Below are positions 1 to 64,000 of a stretch of DNA of 64,000 nucleotides, piece by piece. Below the pieces are notes generated by a model. That model was given only the letters and a program-made list of their open reading frames with translations. It ran no database searches and was not told the DNA's origin. The first letter of the stretch is position 1; each line of letters starts with the position of its first letter. The DNA is from Brachynemurus nebulosus (lineage: Eukaryota > Arthropoda > Insecta > Neuroptera > Myrmeleontidae), in the NCBI GenBank assembly GCA_035578155.1, contig JAPWDM010000045.1:48501-112500 (forward strand), read 5' to 3'. The position numbers were made by a program, and so were the translations under genes.

Positions 1-1280
1 AATTGGGCGGTGGAACTCGAAATCCACTGTATACCTAACGTTGCTATTTTGTAAAATAATTCTTTTTTAAAAAAGAAAAAAAATTATCTCCAGAAAGAAA
101 ATTGAAATTTCTTCTTCTCACTATAAAGTTCTGCACAAAGTATAAAAATTTTTTTAAAGAATCTATTATCATACATTTTAGTACATTGTAGAGCGTGTGT
201 ATCTTGGGCTTCAGTTTCTTTTTTTTTTTTAAATTATGTCTATCATTGTTTTGAAAGTTATTTGAGGTTAAACAAAAAATAGTACTCTTAACTTTAACTT
301 AATGATGCTAACAAAACTAAAATCAGGACTTTAAAAGCTCAGACTACTAGGGTAGGCTAGAAATTTTGATTATGAGAAGAGAACTTCTTACTTTTTATAA
401 AAGTGCGTGTTTAATATATTTATAGGAAAATGTATTACATTAAATTTCTTTTTTACATGGTTTTAGCAACCTCTTTTTATGAAATACAAGCTTCCAGTTG
501 AGAATTACAATCTAATTAGCCGTTATATACTTGACCTGTTAATGGTGTTCGTTGACACAACTAATAGGCCAAACACATTGAATTTATTATATACATTATT
601 TAAGGTAAAGTTACTAGTAGTTGACAGGATAAGAAAAAAATTTATGTATTTTTAACTTTGGGAAAAAAAATTCTATTAAGTGAGCTTTAAAATCATGTTT
701 TCTGTTTACTTTAGGATGTAACGAAAGTAAATTGGTAGGTACATGACAGAATAAAAATAATGAAATTCTCGTTTGGAAGAATTTAAAAGAAAATTTCTAA
801 AATAGAGTCAGTAGTGGATACTTAATTTTACAATTTTTAGTAGTTGACATTAATAAATTTCATTAGTTGACACCAAGCAATATTTTAAACAATCTAAGTA
901 GGCGGTTTAAATTTGCTAGAGAGTCATTAATTCCCACCAAAAATATAAATGTGAAAAATGGACGAGTTCTATTTCATCCTGCTGACCGGAAAAAGAGTTG
1001 AAATCATAAACTGTTTAGTTCCAAGCACATTTTTCTTGCAAAATCGGAATAAAATAAAATGATTTTTAAATACACATTTTTTAATTCACTTAACAGATAT
1101 TTTACATTAGAACTTAACAAGTTTTTAACCAAATAAAACGTGACGAGTAAATAAAAAAACTGGCTGTTTCAATGGAAAATTTCTCTTAATTACTTTTAAA
1201 AAGTTTGATGTGTTTTTAAATCTATTTTATTTCGATTTCACAGGAAAAATGTGTTTGAAATTTGACAGTTTGACTGTCGT
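1..1280. other. AT-rich non-coding stretch
   Basis: No open frame or RNA gene can be supported. The only structure seen is the start of a dispersed motif TAGTAGTTGACA (for example 615-626 and 838-849), which continues to about 2335 and is discussed as a finding. Confidence 0.6.
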
Positions 1281-1573
1281 CTTAGGACTTGCATACATAT
1301 TACGGTATACCGGAGAGGTATACCTGTACAGGTAAACTGCACAGCGTATACCGGAGCGTGTATGTGAGTCAAACAATTACTACACAGGTTTGATTTCAGT
1401 TGTTTATACGCTTTCACTAATGTAGTAAAACCTGTGCAGTTTAACTCTGCAGATATACCTCTCCGGTATACCGTAACGTGTGTGAGCTCGTTGCCTGTGC
1501 AGGTAAACCTGTGCAGTTTACCTGCACAGGTTTATCTGCGGAGGTATACCGTAACGTGTATGTCTGGCCTTAG
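1281..1573. mobile_element. MITE-like fold-back element
   Basis: The ends are inverted: CTTAGGACTTGCATACATAT on the left matches the complement of ACGTGTATGTCTGGCCTTAG on the right. Inner arms with ACGGTATACC and CCTGTGCAGTTTA recur three times, so the element folds on itself. A short frame inside it (1434-1634) is a by-product of these repeats. No transposase is present. Confidence 0.6.
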
Positions 1574-3419
1574 TTGTTACTTTAACTTGACAATCATTAA
1601 AGACCCACATTTTTTGTTACTTCTGGCTCTATGAAATCCAAAAGATCTTTAGCAGCTACCGTAATCGGAATTTCTCATAATCTAAATAGTGACAAGTTAT
1701 AAATTGTGTTCTAGTAGTTTACACTAAATGAGTTAGTAGATGACAGGATGGTGGGGGGTGTCAACTACCAGATTCCGACGTTGAAAATATATTTTAAAAT
1801 AACTCATTGAAATCTCAGAGGAAATACAATAAATTACCGTTAAAATATACAAATAGTATTGTTTCATTAGTAGTTGACACTGATGTCAACTACTAAAATT
1901 TGACTTATATCAGGACCCAGTAGTTGACACCCACAGATGACAAGCTCCTGACGCAGAAATCATCAGTTAATGAATTTTAACATCAACTTCCATCTATTTC
2001 TAATCGATTCTAGTCATTTTCAAACTTAAAAATATGTATGTTTTTTAAAACTACATACATAAGTAGTCAAAAAATTTACCTGCTTATGTATTACGATTAC
2101 CAAACAACATTTGTCAGAATTAAAATATATGCATTTATAAAATATTTAATTAAATCAAAATTGGCGGTGAACTTTTTCAGATTATTATTAACATGAAAAC
2201 TAGATAAACTCTTATATGAAAACTAGATTGCTGTATGCGACCAACCAGAAATATATCAATTAAAAAAAGCTCTTGGTTGACTTGTAACAGTTTAAAGTTA
2301 CAAGTGTCAACTACTAAAGCACTGTCAACTATCGGTACCTTTACCGTACTGAGTTTTATAATAATCGCAAAAATATGTGTTGGTTAACCGATATAACCCA
2401 AAATAAAATTTATTATGGCTTATACAAAAAATTGTTCAACATTGCTCTAGATTTCTAGAACATGTGTGTTAATTCTACATGAAAATCATCAAACGAAAAA
2501 ATCAAGTTGAAGAATTTTTCGATTTTTCGGCATGTAGATATTAAGTTTCATTGTATCAACTAGGGATAGAAAATTAGAATTAACATACCTATGGTCCATT
2601 TCAGTTAAATTTAACCATGCTTCGTCACTTTGAATTTAAATAACTTCCGTTTTCTTGGCTTTATCTCCTTCGTTGTTGCATTTACGTAAATTTTAAATTT
2701 GCAGTTTGTTATTAGAAAAGAATAGAAGATTGATTTGTTTCGAATATAAGAATTATTTAATTTTTTAACGAAAACTCATGATCAATTGTATCTGAAATGA
2801 GGTATACATAATTACGGATATGGATCACATTACGGTTAACACAGGTATTGTACGATTCATTTGGTTGAGTAATTTCTATTATCACAAAATTTATGCAGCT
2901 GTACTGTTTGTTATGCTAATCTCGTAACTCGTATCATTATCATAAAAATTCATACTCACAATTAGTCACTTTTTTTAAAACTTGGTTGTAAAGAAATGGT
3001 GATGAATTGAATATTGTAGATTATAGAGCATATATCGCATACCTATATTAACATTATTTTATCTGCGTTACTCAATAAATAATATCTTTCTTTAATTCAT
3101 CATCAGCCATCCTATATGATTAATTATAAAGTGCGAAACATGATGATTATAGACCGATTACCTAAATTGCAAAAAATTATTTTCATGCCCTTAACAAATT
3201 GATCTCTAAAGATATGTATAACCAATGTTTGTCGTATATATGTATAACCATAGTTTTTGCAAAGATAATCCGGTAAAAGTTTCTAGGGTCAACACTAGTG
3301 AAGAATTAATACAAAACCTCAAATTAGTTAATTATCCGACTGAGAATTTGTTCGCTGATGTGTTTATCTATGCTGATTTTTCAATTAACAGCTTATTAAT
3401 TTTCCATAAATAATTTTGA
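1574..3419. other. Non-coding stretch with repeated TGTCAACTACTA motifs
   Basis: AT-rich DNA without a recognisable gene. Copies of TAGTAGTTGACA or its complement occur near 1711, 1733, 1758, 1868, 1883, 1918, 2304 and 2322. The pair at 1868-1894 is a short perfect inverted repeat around a 3-4-nt spacer. A 62-codon frame at 3225-3413 has no recognisable features. Confidence 0.5.
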
Positions 3420-3663
3420 ATTTAAAAATCACAAAGTAATTGAAAAAATTATCAAACTGCATCGGCTGCGAATCGAACCCAGGATCTCCCGGTAACTAGC
3501 CAGGTGTCTTCGCCACTAGACCAACGATCCTCTAATTCGACAACCATTGAACCACTTATGTGTATTGGTAATCTCTCTAATGCGAGAAACCGGGAGATCC
3601 TGGGTTCAATTCCCAGACGATCCAGTTTGATAATTTTTTCAATCATTTTGTGATTTTTAATTT
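3420..3663. repeat. Inverted repeat carrying two tRNA-like halves
   Basis: The sequence from 3420 to about 3498 is repeated in reverse at about 3585-3663, including the shared block CAGTTTGATAATTTTTTCAA. Each arm contains the T-arm region of a tRNA (AGATCCTGGGTTC). The arrangement is two tRNA-derived short interspersed elements facing each other, or one fold-back element built from them. Confidence 0.55.
3459..3530 (-). repeat. tRNA-like sequence (tRNA-Thr-like, probably SINE-derived)
   Basis: On the minus strand a 72-bp block has an A-box-like TGGTCTAGTGG, an anticodon-loop-like CTAGTTA (anticodon AGT, hence Thr-like), AGATC as variable loop and a B box GGTTCGATTCG. The 5' acceptor half GGATCGT does not pair with the 3' end present here, so it is probably not a working tRNA gene. 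A second copy of the 3' half lies on the plus strand at about 3585-3623, and that copy does end in the matching ACGATCC. Confidence 0.5.
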
Positions 3664-5195
3664 ACATTTGTATTTTGGTCATACTAACCAAAGAAATCAA
3701 GTGCTTAAAGTTTCAGTTTAGCTGAACGATAAGTGAACATATGAATACTGCGTATGTTTAAATGCGAACAAAAGTTCGTCATACGTAGTAATGTTTCACA
3801 AGCACTCGATAATATTTGAAATTGAAATTTTTGAATTTCTTAAGTACTTCTTAATTCTACTTTCTAGTACTGAAATTCTCTTATTAGTCTTATATATAGG
3901 TATAGTTACAGTAGGTGAAGGATTGTTGGTTAAAATAGTTTATTACGTGTGTTTTATGTCGCTCTGTGACGGTTTTCATTATTTGTAAAATATAATCAAG
4001 GAAATACAGGTTTCAAATTATTTGTTATAAAGGATGGGTGTCAATAATATAAGTGTATTTTCCCCTGAAGAGTTTTAGATTTTTATTAATGTATATGTTA
4101 ACTAAGGGTAAGTGTATTTAAGATAAAAGCCAAATAAGTTCAAATACTTTAATATATATGTAACAAGAAACGATCAAATTTATTCAGCTAATCAAGTTTA
4201 CAAGTTAAATTATAATTATTTAACTTATGAAAATAGTGAAAAGAAGTAATCTGAGATTTTGCTTTTACTATTAGACCACTGTGATATAGTAGCGTCTCTG
4301 ATGTTGCCACTGTAGAAAACTTGAATCAAATACTCATTTCTTACTTAAATACTCAATATCATATAGATCTTTTATACGCCTCGCCTTATTCTCTTTAAAC
4401 AAAAACCGCAAAAAATATTGTTATGGTTTTTCTAACCGTAAGTTAATGGGAACTTTTAACTATTTGAAGATAACCATGACATTTAATCGAAGGATACAGG
4501 TTGATAAGCAAGGACAACAGTTTCAGAAAATTTAGTTTATTGTCAAATCGTTTTTTTTACAATTTTAACTATTGAATAATGTAACTTGAACCTCGACTGT
4601 TCCATCGAAATTGTTTCGTACACCTGTTGATCCTAAAACAAAAAAAATTGTATTAAACTCTTGTAAAATTAAAAATAAAAAAAGGGGGGAAATTCAAATG
4701 TAATACCATAATAGTACGATTTACATGAACTAGGTTAAATGAGTTTTGACAGATGTCAATTAGGTTAAAATTTTGACAGTTCAATGTAAACAATCTAAGT
4801 TATATTTAGAGTTGAGTGTTCGCAGTGGTCAAAGAAGTACGATCACAACGAAATGCGCATGTGCGGAAGTGCGGAAATGTTAAATATGAATGTTATTATA
4901 AGTTATCTTCCAGCGCTACAGCCATACAAACAATGCTAAATTATATGTGCATATAAATATTGTATGATTAACAGGTGGTAAGAATATTAGGTAGGCACCT
5001 AAAAATACCATTAAATTAAATATTGTCCTCTGACTGATTTTGAGACCTACAAAAATTTTTATCGGAGGGGGATCAAAAGGCTTTAAGGGAGACATTTGCA
5101 GCTTCTTAAATCTGTTTTTAAGATTTTTGTATGGTCATTTATTTCCACACTATTACAACATAAATCATCCATTAGTATTCGATATACTTTAACAA
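3664..5195. other. Gene-free AT-rich stretch
   Basis: No supported coding region. A 65-codon frame (3791-3988) is hydrophobic but has no recognisable homology or start context. Nothing else stands out. Confidence 0.5.
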
Positions 5196-6064
5196 CAGGG
5201 CCGGCCTAAGCAAACGCGGGGCAAGGTGCGAAATTGATTTGCGAGGCCTCAAATAAATAGGGTCGTCAAGAAAAATGACGGAATCCAGGATCAAAAAAGT
5301 TTTCTTAAATTTTTCTCTCTCACTAATGGCTCCGGGCTTAATGTTTCGACCTGGACTCCAGGGCTACAACCCCAGCTGCCTTTCTTCTCGTTGGGCCTGG
5401 CCTTGAAGCGAATTTATTACAATAAAATAATAATAGAATTGACATTTCAATAAAATTTAAATAAAATTAACATTTCACATAAAGAATCAATACTCACGTT
5501 CGCAAGAAATTTTTTTATAAAATGTCTGTAACGGAGAACCAGAGAGCTTTCATCCAAAAAAAGTAACGAGCGTTAAATATTTTTTCATGGATTTTCTCTT
5601 ATTTTGAAATTTTTAACTTCCAAAGTAGGTACATTCACATTAAAAAATTATATAGAATAAAAACCAACAGTCACTAAGCTAGAAATCCATAATTTTAATA
5701 TCTAACGCAACTACTCTACTAGTTTTAATATATACGCAAAGACTCGAGGGTATAACGTGCAAATTAAAGCAGATCTAAAAAATCTTGGTCCACAATGTTT
5801 GCCAGATACAAAGTAGGAAATAATCCTATCAAAGAGAAACTGTGAAGTAATTCATTTTTTTAAAAAGGACTGCATATATACCTATTTATAAAATACTTGA
5901 GGCCAAATATTAGTATCCGGTGAGGTGGACTACTTTACATATTTTACAGCAAATTCGTTGATAATATCGTCATGATTAGTGTCATCATCAGTCAGCGGAC
6001 TGGGGCCTTCGAAAGCGCGGGGCCTTGTGCGGCGCACCGTTTGCACCTACCTCTGGCCGGCCCG
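5196..6064. mobile_element. hAT-like non-autonomous element, CAGGGCCGGCC ends
   Basis: The left end CAGGGCCGGCC at 5196 is mirrored by GGCCGGCCCG at about 6064. The subterminal GC-rich blocks CGCGGGGCAAGGTGCG and GCGCGGGGCCTTGTGCGG are also related. The interior is AT-rich without transposase. The flanks share AACAA but no exact 8-bp duplication could be read, so the right boundary is approximate. Confidence 0.45.
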
Positions 6065-8897
6065 AACAAACACCTTCTTATTCTTTAATCACTTACAATT
6101 AGTGCTAGTACAAAAACATCTTAAACATTTAGATATGTCTGATGTAGATAATACATAAATATCAATTGTTGTAATAATTATTATAAATCACTTAAAATAA
6201 TATTGAGAACACAATTCTATTTTTCAAAGTTATGAAGTTATGATTGATTATTATCAAACAATATATCGTAAATAATTGTGATTTACAATCCAAACAAAAA
6301 AAATCTAGAATTTTTAGGTTTATCTCAGTCTAAATTTTTATGAATTATTAACTTTTTTATCGCTCTCAATTGTTATTCAACATAGACGCTTATAAATTAT
6401 AATTAATTTTTTATTTTTTATTTTTAGCGTGTGTGTTCTAAAATTTAATTAAAACCATGTTGATTATTTTTATTAGCTATAAAATTCATTCATTTACGTT
6501 TATTTTGATTACCTAATTTTAAGCTTTTATTAATCTCATATGCATAATTGTTTTGAACATTATAATTACAAAAATGTGAAATTACTCTTGTATTTTTAGG
6601 TAGGTATATATGCATTTGATATTTAATTTAGTTTTATAGAAACATCATATAACATAATTTTTCCTTGACCCTCGGAGCGCACCATTCGGAGGGGATCATC
6701 CTAACCTCAATTTTCTTGTTGAAATAATTTTTTACTTATACATAAAATTTGAAATGTTTTTTCTTAAGCAACTTTACTGGCATAAAATTCGTTCACTTTG
6801 TGGCCAAGAAAGTCCCTTGTACATTTTTAAAAATTTCAGTAATTTTGTCTGAAATCATCTAGATTTCAGAGACGTGCGTTCCATTAGTTAATCTTCTCTC
6901 CATCTTTGATTGTCCTATTATGTAAATGATGTAAACCAAAGAAGGTGGTTAAAGATCGGATATCTTTCGCGTCTATAGCCGTGCAATTAAAAGTTTTTCT
7001 TCAAGCAATTATTCTGTATCTAGTTGAAATTCAAATTCTTATCGTAACATGTGCATTTATAACATTTATTTTAAAATTATTACAGAGAGTTATACAAACG
7101 ACCCACTGTGAGGTATTTGACCTCTAAGCCTGCTCATTAAGCGAAATAGAAAAGTTGTTAGAAATGATTAAGCTTGGTTTCCCAACAAGTAGACATTATA
7201 ATCATATAACACATAAAATGAGACCAATATTACATGCGACATATCCAAAACCGAGACACACTACCGGTCGTAACTTAGCCTTCGTTTAATACGCACGTTT
7301 TTGTTTTTGACATTTTGTTTTTATTCAACTTTGCATTGCTATATTTTGCATGTTTGAAGTGTTTTTGGTGGAAAGTTCATTATTGATATTGAAGTACAAT
7401 GCATTTAATTATGTACAATTAATTTAAATTTCAAATACGTTGCAGTTATTAACTTTTTTCCCTGCAAAGTCATCGCGCTCTATCTCCAAAATAGTTAAAC
7501 GCATTGTTTGAAACAAAATTTGTAGAGAATTTTATGAACTTTTATAATGAATGCAAAAACGATTTGAGGCAAAGGAAGTGAGATATTTCCAGAAATCTGA
7601 TTTTCGCGATCTTTGACCTTGAATATCTAAAGACGCTTGCTCCCACGTGATCTTATGAGACTTTTGAGAGAACATTTATGACGCCAAAGTAAAGGTGTAT
7701 ACGAAAATCCAGCTTATTCCGTTTCATTCCGAGGTCAAATCCTTAAATGATCGGGTTAGCATGTTTGTTTATTTCTTGCCTTTTTCGACACAAAAAATAT
7801 ACGTATTTGTTTTAGAAATTTAAAATAATCTAAAAATTTTGAATATTTTATTTAAGTTTCATTCGAAAAGCCACTTGTGACTTTTTAGGCAGGTAAATAC
7901 CTATATCTTAATCGTTTTTTTTTTAATTATATCTAATTTTAATCATCAAAATCGAATTTTATATTGAATTGTGTAGTATTACTTAGAATTATTAGTACTT
8001 AGTCGATGGAAATCAGATTTCTGCCTGTGAGCGTATATTCCATGGAATCTGTTTCTATGAAATCAATCGAAATTCGCTCTGTAGTTTACTTGATATATTC
8101 GAAAGTTATATAAAGTTTCATTAATTTCCTTTTATAGCCAATAAACTGATGGTGGTAGCAATTTTTTTTTTATTTGTTCAAAATGGTTTGTTCATAATTA
8201 AATTTTTATTTCAATTTCTATTAGCTCAGAAGATCGTGAAGACACATAAAATTAGATAAATTTTATAGCGTAAAATAATAAATATTATAAGATTATATTC
8301 CTTTCTTTCATCGTTATTTCATAAAATTTCAACATGAAAAATGAGATTTTTAATTAAATGTTCAAATAAAAATATAACTGCATTTAGCTGCAACCATTAG
8401 AGATTGTTTCATTTGCTGATTTCTTTGATTATACTAAGGGTAATTTAAAATTCATTAAGCATTTTATTATATTATAAAATTTTATGATTCCAAATATCTA
8501 CATTTCGTTTTGTAAAACACAAAACGATTTAATATATTACATTACATATTATTTTTCACGTTTTAATTGTTTACCTATTTGAAAAAATGTTATTTGCATT
8601 TAAGTGAATGCAATCTTTAGCTAGTTCTAAAAACAATGCCTATAATAAACCAGCTAATATTTCAAATGAGTTTTTAAAACTTGAGTTTTCTTCGTACAAT
8701 TTTTCTTTGAGAAACTATGTATGAATCATAATTACTTTATATAAACTATCGAAATCGAAACGAGCGATCGGACTTGGAAAAATGGTTGGTTTGCCATAAA
8801 GAAGGATACAAAACAACAAGCTTAATGTCACAGAATATTACTTTATTTATTTTGAGGGTAATATCAGCACCACACGCTGTAACCAACATTGTAATAC
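6065..8897. other. Gene-free AT-rich stretch
   Basis: No gene, RNA or clear repeat was recognised. Open frames here are short (60-79 codons) and are what chance would give in AT-rich DNA. Confidence 0.5.
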
Positions 8898-9180
8898 AGT
8901 GTGGTCCAGAATTATGTACCGTAATTGCTGGAGCTGATAGTATGTTTATAAATAATGGTACCTTTTCATCTACACTTTTTTCCAAAACTCAATAATAAGG
9001 TAGATAAAGCAAAGAGGTAAAATGTAGAGAGGTGTAACGAAACTAACTTCTTCTTCTTTACAGAGTTGTATCTCCCTTACTATTGAGTTTTTTTAAAAAA
9101 GTGTACATGAACAGGTACCATTATTGTTGAACGTACTACCAGCTCTAACAATTACGGTACATAATTCTGGACCATTTTGT
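8898..9180. repeat. Long inverted repeat (about 100-bp arms)
   Basis: The arm at about 8898-8999 (containing CAGAATTATGTACCGTAATT and AATGGTACCTTTTCATC) is repeated in inverse orientation at about 9073-9180 with roughly 85% identity. A 70-bp loop separates the arms. The frames at 8746-8985 and 8774-8995 lie in the left arm on opposite strands and are probably not genes. Confidence 0.7.
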
Positions 9181-9322
9181 ATAAACAACATCGAAACCAG
9201 TGTTGGTCATATTGGGTCGAAACTAGCCTGAACACATGAGCGATTGTAGCAAGCACCTACTGTCAACATGTAAGATCAAAATATATTTAATCTAATAAAA
9301 TGGTAATTGCTTTATTATCTGA

Positions 9323-9619
<297 letters not shown>

Positions 9620-9921
9620 TACACTTGGAAAAATTTTCAGAACTTTTTACCCGTACCACTCTTTACTATGACTCTGAGTACCCGCCGGTGCCAGGTGTTC
9701 CTGAGCTGGGAGGATATATGGTGTCCCCGATATGGCCCTGCAGCAGTAACAGAGCCGATTATGGCCGAAGTGCTATATATAGTGTGAATCAAAGTAGAAC
9801 TTTGTATTGATAAGGATTAATGCAACAAACAAAGAACATCATACATATGAGAACGCTTGCGTTAAAAAATGATACATAATGTAGATATTTATTGGCCCAG
9901 GTGTTGTATTGTTTACTATTA

Positions 9922-10382
9922 TAAGGCCGGTTCTACACGATGCTACGAACACCTTCCAACATTGGACGTTTGATGATTCGTCGCATCGTGTTGCCGTTGT
10001 TTGAACCCACGACCGTCCAATGTCGAGCGTCGAACGTTCGCATTTAGTCGTGTTCCAGCCGATGTCGATATTCTTGCACCGAGTTAAAGGGATGCTTCCA
10101 ACGTTTGAAGGACAATGTTCGTTGGTTCGACTCATCGGCTACACGACTTGTTCGTATGAAGAGCGACAACATCAATGTATAACATTAGAGATAACATCAA
10201 ACAGATGACATTCTCGTTCACTGAATATACGTTTGTACCAACACATCATCATATCTATTGGATCATACATTCGATTCACCGTGTAGCAGGAACATTCGCA
10301 GCTTACTGTCGAATTTACTTGCATCAAACGTTCGATCGAACGTTAGAAGAAACGTTCATAGAATCGTGTAGAACCGGCTTAA
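9922..10382. mobile_element. MITE with GCCGGTTCTACACGAT termini
   Basis: The left end GGCCGGTTCTACACGATGCT is mirrored by AGAATCGTGTAGAACCGGCT on the right. The interior is rich in CGAACGTT-type repeats and encodes nothing credible. Frames at 9839-10390 lie within it. Confidence 0.65.
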
Positions 10383-10390
10383 CATTGTGA

Positions 10391-11298
10391 ATATACCTCT
10401 TATTATTTAACGCACTACTTTCTCATATGTTCTCTTTGTTCGTTGTACAGAGCTCGGATTCGAAACGGTTGCATAAGCGACATGGTATATTTTCACATCT
10501 GTGCAGTCGTATATTCTTTATTTATTAATTCAAATTCAACCGTGGTATATTACCAACATAAATATGCATTCCTATAGATTGCTTCAAAGATTCGGCGATA
10601 TACGCATTGTTGCAAAAACAATAATCTTTACCTGACTAGAAAACATTAAAATCACCAATTAGTAATAATCGTGGGCATACCTATACACATAAACAAAACA
10701 CAATTTTACTTTTTCTCTAATTTTTTATCTGACTAACAATCTCTCTTTCATAATTCTATAAAAATTATTGCACAACAAAATAAATATAAACACCACTAAC
10801 AGACAACAAGAATTAAGAAATTTCCTAACATCAATGTAACGCTAAGCAATTAGCGTCGTAGCAGTACAATCAACTTAATAATGCAATGTGTGTGTGTATG
10901 TACAATTTTGCATGCATCTTTATGAATGCAAAATATAATTAGGAAATAAAATGAAATTCAGAGGGGAGACATAGATAGGAAACGGTAAATTATATTTAAA
11001 AAAACTAGTTTAACGTTTGTTTTACTTTGACAAAGCCATAGATTTATGAACGTACTTATGTACCTATTTATACCTAAATTATTAAAAAGTATTTCGTAAC
11101 AATATCACATTTAGTTTTAATATTTGACTAATAGCTCTGCACAAACTGATGGATTAATAATCTGAGAACAGTTCTGAATAATTAAGTGTAAAGAAATATC
11201 TAGTGGAAATCCTTTCGCCTCTTTAATTGTAGTATTTATGCCCTAGTCTACCTGAGTTCCAATATCAGGATGAAAAGAAAATGAGAGTATATTAACGC
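10391..11298. other. Gene-free stretch
   Basis: AT-rich DNA without recognisable features. Confidence 0.5.
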
Positions 11299-11727
11299 TA
11301 AGGTCAGGCGCACATTGAACTGCATCACACAGTATAAACGCAGGACAGGGCAGAGCAGAGCAGAGCAGGGCAGGGCAGGAAAACACTAGAAATAAACTGT
11401 GTGGCCGAGCGCACATTGAGTAGCGCAGTTTCTGTGACTCTTGTAGAACGAGATAGCACGAATTTAAAAGCAGAGCAGAGCAGCACTATTTTTCTTCAAT
11501 TTTTTCAGTTCTTTTCATTTCGGTGAAATAAAACCAACTAAAACTCGAGAACGTGTTACAATGTCGCGCAGCATCACGCAGTTTCTATGTCACATTCACG
11601 AGTGCGACGCAGTGCTGCTCTGCTCTGCTCTGCGTTTCAATTCGCCCTGTCCTGTTCTATAACACAAGTCACAGATACTGCGCTGCTGTGCCTGCGTTAA
11701 CTGCGTCTCAATGTGCGACCGGCCTAA
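11299..11727. mobile_element. MITE with CGCACATTGA termini and GCAGAGCAG repeats
   Basis: The left TAAGGTCAGGCGCACATTGA is mirrored by TCAATGTGCGACCGGCCTA on the right. Inside, GCAGAGCAG-type short repeats occur in opposite orientations at about 11345-11380 and 11608-11632, giving a second level of fold-back. No transposase is present. Confidence 0.65.
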
Positions 11728-12881
11728 TGGTTCATACTAAAGAATAAATCACACAGCATAGTATGTGTTAAAAAGAGAGATAGTATGATGCAGTAGAAGC
11801 CACTTATTGTGATCACAATACGAACTTCCATTTAAAAGCACATCATATAGTCATAGTACATATAGCTGATATTGTAGCTATGGAATACATGTGCAAGGGC
11901 GAATGCTACCATGGCACCCAGGTTAGGCCTTAGGCAGATTCTCCTAGCTTATCCGGAGGGGTCCTTTTTATATACTGGAATTATAATTAAGTAAAAACTA
12001 GAAAAAAGGCAATTATTCGTAACGAAAAGACACAATTTTTTTGATGGATTTTCAAACATGTGCTCCCTTATGCTTATAAAATATTTTGGACAACTCGGCA
12101 CTTAGTTTTCAGTCATTTTATCTGTTTGATTTCTAATAAGTAATAATTTTGTGAGTATTTGCAGTTTGCTACATAAGAAAATACCTACCGTTTTTTTTCT
12201 ATGTGTACGATTCTTTTTATGCGATTTTTTATCCGGTTTGTCCAGTAAGAAACCTAAACATTTACTATAATAACTTTCTTTGATAAAAATACTTTTTAAC
12301 GGCATTTAAGCATTTAATCAATACATTGCATAAGAAGTTCTTATTAAGAATAAAAGTTATTGCATCATTTAATTTTTTTATAGATGTATTTTTCAAAATT
12401 TTCAATAGATTATAAAAATGAAATAAAATGTCCCTACGTGTAAATTAAGGCTTAATCTTGTTTAGAAAAGCAATTTCTATTAAAATTGTCAGGTTTTGAG
12501 CGTTTTGAGTTATGTATTTTAGATGAAACTTTTTTATGCGATCGTGATCCACCGCATAAAAAAAGTTTTTTTTTTACAATCTGGACCAAACTAATCTTTT
12601 TATAGCTACTTATGATATTTTTGAATATATTTTTTTTTTGTCCAATTTTTTTTATGTTGTCCCTATCCACCGTACAAAAAAGGATTAGCTGTATACCTGT
12701 AATAAGTATGTACCAATGTACCTATTCTTAACATTAAATCATTTAACGTAACTAATTGTTTTGCAAAATGTATAGTTGATTTAAATGTAATTCAAATAAA
12801 TATGAAAAGGACGTTTGAAACGGACATTTTGTTGTTGTATTTATTTTATCTGCATTTTTAAACTAATTATTGCATTGTTTA

Positions 12882-13560
12882 AGGCGGCCAACTTTTTCAC
12901 TAGTCAGTGTGGGGCAATATAACAATATTGGACCTTATTTTTATTCGTGTGAAATTTTAAAAAATACTAAAATTTCATTGACAAGAAAAATAAAAATTTA
13001 AAATTTAAAAAAAAAACTGACAAGTAAAGGTTCCAAGGCCGGACCACAATACGACACAACTATTTTGTCTAAAAAAAAAGAATAAAAGACAAATCATATT
13101 ACACGACCTAACGTTATACCTACCAATTAATGGCGAAAATGATCCCAGGTTACAAGAATTCGGTCTAAAATTAAAAAACAGCTTTTAAATATTCCTCTGA
13201 TGCATAAGAAAGGGTCGATATGTATTTAAATTACATGGTAGACATTTAGACAAAATGGTCGGTAAACGATATTTCATATTACTGGACAAAATATTATTCC
13301 ACCTAATGGTGGTAATGATTCCAGGAAACAATAATACTATATTTAAAATTGACGAACGGCTTTTAGATATTTCTCTAATGCATAAGAAAGTGTCAATATG
13401 TATCTGAATTATATCGTCTACCATATAAATGCGGGACTTCCGGGAAGCATTAGACTCATTTCGGGACTATTTTAACAAAAATTTCAATGCGGGACAGCAG
13501 CTGCTTTTTCGGAACTGTCTCGCAGAATCCGAGGCGGCTGGCCACTTTAGCATTGTGCAA
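12882..13560. repeat. Composite of two dispersed repeat families
   Basis: At 12882-13050 a repeat starts with AAGGCGGCCAAC and ends with TGACAAGTAAAGGTTCC. An inverted relative follows at about 13428-13560 (GCGGGACAGCAGCTGCTTTT and GGCGGCTGGCCA). A related copy lies at 46978-47160. Between them (13085-13425) are two tandem units of a roughly 190-bp repeat in minus orientation, the same family as the array at 48230-48820 (shared marks: AATCATTTCCGCCATTA and GTAATATGAAATGTCG on the opposite strand). Confidence 0.6.
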
Positions 13561-13585
13561 TTTTATTGTATCATAGAATTGTTTA

Positions 13586-14027
13586 TAAGGCACGATCCAT
13601 ACTATAGTGCCGATATCGGTACTCTCCCGCTTCGGTCTAGCTCTGATATAATCTTGTTGTGCTCACATTACATATGCTGATACCATTCTGGTACCTATTC
13701 GTTCTCCATTCACATTATAATGCCGCTCTCGCCACGCTCCCACTTCGGTCTCAATTCGATACAAATATCTTTTCATAAAAACTGAATGCTAGAGCGGAAT
13801 GGAATTAAAAAAATGTTCACACAATCGATATAGGTCTGATATTGCTCCAATACCGCTCTGATAAAGTATTATCTGAGTGGTATTGGTATTGGAGCGAGAG
13901 CGTACCGTGACTGATATCGGAGCGATGATGTGAATACACTCATTGTTTCTTATGAAAGAATATTTTATCGAATCGGGAGCGTAACCATATCGTACCGAGG
14001 GCGGAGCGATCATGTGGATCGGGCCTA
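13586..14027. mobile_element. MITE rich in CGATATCGG-type motifs
   Basis: The left AAGGCACGATCCATACTATA is mirrored by CATGTGGATCGGGCCTA. The interior repeats GATATCGGAGCG and GCTCTGATA motifs in both orientations. A 91-codon frame at 13789-14064 lies across it and is not credible as a gene. Confidence 0.55.
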
Positions 14028-14214
14028 TGGGTACACATAGAATATACCACATTACCACAATCATTTTTATGGAATAAAATAGGTAAATATATAAAATAAT
14101 TGTTTTTAGACTTAAATAATAAAAATTAAAGAATATCTACGACGTCAGGTTTATATGTAAATTCAATTTCTAAATTTAATCGATTTGAGCGTTACTTTAT
14201 GGTATTCCATATTT

Positions 14215-14324
14215 GATATTAGTAAATAAAAACACTTTACTTTGCAAAATACCACCTTTATAAAAACCGGCAATACTATAAAAGTGATATTTTGCAAAGT
14301 AAAATGTTTTTATTTACTAATATC
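14215..14324. repeat. Perfect-looking hairpin, 48-bp arms
   Basis: 14215-14262 is the inverse of 14277-14324 with only a few mismatches around a 14-nt loop. The arms contain AGTAAATAAAAACA and TTTGCAAAATA. It could be a very short MITE. Confidence 0.8.
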
Positions 14325-15217
14325 GATTTCTAAAATTGAGTAAAACTGGAAATCGTACGTACCTATTTACATTTGGAGAAGTACTATCAAAATAAAATGT
14401 GTGTCTATATATTTACTAATTAGAAGTGTTTTTAATCAGTAATCAAAAATTCTGAAACTACTAACCTATGCATGTAATCCTTTCTAATTATTCGCAGCCC
14501 TGACATTCTAAACTTGCAACAATAAAACTAAATAAACACAATTTTAGTTTATCATAAAATATACTTAAATAACATTGTTGCAAATACTTTCAATGTTACC
14601 AACTATTATTATGACTCATTGTCAAACAGTATCACAGTATCGTATAGGTATAGTACACAGGCAACGTATATGACTCAAGCTATTAAATAATCTAGTTATT
14701 AATTTCAATTATAATTAACTCCATATACTTGAAAATATATGTATATTATAGATATTGACGGCTGAAAAATAAAAAATGTTGTCACAAATAATTTTTATGA
14801 ATTTAATTATTAAGTTTATTTAATATTTCTAAGTATTCGATGATAGAAACCAGAGTTCATTTACATAAAGATTTCATTACATAATTTAAAACCGAAAATA
14901 AATTTAAAAATTTAGAAGTTCCGAAGGTTAAGCAAACATCCCTTAAGGTAGTTGGTGGGTAGAACGATTTTTCAAAGGATTTTAACGAAACTTCTGTAGA
15001 TATTCATTTAATTCAATACCAATAATACGAGCCTATTCCAATTAAAATTAACCACCCCAATTTTGAGAAAAATGATTTCAAAGTTTTGTATTTTTAACAC
15101 GGACTCTCATGAGAAGTTAATATTTTTTTTGAATAAAATTAAAACGTACTGTCAAAGGAATTTGATAAAAATTTAATGTTATAAAGTACAAAGTTACAAA
15201 CCATATTTAAAAAATAC

Positions 15218-15520
15218 CCCTGTCGCAGCATCTGCATAACATAGCGAATTTCCAATCATAAAAGTTACTTTTTTTCGAAAACCCGCTTACCTAGAATAAT
15301 GGTTCAAAATGTATTTTCTGTGATTTTCTTGGTTCTTTACCACAATGTAAAAAAAATTGGAAAAACTTTTAAATTTTGGCAAATTGTTTGCAAAAAACTC
15401 ATTTTTTTGAGGTTTTTGGAATTGGACGTGTCTGACTGGAGAACTCATACAAAATTTTTGGACTTCCAACGTTTTATTGTTTTATTATATTTGCATCCCA
15501 AACTAGTATCTATCCTATAA
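15218..15520 (+). repeat. Copy of the CCCCTGTCGCAGCAT repeat family, 3'-truncated
   Basis: Starts ACCCCTGTCGCAGCATCTGC and runs through TTTTTGGACTTCCAACGTTT, then diverges before the (TA)n centre seen in the copies at 36.7, 53.4 and 58.8 kb. Frames at 15287-15520 on both strands lie inside it. Confidence 0.65.
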
Positions 15521-15722
15521 ATATAACAAGTTTCATCCAAAATGAATTTTTCGGATATATAGGCACTTAAATTTTCGAAATTTCTAAATTAATTTAAAAT
15601 AGAGTTAGTCTCCAGAAATTTTGTATTATGGTAAATTTAATTTAATAAATGACAAGTATATAAGTATAGTAATTATAAAGCATTCGCATAGAACAATAGT
15701 TTTAAGTATACATGCACATAAG

Positions 15723-16190
15723 CAAAATAATTTTTGAATTTTCCTGAAGGAAGGAAATATTTTCCCGTAATAAAAAGTATCCTAAATGTTGACGCAGGTA
15801 ATAAGTTATCACTACACCAGATTTCATAAAAATCCGTTCAATAGTTTTCGCGTAATATGTGCACATGCTCAAAAAGTTTTTTTACTTTCCTGTGGGAATG
15901 AGCCACTTTCCCGAAATAAAAAGTATCTGAGATGCTGACTCAGGTAATAAGTTATCATCACACCAAATTGCATCAAAATCCGTTCAATAGTTTTTGCGTA
16001 CTGTATGCACATGCTCAACATGGTTTTTCCATTTTCCCGTGGGAATGAGACATTTTCTCGAAGTAGAAAGTATCTTAGATGTTGATCCGGGTAATAAGTT
16101 GTCGGCACACCAAATTTCATTAAAATCCATCCAGTAGTTTTTGTGTGATGCGTGAACAGACGAACAGACAGACAGACAGACAGACAGACA
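15723..16190 (+). repeat. Three tandem units of about 147 bp ending in (GACA)n
   Basis: The blocks AAGTATCCTAAATGTTGACG, AAGTATCTGAGATGCTGACT and AAGTATCTTAGATGTTGATC start at 15775, 15921 and 16068. Each is followed by a block like CCAAATTTCATTAAAATCC. The array ends in a (GACA)6 tract. Such ends are common in insect retroposons, but no coding part remains. Confidence 0.7.
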
Positions 16191-18455
16191 AAAATTTAAA
16201 AAATCGCTGTTTTGATATCTACATCGATAACTATTTACAGTATCTGCACAATTTTTAAAAAATATTCCCTATACAGAAACGGTCTCGTTACATTTGTATT
16301 ATATGTATAGATTACCTATTAATGGCTCTTTATTTAAAATATTAATTTTTTTTTTAAAATAAATCGCCCTCTGTTCTAGGAAATATATATTTTTTAAATT
16401 TTTATAAAATTTCTTATGAAAGTGAGCTTCTTAGACAATTTTATTTTGTATTAATGTATTTTATTTTGTATTAATGTGAAACATGAACATTTAAATGTTG
16501 GCAATTTCTGTATTCTGGCGCTATCTATCTAGCGCGTTAGTTAACTACTTTATTTAAAAGTTCGAATAAAATTCCAGTCATTTTAATTCTTAATTGTTCA
16601 GGAACTTTAGTACCTTCAGTATCATAAAAGCAAGCAAAATAATATTACAATTTATTTATGTAGATACATATATGATGGAAAGTTAAGAAAAGAAAATGTT
16701 TTTTTGGAAGTTCGTGTTTAAGGTAAAATCGAAAAAACTTGGAAAATTTAATTAGTAATTAATTTTTTTTAAATATTTTTAGGTTTGGTTGTAAATGAAT
16801 CTACTGTTGATCTTTTAATATGATACTGAACTATTCATTATTTAAAATGAAAAATTGTGTACTTATTAGATGATGAAAATAAAAAATTAGTAGTTTGAAA
16901 AACCGAAACAAATCGACCGACGTCTTGAAAAAGTCTGTCGGGACACCGGAGCAACGGAGCTAGAACCGTGACAAATCCGGGAAAACCAAGACGTATGGAC
17001 ACTCTACACGGATTGTGAATGTTATAAACTTTAAGTTTTGATTTTTAAGCACATTATGAGTGAAACTGAAAATTAACAACTTGTGAAATTTGACATTTTA
17101 GTTAAAGTGCATATAAAATATAATACCTACATGTTTTTATAAAAATGCAAATATAAATAAATGTTTTCTGTTTTTTTTTTTTTTTTATTTTAATTGTTAT
17201 TAATTATTTGGCTTTTTTAATAATTTAGAATTTTTCTGTCAAATGAATAAATTCTGAAAATATGAATTTATGACATAATTTCAGTAAAAGTGAAAATGAA
17301 ATTTTTCACCCACACTTTTGTAGTGTCAATGTACATCACTGGATCCCAATTTTCAAATGGATAGATAATTTCAGTAGCGTAGAAACTAATTATTAAAAAA
17401 TTGCAAACCAAATGTGTTTATATGATAATACGTACTTATAAAATTTATATACGTGTTCTTCCGAAAATCGTAAATACCTAATTAACTTTCTCTCGATGAA
17501 GTTGGATTGACAAACATTTACATTAGGGATGTTATGGATATTCGTAACCGTAACTAAAACTACCGATATCCGAAATAATTAAATATCCGAAACCGAAAGC
17601 GTATACGAAAATGAAAGTTTATAAGTCTAGTAAGTACTTAACACATTAATATTTTTTCTATATATCAATATCTAAAAATATTTCAGTCCCTTTTTGACAA
17701 TCTTGCCAGAACTTAAACACTTTTTTAAATATTTTTATTGTTAAAATCGAAACGTTATTTTGAAGCCGGTTAAAATTAATATATTTTACATTAAAATGTG
17801 TGGTCAATACAATCACTCGCTAGTTAATTATCGCTAGATTTGATGCTAGAAAATTGAGAAAAAACAGGTCATATAGATTTTTTTTTATTTAGATTTTATT
17901 TGTAATGATTGAATTACAAAATTCAAAAGGATGTTAAAAAATGTGTGTATTCACTATGAGCTTTTGCCTGTAGTAAATCCAGCTGCTCAAAATCGGTTCC
18001 AATATATCAGTTGGTCAGGACGGCATTTGTACATAATTTTAATATTTTCTTTAAGAAATAGTATTTTTTTTTTAAATACTTGTTTGATTTTTTCAAGGCG
18101 AGTACTTTTTACGATGTGTGTTTACCAAATTCTACAAAATAATTAAAAAAAAAAAACATTGTAACCCTACTATTTTGAAATTTTCAAAAAAATATCATGA
18201 AAATTACCTCATATATGCTTTTTCTGAGTTAATTATTGAAAAATATTCTATTTTCCGAAATTTTTAAGGTAAAACGAGCAGATGTATGGTTTTTGTTAAA
18301 CAAATTTCAGATCTTTAATACATTTTTTCCTTAAAAAAATAAATATTTAATATTTTCAAAAATGTATGATACAACTTGTCAAAATTTAAAATTATTTGTT
18401 TTGTTGTCAAAAGAAAAAAAAACTGAATGTGTAAATTTATTTACCACTAAAATGA
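16191..18455. other. Gene-free stretch left of the Polinton
   Basis: AT-rich, with T-tracts near 17170 and 17880. A 71-codon frame at 17931-18146 has no recognisable features. Confidence 0.5.
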
Positions 18456-18461
18456 TGGGTT
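18456..18461. repeat. Left target-site duplication TGGGTT
   Basis: TGGGTT directly precedes the terminal AGTAGTAGG of the Polinton. The same six bases follow the other terminus at 36281-36286. A 6-bp duplication is the known Polinton/Maverick signature. Confidence 0.95.
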
Positions 18462-19034
18462 AGTAGTAGGTTTTGGAGAGTTTGGGATCCACCTTCCCAC
18501 CTGCCGACTTTTTGAGTGACCTCGGCAGGTGGTAAAACTACCGAGGCGGTTCTAGAAGCCTCCGGCGGTGGGTGGAGCAAAATTTTTTTCTAGCCTAGTG
18601 GAACTTGATCCAACCTAAGAGAACCTAAGGAAATTTGGTGTAACCTAACAAAATTTTTTTTAACCTAAGAATTTAAAAATTCCGTAATAGATGGCGCAGC
18701 CACCTTCGAGCCCTGTGAATTCGCTACTAGATGGCGCGGCCACCTTCGAGCCTGTAAATTCGCTACTAGATGGCGTTGCTAGTCTGGATTCCTGTGTGTA
18801 AGTTTGAAAAATTGTCAATAGATGGCATCGAAAACCTTTTTTTTGATAGTTAAACTAGCCATTAAAAGATGGCCTTGCTTTCATAATTTTATAATATTTT
18901 TATCTGAAAACAGGCTTAAACTGTCAGCTGACGTCACTAAAGGTAAACTGATATCAAACAGCGAAGATTTCTCTCTAATATGCGAAAATGAATTTTATCA
19001 TATGATTGTATATTTTTATCTGAAAACAGGTTTA
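18462..19034 (+). repeat. Left terminal inverted repeat of the Polinton
   Basis: Matches the complement of 35708-36280. From the tip inwards it holds CACCTGCCGA/TCGGCAGGTG (a small internal hairpin), four AACCTAA motifs at about 18612-18668, roughly 40-bp repeats with AGATGGCGC, and a TGACGTCA palindrome at 18929-18936. A 77-codon frame (18822-19055) is open in both repeat copies, but this is expected from their identity and is no proof of a gene. Confidence 0.95.
18687..18828 (+). promoter_or_regulatory. Cluster of CTCF-like AGATGGCGC motifs in the left repeat
   Basis: AGATGGCGC at 18689-18697 and 18729-18737, AGATGGCGT at 18768-18776 and AGATGGCAT at 18820-18828. The first three sit in about 40-bp repeats (GCCACCTTCGAGCC between them). 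The core resembles the insect CTCF consensus AGRKGGCGC. Binding is inference only. Confidence 0.4.
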
Positions 19035-19166
19035 TACAGGTTTTCCTCTAAATAAAAACACATTTTTTTTTTTAAATTTTTAATTTTTAATTTTTATTTT
19101 TTTATTAAATAAAAACACATTTTTTTTATTTTTAATTTTTTTTAATTTTTTCTTATTTTAATAAGT

Positions 19167-19172
19167 TTATTT
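19167..19172 (-). terminator. Polyadenylation signal AATAAA
   Basis: AATAAA on the minus strand about 32 bp after the stop of the exonuclease-like gene, inside a T/A-rich stretch (19056-19203). Confidence 0.5.
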
Positions 19173-19203
19173 TAAAAGAAATATTTTTTTACAATAAAAA
19201 TGT

Positions 19204-19716
19204 TTAAATGTTATTACAATAATATTTGTATATGGATATGACATTTTCCATGGCGCAAGTTGCTCCGGAATGATGACCGCATCGAGGGCTAGTGTATGTT
19301 GATGTTATGATTCTCAACTTGGGACAAATTGTTATTTCTTCAAAGTTCATAATGGGCGCTGATGGTAGCAGTCGTTTCAAATAGCGTACTTTTTCTTCTC
19401 CTTTCGTATAGATGATTCGAGTTCCGTGCAGATTGTTTATTAAAATGTATTGTAGTTCCTCGTATTCAATATGTCCGTCCATCCAGGAGAACCCATGATG
19501 ATTTTTCGGCAACCAGCGAGCTGTGCGTTGATCTTTTTCACTTAATTCGCAAAACGGTATTGGTGATTTGAATACATAGTGCTGTAGTATATAATCTTCA
19601 CCACAATTTTCTTCGGAAGAATCGAATTTCAACACAGCCAATTCCTTTATGTAGAATTTCCCATTTGTCGAATTTGGAAATCCTTGGAAGTCAACAATTG
19701 CTGCGTCGGTCTTCAT
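19204..19716 (-). CDS. Polinton-associated exonuclease-like protein (170 aa), function uncertain
   Basis: A 170-residue intact frame that closes the left minus-strand gene block. Residues 7-12 (IVDFQGF) with KEL at 24-26 resemble the first motif of RNase H-fold DEDD exonucleases. IYTKGEEK at 102-109 is followed by a Cys/His-rich tail (C131, C146, H148, H149, C154). Similar arthropod proteins are common near Polinton genes as far as I recall, but the last catalytic Asp of DEDDh enzymes is not evident, so it may be a non-catalytic relative. A TATAAAAA box at 19766-19773 overlaps the end of the upstream capsid gene and gives it its own promoter. The first ATG is used. The protein-coding call is firm; the enzyme class is inferred. 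Confidence 0.65.
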   Translation of the reverse strand: MKTDAAIVDFQGFPNSTNGKFYIKELAVLKFDSSEENCGEDYILQHYVFKSPIPFCELSEKDQRTARWLPKNHHGFSWMDGHIEYEELQYILINNLHGTRIIYTKGEEKVRYLKRLLPSAPIMNFEEITICPKLRIITSTYTSPRCGHHSGATCAMENVISIYKYYCNNI

Positions 19717-19765
19717 TGTGCGTTGTCTAGAGCGAAACTGACTGATTTATAGCTGGATTGCGATG

Positions 19766-19773
19766 TTTTTATA
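19766..19773 (-). promoter_or_regulatory. TATA box of the exonuclease-like gene
   Basis: TATAAAAA on the minus strand about 50 bp before the ATG at 19716. It overlaps the last codons of the major capsid gene. Confidence 0.5.
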
Positions 19774-20974
19774 CATATTTTGTAACAATATTTGTCAATG
19801 GATTATATTGAACCACACGATCATGTAGTAGAAGGCAAAATGCTGATGTATTCTCTGGCACCTCCTTCAACGTTTTAAATTCAATTCGAATATCCACTGG
19901 TCCACTTTTCAAAGTTTCGTTTTGATGAGAACAATCGATGAATATAATTGGCGCGATATTCTTGAATTGCGTTTTGCTTAAAAGCGGTTCATTCTTCTTA
20001 CAATCATAATATGCTTGTTGAAATTTCGAATACATGTGATATGCTACTGCATATCTATCATTACTGAAATCCAAATTCAAATCCATGTACGGGTATTTCG
20101 CAGAATTTAAATAAACTTTGACGTCTGAAAGTTCACAGTGATCGAAAATACTGGAATCTTTATCTTTTTTATTTCGTCGATTCGTTTGTAGAGCGAATAT
20201 AATGTAACGTGGTTTCTCCAATTGAGTCGATGTTTTCACCGTCCAAATGTTTTGTCTCGCTGTTGGAATCGTTGGCTGTATATGCATATCCCATGATCGA
20301 AAAGCAATTGTAATATCTCGACTATTTTCCACATACTTCAACAACTTCAGTTTCTGTTCATCTGCAACCGTAACGTGTGGAACCATCCATTGAATTTTAT
20401 GTATATGGAAAGTGACGTCATCCGTTGGTGATATGACTGCATCGTGATCCGTCCGAGCTCGAGTCAGAATTAGTTGATGTTTCGCATTGATGATAACTTT
20501 CTTGTAATGGTTAAGAAATCCAAACATCCGCGCCAATGGTAGACAGAAATTGAAGTAGCCTTTTTCCGTTACTTTAATTCTTTCACCTGGACACCATCCG
20601 GCGTTGTAGAGTAGTTTGCTTTCATTTTCGTTTAATGCCAAATAATTGATTAACGTTGTTGTCGGTCCCACGTACTTGCATTGATCGATTTCCACGTCGT
20701 TCAGTTCATATCGTATTTCTTCAAACAGATACGCCAATGAATTGTTGGATAATTCCGCTGTAGTCGATACTGTTTTATCACTCTTCAACAATTGTCCTTC
20801 CACATACAGACAACTTTCGTGCGGCAGCAGGATCAGATCTTGGTTTTGACAGCAGATTCGTATTTCGTCGCTGTTTCCAAACGCATTTAGAAACGGCGAA
20901 TAGCAGTGATACTCGATGTTTGAAATGCTCTCATCGAAATCGATTCCAGTATTGATGCTTAAAATGCTGCTCAT
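19769..20974 (-). CDS. Polinton major capsid protein, double jelly-roll type (401 aa)
   Basis: A 401-residue protein in the usual place of the Polinton major capsid gene. It is downstream of the minor capsid gene and has the typical final region: VDIRIEFKT near residue 365, then FCLLLHDRVVQYNPLTN near the end. In Polintons this protein is predicted to form pseudo-hexameric capsomers related to those of adenovirus-like and NCLDV capsids. The frame is uninterrupted. Its ATG overlaps the stop of the 53-codon ORF as ATGA (20971-20974), and no separate TATA box is visible just upstream, so it is probably translated from the minor-capsid transcript by reinitiation. Assignment rests on motif memory and gene order; a fold prediction would settle it. 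Confidence 0.8.
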   Translation of the reverse strand: MSSILSINTGIDFDESISNIEYHCYSPFLNAFGNSDEIRICCQNQDLILLPHESCLYVEGQLLKSDKTVSTTAELSNNSLAYLFEEIRYELNDVEIDQCKYVGPTTTLINYLALNENESKLLYNAGWCPGERIKVTEKGYFNFCLPLARMFGFLNHYKKVIINAKHQLILTRARTDHDAVISPTDDVTFHIHKIQWMVPHVTVADEQKLKLLKYVENSRDITIAFRSWDMHIQPTIPTARQNIWTVKTSTQLEKPRYIIFALQTNRRNKKDKDSSIFDHCELSDVKVYLNSAKYPYMDLNLDFSNDRYAVAYHMYSKFQQAYYDCKKNEPLLSKTQFKNIAPIIFIDCSHQNETLKSGPVDIRIEFKTLKEVPENTSAFCLLLHDRVVQYNPLTNIVTKYV

Positions 20975-21132
20975 TTTTTCCTCTTCAGCTTGAAACCCAA
21001 TTGTCGAAGAAATTGTTTGTTCTCTCTTGTTAATGGCGGTCGTTGTTGCTTCTTCCTCGCCGATCCGTTCACCTTGGTGGCAAGTTGTAGACTGATCGGT
21101 CGCACCACATTTTCGTCTTTAAATACCAACAT
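20971..21132 (-). CDS. Small basic protein between the capsid genes (53 aa)
   Basis: A 53-codon frame starting MLVFKDENVV and ending RQLGFKLKRKK, rich in Lys and Arg. Its ATG lies two bases after the minor capsid stop (TGAAAATG) and its stop overlaps the major capsid start (ATGA), so it exactly bridges the two capsid genes. That packing argues strongly that it is real despite its length. I recall similar short frames with an LTxENxxFLxxLGF pattern between capsid genes of other arthropod Polintons. No function is known to me; a capsid-associated or DNA-binding role is only suggested by charge and position. Confidence 0.75.
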   Translation of the reverse strand: MLVFKDENVVRPISLQLATKVNGSARKKQQRPPLTRENKQFLRQLGFKLKRKK

Positions 21133-21134
21133 TT

Positions 21135-21833
21135 TCACGCCGGCTTCAAATGCAGCTTTACTGTTATCGTTTCGCCTCGAAAATTCACTAAATTGCCGTC
21201 TTGATCCACAATTCGTAAAACTAGAGATGTTATCCGTCTCACGGTCACCGGCATATAAATAACTGTATTCGGTGATTCGCTTATTTTATACCCAGGCTCC
21301 ACTTGAATCGAAAACGAATAAATATTATGTGCTGGAACGTTGTTCAGGTAGCTGTTCGTTGTAATGTTTGTTTCAACTTGTATCAGATTCACTTTCATGA
21401 TATTCGTTGGTTTATCCGAATAGTGGTAATGACCAGCTGCAAGTTTTCGCTTACTGAAGCCAAGTAGCGAGCCAATTGTTCGTTCTTGATCGAAATGAAT
21501 TGTTTCCGTACATTTTATTTCACTTTTTAGCGTATTGTTATTCGCACGAAGTATAAGTTGCGGGCTATCACCCGGTTTTCTCTTCTCTAGTATCCGATCT
21601 TCTATTTGAAACTCCAAATCTTCCAGATCATAATTGCCGACAGGTATCTCGATGCATTTCACTTCTCCATCACCGTAATGGAATAAATTATTTGTTTCGT
21701 CGATATTTGGCACTGCATTGTATGTTTCAAAATTGACCAACCCGCATACATAATCACCCGGCAAATCGATGGGTGGAAAATACTCAGCTGTTAGTATAGA
21801 TGAATCACCACTTAACGTTAATGTTAACGACAT
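21135..21833 (-). CDS. Polinton minor capsid (penton) protein, single jelly-roll type (232 aa)
   Basis: A 232-residue protein beginning MSLTLTLSGDSS and ending in the strand-rich block NLVNFRGETITVKLHL, which is typical of Polinton minor capsid proteins. These are predicted single-jelly-roll proteins forming the five-fold vertices. It leads a three-cistron unit (minor capsid, 53-aa protein, major capsid). A TATA-like TTTAAATATA lies about 45 bp upstream (21874-21883), giving a leader of roughly 20 nt. The frame is intact and the length is normal for the family. Confidence 0.82.
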   Translation of the reverse strand: MSLTLTLSGDSSILTAEYFPPIDLPGDYVCGLVNFETYNAVPNIDETNNLFHYGDGEVKCIEIPVGNYDLEDLEFQIEDRILEKRKPGDSPQLILRANNNTLKSEIKCTETIHFDQERTIGSLLGFSKRKLAAGHYHYSDKPTNIMKVNLIQVETNITTNSYLNNVPAHNIYSFSIQVEPGYKISESPNTVIYMPVTVRRITSLVLRIVDQDGNLVNFRGETITVKLHLKPA

Positions 21834-21873
21834 GGTGACTAAGATACGAATGACAGAAACTTCTTGCCACGAG

Positions 21874-21883
21874 TATATTTAAA
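21874..21883 (-). promoter_or_regulatory. TATA-like box of the capsid unit
   Basis: TTTAAATATA on the minus strand, 41-50 bp upstream of the minor capsid ATG. It is weaker than the TATAAATA boxes of other units. Confidence 0.4.
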
Positions 21884-21907
21884 GTATAGATGAGAAGTGC
21901 AACAAAA

Positions 21908-22312
21908 TTATTGAAAATAATTTGTATTCCATAAAAATTCTAGACATAAATGTCCACAGTTGTACTGTTCATAATTTTGGTATCTGTTATAATTATATTT
22001 AATATTATTGCCATGTAAATATTGCACAACTTCTGCGGGTGGTGACAAATTTCCAAAACTATCAAAATATTCGACGTTCTTGTTATCTTTGGCGTACGCT
22101 ACCCAATGGCTTCCTGGTCCTGATGAATTATCCAAATTGACGACTCCACACTCCTTTCGCCTTGGCCGTTTCGGTAAATCATCTCTCATGAACACGCCAC
22201 GAAAATTGGATAAATATTTGTTTCCAAACTGATAAATGTCGCGATCAGTTAATGGTCGATCGGGTAGCTCGCTTAGCGGTTTTTTGATTCGATGTAAAGT
22301 CCCAAACCTCTT
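21908..22312 (-). CDS. Adenain-like capsid maturation cysteine protease (open frame without N-terminal AUG)
   Basis: The protease core has the His of GSHWVAY, the Asp of EYFDSFG, and the Gln/Cys of YEQYNCGHLCLEF, the C5/Ulp1-like triad seen in Polinton proteases. The first AUG is at 22189, but recognisable family sequence (FRGVFMRDDLP, and LTDRDIY before it) begins well upstream, and the frame is open back to a stop at 22313-22315 with no AUG. It overlaps the end of the PLA2 gene in the -1 frame. An in-frame slippery heptamer A AAA AAC at 22279-22285 would fuse it to the PLA2 protein. So its product is probably the C-terminal part of a frameshift fusion of about 398 residues. Alternatives are non-AUG initiation or use of the internal AUG. 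Confidence 0.8.
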   Translation of the reverse strand, partial: KRFGTLHRIKKPLSELPDRPLTDRDIYQFGNKYLSNFRGVFMRDDLPKRPRRKECGVVNLDNSSGPGSHWVAYAKDNKNVEYFDSFGNLSPPAEVVQYLHGNNIKYNYNRYQNYEQYNCGHLCLEFLWNTNYFQ

Positions 22313-23106
22313 CTATATGGTTTCAAATAAAGTCCAGTTCCAGATTTGGATCCAAGAGCAATTGCTTCCATCATCCTGTTATGACGTTCATTTTCATCCA
22401 ATTGTTTCTTTGCTGTTTTATACGCATTCACTGCTTTCGCAACACCAGCAGCACCTCCGGCAAGTGATCCTACAGCAGACAGGCCGGCAAAAAGTGGAAC
22501 TAGGAATGGTAAAATTCCACCAGTTTTTGGAATTGGAATGATTCTCGGTGTTGTAAATTGACTGTCCTTCTTCTTTTTGAAAATATTCTTCGCAGCTTTC
22601 AGTGCAAATTTTATCGCATTCTTAATAGTTTTCGGTTTCTTTTTCTTCAATATGCTTCTCAAATCACGAATTCCGGCACCAAATATTAATTTCTGTCCTT
22701 TTTTGTTCTTCTTCTTTGAATGACCCATTCCTAGTTTTACTTTCGACTTCATCGCGTTCGTTACAGTCCAAGCAGCAGCTCGCTCGCCAAGATTTGCGTC
22801 CGACGATTTAACTCGCTCCCACGCTTTATCAGCTAGTATTAAATCAGCTTTATGTCGATCTTCAATATCTTTAAACTGTGAATAGGCGATGTCGTGTTCT
22901 TTGCATGCAGCGTCCAATTTGTTGATACCCGGATCACCTCGTAACAATCGCTGGCGCAGTCTAGTTCCAGGTCCACAATACTGATAGCCAGGTATATGAA
23001 GTTCAAATGGTAATTTGTTGATTATTCCGTTTACTATGCCACAACCGGATCTTCTCACACCGCTTGTCTTCTCACGACTAACTGCTAGTTGTTTCCGCGT
23101 CAACAT
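22273..23106 (-). CDS. PLA2-domain minor virion protein (277 aa)
   Basis: A phospholipase-A2-like domain of the parvovirus VP1 type spans about residues 38-80. The calcium loop is YCGPGT (43-48) and the catalytic helix is CKEHDIAY with His71-Asp72. Lys-rich stretches follow (131-180). A hydrophobic Gly-rich segment GGILPFLVPLFAGLSAVGSL (196-215) recalls the tail of adenovirus core protein X-type proteins. In viruses such PLA2 domains breach endosomal membranes; here that role is inferred. It starts a minus-strand unit from a TATAAATA box at 23145-23152, back to back with the ATPase promoter. The last codons contain the A AAA AAC slip site leading into the protease frame. Confidence 0.85.
   Translation of the reverse strand: MLTRKQLAVSREKTSGVRRSGCGIVNGIINKLPFELHIPGYQYCGPGTRLRQRLLRGDPGINKLDAACKEHDIAYSQFKDIEDRHKADLILADKAWERVKSSDANLGERAAAWTVTNAMKSKVKLGMGHSKKKNKKGQKLIFGAGIRDLRSILKKKKPKTIKNAIKFALKAAKNIFKKKKDSQFTTPRIIPIPKTGGILPFLVPLFAGLSAVGSLAGGAAGVAKAVNAYKTAKKQLDENERHNRMMEAIALGSKSGTGLYLKPYRRGLGLYIESKNR
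22279..22285 (-). promoter_or_regulatory. Probable -1 ribosomal frameshift site A AAA AAC
   Basis: The minus-strand heptamer A AAA AAC lies in the zero frame of the PLA2 gene (codons TCA AAA AAC CGC TAA), two codons before its stop. Slipping back one base enters the protease frame (AAA AAA CCG CTA), which is otherwise without an AUG. Downstream, CGATC and GATCG about 10 nt apart could form a small stem. Confidence 0.65.
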
Positions 23107-23144
23107 TTAAAAGTGAACTGAAAACAAAAGAACAGATGCTGTAC

Positions 23145-23165
23145 TATTTATATATGTTATAAATA
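23145..23165. promoter_or_regulatory. Divergent promoter with two back-to-back TATAAATA boxes
   Basis: TATAAATA on the minus strand at 23145-23152 serves the PLA2 gene (ATG 23106). TATAAATA on the plus strand at 23158-23165 serves the ATPase gene (ATG 23224). Only five bases separate them. Confidence 0.7.
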
Positions 23166-23223
23166 TGCTGGAAATTTACTCAACTTTATTAGTATGAGAA
23201 ATAGTGTTATCTGATCAACATCG

Positions 23224-23946
23224 ATGACGATGTCTTCTTCATTCGTTAAACAACCGGAGACGCTACCAGTCATAAATTTCGAGGTTTTTTTGGACGAGAC
23301 TAATGTCAAGAAAAATGGTCCACTGTTGCCGACGAGTATTAGAGCGATCATCTGCGGTCCAAGTGGATGCGGCAAAACGTCACTTCTACTATCACTTATC
23401 CAGGATCCTAATGGTGTGGCATTTGAAAACATATACATCTATTCCAAATCATTACACCAACCGAAATATCAATATCTGAAACGAATCATTAAAGGTGTTA
23501 AAGGTTTGGGTTATTTTACATACTCTAATAACGATGACGTCATACCGCCGAAAGAAGCGCGACCAAATTCGCTGGTAATATTCGACGATGTATCTGCGCG
23601 GGAGAAAAAAGCCATAATAGAAGAATATTTTAGCCACTCTCGACACTACAATGATGATTGTTTCTACTTGACGCAAACGTATACAGCGGCACCCAAACAT
23701 CATGTACGGGATAATGCGAATCTTGTTGCAGTCTTCAAACAGGATGATCTCAACCTCAGACATATCTACGATGATCATATTAACTCCGACATGTCGTTCA
23801 ATCAATTCAAAGAATTATGCAGAGAGTGTTGGCGTGATAACTATGGATTTTTAACTATTTGCAAAGAAGATGATATACGCAATGGAAGATACCGAAGCAA
23901 GTTTGACCACTTCTGGAAAGCATCAACATCCGAAAGCCGCTTCTAA
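23224..23946 (+). CDS. FtsK/HerA-type genome-packaging ATPase (240 aa)
   Basis: Walker A GPSGCGKTS at residues 45-53 and Walker B LVIFDD at 117-122, followed by a polar sensor region with FYLTQTY (Gln151) and a likely arginine finger R162 in HHVRDNAN. This is the A32-like packaging ATPase found in Polintons, which would pump DNA into capsids. The length is normal. ATG at 23224 gives MTMSSS; a second ATG at 23230 is possible. It has its own TATAAATA box 59 bp upstream, shared back to back with the PLA2 gene. The stop is followed at once by a 12-bp tandem repeat array. Confidence 0.93.
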   Translation: MTMSSSFVKQPETLPVINFEVFLDETNVKKNGPLLPTSIRAIICGPSGCGKTSLLLSLIQDPNGVAFENIYIYSKSLHQPKYQYLKRIIKGVKGLGYFTYSNNDDVIPPKEARPNSLVIFDDVSAREKKAIIEEYFSHSRHYNDDCFYLTQTYTAAPKHHVRDNANLVAVFKQDDLNLRHIYDDHINSDMSFNQFKELCRECWRDNYGFLTICKEDDIRNGRYRSKFDHFWKASTSESRF

Positions 23947-24046
23947 GCTGGTTCTAAGCTGCTTCCAAGCTGGTTCTAAGCTGCTTCCAAGCTGGTTCTA
24001 AGCTGCTCCTAAGCTGCACCTAAACTGCTACCAAGCTGCTTCTATA
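23941..24046 (+). repeat. 12-bp tandem repeats (AAGCTGGTTCTA type)
   Basis: About eight imperfect units of AAGCTG(G/C)TTCT/C follow the ATPase stop. Units alternate so that a 24-bp period is visible. The array lies upstream of the next promoter (TATA at 24121). Confidence 0.85.
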
Positions 24047-24120
24047 TTGATCCAAACATTTTTCGAACTGGTTTGGTAGCCGGTATAGCAGTTTCGAACT
24101 GGTCCGCCTAAATACGACCA

Positions 24121-24128
24121 TATAAATA
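24121..24128 (+). promoter_or_regulatory. TATA box of the DUF8207-fibre-integrase unit
   Basis: TATAAATA, 70 bp before the ATG at 24191. An initiator-like CTTCAGTTTT lies about 30 bp downstream. Confidence 0.65.
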
Positions 24129-24190
24129 CAGCAGTCGCATGCGATAGAGCTTCAGTTTTTGAGAAACCGTTCTAAGAAGCAGTCATCGAG

Positions 24191-25282
24191 ATGGATAAAA
24201 AGACGATTAAAAAGAACATTATAAAAGCGGCAAGCAATATACGTAAAAAATTTAATGCTTTACGATCTGGAAAACTGGAGTCAAATATGTTACTGCAAAG
24301 TACATTGGAACCAGTCACTACTCCGCTTAAAGAAATAGCTACAAAGTTAAATGGTGACAAGAAGAAACATCCTATTAAAGTGGAAATAAAAGAAGAAGAA
24401 GATGCGCAAGTATCGGATACGTTCACACCTAAAATTAAAAAGAAAAAATTGGAAAAACAAACGGCAAACTACTATACTCTACCAACAAAGGAGGAGGAAG
24501 ATACTTCAATACAAGATATTCCAGAAGATGTTTTTGAAGCGTATCCAGAAGAAGAACAAAATGTATTTGAAACACCGAAATTTCTTGGATCAGCGCAAAG
24601 TGTTGCTCGAAAATTGATGCCAGTAGCTGAAGATTTACCAAAACAGTTTGGTCCAATAGCAAGAAAATACTTACAACTATACCTTCATCCCAACAGCGGA
24701 ATTGATGTGGTATACGGACCATACAAAAAAGATGATGAATGGATGATTGGAAATCAGTCGTTTCAAATAGCTGGTGATGATATAATAATTGGTGATATTG
24801 TGTACGAAGGAACACCTGGATTATATGAATTGATTTTCATGAACTCGCCAAAAATTGGTTCATATCATACCAAAGATTTAAATGCGTATAAACAAATTTT
24901 AAAGCAAACAAATGCACACAGACGAAATTACAGTCCAAACCAGCAAATAAAAGGGAGCTCGAGTTATAAATACATAAACATTATTAGTCAGTTGTTCCCA
25001 ATCAGTTCCGTTAAAAAACATATACCAAGAAAAATATATGATACAAGAAGTCGCGTCGGTGGTGCTCCAAAATCAGCTAGTGTTGGCGGTACTCCAAGAT
25101 CGGGACATGGTCTGATGCAGTTTAATAACTTGAAAAAAGACTATATATACTGGGACAATGCGAATGAACTGGTTAGTAGACTGCGATTATTAGTGGCGTC
25201 ACAAGAAGCTGGACACAGCGGTCACAATAACGAAATAATATCCATCATTGAAGAACTGAAAGAAGCAGATATCATCGAGTGA
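24191..25282 (+). CDS. DUF8207-like Polinton protein (363 aa), function unknown
   Basis: First gene of a three-cistron plus-strand unit. The N-terminal third is highly charged (Lys-rich 3-30, Glu/Lys-rich 60-125) and probably disordered. Residues about 155-247 form a conserved-looking block with VVYGPYKKDDEWMIGN, a GDDIIIGD run, YEGTPGLYELIF and KQTNAHRRNY, which matches my memory of DUF8207 proteins in arthropod and cnidarian Polintons. The C-terminal part is Gly/Ser-rich, then helical. No enzyme motif is visible. Its place beside capsid, ATPase and integrase genes suggests a virion or packaging role, but that is inference. The stop TGA is two bases from the next ATG. Confidence 0.75.
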   Translation: MDKKTIKKNIIKAASNIRKKFNALRSGKLESNMLLQSTLEPVTTPLKEIATKLNGDKKKHPIKVEIKEEEDAQVSDTFTPKIKKKKLEKQTANYYTLPTKEEEDTSIQDIPEDVFEAYPEEEQNVFETPKFLGSAQSVARKLMPVAEDLPKQFGPIARKYLQLYLHPNSGIDVVYGPYKKDDEWMIGNQSFQIAGDDIIIGDIVYEGTPGLYELIFMNSPKIGSYHTKDLNAYKQILKQTNAHRRNYSPNQQIKGSSSYKYINIISQLFPISSVKKHIPRKIYDTRSRVGGAPKSASVGGTPRSGHGLMQFNNLKKDYIYWDNANELVSRLRLLVASQEAGHSGHNNEIISIIEELKEADIIE

Positions 25283-25284
25283 AA

Positions 25285-25701
25285 ATGGACAAATTCGGTC
25301 GTGTGCGTAACAGAAACATAACTATTGACAAATTCGGTCGGGTGCATGATAAAAGTATTAAGAAGCAGTTGCTTAAAGACATTGGTTTGAAGATGACGCA
25401 ATCGGGGAACTATGATTTTGGAAACAAACAACTATCCAATATAAAGGATCCGACTGATGATCAAGATGTGGTGAATCTGAAATTTTTAAAGAGTTTTACA
25501 ACAGAGAAACTTGCTGAACTAACAGAAACAGTCGAAATCATCAAAACAAAGATTGAAAATGCTACGCACCTGCTGACCCAGGCAATGCAGCTTTCTACGC
25601 AGAATAAATTATGGATGAATCGAGAAATTTTCGCATTTAATCGTCGAATGTCGAGGACTGAAGAACGTCTTGATAAATTGCTGAAACCTGCTGAGACGTA
25701 A
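25285..25701 (+). CDS. Short fibre-like coiled-coil protein (138 aa)
   Basis: Starts at the ATG in TGAAAATG, two bases after the upstream stop. The N-terminus has two copies of a motif, DKFGRVRNRNI (residues 2-12) and DKFGRVHDKSI (15-25). Next comes FGNKQLSNIKDPTDDQDVVN (45-64), a pattern very like the repeat that precedes trimerising segments in phage tail-fibre and baseplate proteins (NxKxxxNxxxPxxxxDAxx). From residue 65 on the sequence is heptad-like and helical. A trimeric fibre or spike is the best guess. I do not know an experimentally described homologue in Polintons. The integrase ATG follows one base after its stop. Confidence 0.7.
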   Translation: MDKFGRVRNRNITIDKFGRVHDKSIKKQLLKDIGLKMTQSGNYDFGNKQLSNIKDPTDDQDVVNLKFLKSFTTEKLAELTETVEIIKTKIENATHLLTQAMQLSTQNKLWMNREIFAFNRRMSRTEERLDKLLKPAET

Positions 25702-25702
25702 A

Positions 25703-26620
25703 ATGAGCAAAGCACAAGTGGTTCGTGAACTACATAAACCAGCGCGAAAAAATTTTCCACGGAGACGTGTGATTGTGAAAGGAATTGACGATCTCTGGCA
25801 ATGTGATTTAATTGAGATGGGTGCCTACGCTTCAGTGAATAAAAAAATCAATTATCTGTTGACAACAATCGACGTATTTTCAAAACATGCATGGGCGGTA
25901 CCCGTTAAAAATAAAACTGGAAAAGAAGTAACAGCGGCATTTGAATCGATACTTAAACAAGGACGGAGGCCAGATAATTTGCAAACGGACGACGGCAAGG
26001 AATTTTATAATCAGCTGTTTAAAACGCTCATGGATAAATACAACATCAACCATTATTCAACATTTTCAACCAAAAAAGCGTCAGTGGTGGAGAGATTTAA
26101 CAGAACGCTGAAGACTGAAATGTGGAAGAAGTTTAGTTACAATGGATCGTATCGATGGCTGGATATACTAGACGACTTAATGGACAGTTACAATTCACGG
26201 AAACATAGAACAATAAAAATGCGACCGCGTGATGTTACACCGAGCAAGGAGAAATTGCTCCTTTCAACTGTTTACAATCATATAAAAGTTGTGGATCTAC
26301 CGAAATATGACGTTGGTGATGTGGTTCGCATTAGCAAGCATAAATCTCAATTCGATAAAGGATATCTACCATCATGGACGACGGAACTTTTTAAAATCAA
26401 AAAGGTACGATTAACCAATCCGGTTACGTATCTGTTAGAAGATTATCATGGTAATCCGATTAAAGGTGGATTTTACCAAGAAGAATTACAAAAAGTTAAA
26501 TATCCAGATGTATATTTAGTGGAAAAGGTGTTGAAAAAAAAGAAAGATAAAGTATACGTGAAGTGGCTCGGCTTTCCAAGTAGCGCCAATAGCTGGATTG
26601 ATAGCAAAGACTTGGTATGA
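25703..26620 (+). CDS. Retroviral-type integrase with chromodomain (305 aa)
   Basis: Catalytic core of the rve family with Asp35 (WQCDLIEM), Asp96 (LQTDDGKEF) and Glu130 (SVVERFNRT). This enzyme would process the element ends and join them to host DNA, giving the 6-bp duplication. A basic C-terminal region (about 200-262) precedes a chromodomain (270-305) with VYVKWLGFPSSANSWI, which in other integrases directs insertion to modified chromatin. No N-terminal HHCC zinc finger is evident. The ATG lies one base after the fibre-gene stop (TAAAATG), so it is probably translated by reinitiation from the same transcript. The frame is intact. Confidence 0.95.
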   Translation: MSKAQVVRELHKPARKNFPRRRVIVKGIDDLWQCDLIEMGAYASVNKKINYLLTTIDVFSKHAWAVPVKNKTGKEVTAAFESILKQGRRPDNLQTDDGKEFYNQLFKTLMDKYNINHYSTFSTKKASVVERFNRTLKTEMWKKFSYNGSYRWLDILDDLMDSYNSRKHRTIKMRPRDVTPSKEKLLLSTVYNHIKVVDLPKYDVGDVVRISKHKSQFDKGYLPSWTTELFKIKKVRLTNPVTYLLEDYHGNPIKGGFYQEELQKVKYPDVYLVEKVLKKKKDKVYVKWLGFPSSANSWIDSKDLV

Positions 26621-26807
26621 TATCCCCACCAACATGGAGCAGCGAATACGTATGGTGGAGCGGAGCAGTTGCAGTATCCCCCACCAACATGAAGCAGCGA
26701 ATACGTATGGTGGACCGGAGCAGTCGCAGTATCCCCCACCAACATGGAGCAGCGAATACGCATGATGAGCCGGAGCAGTTGCAGTATCCCCCACCAACAT
26801 GGAGCAG
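26621..26807 (+). repeat. 55-bp tandem repeats upstream of the last plus-strand gene
   Basis: Units begin TATCCCC(C)ACCAACATG at 26621, 26675, 26730 and 26785 (the last partial) and contain AGCAGCGAATACG and GGAGCAGT. The array runs straight into the TATA box at 26808. It creates false frames on both strands. Confidence 0.9.
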
Positions 26808-26815
26808 TATAAAAT
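26808..26815 (+). promoter_or_regulatory. TATA box of the split gene
   Basis: TATAAAAT at the end of the 55-bp repeat array, 71 bp before the likely ATG at 26886. Confidence 0.55.
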
Positions 26816-26885
26816 TATGATGATGACGATGAGCCGGAGCAGTTTCATTTTTTTTGGCGAAGCAATATCCAGTGAAAACACAACA

Positions 26886-27454
26886 ATGAGTGAAAGTCTT
26901 CAACACCTTATAATAGTGGAGGAATCCATGGCTAGAACTCGATTGCTGAAGAAGATGTTGAATAAAGCCATTCGGTTATCTGATTTGGAGATGATCCGAT
27001 CCATAGCATCAAGAGATCGTGACTTTTTTTTCCTGAAAAAATAACATCAGCTATAGAATGGGGTTCGTCTGTGGAAACTTTTGATCTTCTATTCACACTT
27101 ACCTTCAACGAATCTGATATTGGAGAAGACCGCCTAGATGGATTCGACACGCTGACATACTTTTTTACGTTGTGGATGCGAAAAACGATAACATATGCTC
27201 GTCCGGAACTGCTGGATCGTATATTGAAACTTGTGGAAGAACATGGTATTCCTGGATTGTGCTTCAATCCAAAGAGCGTAGAAGAAGACGGTGAATTGTT
27301 GGAGTGGATTGTGCAGAACATTGAAAAAGGCACAGCCAATCAATCAGCACTCCTGGGTTGGGAAAGTGGTCCAGATACGGGCGCGTGGCCGTCGACGAAC
27401 TTACAAGACTACTTAGATATATACAAAATTTTGAATACGAATTTCAATATTTAA
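26886..27454 (+). CDS. Unknown Polinton gene in two frames joined by a slip site
   Basis: The first frame starts at ATG 26886 (MSESLQHLIIVEES) and stops at 27042-27044. A second open frame, -1 relative to it, runs from about 27023 to 27454 with no ATG near its beginning. The T TTT TTC heptamer at 27026-27032 is in the zero frame and a -1 slip there leads directly into the second frame, giving about 189 residues. The predicted protein is helical and acidic (EDRLDGFDTLTY, LLDRILKLVEEHG) and matches no family I know. It could instead be one gene broken by loss of a T from an original run of nine, or a sequencing error. A polyadenylation signal follows at 27667. Confidence 0.55.
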
Positions 27455-27849
27455 TTTTTCATGTATTTTTTTTTTTTTTCATGATGTATTTTCTTTTTTT
27501 AATTGTTTTCTTAATTTTTTTTTCATCATGTATTTTTTATAATTTTTTATTTTTTAATTTTTTGGATTTTTTTTGTTTTTAATTTTTTTTTTTTTTGTAT
27601 TTTTTAAATTTTTTTCATGTATTTTTTTTGAAATTATAATATTTTGACATGTACATATTTTATTTTAATAAAACTAAAATTTGAATTAATAATGGCCATT
27701 ATTATTTTACAAACTAATTACTTAATAAGTACGACTTATAAACTAAAACCATGGTTTTAAAAATATTTACAAAATTAACAAAGAAAATATATACAAAATG
27801 AACAAAAAAGATATATATACAAAATTAAAAAAAAGATATATATACAAAA
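27455..27849. terminator. Shared 3' region with opposing polyadenylation signals
   Basis: A T-rich spacer between convergent genes. AATAAA on the plus strand at 27667-27672 serves the split gene. AATAAA on the minus strand at 27659-27664 could serve the polymerase gene. No coding potential. Confidence 0.5.
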
Positions 27850-30800
27850 TTAACAAAAATAAAAATCGTCTATTTTGTAGTGCCCCCATGGGAGAGTTTT
27901 AAGTTTATTGTTGGGTACTATGAACCGTTTATCATCGTCATTTGATAGTGCGGCCTTATTCACTAAATGTGTGTATAGTCGATGTTTTAAACTGCGGAAA
28001 ACACTCATTTGTTTATATAACACGGCACTTGAGTCTTTGCTTATCACACAATTTATATAGTCTTTAACGTCTATTTCGTTTTTCACCACATCTTTTTTAA
28101 CACCTTTGAGTTTTTTAATTGGGGGCACATCACCGTCTTTCACTATACAGTAGGATTTAGCTTTAACACCGACAAATTGTTTAATTATTGTCCCAGAACA
28201 CTCATCTTTAAATTTACCGAGCACTTTTTTATTTAATTGAGGCAGTCCATAGATGTTATCCGCGGCATAATCACTCGTATCAAAATACTCACTAATATCA
28301 GACTTAATGTCGGCGTAAAAATTGTCCGTTTCTATCCGGTATATAAAACTGTCGGTATCCATGTACAGTAAATCCACTTTGTCATCATATTTCGGTTTTA
28401 TATAACCGTAGTGGAAATCGTACATTAAAGTCTTGGATAACTCGAGCACGCTAAATCCTACGTAAATCGGTTTATCATACTTCACTTTCAAACGGTCCAT
28501 TTGTATAGCGACCAGATTTTCATTGATAATTGAACAACTGTGAAAGTTCGGTCTGCTTATCAAATTATTAGCACCCAACTGTTTACGAATATTCCCCCAA
28601 TGAGTCACTAGTCGCACATCAACACGTTTATCCACATTCTCCATTGTTTTCCCGAAAACACTATTATTTTTTAACTTGAAATAATCTTTTTCAAAACTAT
28701 TTGTCGCCTTAGAACGGAGCTCGGTGTTTAAGTCAATGTATTTTTTTAGCCACGGAGATTGTTTAAACTGGAGTGCACGATGTATTTTCTTTAACTTTAG
28801 TCCATATTTTAAACACTGTTTCAAATTCCGATAATGGATCACATACTTCTTCTTATCGTAAACGTTGGCGACCAATTTGCTGTCTTTAGATGTGATGTAT
28901 GGCGGCTTCATCTGCTCCGGACAGAATGGTAGATCTTGATGGTAATCGTGTAGTGTTTTCGGGTACTCGAGGTCGACTTCCAAAATGTATCCAACATCAG
29001 CGTCATCCGGAACCATTGGTATGTTGATATTATCCAATTCGTGTTCTGGGACCCACCGGAAATGTCTGATCGGCAAATGTTGCAACATGGCCCATCCGTA
29101 CAAGTTGTTGGCGTCCAGATATTCGATGTAGGTCGACGGCTTCGTGGGGTCGTAGTCCGACATGTATTTATTATTAGCTTCGCTAAAACGACCGCAACAC
29201 TGTGTTAATCCACCACGCATACCCTTTTTGATGAAGTGAATCATGTCGATGTCCGTTAGTAGCTCCAGTTCCACTTTCGTATATTTCAACATGGCGTCCC
29301 AGCTCAAGCCTGGTGCGGTGTAATATTGGCACGGATCCAATTTGTACGTGTTCAGGCACAGGTTCCGGAAATTTTCAAAGACATCCGCCAATAGCAACAC
29401 ATCTGTTTTCAGATACAAGTCCGAATACTGCCCCAAATTTTGGATGTTGAATTCATTCCATACTCGCTGTGCACGCTGGTATTCTTCATCGGTAATACTG
29501 GATGACTTCAGGCTGCTATGGAATGCCGCTTTTGGTGGTAGAGCGCGTTCATTGAGTCGTTCAACACTGTTGACGTATTCGTACGGGAATACTCCTTTTT
29601 GCTTGATTAAATTGAAAAGGTGGTCTTCAGGAAATGCTCGGCGAACTTCGGCGAACTGCTCCGGCTTCAAATTCTCAGCAAGTTTATCTAAACTGCTCGC
29701 CATAAACCGGAACGAATCGATAAAACGCAGCTGGATGGTTTTAATTTTGAATTTGCTGGATTCTTCATCGTCTTCATCATCTTCGTCATCTAGATCTTCC
29801 ACTTCTTGATTGGCATCGACTGGTAGATATTTTGTGAAAGAAATGTAGCGTTCCTTGTTGTTCGGAATGACATCGATTCGTTCCCTGGAGACTCCAAATT
29901 CCCGTACGATAAAGTGCGCATCATATCCAGATAAATTATGGAAAACGATCGGGATGAATTTCGGTAGTCTGTAAAGCCGATTACACTGGCTATGTGCGGC
30001 ACCTCGAAATTCACCCGTTAGATGGTCATGATCCCGCACACGATCGTTGCCCAATTTTTTGCCGCATATGGAACAATCTTCGACTAATCCAAATACTAAA
30101 TAGTCCAGCGCTGTTAATGGTTTCATCGGAATTTCCTTTCGTAAAATTTTATGTAGTCGTTGGGCATCTTCTTCCAATTTTTCCATAAAAACTTTCGCAC
30201 AGTTCGGCCCGCGATACGTTTCGAATTTGTTTAATGATTCATCATACGAACACTTGATGTAATATGCGAAGCTGAATGGTTCGTGGATATGCGTGGTGTT
30301 CGTAAACGATCCATCTGGATTCGGTACGCATGTATCGCATGGTTTTAATATGGATTCGAAGTCCGCGTAGATGGTAAACGGGACGCGCATCTGCTTGGCA
30401 TAATTTTGAAATTTCAAAATGCTGTCTTTGCCAGGACTTGGTATTACAGTGCGTACTTTGTTGCAGTCTTCTTTAGCATGTTCGATAAGCCGCTCTTCTG
30501 TTCGAAAGAATTGTAGGCACCCATCACATAACCATTTAGCACCATTGCGCATTGAAAGTTGACGTCCAACGAGCCGACTCAAGTTCTTTATCCAGCAGTA
30601 GTGACTGGTTTCGCCATTTTCAATGTACAGCAGATTCACATGGATGTTCCTTTTGTTTTTCGTATAGTGCAGCGGTCCGACAATACTTTTTTCTTCCAGT
30701 CCATAAACATTGACGCTGATGTTGTTGAGCGATTCGAATAATTTTATGTCTTTGATTTTCACAGGAAACTCGATATCGTCGAAATTTAAAATTGTCGAAT

Positions 30801-31842
30801 AATGTGGATATGAAGCGATGCGATTTGTGTTTCGTTCAACTGGATGTAAGGCTGATGTTATCGCCCATGCGAAGCAAGCCTGGTCTTCATTTTGAATATT
30901 AACGACCGCCATTTTTCTCTTGATCCATGCCGGTAGTTCGATATACGACGAAGCCCGAAGTGGATTGTATTTATTAACGTTCACTTCCAAATATCGGACT
31001 TCTAGGAGCGACCACCCACTATCTCGTTCCTGGAATTCTTCGCTCTTGCGCACTACAGTCGACACCATATTTCGGTAAATTTCTTCCATGTTGGTGGATT
31101 CGCAAACAGGAACATTTCTGGTGTTGAACGACTTCAAATCCAGCAGTAAATTATCGTCCTTGTCGAATTTTGCATATAATCCAAACAATTCGAAATTAGT
31201 TTTAAATGATGTATTCTTCTCCAGTTCCATATGCAGCAGCTGAAGCACATTTTCCTTAACTTCATCCAAAAATTCTTCAATGGACTGGAAGTACTCGGAA
31301 CTCTTCACCCGGTAGCTGATTATTCTGGTTTTGAACGCGCTGTTAATCGTTTCCACATTTACGTTTCCGGTACCGCGACATAATTTATTTTTGTGGGCCG
31401 CGCTGCGTAAATGCCCATTGAATGTTGAAATCGGTATATCCGCAACGCATACTTCGCAACGTCTGGTACCCCGATCCGCCTTTAGTTTTTTAGATGGACT
31501 GCCATTTTGTTCACCGGTAGCGCGCTTTCTCGAAATAGGACCGCTGCTGGTTGAGGGCTGCTCATGATCACGTACAACGCTGGTTGTGGGTTGTCCATGT
31601 TTATTAGCCATATGCCGCTCCAGATCACCTTCAACATATTCGCCGCAGTAATCGCACAATACAGCCGTTGAATGGAATTTCTTCAGATGTTGTCGTAAAT
31701 TATCCATTCTCGTAAACATGACCCCACACCGACTGCATTTTAAAGATGAGCCATTGTCGCCATGTTTCGTCTTCAAATGTCTTGTCAAAGCATCCCGACG
31801 GCTGAATCCTGCTGGGCACATTTCACACTTAAACAACGCCAT
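27850..31842 (-). CDS. Protein-primed family B DNA polymerase with N-terminal zinc fingers (1330 aa)
   Basis: Numbered from the ATG at 31842. Three C2H2 fingers come first (C6/C9/H22/H27, C36/C39/H52/H57, C63/C66/H77/H82), and another Cys/His cluster lies near 129-155. A segment with ACFAWAI (Cys323) and SHYCWI (His414) looks like a thiol-protease-type fold. The 3'-5' exonuclease begins at IYADFESIL (Asp494). Between its motifs is an endonuclease-VII-like zinc site CSICGKK...DHDHLTG...CN (590-620). Polymerase motifs are YLDANNLYG (909), NSVFGKTMEN (about 1060) and YMDTDS (1160). It would replicate the element by protein priming at its ends. The upstream ATG (31890) lies in a likely 5' UTR intron, so 31842 is preferred. 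Confidence 0.95.
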   Translation of the reverse strand: MALFKCEMCPAGFSRRDALTRHLKTKHGDNGSSLKCSRCGVMFTRMDNLRQHLKKFHSTAVLCDYCGEYVEGDLERHMANKHGQPTTSVVRDHEQPSTSSGPISRKRATGEQNGSPSKKLKADRGTRRCEVCVADIPISTFNGHLRSAAHKNKLCRGTGNVNVETINSAFKTRIISYRVKSSEYFQSIEEFLDEVKENVLQLLHMELEKNTSFKTNFELFGLYAKFDKDDNLLLDLKSFNTRNVPVCESTNMEEIYRNMVSTVVRKSEEFQERDSGWSLLEVRYLEVNVNKYNPLRASSYIELPAWIKRKMAVVNIQNEDQACFAWAITSALHPVERNTNRIASYPHYSTILNFDDIEFPVKIKDIKLFESLNNISVNVYGLEEKSIVGPLHYTKNKRNIHVNLLYIENGETSHYCWIKNLSRLVGRQLSMRNGAKWLCDGCLQFFRTEERLIEHAKEDCNKVRTVIPSPGKDSILKFQNYAKQMRVPFTIYADFESILKPCDTCVPNPDGSFTNTTHIHEPFSFAYYIKCSYDESLNKFETYRGPNCAKVFMEKLEEDAQRLHKILRKEIPMKPLTALDYLVFGLVEDCSICGKKLGNDRVRDHDHLTGEFRGAAHSQCNRLYRLPKFIPIVFHNLSGYDAHFIVREFGVSRERIDVIPNNKERYISFTKYLPVDANQEVEDLDDEDDEDDEESSKFKIKTIQLRFIDSFRFMASSLDKLAENLKPEQFAEVRRAFPEDHLFNLIKQKGVFPYEYVNSVERLNERALPPKAAFHSSLKSSSITDEEYQRAQRVWNEFNIQNLGQYSDLYLKTDVLLLADVFENFRNLCLNTYKLDPCQYYTAPGLSWDAMLKYTKVELELLTDIDMIHFIKKGMRGGLTQCCGRFSEANNKYMSDYDPTKPSTYIEYLDANNLYGWAMLQHLPIRHFRWVPEHELDNINIPMVPDDADVGYILEVDLEYPKTLHDYHQDLPFCPEQMKPPYITSKDSKLVANVYDKKKYVIHYRNLKQCLKYGLKLKKIHRALQFKQSPWLKKYIDLNTELRSKATNSFEKDYFKLKNNSVFGKTMENVDKRVDVRLVTHWGNIRKQLGANNLISRPNFHSCSIINENLVAIQMDRLKVKYDKPIYVGFSVLELSKTLMYDFHYGYIKPKYDDKVDLLYMDTDSFIYRIETDNFYADIKSDISEYFDTSDYAADNIYGLPQLNKKVLGKFKDECSGTIIKQFVGVKAKSYCIVKDGDVPPIKKLKGVKKDVVKNEIDVKDYINCVISKDSSAVLYKQMSVFRSLKHRLYTHLVNKAALSNDDDKRFIVPNNKLKTLPWGHYKIDDFYFC

Positions 31843-31847
31843 TTTTC

Positions 31848-31949
31848 CTAAATTCACAAAAAATATTGTTTTAGTTTTAAGTTCTTGCATACAAAAATTA
31901 GTAATAATAATTTCAAAATAGAAATTATTATTAAATGTTTCTTACTCAC
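31848..31949 (-). other. Probable 102-bp intron in the polymerase 5' UTR
   Basis: On the minus strand a strong donor G|GTGAGTAAG (intron from 31949) is followed 102 bp later by TTTTTTGTGAATTTAG|G (intron to 31848), six bases before the ATG at 31842. Size and signals fit an insect spliceosomal intron. Confidence 0.6.
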
Positions 31950-32106
31950 CAATATTGAAAAAAAAAAATGTAATAAAATTTATGAAATTAAACTTTGAAA
32001 TAAAAAGCTAACTTTAAAAATTCGCAAAATACGATATGATGACACGAAGCACACTGTACTTTATGCAATCAGAAGACGTAATGGTTTTAAGACCGTTTAT
32101 CATGTG

Positions 32107-32114
32107 TATTTATA
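32107..32114 (-). promoter_or_regulatory. TATA box of the polymerase gene
   Basis: TATAAATA on the minus strand. With transcription start near 32080 it gives a first exon of about 130 nt before the donor site. A TGACGTCA palindrome lies 16 bp further upstream (32130-32137). Confidence 0.6.
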
Positions 32115-32129
32115 TCCTTTTTCCATTTA

Positions 32130-32137
32130 TGACGTCA
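32130..32137. promoter_or_regulatory. TGACGTCA (CRE/ATF-like) palindrome upstream of the polymerase
   Basis: An 8-bp palindrome just upstream of the polymerase TATA box. The same site stands upstream of the OB-like gene (35571-35578) and in both inverted repeats. Confidence 0.5.
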
Positions 32138-32474
32138 TACAGATGTTAGCAAGTTACAACAAGCTTGATTGCACAATGTGATGCAATAATTTTACTTGCT
32201 CAAACATGTTGCATTTCAAAGCGGCGACGATTTCATATGTAAAAAAAATGTGCGGAATGTGCTGAGTAAGCTATTTTCAAGGTTAATCTTTTGCATTCCA
32301 AAAAATCTTTCTTGTAGATATTATTATAACTTTTAAAAATAAAATTATATTTTCAAATATTCACAAAACGTGGTTAAATTTGAGCGAAAAAAATATTTTA
32401 CATTTTATTCACGGAATTCTCCTAGCCCATCCTGTAAATTCTAAAAATTGTAAAAGAAAATTGTTTAAACTAGA

Positions 32475-32560
32475 ATTATTGTAGTCTGGAATCATTTCCA
32501 CCCTTAGTTGGGATATCATTAGCTCGTGTAATATGAAATGTCGTTTTCCGACATTTTAGT
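32475..32560 (+). repeat. Fragment of the 190-bp satellite-like repeat inside the Polinton
   Basis: TAGTCTGGAATCATTTCC and GTGTAATATGAAATGTCG match units of the array at 48230-48820 and the inverted copies at 13085-13425 outside the element. Confidence 0.6.
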
Positions 32561-32569
32561 GAAAAATTT

Positions 32570-33306
32570 TTTAAGAAAATTTTGTGATATGTTTCGGTAA
32601 ATGTATGTTGATTATCAAAAATAATACTACCTACCAATATTCATTTAGTGTGCACCCTAATTAAATTTCGTAAAAATACCACTTTTTGAAAAAATTTTGT
32701 GACATGTTTCGGTCAATATGTTTATTATCAAAAATAATACTACCTATCAATATTCATTTTAGTGTGTACCCTAATTAAATTTCGTAAAAATACCGCTTTT
32801 TGAAAAAAATTTTGTGACATGTTTCGGTCAATATGTTTATTATCAAAAATAATACTACCTACCAATATTCATTTAGTGTGTACCCTAATTAAATTTCGTA
32901 AAAATACCACTTTTTGAAAAAAATTTTGTGACATGTTTCGGTCAATATGTTTATTATCAAAAATAATACTACCTACCAATATTCATTTTAGTGTGTACCC
33001 TAATTAAATTTTCGTAAAAATACCACTTTTTGAAAAAAATTTTGTGACATGTTTCGGTCAATATGTTTATTATCAAAATTAATACTACCTACCAATATTC
33101 ATTTTAGTGTGTACCCTAATTAAATTTTCGTAAAAATACCACTTTTTGAAAAAAAATTTGTGACATGTTTCGGTCAATATGTTTATTATCAAAATTAATA
33201 CTACCTACCAATATTCATTTAGTGTGTACCCTAATTAAATTTCGTAAAAATACCACTTTTTGAAAAAAATTTTGTGACATGTGTCGGTCAATATGTTTAT
33301 TATCAT
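32570..33306 (+). repeat. Tandem array of about 115-bp units (6 full, 1 partial)
   Basis: GTGACATGTTTCGGTCAATA recurs at 32699, 32814, 32928, 33044, 33160 and 33274, with a diverged first unit at 32584. Units contain AATAATACTACCTA and GTGTACCCTAATTAAATTT. Neighbouring units are nearly identical. No frame runs through it. Confidence 0.95.
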
Positions 33307-35033
33307 GTGATAATATCGGCTAGCAATATGAGCCCTAGTGCATAATGTAAAAATTTCCTAAAAATTTTTATTTATTCACCTATATTCTGAATAAATAATA
33401 TACTTAAAGAAATCCAGAAAATTTATTAATAATAGCAAAGTATTTGCAAAGAAAAATGTTATTGAAAAAAACGGCAATATCGAGCCTTTACCGCTGATTT
33501 ATCGTAAGCGACACTTTTATCGTAACTGAGATTTTTATTGCATGTAACATTTTAAACCATAACGGGCCAAGCAGTGTTAACGTTCTTCTCAAAAATTCGT
33601 TAATTAACGAATTATAGCAACTGCTTAGTTTATCGTTAATACAACACATTTTCACATTTTAGCGTAACCGACAATAACCATCTTTATCATAAGGTTAACA
33701 AAATAATAGGAATAATACGCTCAGGCGTAATAAAATTAAGACAGCAGAAATATCGCAAGCGCCATACAAATATTTAAAAAATCCTTCTCCTATAAAATTT
33801 GATATTTGTCGGTTACGCTAAAAATGGCGGTAATAGCTAAAAATTTCTAGCAAGTGTTAAAATTAATACTAAAAAGGAATTAAAGGTGTTTTTCAGCTTA
33901 CCTGTAGTTTTCAAATAAAACAAAACTGTGAATAAAACAATCAAAAACCGCACACACAAACAATCAAAAACTATGATTTTCTAATAAAACAAAACGAAAA
34001 CAAAACAAAAATCACACAAAATAACACAAATTTTTTCTTAATTCACTAATTTTAAATATTATAATTAAGACAAAAACTAAATATTAATGACTAAAATATA
34101 GCTAAAAATGAAAATTAACTTTGAAAATTCACAAAAACAGTCTAAGAAATTTCGCTTTGTACACAATTCGCGCGAAAACAAACAAAAACTATGGTTTTCA
34201 AATAGAACAAAATTTTTGTTTTAAAAGTTTTCAGTTGTTCTAGTATCTAACAATACTATTACCGGAAATAAATTTTCTAATATTAATAGAATTTTCAATT
34301 GCTGAGGAAGAAGATTTTCCTATTTTTCACAAGCAAATTTTTCAATTGGTATTATACTCGTGTATAAAAATTACAACAAGTCACATGTATGTATGTACAC
34401 ATATGAGATTTACATATGCGATACAGCGACATGTGAAATTTTAATTCGTCAGCTGTTTTGCTGTATGCAACTGGAATTTTTGTGCTATTAAAAGGCATAG
34501 TTGGTTATAACATTATAAAATATAGAGTTTTGAAATTATTATGAAAATTAAATTTTTCGTTTTCAGGGGATATTAAATCTTTTTTTTGTTTTATAATTAT
34601 TCCCCATAAAACCTTACAATACCTACGATGCATATCAAATATTACTAATATGTATTATTACATATATTACTAATATGTATTATGTATGATTTATACTTAG
34701 TTCAAAATTGTGATTTAGGGACGAGACATGAACTGAAAAATCGATTTTTAAATTTTTTTATTGAACACCAAATAATGTAATATAATCTGGCATAATCAAA
34801 ACTAGAATATAAATCAATGTCTAGCGATGGGTATTGAAAAAAAATCGAATTTTTTTTTTGTTTTTGTTTTTGTTTTTTTTTTTGTTTTTTTTTTTTTTGG
34901 GTTTTTTTGTTTGCTTTTTGGTCTTTTTTTTGTTTTTTTTATAATTTTTATTAAATATATGTAAAAATTGATACAATATTGAAATTTTTAAAATCCATAG
35001 TACAATTAAATAATACATTTTGAAGAGAGTAAA
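33307..35033. other. Non-coding interior of the Polinton
   Basis: About 1.7 kb of AT-rich DNA with T-tracts (34850-34940). A good splice-donor-like ACAG|GTAAGC on the minus strand at about 33897-33906 suggests a further 5' exon or an old insertion, but no partner exon could be assigned. Confidence 0.45.
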
Positions 35034-35441
35034 TTACAAAATTCGCCATTCAGCATCCTCCACGATTTCAAGAAGATCCAACGTTTTGAATTGCAATTTA
35101 TGAGTTAGTCCAATGGGTCCATTATTCATAATACCCAGTTTTGGATTGCTTTGCAACCATGCCAGCATCTGCTCGTTCAAATTGTCAAATCTCGCTGGTA
35201 ACGAAATGTATCCAATTTCCAATTCCAATATTGTCTTCATTTTCGATGAATCGAATTTTGACGGCAATTGACTTGCGCCCATTATTTTATATACTTTTCC
35301 AATTTCCATATCAAAAAGTTTAATCCATCGTTTAACAGCACCAAGATGATTCAATTCCTCCACAAAATTTCCAGCCATTTTTTGAATTAAGTTTCTGTTT
35401 CCAGATGAAGCACCAGTAGTAATGGATTCCATTGTTGGCAA
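35034..35441 (-). CDS. Small OB-fold-like Polinton protein (135 aa), function uncertain
   Basis: An intact 135-residue frame next to the right inverted repeat. VKRWIKLFDMEIGKVYKI (residues 36-53), a strand-rich stretch and YISLPARFDNLNEQM resemble small OB-fold-like proteins often seen with Polintons and related elements in arthropods, which I would guess bind single-stranded DNA. No catalytic motif is present. The gene has a clear TATAAAAG box at 35546-35553 and a TGACGTCA palindrome 18 bp further upstream. ATG at 35441 is used; a second Met four codons later is possible. The coding call is supported by length, promoter and position; the role is inference. Confidence 0.65.
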   Translation of the reverse strand: MPTMESITTGASSGNRNLIQKMAGNFVEELNHLGAVKRWIKLFDMEIGKVYKIMGASQLPSKFDSSKMKTILELEIGYISLPARFDNLNEQMLAWLQSNPKLGIMNNGPIGLTHKLQFKTLDLLEIVEDAEWRIL

Positions 35442-35545
35442 TAATTAATTGTTAACACAACAATTGAAAATTCACAACAATAAGATTTAATGTTTTTTCA
35501 CTAAAGTTTCGAACAAAATTGTAACTGAAGAAATTCTGTCGCGCC

Positions 35546-35578
35546 CTTTTATAGCAGAAAGATAGCCTGATGACGTCA
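35546..35578 (-). promoter_or_regulatory. Promoter of the OB-like gene: TATAAAAG plus TGACGTCA
   Basis: TATAAAAG at 35546-35553 on the minus strand and TGACGTCA at 35571-35578. The ATG lies 105 bp downstream. Confidence 0.6.
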
Positions 35579-35636
35579 TTTATCACACTTTATGTAGCCA
35601 TGCAGGTTAAAACCTGTTGCTTCATTTTTTTTTGCA

Positions 35637-35707
35637 TATTAGACAGAAATCTTCGCTATTAATAACAGTTTACCTTTAGTGACGTCAGCTGACAATTTAT
35701 ACAAGTT
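35637..35707. repeat. Partial tandem duplication at the inner edge of the right inverted repeat
   Basis: GAAATCTTCGCT...TTTACCTTTAGTGACGTCAG repeats the adjacent block at 35770-35817 about 126 bp away. The left inverted repeat has only one copy, so this extension is specific to the right side. Confidence 0.75.
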
Positions 35708-36280
35708 TAAACCTGTTTTCAGATAAAAATATACAATCATATGATAAAATTCATTTTCGCATATTAGAGAGAAATCTTCGCTGTTTGATATTAGTTTACC
35801 TTTAGTGACGTCAGCTGACAGGTTAAGCCTGTTTTCAGATAAAAATATTATAAAATTATGAAAGCAAGGCCATCTTTTAATGGCTAGTTTAACTATCAAA
35901 AAAAAGGTTTTCGATGCCATCTATTGACAATTTTTCAAACTTACACACAGGAATCCAGACTAGCAACGCCATCTAGTAGCGAATTTACAGGCTCGAAGGT
36001 GGCCGCGCCATCTAGTAGCGAATTCACAGGGCTCGAAGGTGGCTGCGCCATCTATTACGGAATTTTTAAATTCTTAGGTTAAAAAAAATTTTGTTAGGTT
36101 ACACCAAATTTCCTTAGGTTCTCTTAGGTTGGATCAAGTTCCACTAGGCTAGAAAAAAATTTTGCTCCACCCACCGCCGGAGGCTTCTAGAACCGCCTCG
36201 GTAGTTTTACCACCTGCCGAGGTCACTCAAAAAGTCGGCAGGTGGGAAGGTGGATCCCAAACTCTCCAAAACCTACTACT
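35708..36280 (-). repeat. Right terminal inverted repeat of the Polinton
   Basis: Inverse of 18462-19034 with very few differences. Contains the same CTCF-like motifs (complement GCGCCATCT at 36005-36013 and 36045-36053; ACGCCATCT at 35966-35974; ATGCCATCT at 35914-35922) and TGACGTCA at 35806-35813. Ends CCTACTACT. Confidence 0.95.
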
Positions 36281-36286
36281 TGGGTT
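36281..36286. repeat. Right target-site duplication TGGGTT
   Basis: Identical to 18456-18461. Confidence 0.95.
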
Positions 36287-36719
36287 TATACATATAATTA
36301 TAACGTAGTATTGTCATTTGGATAGAAAATTACGTAAAAATATTATTGTTTGAATATGATTTAACGTAATTTTTATGCGATTGTAGCAAGCTCTTATTAA
36401 TTTTAGGAAGGTGTAAACATCATCTAAATTCTGATCATATCACATAAAAAACTGCGCCGTGATCTTTTATCTAAAAAAAAATGGAATAGAGATACATTAT
36501 AAAAACATTTAACTGACAAAGAAAAAGAATATAGCCGAATCGTTAAATTGGATTAAAAAAATCATGACATGCTACTTAAAAAGCGGATTTTTTCGAATTT
36601 AGCTCGTAAAAAATGAGACAGAAAAAAAAAGAATGCGAGTGCGAGTGAAATGGAGAACGACATATTTCCTAGTTTTTCTCGAAAAGTAAGCAATTTAGAG
36701 CAACGGTATAAAAACATTT

Positions 36720-37167
<448 letters not shown>

Positions 37168-37928
37168 ATAAAAATTATTCACCACGCCGTTTTTAAAATA
37201 TAATTTATGAACATCACTTTACAACCCTTTTCAAGGCTTTTACAACGCTTTTATATTGTTACAATATAAGCGCGCGGAAATTCAAACAAACAAGTGGTAT
37301 ACAAATGTAATAACTGAAGAATATTAATACATTATTTTTTAATTTTTGATAAAAGAAAATTTGATCGCTAAACTATACTTTTGGTCTTTTATACGTGATT
37401 GTCTCGGACCAACTATACCTTAATAATAACTTGCTCTTTATTTATCTAAAACTGCTTTATCCTAGCTAATTGGGTGTCATTAAAACACGACTGGCCAAAT
37501 GCCTAAATCAACTAATAGACAAAACTCAATTCCTGTGGCCAATTATACTTGTGACGATTTTCCTTCAATTATCTTTACAATTCCAGTTTTGCAAACGTAC
37601 TAATTTTCAAATCGTAATATCCCTTTACTCTCCTCATATCCCACTGATATTAGAAAGGGAGGTTATTAGGTGGTGAATATGAGTTAATAAGAGTAATTTT
37701 TGGAACCGCGATAAAAAAGTCTCCAATTTTCATTATGACATTATATACCTAAATACAACTTTATTCCAAAAAATACAAACTTCTCGTATAATAATAAGTG
37801 AATATATTAATTATTATCTAGACATACATAGTTTAAACAATAGAATATTAAGTAAGCTAAATTAGCTTAATTGATTTATGTGTTGATGATAAGAAAAAAA
37901 ATTTTACTGGTTCATCATTATTTTGATA
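37168..37928. other. Gene-free stretch
   Basis: AT-rich, with one 68-codon frame (37470-37676) lacking recognisable features. Confidence 0.5.
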
Positions 37929-37936
37929 CTACATAT

Positions 37937-38365
37937 TAGTGATGGAGAACTATCGATAGTCCCGACTATCGATAGTTTTGACTATCGATAGTCCCGACTA
38001 TCGATAGTTACGATAGTCGTGAAGCTATCGATAGTTATCGATAGTTTATCGATAGTTTTTGATACCCAAGTTGGGCGGCATTTAGATAGCCGGCGAGCAA
38101 AAAAAAGAAAAAGAAAAAAGGTCGCCGGTTTTACGCCGGGGCGGAATTATTCCTTTTTGCCCGGAAATTCCCTTAAAATGGTTGTTTTTATATCTCTGGC
38201 TATAATTTCTACGAAATTTTTATTATCTTTAGTATTTATAAGTAAACGAAATGACTGAAAAAAAGTATCGAAAACTATCGATAGTAAAAAAAAAATATCG
38301 ATAGTTTTCGATAGTCAAAACTATCGATAGTTATCGATAGTGCTATCGATAGTTCTCCACCACTA
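37937..38365. mobile_element. hAT-type MITE packed with CTATCGATAG motifs
   Basis: Ends TAGTGATGGAGAACTATCGA and its inverse TCGATAGTTCTCCACCACTA. Flanked by a perfect 8-bp duplication CTACATAT (37929-37936 and 38366-38373), the size typical of hAT elements. More than ten ACTATCGATAGT palindromes fill both ends. No transposase. Confidence 0.85.
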
Positions 38366-39113
38366 CTACATATTATTGTGATTCTACACGAAATAAACGT
38401 TTTTCTAACATTCTTTTCAATGTTCTTCTTGTATATTATGTCTGGAGTGATTTTGCTGTTTGATAAATAATGGCAAGTATTATTCGCATATTGTTTAAAA
38501 AAATAAATTTTTATTGTACTATCACGTCATTATATTGTATTGTGATGTTAATATTTTTCTCTTCAAGAAAATAACCCCATGTAAGCTGATTGTTGGGTGT
38601 GATAAATATTTTATTTCTGATATCTAGCTTTAAAATTTTATTTTTCTTTTTGAAATTCAAACCCAACAAAAAGAAATAATGAAACAACTTTCGGTAATAT
38701 TGCATACTTAGGGAAATTACAATCAGATAATAGTATAAAATCTTTCAAAGACTGTATATTAGGGTAAATGGTATAGTTATTGGACAGTTAAGAAAAATTT
38801 TCAAAACAAAGCACAGAAAAAGTACGTGTTGTAGCTTTATTTTTAACGAAAAAATTCATAAATAAAGTAACACCTGTCTATTTTAATGTACCATATAAAA
38901 CTTTCATATTACATATTGGTAAGTCACTGAAAAAAAATATATATATTAAAGTTGTGTGTGTAGAAAAATACAGTTATTTGACAAAAATACAATTATTGGC
39001 CAAAAATTTCATTTATTAGTTTCTGGCGTATTTCCACAATCCACAAGTTCTGTAGATACTAGAAGGTTCTGTTTAACTAAAAAACAGGAAGTTTGTTTTA
39101 CTAGTCTATAAGC

Positions 39114-39832
39114 TAGAGATGTCGATTCTCCAAAAACAAAGATCGATTTTGGATCGATTTAAATCGAAATCAAAAAAATCGATTCAAAAAAAAAATCGGC
39201 TAAAAAAAATCGATTCTGTGAGATCGATCTAAAAAATCGAAATTTTGAAAAGTTTACTAAAATTAGCTGATAATTTTTGTTTAAGGGACTTGATTGATAG
39301 TCCATAGGCAATATCGGTAATATCGTGTAAAAACGCCTTACATTATATTTGTAAAGGCAATGAATGAGTTAACTTTTCAATTATAATTACAAAAATAAGG
39401 CAATTGAATATGTAGGACGAATACCACGAATTGAACCAAGTTTATTCAAAAATTTCAAACAAATTGACAAAAAAGGTTTTCTAAATAAGTCGCTTTTGTG
39501 GGAAAGGGATTGTCGTTTGCACAGATAGGTGGTCTCTTCGTTCCTTTTGTATTAATAGTCTGACTTATATAGAGCCAAAGGAGGGGTTCGTTGATATAAC
39601 GAGTAAGAAGTGACAATTAACAATAGAGTTTTTGGTGTTTCATTTTAACACATATTTCTTTGTAGAATTACTATTAAAATGAAGTTACTTTTGGAAAAAA
39701 TCGGTTATCGATCTCTTACTTTTAACAATCGATTCCTGAATCGATTCAAATGAAAAAAATCGAAAAAAGAATCGATTTTTTAAGCTTCGATTAATCGATT
39801 TTCGATTAATCGATTTAAAATCGACATCTCTA
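39114..39832. mobile_element. hAT-type MITE with AATCGATT-rich ends
   Basis: Ends TAGAGATGTCGATT and AAATCGACATCTCTA. Perfect 8-bp duplication CTATAAGC at 39106-39113 and 39833-39840. Subterminal regions are crowded with ATCGATT repeats. The interior has no intact frame. Confidence 0.85.
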
Positions 39833-40095
39833 CTATAAGCCTTATAATCTTCAAAAGAGAGTGTCTGTCTTGTCTAATAACTCTCAATGCCCATTAACTA
39901 CACCGTTTACCCTATATTTATAAGAGATATATTTTTGCATAACGTAAAAAAAAAAGTATGTACCTTCATTTTTCTAGTTTTGCTCTATAAATTAAAGCTT
40001 CTTGCTTTTTTATATTTTAATGATAGTCAATGCTAAAAAAATTTGAACGGCTTATTTTATTTTTGGTTTTGAACTTTTAGGTTTCATGTCAGAGT

Positions 40096-40300
40096 CAGGG
40101 CCGGCGAGAGGGTAAGGCAGGTGGGAAAATTGCCCGGGGGCCCTGGTCTAAAAAAGGGGCCCGCAGCCTCTATTAGAGGCCCGAAAAAAGTAATAGAAGC
40201 CTTTTTTGTGTTTTTTGCTCATCAATTGTATTTTCGGGGAAAAAATGCTTGAAAAATTTTTTTTGTACCTGGGGGCCCGTCATTTCTCACATCGGTCCCG
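40096..40300. mobile_element. Small hAT-like element, CAGGGCCGGCGAGAGGG end
   Basis: Related in sequence to the elements at 41415 and 43300 (GGGGCCC blocks, TTTTTGCTCATCA). The flanks GTCAGAGT and GTCATATT are an imperfect 8-bp duplication, so it is probably older. Confidence 0.6.
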
Positions 40301-40486
40301 GTCATATTAGCATTATTGTATGGCTTATCATATTTTGTAGAAAGTCTCTAACAATTTTTAACTGAATTTGAAATGAATACTATCAATACATGCCATAAAT
40401 CCAGTAAGTAAAATTATCTTAATTCTACTATTTTACACTCCATATTTTTAGAAAAAAAAGAATTACAGGACTCTAGTCATAATGGT

Positions 40487-40766
40487 CAATGCCGGATTTA
40501 CACTAGGGGCATGCGGAGCACTGACCCCAGGCGGCAAATTTTTAGGGGCGGTAAAATTTGGAACACACGTGTATTTGTTTTTTTGCTCGTCTCTTATTTA
40601 CTGATATAGGAAAATAAGGAATAAAAGCTGTTTTTTTTTTTTGCTCGTCACTTATTTTTTGATAGAAAAAGTAAAAACGTAAGAAAATTAATAATTTTTT
40701 TAAAATTTTTTCAGTGCCAGCATTTTTTACAGTACCCCGGCGGCATTTAGGCTAAATTCGGCCCTG
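40487..40766. mobile_element. Small hAT-like element with 8-bp duplication ATAATGGT
   Basis: Ends CAATGCCGGATTTA and TAAATTCGGCCCTG. Flanked by ATAATGGT at 40479-40486 and 40767-40774. Non-coding. Confidence 0.75.
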
Positions 40767-41414
40767 ATAATGGTACTACCTAAAAATAAAATTATTACTA
40801 AAAAACTAATTTCAAAATATAATTGGCAATTAATAGTGAAAATAATTGAATTACTTAATCAATAATCTCACTTCCAATGTTTCTTAATTTATTAAATTTC
40901 TAATTAAAAATGAAATTCAAAATATCATAAAAAGTCAATGTTACAAATACAATATATTATTTTATCTATGCTACAATGTTATTATGTGTCGTGATATTAA
41001 CCAAAACATTTTTCCATATTATAAATTACATGTGTCACATTGCAAGGTTTTAAAAGAATGTTTATATAATTTAAATAAATTTGGGTCATTACAAAAACTA
41101 TTTGCAAAAAAGAAAAGCTTGTGTTTTAATAAATTAAATCATTCATAATTTTATAGAGAGATCTAAATAATTGTTTTAGGATTTTACTGATGTGTGCAAA
41201 TTAAAAGTACCATTCCAACATTCGCATGCTTAATGATACACTAACAAAATAAAGAAAGCAAAATTGTTACCATAATTCACGAAAAATAATTACTATTTTA
41301 GACAGAAATGAGAAAAAACGTAGGTTTTATTGCAAGGATTATTGTTATCAGACAAGTATATTTTTTGTAAAGCGTTTTATTTTTAGCAGCATACATATAT
41401 TGAATACTTAAAGT

Positions 41415-41593
41415 CAGGCCCGACGAGAAGATGGGGTAGCCGGGGTTGCAGCCCTGGGGGCCGGGCTAGAAGAGAGGGCTGATATGGTCGAGCTAAAACG
41501 AACCTTTTCTCTTGCTCATCATTTATCTTTTTTGAAAAAAATTTAACAAATATACTTTGCTCCCGAAGCCCGCCACTTCTCTCCACGGCCATG
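41415..41593. mobile_element. Small hAT-like element with 8-bp duplication CTTAAAGT
   Basis: Ends CAGGCCCGACGAGAAG and CTTCTCTCCACGGCCATG. Flanked by CTTAAAGT at 41407-41414 and 41594-41601. A 103-codon frame (41383-41694) runs across it and is not a gene. Confidence 0.85.
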
Positions 41594-42031
41594 CTTAAAG
41601 TATGGCATATATCTATATGTATATTAAAAGGTCTAGGAGTACTTCCATGGTGAAACTGCCTCCAATAGCACATTATATTAAGTTTCAGTTCCACGGCTTC
41701 GGCATCCGAAAATAATCAAAACAACCGCAGAGGCCGATTGCGATCAATGATTAATTGATTACGTATTACGTATGTATGTGTGCGATGTTACCACACCGAT
41801 GTGTACTCAACTCACACAAATGCCAACATACACTACTCTCTTGATTTCTATAAAAAATCTTAAAATAAACAATATAAAAACTAATAAAAGTATTTGTTTT
41901 TTTTTTTTTGTTTTTTTATTTATTTTTAACAGTTTGTTATCTAAACTTTCTGTAATTCTCTAATTGTAATTGATATGAAAATGTTTGAATGTCAAATATG
42001 TATATGTACATACATATGTACGTATCACATA

Positions 42032-42493
42032 GACAGAGCGTTCATAAAGTTCCGGAACAGTTCCGCAAAAGTTCCGCAAAATCTTAGTTAATATTGACTT
42101 TATCGAAAAATAACCCGGACAAAAGTTTCATGGGAAGAAATGAGGAACTAGAAGACGACCTCGAATTTGACCTTGAACATGACCTTGACCAACCAGTATC
42201 ATATTTTTTTCGTTTTTATGACCTTCACACGACTTTGGGACATGAAGTATGAATATGGTTTTGAACGTAGAATTTCCCGCTCTTTCCAAATCCTAGGTCA
42301 AAAATAGGGGTTTCCATTTAAAAAAAAACAAAGTTGACCTCCAAATTTTGGTCAAGATCATGTTCAAGGTCAAATTCGAAGTCATTTTCTAGTTACTCAC
42401 GTCTTCCCATGAAACATTTTTCCGGGTTATTTTTCGATAAAGGCATATTAACTGAGATTTTCGACTGTCCCGGAACTTTATGAACGCTCTGTA
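42032..42493. mobile_element. Mariner-like MITE with long inverted arms
   Basis: ACAGAGCGTTCATAAAGTTC at the left is mirrored by GAACTTTATGAACGCTCTGT at the right, next to TA dinucleotides. The arms extend about 155 bp and include TTATCGAAAAATAACCCGGA and TTTGACCTTGAACATGA. No transposase. Confidence 0.75.
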
Positions 42494-43299
42494 TATACAT
42501 GTTAAATCATTTTATGTATTTGTTTATATAAAGTTTTTTTAAAAATATTGTCGGCTTCCGGGGAAATTTACTGTGAAAGTGCTCGGGCCTCATAGTGTTA
42601 ATTAATAACTGTACTTACGGGATGGTAAGGCTTTAAGTAATGGATATCTACAACCTTTCCGGCTAAAACAGAGTAGTTATCGACATTACTAAAAGATAAT
42701 AAAAAATGACTGCTTTTAAATTATTTCGTAAGCAAATGTTACTTTCTTGTTATAAATTTATTTCAGTTTTTTTGAAACAGCTGCCTACCCCCCATACCTG
42801 GAATAACCACCGTTGACTGTAAGCACCTTATATATATAACTTTCGTAAGCCAAAACAAGGCAGTTACAGAAATGTAATAGAAAATTGTCTAAAATATTCT
42901 TAAACGTGTCTTTTTGACGTGTATACCTAATACGGTACTCCTTAGATTTAAGTACTTTATATAGTAATAAAATAAAGCACACTGAGAAAACACATTTTCT
43001 GACAATTTTCTATTGTATTTCTGTTTCGTTGTGGTCTACATACGGAAGTTATACATATGAGATACTTACAGTGTTATCTAAACGACAACACAGTTATTGA
43101 TATAATTAAAAGAATAAAGAACACGTACCAATTTCTGAATATTTTGCTTTTTGATATCTTTCTGATTCATTAACATTTTGTATATTATATACATTAGTTA
43201 CACGGAAATCTTTTTTTATTATAGAGCGCCAGCCATTTAAAAATTTATGGAGTGATACGTTCCAATGAAATATTTTTGCAGCCTCTATTTGTATATATG

Positions 43300-43493
43300 C
43301 AGGCCCGACGAGAGGGTGGGGTAGCCGGGGTTGCAGCCCCGGGGCCCGGACTTGAATAGGGGGCTCGTAGCTGTCGGAAGTGGGCCCAGGAAAATGTAGA
43401 GTTTTTTTTTCTGCTCACTAATTATTTTTTTGGGAGAAAATTTAATAAAAATACGGTCTATTCCCGGGCCCGCTAATTCTCTCCACGGCCTTG
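43300..43493. mobile_element. Small hAT-like element with 8-bp duplication TATATATG
   Basis: Ends CAGGCCCGACGAGAGGG and ATTCTCTCCACGGCCTTG. Flanked by TATATATG at 43292-43299 and 43494-43501. Sister copy of the element at 41415. Confidence 0.85.
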
Positions 43494-43501
43494 TATATAT
43501 G

Positions 43502-45222
43502 TTGAAGAAAAAATCTCTTGTAACACTTTAAGATTATAGTAAATAAAATGCCAAACCTCAAAAATGTAGATCAATTTTTTCCGGATCAAAAAGTTCTGGA
43601 AATTGCGTTTATTTTTGCCTGTCTAAAAGTGTTCCTCCTCCCCATAAATAATAATTTAGGTGTTTTGATTGTAAAATATGTAAATGAGTTCAAAATGTAT
43701 ATAATATGCAAAATAATATAGGAATTATGTCAAACTATAAATCACATTAAAGTTCTTATTTTTAATATTAGAGACCTACAAATTAATTTGACATATTTAG
43801 TAGTAGGATACACTTTTTATATTTAACAAATTTATGCAAAAACTAATATTAATAAACAAATACAAGATTACACAAAATGCAATACAACGTTTTTGACCTC
43901 AAAACCAATGGCAAATTATATCAAGTTCAATAAACTGAATATTGTGGTAATAGTAATGACCTTTAAAAAAATTTATATGTACACGTTTAAAAAGAAAATA
44001 CCATTAACACTGCCTGGTAAAAAAAAAAAACGTTTTTTTTGTCAATAACAATTCAAATTTTGAATAACTGGTATTTTTAAATCATTATTTAATTATGAAA
44101 TATCTATGCAAATTGTATTGTGAATCTTATTTTCTTTTTTTTATTTCTTATTTAAAGGCTGTAAATATTTAAAATTAATTTTCCATAATTATGTCACTGT
44201 CACTTTTATGTAAATTAGGAGGGTGCGACAATTTTCCAAATCGTAATTAAATTATTATTGAGAAATAATTACACCGACAATTACCAACTTTTCTAATGCA
44301 CAAAATAGCAAAATATGAATGATAGTGTAAATAAAATAAGTTAATGAAAATTGGGATCGATCGATGTATTATCATTTTTCAGTATCGAAACGTGATAGTA
44401 TGATACTGGTTCATGGGATCTGTTCCATTCCAGTGTCTGTCAAACTTTTTTTATCTGACGGCGCACTGGCCAAGAATAATTTATTTTACTACGCACCTAA
44501 TAAACCAAATTAAATACACTTGATAATTTTTTAATTTATTTTTACCGATGGTACGTATTTTATTGAAATTACTTACATTCCTTCGTTTCGGTAGCTTTTT
44601 TTAGATCAAACGAAAGAAAAACAAAAATGATAGTGTAGGAAATAGGAGTGTAGGAAATAGGAGAAATAGGAGTCATTAAAAATAAAACACAAAGTTTTTG
44701 GTTTGTTGCTCTACTACCGGTTTCGGGAAAATTCTCATCTTCAGGCAGACAAATTTTACAAGAATAATAAATTTCTAATAAAAAGATTCTTTAAAAATTA
44801 TTGAAACATAATAACAATAATTATGTCAAAAGTTAATTTAAAATTTATAAAAATGAACATGTATACCTAATATTAAAAAGTTAAACGTGATGACGATATA
44901 TTAATTAAAATTTTTTTTTGACTAAACTGTCCTTCCATTTTAATCCTACAAAAATCAATTTTCTGATTGTTGATTAGCGAAATATGTGCGTATCATCAAG
45001 ACTTAGCATTATGGCAAATTTCAAATTCCAGTTTTACACAGTTTTCGAGAAAAACTTCTGTGACATAGGGATAGACAGAAGAGTTCCGTTTTTCCTTCTA
45101 AGATACGGAAATCTAAATAGGGTGAGATGGTCGATATGATTTCAACCAAGCCCTAAGCGTATGTGTAAAAAACTGTCGATAGCAGTGTGTCAGAGTGTGT
45201 CAGATACCGGTTAAGGCATTTA
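43502..45222. other. Gene-free stretch
   Basis: AT-rich, no gene. CAGTGTCTGTCAAACTTTTT at about 44432 looks like one end of another hAT-type element whose partner end was not found. Confidence 0.4.
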
Positions 45223-45230
45223 GTCGGTCG

Positions 45231-45779
45231 TAGGGATGATCGATATTAGAAAAACATCGATGTTAACATCGATTCAAAAGTATCGATATATGTCGAAAGA
45301 AAAACATCGATGTTCGAAAACATCGATGTTTATGTAGCAAAATAAACAACCATTATAATCTATTATTTTATTTATTAAAAATTAACATTGCCAGTATTTA
45401 TTTGGTACACTTTATAAAATAAGTAACTTTGTTAGAAATTTCCCTTTTAATGTTCCTTTGTTGATACAATTGCTGCCCAGCTTTTGAAAAAAATCTTTCT
45501 GAAGCTGTTGTTGTGCAACACAAATATTTAATGGCAATTTTTTTCAAGTTTGTATAAGTGGATCCTAGAACTTGCTATAAAAGTAATGGATCTTGTTTTA
45601 AATCAGCTAGAGGACTTTTTAAATACTGGGTAGCTTAGAGTAATATCGATGTTTCGATATTATTCTCGTAACATCGATGTGTCGATGTTATCGAGGACAT
45701 AACATCGATGTTTTTGCATCGATGTTTTCCGGCTAAATATCGATGTTTTTCTACCATCGATGAATATCGATCATCCCTA
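45231..45779 (-). mobile_element. hAT element remnant with 8-bp duplication GTCGGTCG
   Basis: Ends TAGGGATGATCGATATT and AATATCGATCATCCCTA. Perfect duplication GTCGGTCG at 45223-45230 and 45780-45787. Subterminal ACATCGATGTT repeats. Unlike its neighbours it retains a piece of transposase on the minus strand, so it is an internally deleted autonomous element. Confidence 0.9.
45398..45566 (-). pseudogene. hAT transposase C-terminal (dimerisation domain) remnant
   Basis: The minus-strand frame reads a recognisable hAT C-terminal domain: NLKKIAIKYLC, then ASERFFSKAGQQLYQQRN and the end VTYFIKCTK before a stop at 45398-45400. This region makes hAT transposases pair up. The catalytic part is missing, so the fragment is inactive. 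It lies inside the element at 45231-45779 and confirms its hAT membership. Confidence 0.85.
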
Positions 45780-45787
45780 GTCGGTCG

Positions 45788-46977
45788 GTGGCGATCACCG
45801 AATGCACGACAATTGTTACATATTGTTAAGACCATTACTGCTTGAACTGCAAGTTGCTCTGTCCGCATATGCGTGTTGTGTACTTGTGTGTGTGATCATT
45901 CACACACATTCAAACATCAAACCAACACCACTACAAACAGTGTGTACCTATACAACACAGTGGTGGGAAGTGGAAGGGATTTTTTGTCTACACTGGTATC
46001 ACTAGTACAGAGATAGTAAGTTGGTTTCTGATTATTCTGCGATTTCAACCCTTTCGTAAATATAAAAGAAATGTAATGTTTTTTAATAAAAACTAATGTC
46101 GTTATCGTTGGAACTAAAAAACAAAAAATTTCAAAATGGCAACAGTCTTAGAGAGAAAAAAAGTTCCTAGGATTAGGCTATAGTAAAACATCTATTGAAC
46201 ATTTAACAGAGAAGATTTTAAAGTACATTAGTATTTATTAACCCTTGCCAATTATGTGTCGGATGTCTTTGGACATTGTTTCCCTATTTCCCAATTCCTA
46301 TCAACTGTCGGAACCTACCCGATATCCTTTTCTTCCCTTTATTATTTTTGTCAATTTTATGTGAATATTTTGAGACAAAATGCAACTGGAACATCATAAA
46401 AATGGTGAGTTTCATTCTTAGCTATAATTACGTATACTTAGATTTAATTTGGACCTAGTGGTAACACACCAGTAAAAAAAAGGATTGGAAAGGGTTAATC
46501 TGCAAGAATTACAGCAATTTATTATAATCTGTATATTTGTGTACACTTTCAAAAAATTTTATTTACGTCTTCAATTTAAAAATTTAAGACAAGGCTATTG
46601 GTTTCACTTATAAAGAAAATAAAACAAATCAATTTTTTTCTTAATAAATTTCATTGTTTTGTTGTGGTGTCACATATGACCATACGATTTTTTAAGTAAA
46701 ATTTATATAAACTACTTGAATTATTTACTGAAGGTTTACGACCACATACATAATTATTTCCTGATTTAATTTTTTGTTTAATTTTTTAATATATTGTGTT
46801 TATTTAATTACTATTGTTTATTGCACGTTTTGAAAAAAAATTAAATTATATAGGTATTTGGTTTTTATTGTGTCGCTTTTGTTATCAAGTGATAAAAAGT
46901 TTATTTCTTTTATTTATTAACGTAGCACTTAAATGTTAACATAGAAGCAGAAGAAACTTAAAGTAATGTAGGTAATA
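45788..46977. other. Gene-free stretch
   Basis: AT-rich DNA without recognisable features. Confidence 0.5.
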
Positions 46978-47160
46978 TAAGGCGACCAACTGTCCCGGAT
47001 TGTGCGAGACAGTTCCGGAAAAGCAACTGCTGTCCCGCATTGTTTTTTAAAATAGTTCCGGAATGAGTCTAATGCGTCCCGGAAGTTCCGCATTGAGTAG
47101 ATTGGAAATAATAAAAAAATTCAATTGACAAGTAAAGGTCCCGAGTCCGGACCTATCGAT
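46978..47160 (+). repeat. Dispersed repeat (AAGGCGACCAACTGTCC ... TGACAAGTAAAGGTCCC)
   Basis: Related to 12882-13050 (same ends) and inversely to 13428-13560 (GACAGTTCCGGAAAAGCA with GCTGTCCCGCATTG). The function is unknown; probably a non-autonomous element. Confidence 0.6.
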
Positions 47161-47611
47161 TTTGATGAAATTTGAATATGTTATTAAATAGTGTTTTCAA
47201 CCTTTCTTTAGTCACAGCCTGATAAAATCTCGGATAATTTTGTGCGGACTGGTCACATTTATAATCACATATCGCGCGTTTTCTGTCTCTAACTCGTATA
47301 TCAAAAATCACAGTTTTCAGAAAACACAAAAAACATATTAAATACTGTATTTTCATCACTATGAATTTAAGATTTATGTATGTTACACTTTTTGATGTTT
47401 GCTACCTATGTAGACATGAAGCAGACATTTAAATATTTTAAATTACAAGCTATCGATGTTTTTACTAAATACGAGTTTGCTGTCCACTTTTTTTTTCAAT
47501 ATACGAGTTTGTAAAATTAATCGATTTTTTTTTTTTTTTACATATTCCGATAGTCTAACCAATAACTTAAATTTTAAACGCGTTTTTCTCGAAACTACAT
47601 TTTTTCTGATA

Positions 47612-47750
47612 GTTTTCTGACAAAACCTGGTATATGGTATACGAGTTTGTGTAAAATTATTTTTTGAAATAGTAACATTTTTATCAGCATACCCAAGTAT
47701 ACCATATACACAAACTCGTATACCATATACCAGGTTTTGTCAGAAAACTA
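47612..47750. repeat. Inverted repeat with about 45-bp arms
   Basis: GACAAAACCTGGTATATGGT...ACGAGTTTGTGT at 47612-47656 is mirrored at about 47706-47750 around a 50-bp loop, nearly perfectly. Confidence 0.8.
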
Positions 47751-48229
47751 AATTTAGTTCATGTGGTACAAGTTTGTTTTAAATTGAATAATTATTTTTC
47801 CATTAACTATTTTGCAATATTTCTTAGTGCATCACATGGGGAAGTGTATTATGTACATGTATGACTTTCTAACTCAAAACCGTCAAAAAACCTTATACGA
47901 GGTTGTGACAGAAAACGCGCGATATGTCATATGACAACATTAACAGTATTTTAACCTATTAACTGGGTATGACGAAATATTTCGTCATACATAAAAGTCT
48001 ACTGCAATGGGCATGACGACATTTTTCGTCATGGAAATTAACACTTTCAGTCAGTCCCATGGATTCTGGTGTCCTGACTGCTGTGTTGCCTTGTGTATGC
48101 CACACTGTTTCAAGCAATATCATACTGCGAAATAATTATTATAATTTGTTCAATTAATTCCTTGTACATTGAATGCAATAGCTAATTCCCCGGTTAACAG
48201 GTTAAATTACATTTATACTTATTATGAAA

Positions 48230-48820
48230 TGTGTTTTTTTGACCACTTCGTCTGTCATTTACTTCAGTTACACATCGATACTTTCCTAATCATTAGAGAA
48301 ATAATTAAAAGCCATTCTTTAATTTTAAATAATATGATTGTATTCTGGAATTATTTCCGCCATTATTTGAAATAATATTTGGTCGTGTAATATGAAATGT
48401 CGTTTTCCGACCACTTCGTTTACCATGTAATTCAGATGGGTACAATTTCGAAAACTTTATTATAGACCCAACAAGATTCGTTTTACCCAATTCAGATACA
48501 TTCCGACACTTTCGTACGCATTGGAGAAATATTAAAAAGTCGATCTCCAAGTTTAAGGGGTATTATTGTATTCTGGAATCATTTCCGCCATTAGTTGAAA
48601 GAACATTTGGTCGTGTAATATGAAATGTCGTTTTCTGACCACTTCGTGTACCACGTAATTCAAATAACTATCGACAATTTTCTTAAGCATTAACCAATTG
48701 TTCAAAAACATTTCTACAATTTTAGACTGAATTTTTGTAGCCTAAAATCATTTCCGTCATTGGTGGGTATAACATTAGGTCGTGTTATATGATTCGTCGT
48801 TTTTCGACCATTTGACCTCA
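48230..48820 (+). repeat. Satellite-like tandem array, period about 190-220 bp
   Basis: Three to four units marked by ATTTCCGCCATTAGTTGAAA, GGTCGTGTAATATGAAATGT and TTTTCCGACCACTTCGT. Other members lie inverted at 13085-13425 and as a fragment inside the Polinton (32475-32560). Confidence 0.75.
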
Positions 48821-49861
48821 TTAAGTTAGCCACGCTATTTTATTTTTTTCAGAAAAAAAAAGTTGTGTAGTAGCTATTGTAGTCTGACTTCAGGACCTGA
48901 TTTTGAATTCAATATAACCAGGAAATTTATAAGTACAGTCAACCCGCCTACTACGCGGTACTCTTATAGCACAGTTTCCGTAAAACGCATGTACGTGTTT
49001 GAGTGAACGTTCTTCAACAACGCTTTTGGACAGGTATTTTAAATATAGTTTCCATATAAAAAATGGTACAAATTTGGTAATTTATACTAATTCTAACCAT
49101 GATGCATAGATTTCATATTATACGCGATACCAAAAAATTTCCTCTTACTAATTCTATAGTTCCTCATCATGTTTTAATTATTTTCGTAACAGGTAAAAAA
49201 TGTTGTTTCTGAATTTTTTACAGCGCGGTTTTTATTTATTAATTTTGTCCATTAATCAATTATTGATCTCCTTATAGAAGCTTAACTGTAGTTTTTTTAC
49301 CTATACGAGTAGTTTTAATTGAAAAAGTTGGTTGTTAACAGCAGATTGAAAGTGAAAATTATCAAAATTTCTAAATTATAGAGCCAAAGAATTTCAAACT
49401 GGGGAATGGGGATACCTTCTTTCATTCGCGCAAGTGGAGTGGATAAAATAAATCAACTAACTGCTCGATGGTTCATAACACGCATTATTTGAAGAATATC
49501 AACTTCACCTTAAAAATGACTTGACTGATTCGTTTTAGTATGCGTTTCTGCGCTTATTTCACTTGATTTTCTTTCTAGTCTACTAACATTTACTAATAAT
49601 AAGTTCAACAGTATAGTGCTGTCATATTCTTAAAGTATCAAGAGTACAATAATAACATTTGAATTTAGAACCAATACATTTTTGCTTTATTTATTCACAA
49701 TTGTTTTTTCGTATGTGGTCACACCACCAAAATATTATATTTGTTTTAAATTAAATTCTGCTGCAAAGCAAATTTTATAATTTTATCATATATTTTCACT
49801 AAAAATAAAATTTCACTAAAAAGCAAACTGCATACCCCACTGATGTATGTACGTACCTATA
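48821..49861. other. Gene-free stretch
   Basis: AT-rich DNA without recognisable features. Confidence 0.5.
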
Positions 49862-50628
49862 TACAGTGTGTCCATTTGGAGATTACACATAGGAAGTGTA
49901 AAAGATGAGTAATTACTAATGCTTGCTATTATGCCCATGGGAACAAGGCATTATATCCTGCTTTTATAGTAACGCCAGTATTTGATGAAAAATAGTATTT
50001 GAATTTTTTCTTCCTTTCTAAATTTTGAATTAGGCCGATTCTTGCGTGACGCACGGGACATTTTTGCAACAAAAACATTTTTTTTTTTAAAATTCAATTA
50101 ATAATAAACAAAACAAAATGTTTATAATACGCACAAAATGAATTAAAATTTTTTGAGCATATTCTAATTTTTATCTGAAATCCAGTACTCAAGATATAAG
50201 GCATAAACTCACGTGACGCACGAGACATCGTACAAAACGAATTTTATGTCCTATATATGAAGTATTACATTTTAGATGTAAATTAAAATATGTTCAAAAA
50301 ATTTTAATCCAGTTGCCTCGTGTTATAAACTTTTTGTTTTGTTTGTTATTAATTGCATATTTTTTTTAAATGTTTTTGTGGTAAAAATGTCCCGTGCGTC
50401 ACGCGAGAATCGCCCATTAGTTAAAAAAAATCAGTCATTAGAACGCTCGTGGTCACTTCTTGTTAAAAATTACGGTTAAGTCACTGACTTAATAGGTTTA
50501 ATAGTTTTATGAAATTCTAAACTATAAATTGCCATTTAAATTTTTCCAATCTATAATTCTGAAGTGGGCAGTCATTTATATATTAGGTATGTTATCCGAT
50601 GTATAGTCTCCCAAATGAACACATTGTA
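49862..50628. mobile_element. Mariner-like MITE with a second fold-back element nested inside
   Basis: Outer ends TACAGTGTGTCCATTTGGAG and CTCCCAAATGAACACATTGTA, each next to TA. Nested ends at about 50032 and 50419: TAGGCCGATTCTTGCGTGAC and its inverse GTCACGCGAGAATCGCCCAT, with GACGCACGGGACA repeated three times inside. No coding frame. Confidence 0.75.
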
Positions 50629-50630
50629 TA

Positions 50631-52044
50631 AGGAGTTATTTCATCAAATTATTCATGAAGCTTTAGCTGTTGTATAATTTTGAATAATTTGAATATATTT
50701 CACTCATTTCTAGCTAGGTGTGGTTACTCGTAATTATCAGTACGTTACATTTTTACAGGATGTAAATATAGAAGCATTCCCACTTAAATTAAAAATAAAA
50801 CTCATTACAATGATTTATGCTCAACGTTAAAGAAAAATCCATGGAAAAACGGAACCTTTAAAAAAAGTCTATCTTCTTGACAGCATATTTTCTCAAAATT
50901 CATGCAAGGTAAATGCTGAATTTTCATATTTTCATACAAATTTGTAAGTAGAAGTACATAAAAAACTAAATATATATAAATATAAAAAAAATCTCAGTTT
51001 GTGCTTTTACAAATAACTCGCACGTCTCAATAAACGAGAAATGTAACATTTACAATTATCATGTTTTAACGAAAGTGATAAAAGTAGATTTATTCTTTTA
51101 TCTCTTAAAGGAATAACCAAAATAATCTGAAGTATATGTATGTATCTTTGACACAAACTATTGCCAGTATTCCAGAAAACAATTTTTAGGCATTTGATAG
51201 AAGTTTTTACAAATAAAAGAAAAAATTCATTTCTTTAATAATATTTTGGGAGTGCTGCGGAAGAGACGGAAAAAGTATTTGCTACTAGTTTTTACTCACG
51301 ACGGAACGGAGAAGGTATATGCGTTTGAGCTAAGAGATGTGTATGTGTGTGTGTGTATCTGTTGCCATTTATCTCCAAAACGCCTTAACCAATTTTAACG
51401 CGGTTTTTTTTTATTTAAGAGCTGGTAATCCAGGGATGGTTCTTAGTCTGGTTTGATGGAAATTAGTTCAGCCATTTCCAGGATATTCCAGGAAATCCAG
51501 GATAAAAAAATTTTTAAAAAACCATTTTAAATGCTGGTGATTTTGCAGGATTTTTCTTAACCAGTTTTAACATTGGTATAGTCATTTCTAGGATATTTCA
51601 GGATTTCCAGGATATTCTAAGATTTCGTTATTTTTTCGCTACGACGCACTGTTTCCAAGATATTTACGATCAAAAGTTTACGTTTAGGAAAAGTATCGGA
51701 AACTAATTTTTTCGAAAATATTCTAATGGTGACTAAATCAATGGGACTAACAGAGCCTAAATTAATCAGTTGTAACCAATTTATGATAATTAATTCAATA
51801 TCGATAATTTTCGATAACGAAAAGTCGAAAAAGTAGGTTTCGAAATATTTTAAGAAGGCACTTTGAAGGCTGGTAATTTTACGAGATGGTGCTTAGCTTT
51901 TATAAAAAACGATCAAGTGCAAGTTGTACTTGCGCAAATAGTGTTCCGTACAATAAAATACTTTTTCTTTAAACATGGATTTCAAATAAAAATTTTTTAA
52001 AAACTCACGATAGAAATCTCTAAAAAGTTTCAAATAAACAATTT
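50631..52044. other. Gene-free stretch
   Basis: AT-rich. A TCCAGGATATTCCAGGAAAT-type short repeat is seen near 51480-51630. No gene. Confidence 0.45.
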
Positions 52045-52300
52045 TAAAAACCCACGACGAAGAGTTTAAAAAGTTACAAATAAAAATTCCTACAATTCCA
52101 TATTCTAAATTTTATTACAGTGTAGAGTAAGCTAATTTTCATTCGTCGTGTGTGGCATGTCTTGCCGTGTATTTTGTAGTTTAATGTCACACACGACGAA
52201 TGAAAATTAGCTTACTCTACACTATAATGAAATTTAGAACATGGAATTGTAAGAATTTTTATTTGTAACTTTTTAGACTCTTCGTCGTGGGTTTTTAAAA
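52045..52300. repeat. Inverted repeat with about 115-bp arms
   Basis: Left arm (AAAAACCCACGACGAAGAG ... AGTGTAGAGTAAGCTAATTT ... TTCGTCGTGTGTG) is mirrored on the right around a loop of about 30 bp. Confidence 0.75.
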
Positions 52301-52765
52301 CTTTTTCTTATAACTATGGTAACTAAAGCCTACCGCACACGATGCTTGTTTTCGTGCTAGTTTACTTGCAGGATTTTCTTGAAGGGTACTGTGCATGGTA
52401 TGTTGCTTGTCGGTAAGCAGGGAGCACTGCTAGTTTGGCTTCACACGAAGCTCGTTATGTTGCTTGTAGTTTTGCAGGGTACGATACTAGTTTAAATTTA
52501 TTAATTGTCATTGACATGGAAACTATTATTCAGGTTATTTTTCGTAAACAAATTGCTGTTCCTACATTTTGAATCACAAATATATTAAAAAATAAAGAGA
52601 AGGAAAAGAGAACAGAATTGCTGTTACTACATTTTTAATGACAGATATATTAAGAAATAAAAAGGAAAACTAATTTTGTTTAGTTCACTACAGATATATC
52701 TACACAGTATTATCAGCTTGACAGTTTACATCGTTTCGTATGTAATTGCCACATTAAATATATAA

Positions 52766-53250
52766 TACCCCTGTCGCAGCATCCTGCATAACATAGCGAA
52801 TTTCCATTTACAAAAGTACGTTTTTCTCGGAAACTAGTTGATATAGAGTAATTGTAAATAAAAAAAACCTTCTTTATGTGATTTTTCCGCCTCATTCCGC
52901 CAAATTTTTTTCACGAAAAATGTCCAAAACCCCGTAAACGTTTTCACGAAATTTCTTAAAAATAAGATGTTTCGTTCTTGAGTTATCGTGCGGACACTTA
53001 GTAAACATATATATAAATGTGTCCGCACGATAACTCAAGAACGAAACATCTTATTTTTAGGAAATTTCGTGAAAACGTTTACGGGGTTTTGGACATTTTT
53101 CGTGAAAAAAATTTGGCGGAATGAGGCGGAAAAATCACATAAAGAAGGTTTTTTTTATTTACAATTACTCTATATCAACTAGTTTCCGAGAAAAACGTAC
53201 TTTTGTAAATGGAAATTCGCTTTGTTATGCAGGATGCTGCGACAGGGGTA
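52766..53250. repeat. Near-perfect palindrome with 232-bp arms
   Basis: 52766-52997 is the inverse of 53019-53250 with a 21-bp AT-rich spacer. Each arm is part of the CCCCTGTCGCAGC repeat family. The mirror-image frames at 52834-53028 and 52988-53182 share the same peptide, a by-product of the palindrome. Confidence 0.9.
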
Positions 53251-53350
53251 TTTTTTATTTACAATTACTCTATATCAACTAGTTTCCGAGAAAAACGTAC
53301 TTTTGTAAATGGAAATTCGCTATGTTATGCAGGATGCTGCGACAGGGGTA
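53151..53350 (-). repeat. Direct 100-bp tandem duplication
   Basis: 53151-53250 and 53251-53350 are almost identical; both end GATGCTGCGACAGGGGTA. Confidence 0.9.
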
Positions 53351-53574
53351 CTTTATGTAATTTTTTCTTCTCTTTTAAATGGTGTAAAAAAATTTCGCAA
53401 AAATTTTTGAATAAGTGGAAATTTTAGCAAAAAACTAATTTTTTGCAAGAACAAAAACCATGTTCCTGGCATCCGACGTGTCTGGCTGAAGAACTCATCC
53501 AAGATTTTTCGACTTCCAACGTTCTCACCAAATTTTGCAAACCTAGGACATTTCGTTCGAGAGTTATCGTGCGG

Positions 53575-53670
<96 letters not shown>

Positions 53671-53793
53671 TTTAGTGAATATTATTTTCGGTTCCTAGGG
53701 ACCTCAAAACAAATTTCTGCCATGGTCCCGAGTTCAGGTCGCGTCATGACAGTGGCTGTAATAGCTGAATTCCATTCTGGAAATTCGCTAAAA
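53351..53793 (+). repeat. Copy of the (TA)n-containing repeat family
   Basis: Contains AAATGGTGTAAAAAAATTT, GGCATCCGACGTGTCTGGCT, (TA)n at 53579-53667 and AGTGAATATTATTTTCGGTT, ending GGAAATTCGCTAAAAG. Confidence 0.8.
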
Positions 53794-54560
53794 GAACTTA
53801 TTTTTATAACAAATGCAATACACAAATATTAAGTAATTTAAATATGTTATTAAAGTTACTGTTTATTTATAAAGTAGGAATTTTGGATTTTTATTATTTA
53901 TAAAACAGAAATTTTTGATTGTTTTTGAAAGAAAAAATATCTTCATAATGGCCTTCCAGTTTACTATTTAAGTCCCTTTTTTAATATTTAAAAGTAAAAG
54001 ACAAAGTTAGTTGGCGGATAAGCATGGGTAGGAATGCCCTCATACGAATTGTGTTGGCTTTTTTCCTGCTAATTGCTATCGGCACAAAATTGGAATTTAG
54101 CCCTTAAAAACTTAAAACCTTTTTTTAAAGCCCCGATCGACCGGACACTCATCATCAGTTTTGAAACCACCAAAATGACAAATAGCTTGTAGACATTCAA
54201 TACCGATGATGAAAGGAAAAATTCGACTTCCGTGATGGGGCCCTGCGGCTCACGGCCTTTTTTTTTATTTACTGCATTAGCAGAAATAGCTAGGTTTTAA
54301 TTAATTAAATTTGTGATATGGGGATTTTTGTTTTAATAACACGGCACTGTTATGTTTTGATTAAAACATGCAAATATGTATAAAAATTGTTGATAGACAT
54401 AATACGTAAATACGATGTTTAGTTTCCTATTCCAGTATTTCATGTCAATCCAGTGCAGGTTTTTTACAGATTTTATACCAATATCATTTGTTTTTCTAAA
54501 ATTTTAATTTTTTCTAAAAAATTTGAAATTTATTTATTAGTAGTATATTCTGACAAAATT

Positions 54561-54943
54561 TACCATATTTTTCGGCGTGTAACGCGCACCTTGAGCACCA
54601 AAAATATTGTCTAAATTCCGTGGTGCGCCTTATACAATAAAACTGAGTAAAAATTATAACGGTCTTTATTTGAATATTATATATTCTTCTGTCAATACAA
54701 AGCGGGTTATCAAATAAATAAAAAAAAAGAAAATTTAACAATAACTAATACAAATTTAGGAAGATAGAATAAAAAATAAAATAGCATAAAAATAATATAT
54801 AAAATAAGTATATGAGTCATTATTTTATTATCAAAGTTTGGGTGCGCGTTATACGGCGAACAGACAAAGAAACTAAAAAATTATTCTAAATTTTGGGGTG
54901 TGCGTTATACCCTGGTGCGCGTTGTACGCCGGAAAATACGGTA
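54561..54943. mobile_element. MITE with TACCGTATTTTCCGGCGTA-type ends
   Basis: Left TACCATATTTTTCGGCGTGT with AACGCGCACC is mirrored by GGTGCGCGTTGTACGCCGGA ending at 54943, beside TA. Several GTGCGCGTTATAC repeats lie inside. No transposase. Confidence 0.7.
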
Positions 54944-55214
54944 TTTAAAAAGGCACTAAAGATTGTTACTACGGACAACCACGGTTATTGCAATGGTTAC
55001 ACTATTACAAAGTAGCAGTTGATCGGATCTTGAGGTTTATTTATTGAATTACTGTCACTCTAGACCAGGCACCGACAACCATTTTTGGTGGCGGGCCATT
55101 TAAAAAAAAATTATTTTTAAGCGGGTCGCACAATCAGATATTCTGTAATGTAGTATGTAGCTTAAATAGGTTTTTTCCTTCTAGTGAATTATCGAATTGA
55201 AAATTCAGTTATTG

Positions 55215-55658
55215 TAGCCACTGTCATGACGCAACTTGAGCCAGAGACCATAATAGATATTTGTTTTGAAGTCCCGAGAAGTCAAAAACGACATTCACTA
55301 AATTTTATATGAAGTATTTATGTTTCCGCGCGATAACTCTGGAACGAAACATCCTATTTTTACAAAATTTGGTAAAAATGTAGGAAGTCGAAAAGTCTTG
55401 GATGAGTTCTTCAGCCAGACATGTCTGATGCCCTGAACATGTTTTTTTAGTCATTTTTCGTGGAAAAAATTAGTTTTTTTGCCAAAATCTATCCAAGTTA
55501 AAAAGTTTTTGCGATATTTTCTTACACCGCTAGAAAGACAAAATAAAATTACATAAAAATGTTTTTGAACAATTATTCTATGTCAATTAGTTTCCGAGAA
55601 AAACTAGTTTTTGTAAACGGAAATTCGCTTTGTTATGCAGGATGCTACGACAGGGGAA
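55215..55658 (-). repeat. Minus-strand copy of the CCCCTGTCGCAGC family without (TA)n
   Basis: Contains TTTCCGAGAAAAACTAGTTT, GGAAATTCGCTTTGTTATGC and GATGCTACGACAGGGG at its right end, and GCGCGATAACTCTGGAACGA where other copies have the (TA)n tract nearby. Confidence 0.7.
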
Positions 55659-56089
55659 ACGACGAAAATTTTTAGTAACAATTTTATTTACATTTCTTTT
55701 TAGACAGATTCGACGCTATCAGTTTTCTGATAAAGTAAAATTCTACATTATTTATCTTTTTAGATTTTTGAAGTGCCTGGAAAACTTTCAGGAAACTTGA
55801 TACTTCCCCCCGGCTATACTCTGACTACATATTTTATACTTTTGCGTTGTCTTAAACTCTTTTCATTTTATTAGTTAAAACTCATCCCCTGTTATCTCCT
55901 GTTTGAAAAAAATACATTAGGTAATACTATCGTAAAATTAAACGATGGTTGTTAACAGATAAAGTATTTAAAACAGTATTGTTAAATAATTTGAAACTGT
56001 AGTAAGAATTTTTAACTGAATTATCTAATTTACCATTGTTTTTCGAAGTTTATATTAATTTGTATGGAATAAATGTATTAAATGGTTAA

Positions 56090-56090
<1 letters not shown>

Positions 56091-56176
<86 letters not shown>
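56091..56176. repeat. (TA)n microsatellite
   Basis: Pure TA tract of about 85 bp. Confidence 0.98.
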
Positions 56177-56177
<1 letters not shown>

Positions 56178-58578
56178 TCATTTAAATAAATAAATTCACG
56201 TTTATATGAATATTTATTTGCTTCAGAGGGACTACATAAAATTTACACTTAGGAACATCTTTATATATCTGTAGTATATTTGAATATTTGTACGTATATA
56301 AGATTTAAGGCAGTACAGTATTTCCCAAACTTTTTCCTTTATATATCCTAATTTGATCATAAACTTAAAATTGTACAGTGAATCTACGAAAAACAGGAAA
56401 TTAAAAACGATGTTAAACGGAAGGACAGCCAGAATATACTTAGTAAAAGTACGCTGCCAATGGGGTGTGTCACACAGCTTCCTCGTACGAGTAACAAACT
56501 TTTATGCAATTTCTAAAATGATAATTTATTAAAAATTAAAAATTTATACAAAAGCTATTGTAAAAAACACAAAATTGGTTAATAAGAAAACTCATTAATA
56601 CAAATACGTTTTATGTTCTTAAAAGATTAAGTGTGAATTAGAAGTAAAATAGTTTAACTTTTCAACAGTAGTTCCAACTCAAAATACTTAAAGACAAAAT
56701 TATCAAAATTTGAACAAAGTAGGACCAGTAGTAAGTAAGATATCAACATTTAATGGGATTTCATGGTATAGCGCCGTGGCTCTCAATACTCCCATTGTGA
56801 TGAAATTCGTAGGGGATCAACTTCGAACTAAACCTCATAATTTTTAAAAATTATCTAAAACAACCGAATAGTTCAGAAGTAATGCCACTTGATGCGATTT
56901 GGAATCTTAATGGAATGTCATGATAGCGCCGTAGCTATTGTTAGTTCGATTGCGATGAAATTCGTCGGGGGCCATTTAGGAACCAAACTGCATAACTTCT
57001 GGAAATTTCATTAAAAACAATCAAATAGCTCAGGAGTTACGTCACTTGGTGCGATGTGGTGACACACAAACGGATAGATAGACGAACCAACAGACAGACA
57101 TGAAACCAAAATTGTTCAGGAAGTTCTAAAACGTAATACCTATGTGCGTGAAAATTTTCATTTTAGGAGGGAAAAAATTTTCATATTTCAACAGTAGTTA
57201 CTCCGCTGCTACTTTAGTAGTCTCGAAAACAAAATACCAAATCATAAGAATTAAAAGTAATTAAATATAGGACCAATTTTTAATAAGGTGGATGGTCCTG
57301 TTTATATTCGCAATTAATGTTTATATTTGCTATAACTTTTAAATTTTATTGGAAAAACTTTTGAATCCGTTTTCCAAAAATCTGCCATTGTAAACGATAA
57401 AAGTACAAACTACTTTACGTGACAAGTCGAAAAATTAACTTATCACTATAAATTTTTTTGTACATTCACTTTTAACATTTACCAGATATCTCTAGATATT
57501 CCGTACTGTTTAATAGCTAAGTATCATTCTCTACTCTCATTTAGTATTGCTAAACAGCATAGGCATTAGATATTAGAATCTAATAATTGTTTATTAGATG
57601 GCCGTTCAAATACGCCGTTACACCTAACCGACGCGACGCACTGCTAGGGGTACGCGTACTACACTTTGAGAAACACGTCTTATTTAATGGAATTATAGAA
57701 ACCCTTAGGGTGAAAAGTGATGATGGTATATTCTTAGTAAATCTTTCATGTTTTACCCGTATTATGCAGCTTATACGTTTCAAAGTACAGCAATCCATAA
57801 ACTCTAATTGTAAATATTTTAGAATGGTAAATAAAATGTCTGTCAACAGATGTATATAGCTTCTTTAGATACCTCTGCCCTCTACCTAAAACGTGATTGC
57901 CTGCTACATACGGGTATAAATTAATGTTCTTCCGACTGTGACGAAATTCACAGATCATTTAGGGAATAAGCCACAAACAAATTCCCTGAAAATTCAGTCA
58001 AATAATTTTGGAGTTGTACATGCTGGACTAATTTTACTAACACAATTTATCCGTCCGTTTGTCAGACCGGTAGACAGATAAAACTGAAATTGGGTTCGAA
58101 TTTCATTCGATCCAGTCTGACGATATTTTTTAATCACAATGCTTTTTTTTAATTGTTGACATTGTCTACTCATTGTCAATCTCTTCTACGCCTTGTCGAC
58201 ATTCACGTTTAAACTATGGCCATTTATATGTGTAATTACGTTCGGCCGACCGTTCAGTTGGCATCAACCCTTTTATAAAACTCTCTACGATATCATCGAC
58301 TATCTTCGAACAAAGAAGTGAATAAAGTAATCCATATATTTTATTAAATTTTTACTTTTTATAGTGAATTTTGGTAAGTAAAACTTGCTCAATCATCTGA
58401 AATATAAAAATTAGAAAATCTTTGACGTCAAGTACATAATTATGTATAAACTGTCTTCGTAGAATTTTAACTTATTGATAATATTTTAGCTGTAAGTTGT
58501 GCTTCACTCCTTTACTCATGGGAAATAACTATACAGAAATCTTACACATTTACTGTTCCATGCATACAGATATATGTA
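56177..58578. other. Gene-free stretch, possible decayed hAT element
   Basis: CAGTATTTCCCAAACTTTTT at about 56318 and CTACACTTTGAGAAACAC at about 57659 look like opposite ends of a hAT-type element, but no duplication was found. Frames at 57580-57859 overlap on both strands and are not supported. Confidence 0.35.
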
Positions 58579-58580
58579 TA

Positions 58581-58649
<69 letters not shown>
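58579..58649. repeat. (TA)n microsatellite
   Basis: TA tract of about 70 bp. Confidence 0.97.
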
Positions 58650-58650
<1 letters not shown>

Positions 58651-58802
58651 CGTGTGGTTTTGATGTTTTGCATGTTATATTGTTTTATACGTATACCTGT
58701 AGTCCCGTTCTTATAGCCATCAGCAATTATATGTCTGAGGTATGAGAATACGTCTACGCTCTTCACATTTTTTTCTTAAATTAATCTTCTAAAAATAGTA
58801 AA

Positions 58803-59143
58803 TACCCCTGTCGCAGCATCCTGCATAACATAGCGAATTTCCGTTTATAAAAATTAGTTTTTCTCGGAAACTAGTTGACATAGAATAATAGTTTAAAGAG
58901 CTTTTTTGTGTAACTTTTTCTCCTCTTTTAAATGGTGTAAAAAAATTTGGCAAAAATTTTTGAATAAGTGGAAATTTTGGCAAAAAACTAATTTTTTGCA
59001 AGAACAAAAACCATGTTCCTGGCATCCGACGTGTCTGGCTGAAGAACTCATCCAAGATTTTTGGACTTCCAACGTTGTCACCAAATTTCGTAACCCTAGG
59101 ACGTTTCGTTCGAGAGTTATCGTGCTGATACATAAATACATAA

Positions 59144-59207
<64 letters not shown>

Positions 59208-59332
59208 TTTAGTGAATATTATTTTCGGTTTCTAGGGACCTCAAAACAAATTTCTGCCATAGTCCCGGGCTCAAGTCCCGTCATGAGACCTACTGTAATA
59301 GCTGAATTTCCATTCTGGAAATTCGCTAAAAT
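58803..59332 (+). repeat. Full-length copy of the (TA)n-containing repeat family
   Basis: Starts CCCCTGTCGCAGCATCCTGC and ATAGCGAATTTCC, passes (TA)n at about 59153-59203 and ends TGGAAATTCGCTAAAATAAA. The short inverted match TAGCGAATTTCC/GGAAATTCGCTA marks its two ends. It is the best reference copy in the window. Confidence 0.8.
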
Positions 59333-60896
59333 AAATGATAAAATAATTGCCCAATAGTTGACAATTGACATGTACACCATGTACACGATGTATACCATGT
59401 ACATATAATAAATTAATACTGTTTATTTTAAGCCCACGTGACAAAATTCTGTTTGATGGTTGGCTAAACGTTTAAACTAGCAGGTAACCTAGCATGAAAA
59501 ATAATAAAAAATAACACAGGATCTATCACCAAAATCAAGCAAGCTCGCATGCAGCTGAGCCATCAGTGACGTCATTATTCAGCAGCGTAGGAAGCAGAAC
59601 TGCCATCAAAACTCCAATCAAGCGATTTATCACGAAAACATGCATCGTGTGCGGCGGACTTAACAGACAGAATGGTAAGTGATGCTTACGCTTCCAGATA
59701 TACACTACAACTGACGATTCAGGTGGTTGAATAATTAGTAGGTACCTACCTATAGGTATATCTATTATATAAAAGAGAAATACTATTCACTCACTCACCT
59801 GTTACGAAATTTCCTGAACTATAATATATATAAACTTGAAATTTGGATGTAAGTCCCTGTTGGGTTGTAAGCGCTCGCTAAGAGAGGGTTTTGCAAAATT
59901 TTTAGTCTAACCGTAGAAATTTGCGAAAAACCGTAAAATATCAATTTTTTATTACTGTATACAACAATCTATGAATTTATTTAGAAATTAGTTATGGTTG
60001 CTAAGCATTTGTTGAAAAATAATTTTGGAATTTTTGTACATAAGTATTAATAAATATTTCTATAGATACATACCACCAATAATATTTTTACCTATGACTA
60101 CTATGACTAATTTACTGTGCAAAATACTATTTGTATCCTATACAAAAATTAACAACTTGGACTGTCGAGTTATTATCAATTGGCACGTCTGTTGTTCTCA
60201 GCAAATTCCATACAGATGAAATTTCCATCGGGCCGGGCTCGGTCATCCTGATGTTAAAAATGGAATATGGACTTTATTTATCTGTCCTCAGTAGTTTCGA
60301 GAAAACAGTAGCAAGTATCAAAAAATGATGAAACAAGTAAATTTGGTATACTCGTACGAATCAACAGAAAAAAATGATCAAAGTTAAAGTTATCCTGTAG
60401 GACCTGACAACCTCCAAAAAAAGCCTAAAGTAAACGACTCGACGTATCGTTACCAAATTTTTGGCTCTCCAAAGAAACCCAAAATAAATGGCTGGACGGA
60501 TCTTGACCAAATTTTTCGCGAATAGTACTGAGATTCTGAAAAAATTGACATGAGGCTAAAATTCCCCCGTAGGCTTTTGCGGACCCAAAAAACCCTTCAA
60601 ATAAACGATCAGGCGGATCTTATCCAAAATTTTCTCAAATATTATTGAGATTCCGAAATAAATTAATGTGAATTCAGAAATATTCTCCAGAGCCCTGGGA
60701 TCTCAAAATGTCTCACAAATTACAGTGCTCTTAAAATTGTTAGTGTGAATATCTGACTATCTACGATAAGATCTCAATGTATGTAAATTAGACATGCTAT
60801 TGAAATGCGAATATAGCGAAGAATTTCAGAATATCTGATTTGAAATTAAGGTGAAGTTAGAATGAATCCTCCAGCGCTACCGAATTAAACAACTCT
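59333..60896. other. Gene-free stretch
   Basis: Contains GCATCGTGTGCGGCGGACTT at about 59643, an inverted match to a block at 52327. No gene is supported. Confidence 0.4.
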
Positions 60897-61111
60897 ATAA
60901 TAATAATAATAATAATAATAAATTTTATTTCCATTAAGGGTTCCCCATTGGAAAGGGGTACATGTAACATATAAATATATAATAATATTAACAGTATCAA
61001 TAATATGATTGTATAAACAAAGAAATAACAAAAATCAGAAGGAACAGTAATTATATGTTCATACATAACAACATACACATAAACACAAATCAGGCACATA
61101 TATTTTCGAGT

Positions 61112-62335
61112 TCATTCTTGTAGCACAAATGCTCTTAACTTAAGAAGTTCTTTAAAGAAGAAAAATACATTTGAGATCTTTTTAGCGTTGAGAGTATTAT
61201 CATTTTCGATTTTAAGAATGTCTGTTATGGCAGTTTCTTTCGATTTAAAATACTGCCGGATGTAGTGTTCCCGAAGGTTTTCGTAGGCTGGACATTTAGC
61301 TATCACATGTGTTAGGTCTTCTAAGTCTTGATCATTGCAAACTAGACATATATTATTGAAGTATATTTGAAACAAAATACCATTTAAGTAGGTTTTAAAC
61401 TGTTGGTGAGAGCAGAGACGCAGCTGACTAAATAACCGGACTTGATAAAATTTGGTTTGTTCAAGGTAGTTTAAATGTAAGCTTGAAGGCAAGATTGATT
61501 TATAGATAGTGCTGTATGATGTTAACTGAGCTCTTTCCTTATCCATTTCATAAAGTTTACTACTATAGGCACTTAAAATTTCATTTATATTTAATTTTAG
61601 TCTTTTAGGACATTGCGACTCCCATAATTCTGTAAAACCTAAGTCAATCAAGATATTTTTTAATTGCGTGGCCCAGTTAAAATGTAGTTGCTTGTTTTCT
61701 AGTGAATCGAGAGTTAGAAGACGCTTGAAGCAAATTTTAGGTAACCGAATCTCGTCCATTTGGAGAATTTTATGCCACCAAATTAATGCACTCTTTAAGA
61801 CTGAAACGGCCAATTTTATGCTTCCTGTTTGGAGCCTAACAAGGTAATCCGGAGTATTCATAGGCAGATTCATCGTAGATTTCCAAAATCTCACTTGGCA
61901 TTTTTCTAAATTTTCCACATAACGTAGAGCCCAAACCTCACTAGCGTATAAGAGTATGGATTGTACTAGAGATTTAAATAACGATTTTTTCACCTCCCAC
62001 GAACTATTTTTCGAATTTATGAAGATTGATTTGACTCGGTCAATGGCGACATTTGATTTAGAGAGCTTCACGTCTACATGTTTAAGAAATTTTCCCGATG
62101 ACGAGAAGGTTACGCCTAAATATGAAAATTGTTTAACTATATCCAATCGTTTGTTGTTGAGAGTCATGTCTTTAATTTTTCTAGTGTTTGGTGACTTGTG
62201 AAAGACTACTATCTTGGATTTAGTAGTGTTAACATGTAGCTTATTCGTTTCGCAATACAGTTGTAAGATATTTAATTTTCTTTGTAAATCATCTTCTGAA
62301 AGCCCAAAGATGACTAGATCATCAGCGTAAAATAA
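61112..62335 (-). pseudogene. LINE reverse transcriptase, palm motif to C-terminus
   Basis: The frame is open from 62335 down to 61112. It begins LFYADDLVIFG (active-site YADD at 62318-62329), then FSYLGVTFSSSGKF of the thumb, a long helical region and a zinc-knuckle-like CLVCNDQDLEDLTHVIAKC near the end. A TGA at 62336-62338 directly precedes LFYADD, cutting it from the upstream part, so the enzyme cannot be made as one chain without readthrough. The longest ATG-initiated piece is 61112-62167 (351 codons). It belongs to the Jockey/CR1-like group by overall pattern; the exact clade is unsure. Confidence 0.85.
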
Positions 62336-62338
62336 TCA

Positions 62339-63491
62339 TGTGAGATCATTTTTTGAGTCGATTGCAATACCATTGGCTTTTTTGTTTTTGCAGAATTGTT
62401 CGAAATCTAAGATGAAAAGATTAAACAAAATAGGGTTTAAAGGGTCGCCTTGTAAGATTCAAGTTTTAATTGCTATTGGTTGACCCAGCAAATTATTTAT
62501 ATTCACTCTCACAGCCGCTTGACTGTATATGTTTTGAATAATTCGAACTATTTTTCCACTGATTCCCGAGCGATATAATTTTTCAAAAAGGAGACCGTGA
62601 TCTAATGAGTCGAACGCACGTTTCAAATCTATGAATGCTGCCATAACATATCTGCTTTTTTGATTTATATACATATTATATTCCTGGCCTGAAGCCATTT
62701 TGATTTTCGGGAATTATGTTAAAATTTTCCGACCACCAGCAAATTCTATAGTATATAATTTGAGTGAATATTTTCATGATTGTATTAGAAATTGCAATTC
62801 CACGGTAGCTTGTTGGATCATTTATTTCACCTTTCTTATAAATTAAACTTAGACGACTATGACTCCAATTTTGTGGTACGGCTTCCTTTTCCCACACAAC
62901 GTTCATTAAATTCAAAATGTAATGATCCCATGCTGGCGTTAGGTTTTTGTAAAATTCATTTGTTATTTTGTCCAGACCTGCAACTTTATTATTTTTTAGG
63001 GCTGATATACTATATTGTAACTCGTCTAGTGTAATCAATGAGTCGAAATACGGATGATATACATCAAAGAATTGTGTTTGAATTATGGGAGCATTATAGT
63101 AGATTTCATGCAAGTACTTTTCATAGTCTTCAATTTTTATAGGTATTGGTTTTATTTCCTTTGAGTCGAATTTTTTAACAATCAGCCAAAATTCTTTAGA
63201 GTTTCGTATGTTATTAAACTTATTTATTATTCCATTTTGGTATTCAGACTTTTTCTTTGTAATTAAGCTTTTATAATCGTTTTTTTCCTTTAGATATTCA
63301 TTTAAAAAATCCTTGCTGAACTGATTTTTCCTACATTGTTTTAAGATTTTCCTAGTTTTCCTTTTTTGAAGAACGCAATCGTTATCAAACCAGGGTTGAT
63401 TTTTAAAAAATTTATTTCTTACCGTTGAATTCTTTATCATATCCGCATCAGCTGCAGCCCCTTCAATTGCTCTCACCATATTTCCATACAA
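62339..63491 (-). pseudogene. LINE reverse transcriptase, finger region, frameshifted
   Basis: 62676-63491 encodes the linker and first RT blocks: NNKVAGLDKITNEFYKNL, SLIYKKGEINDPTSYRGIAI and ENQNGFRPG. It then breaks; the next block (YVMAAFIDLKRAFDSLDHG) continues in another frame at 62459-62698, and about 20-25 residues usually between them are lost. A TGA at 62459-62461 stands just before ILQGDPLNPILFNLF. Together with the TGA before YADD this makes the copy non-functional. Confidence 0.85.
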
Positions 63492-64000
63492 ATTTTCGAA
63501 ACAATTCTATATTCTAATTAAACAACTTGACTGATTTTGATAAAATTTTATGAAAATTAGATATGCTATAAAAATATAAATATGACTTGAAAATATGAAA
63601 ATATGAATAATACTTTAGAGTCGTCGAGCGAGCGAAGCGAAGCACATAAGGAACTGATTTTGTACAATATTTCAGAATATCAAATTTAAATGGACGTGTG
63701 GTCACAGTGCCCGTCAGTTACACTAAATAGGGCGCAAATTAAAAGCTGAAGAAATTTGACAATTTTTACTCAAGTACTGTTGAGATCTCTGTGAAACATG
63801 AAAGTGACGTTAAAATGATTTCCTAGGGCATTGGTGCCTTGAAGGGTCGAAGATAAAAACCATTCTAAAACTGCTGGTATAGCTGCCTATACAAAGTTCT
63901 TACGGTGCGAAAATTAGCCATGCTAATAAAATATGAAGATAGTTATTTTATAGTCATTGGGCGAGCAGGGTCAAGTGCTATAAATAATTGATTTTGCACA
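63492..64000. other. Gene-free end of the window
   Basis: AT-rich sequence upstream of the truncated LINE, with no recognisable feature. Confidence 0.5.

Follow-up and report, generated by a model that had tools for sequence, protein, structure and literature searches.

The window, a 64,000-nucleotide stretch of the genome of the neuropteran Brachynemurus nebulosus, contains a complete Polinton/Maverick element at 18462-36280. Its terminal inverted repeats (18462-19037 and 35705-36280) are 576 nt each and 99% complementary, and they are flanked by a perfect 6-bp target-site duplication, TGGGTT, at 18456-18461 and 36281-36286. Long terminal inverted repeats with a 6-bp target-site duplication are the mark of Polintons/Mavericks (Eupolintoviridae), and the genes expected of Eupolintoviridae are also present, namely an rve integrase, a double jelly roll capsid protein, an A32-like ATPase and an adenain-like protease.

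Measured from stop to stop, the ORF of the double jelly roll major capsid protein lies at 19769-21118 on the minus strand (PF21738, E 1.2e-120), and those of the A32-like packaging ATPase (23215-23946; PF04665, E 2.7e-7) and the rve integrase (25685-26620; PF00665, E 6.7e-12) are on the plus strand. An ORF of 1363 aa (27850-31941, minus strand) has the right size for a protein-primed DNA polymerase B. It begins with C2H2 zinc fingers (Pfam PF00096, E 1.9e-8) and also has a weak endonuclease VII match; no Pfam polymerase model matched it at E 0.01, and it may carry motifs of DNA polymerase B. The interval between the integrase and this large ORF holds a 143-aa ORF (27023-27454, plus strand) with no Pfam match at E 0.01.

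The remaining two genes are the subject of this study, and both are on the minus strand. The first encodes a protein of 277 aa (22273-23106; Pfam PF08398, E 8.5e-15) with a phospholipase A2-like (PLA2) domain at residues 35-94 (22825-23004) and a weak sequence resemblance to the VP1 capsid proteins of parvoviruses (best E 0.0014); it ends in K-N-R-stop. The second is the protease ORF of 134 aa, stop to stop (21908-22312), which was identified by an adenain profile match, AlphaFold and Foldseek and which lies in the -1 frame relative to PLA2.

The PLA2-protease junction

Read on the minus strand, the last codons of PLA2 are GAA TCA AAA AAC CGC TAA. They contain the slippery heptamer A AAA AAC (22279-22285) in the phase X XXY YYZ, and a single sense codon separates the heptamer from the stop codon TAA (22275-22273). 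The two frames overlap by 40 nt (22273-22312), and no stop interrupts the -1 frame between 22312 and 21908, so that a -1 slip at the heptamer enters the protease frame. The codons and ORF coordinates therefore bear out the first-pass annotation, which had placed the heptamer in the zero frame of PLA2 and the protease in the frame reached by the slip. A canonical heptamer in the zero frame, inside the overlap with a -1 ORF, is what a -1 frameshift site should have, and A AAA AAC is the sole canonical in-frame heptamer of PLA2. From the element's own rate (nine heptamers in ten ORFs totalling about 3600 codons, a rough figure, the MCP and POLB coordinates not being divisible by three), approximately 0.03 canonical heptamers would be expected by chance in the 13-codon overlap.

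The first ATG of the -1 frame is at 22187-22189, within the motif FRGVF|M, and the protease frame contains no ATG before 22189. Because the stretch from the start of PLA2 to the protease motif contains ten ATGs, that of PLA2 itself included, leaky scanning to the protease is unlikely. The same ten ATGs count against a non-AUG start, although near-cognate codons do occur in the -1 frame (AAG at 22312, AGG at 22309, ATC at 22288, ATT at 22237 and GTG at 22195). Moreover, neither a non-AUG start nor a separate or spliced mRNA predicts a conserved heptamer in phase, and we consider it very improbable that the protease N-terminus is provided in either of these ways.

The 30 codons from 22190 to 22279, upstream of the first AUG, encode recognizable protease sequence. 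A profile of 23 protease sequences, whose rows were hand-picked from the window and 73 matches, aligned with adenain (1avp; E 1.9e-9), and the alignment starts ahead of the Met, at position 10 of the profile and residue 5 of the chain. The claim that protease sequence extends upstream of its first AUG is thus borne out. AlphaFold modelled the protease with a mean pLDDT of 93.1, and the 30 N-terminal residues, whose codons all precede the first AUG, had block means of 94, 96 and 97 and formed helix 1 (residues 12-22) and most of strand 1 (26-31). The best PDB matches of the model in Foldseek were adenovirus proteases (E about 3e-5). Residues F26, R27, G28 and V29 were invariant in the 23 aligned sequences, as were H58, D73, Q101 and C108, which we take to be the catalytic residues; the conserved His, Asp, Gln and Cys together with the fold identify an adenain-like cysteine protease. 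According to the model and the alignment, the AUG-less stretch is real protease and structurally integral to it. Initiation at the first AUG would yield a protein with no helix 1 and hardly any of strand 1. The -1 product in the window is hence coding and has no AUG of its own.

We also compared the AUG-less stretch between copies of the element. The dN/dS ratios in the -1 frame of the window against L032, L123 and L130 were 0.15, 0.15 and 0.09, and ratios below 1 were obtained in 13 of 15 valid pairs among six loci, many of them near saturation; the exceptions were L032-L123 (2.48) and L032-L126 (1.03). Six of 21 pairs, all with L134, were dropped, as the aligner had removed the internal stop of L134 and shifted its codons. 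L036 carries an internal stop as well and stands outside the dN/dS pairs; its AUG-less stretch had no synonymous and six other changes, close copies being noisy. The window and L032 differ by 8 synonymous and 7 other changes when read in the -1 frame; the corresponding counts are 4 and 11 for the zero frame and 2 and 13 for the +1 frame. In the 84 copies that are at least 90% similar to the window, change by codon position was 0.40, 0.87 and 1.17 in the AUG-less stretch, 0.39, 0.53 and 4.08 at the PLA2 end and 0.32, 0.58 and 2.37 after the ATG, and the third-position excess was thus weaker in the AUG-less stretch than on either side of it. Many of these 84 copies are probably no longer under selection. 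The comparisons suggest that constraint on the AUG-less stretch is present but uneven, and not evident in every pair.

Conservation in genomic copies and relatives

We searched the insect's own genome (960 Mb, 138 contigs) for further copies; the PLA2 search scored 140 of 1382 first-look candidates. A AAA AAC was intact in 102 of the 106 copies read, the window's own included. The first set comprised 90 copies, 84 at least 90% similar to the window over the junction and six of a subfamily of about 84% similarity, and in 87 of them, again counting the window, the heptamer was kept. The three losses were a C for the first A (L029) and one A too few (L044 and L045). In L091, where the heptamer is intact, a stop codon TAA replaces the preceding TCA. 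A divergent query yielded 16 stretches of further subfamilies, all but one of them (L125, one A short) with an intact heptamer. Around the heptamer the sequence varied: the tails after AAC included CGC TAA, CGT TAA, CAC TAA, CAC TGA, TAC TGA and TAC CAA TAA, L128 and L129 have ACA instead of TCA before it, and synonymous changes occur in the adjoining codons while the heptamer itself is kept. L126-L129 retain it despite a strongly different protease start (KKLPISIPRRPLSNIE in L126 vs KKPLSELPDRPLTDRD in the window), and no Met was present in their AUG-less stretch or in that of the 15 loci compared. The conservation of the heptamer in related Polintons, which the first-pass annotation had suggested as a check, was found, diverged subfamilies included.

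Two lines of potential evidence were not used. In alignment A3 the heptamer does not vary, but this was set aside because the rows had been picked by requiring it, and the rows of the dN/dS comparison, likewise selected for having it, are no evidence of its invariance either. Long open frames of 403, 410 and 415 aa were considered as natural fusions and rejected; two of the three, L043 and L135, have an intact heptamer, which means that their frame change lies elsewhere.

Nine copies, that of the window among them, tied at the top PLA2 score with 100% identity and no stops in PLA2, which suggests recent activity of this Polinton family. Among 150 protease matches in the genome, 23 head-to-head pairs were present, 1.6-4.8 kb apart, for example C125:255453-255821(-) with 258123-258491(+), C1:184376311(-)/184379102(+) and C84:19596736(-)/19599898(+). 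The PLA2 search of the genome gave three head-to-head pairs among the matches listed. The pairs look as if palindromic half-elements made up many of the copies.

Beyond the genome, we read the best 120 of 3153 PLA2 relatives, whose named sources are the insects Chrysoperla carnea, Trypoxylus dichotomus and Pyrocoelia pectoralis. In 118 of these 120 proteins, the dipeptide KN occurs within the last 12 residues; P0096 and P0110 have no KN near the end. The KN was followed by no residue in 42 proteins, by one in 68, by two in four, by five in three and by nine in one. The preceding residue was S (56), P (36), Q (9), T (7), A (5), L (2), K (2) or R (1), for which an A-ending codon is possible in 118 of 118 cases, compared with 181 of 231 KN elsewhere in the same proteins, where 50 residues have no A-ending codon at all. 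As the sequences are akin to each other, no probability is attached to these counts. With the heptamer kept in 102 of 106 genomic copies and 118 of 120 relatives ending in KN plus a short tail, a chance origin of the heptamer is untenable.

The conservation of KN could also reflect a C-terminal peptide motif of PLA2, with the heptamer as a by-product and the protease made in some other way. The sequence before the site is indeed conserved too, as GLYLKPY..GLGLYL in a consensus of 27 sequences. A peptide motif, however, would be expected to hold a fixed distance from the C-terminus, and the tails after KN vary from 0 to 9 residues; nor would it account for an A followed by AAA AAC in 102 of 106 copies despite synonymous change in the adjoining codons. 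We regard the peptide motif as highly unlikely to be the explanation. A slip site, by comparison, is expected to keep its codon phase and to tolerate any short tail, which fits the PLA2 ends observed. Even diverged relatives preserve the phase and position of the heptamer while the peptide tail behind it varies, which is consistent with a function at the nucleotide level. The heptamer and its phase are thus conserved as expected of a frameshift site.

On the protease side, a script classed the starts of 173 database entries (73 plus 100 more, the latter from the best 120 of 6468 found). In 19 of them the first residue is the Met of FRGVF|M, as would be seen if there were no upstream start. Another 64 were assigned a start 0-3 residues ahead of (L)P; a few of these, P0140 and P0184 among them, fit the group poorly. 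A class of 147-159 aa (29 entries) and a VFGxxIP-like class (19 entries) have their own, longer starts; 26 start elsewhere and three were not classed. The remaining 13 were flagged because their upstream sequence reads KK followed by a residue that a codon beginning with C can encode, which is what A AAA AAC gives in the -1 frame; two of these (P0229 and P0266) are false. In all 11 true entries, KK and LP are exactly four residues apart, as in the window, and L126 shows the same four-residue spacing from KK to IP.

Some of the 64 entries that begin shortly before (L)P may come from relatives with an AUG close to the PLA2 stop. There, ribosomes might terminate at the PLA2 stop and restart in the protease frame at a start codon close to it, with KN being kept for another reason. 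In the window, such coupled reinitiation is at odds with the missing ATG before 22189, and with the lack of Met in the 15 loci compared; it also leaves KN near the end of 118 of 120 relatives unexplained. We therefore judge reinitiation to be improbable.

One of the 11 true entries, P0209 (198 aa, five members), is read in a single frame in which a PLA2 tail (80 aligned columns, 45% identity) meets a protease (131 columns, 50%) at KKKKL. It could be a real in-frame fusion or the result of a sequence indel. This junction, together with the short A run in the window, would be compatible with transcriptional slippage on A6 that adds one A in part of the mRNAs and so fuses the frames. Six A residues are short for polymerase slippage, and slippage of this kind has no need of the codon phase that the K-N of 118 of 120 relatives implies, which makes it most improbable as the source of the fusion.

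A scan of GTDB with the protease alignment found one relative outside the clade, L092:3351-3785, an AUG-started adenain-like protease whose upstream neighbour is on the opposite strand; the same scan with the PLA2 alignment gave no match. The contig of L092 is titled a bacterial MAG and is probably mis-binned virus sequence. Its other ORFs look Polinton-like by eye, the protease alone having been tested. Scans of IMG/VR with protease, PLA2 and capsid queries revealed no Polinton relative and only one phage-like contig, L001; its short, weak PLA2-like stretch (L001:1028-1987, 34% identity) was not accepted as a relative of the element.

As L092 is AUG-started and many entries have starts of their own, the AUG-less state of the protease is apparently found in some members of the family and not in others. 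Related elements with an AUG-started protease and no heptamer had been named beforehand as the case that would speak against frameshifting. This challenge was withstood in part: the distant L092 does start at an AUG, with its upstream neighbour on the other strand, and among nearer relatives start codons close to the PLA2 stop are possible.

Predicted frameshifting and its meaning

We conclude that programmed -1 ribosomal frameshifting, yielding a PLA2-protease fusion, is the best explanation of the junction and very probably the correct one. The proposal of a canonical -1 site that joins PLA2 to an AUG-less protease is supported by the sequence as well as by its relatives. We prefer frameshifting because, alone among the routes considered, it accounts for both the translation of the AUG-less helix and strand and the in-phase heptamer. 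Ribosomes on the PLA2 gene would reach A AAA AAC, where the majority would continue and stop one codon later, producing PLA2. A fraction would slip back one base, the P- and A-site tRNAs re-pairing from AAA AAC to AAA AAA, and this minor share would enter the -1 frame and synthesize the fusion, which would then be the lesser product, perhaps in a fixed ratio to PLA2 as the first-pass annotation proposed. The fusion would presumably take the protease into particles, and the protease may later free itself.

A frameshift site is also expected to have a stimulatory RNA structure a few nucleotides downstream, and the first-pass annotation had pointed to the RNA in this region. No stable fold was found 3' of the heptamer in single sequences (z 0.90 for 129 nt and -0.28 for 69 nt), 34 of 60 shuffles were as good as the best stem in a stem search, and the consensus fold (-0.63 kcal/mol) showed no conserved structure. 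Rfam gave one chance-level match, under its gathering score. These results cover nested pairings near the site, as modelled by single-sequence folds, the stem search with shuffles and the consensus fold. The missing 3' structure is the main gap in the case for frameshifting. Efficiency might be set by a long-range element, by the nascent peptide GLYLKPY..GLGLYL or by the close stop, or it might be low.

Retroviruses use A AAA AAC as an efficient slip site in eukaryotic cells, for instance in gag-pro of mouse mammary tumour virus. The Polinton junction resembles retroviral gag-pro in having a canonical slippery site immediately upstream of the stop codon of a structural-protein gene, here the putative one of PLA2, an AUG-less protease in the -1 frame and, as predicted here, a fusion of structural protein and protease. 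It differs in that Polintons are double-stranded DNA transposons or viruses, the partner is PLA2, the protease is an adenain-like cysteine rather than an aspartic protease, and no 3' stem or conserved fold was found. Adenain itself is translated from its own AUG, unlike the Polinton protease. The fold and the conserved residues are nonetheless shared with adenovirus adenain (PDB 1avp, 1nln, 4wx4), whose N-terminal region is matched by the AUG-less part.

Conserved -1 frameshifting is, to our knowledge, rarely documented in eukaryotic double-stranded DNA viruses and transposons, and the first-pass annotation knew of no report of it in Polintons. A program prediction does exist for adintoviruses: in the available text of a 2024 preprint using KnotInFrame (PMC11071296), -1 frameshifts are suggested in some penton ORFs, and a similar relationship is suggested for potential hexon-adenain fusions. 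Those predictions concern slippery sites in the same broad group of elements, but the partners are penton and hexon, not PLA2, and no conservation analysis is given there for the PLA2-protease junction. In the portions of the literature on this group that were available, the preprint was the only mention of -1 frameshifting found, and no report of a frameshift at the PLA2-protease junction was found. Sf Maverick 1 and 2 are insect Mavericks that likewise carry a PLA2 protein ('CAP') and an adenain-like PRO; in the accessible part of their description (PMC5803895), however, CAP and PRO are listed as separate ORFs, and 'frameshift' there concerns errantiviruses. The site described here would thus bring canonical -1 frameshifting to a gene pair and a kind of genome that are both new.

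A broader reading, to which we give even chances, is that the whole insect Polinton clade makes its maturation protease only as a -1 fusion to the capsid-associated PLA2, an independent gag-pro strategy that works without a conserved 3' RNA stimulator and whose efficiency GLYLKPY..GLGLYL or the near stop may set. If frameshifting takes place as proposed, it would offer a frameshift site without an obvious RNA stimulator, and the annotation of the protease gene would change, 19 of 173 database entries starting inside the fold. It would also provide a direct and cheap test of whether these Polintons still build virions. Polintons would then possess a gag-pro-like means of setting the dose of their protease and of delivering it into particles.
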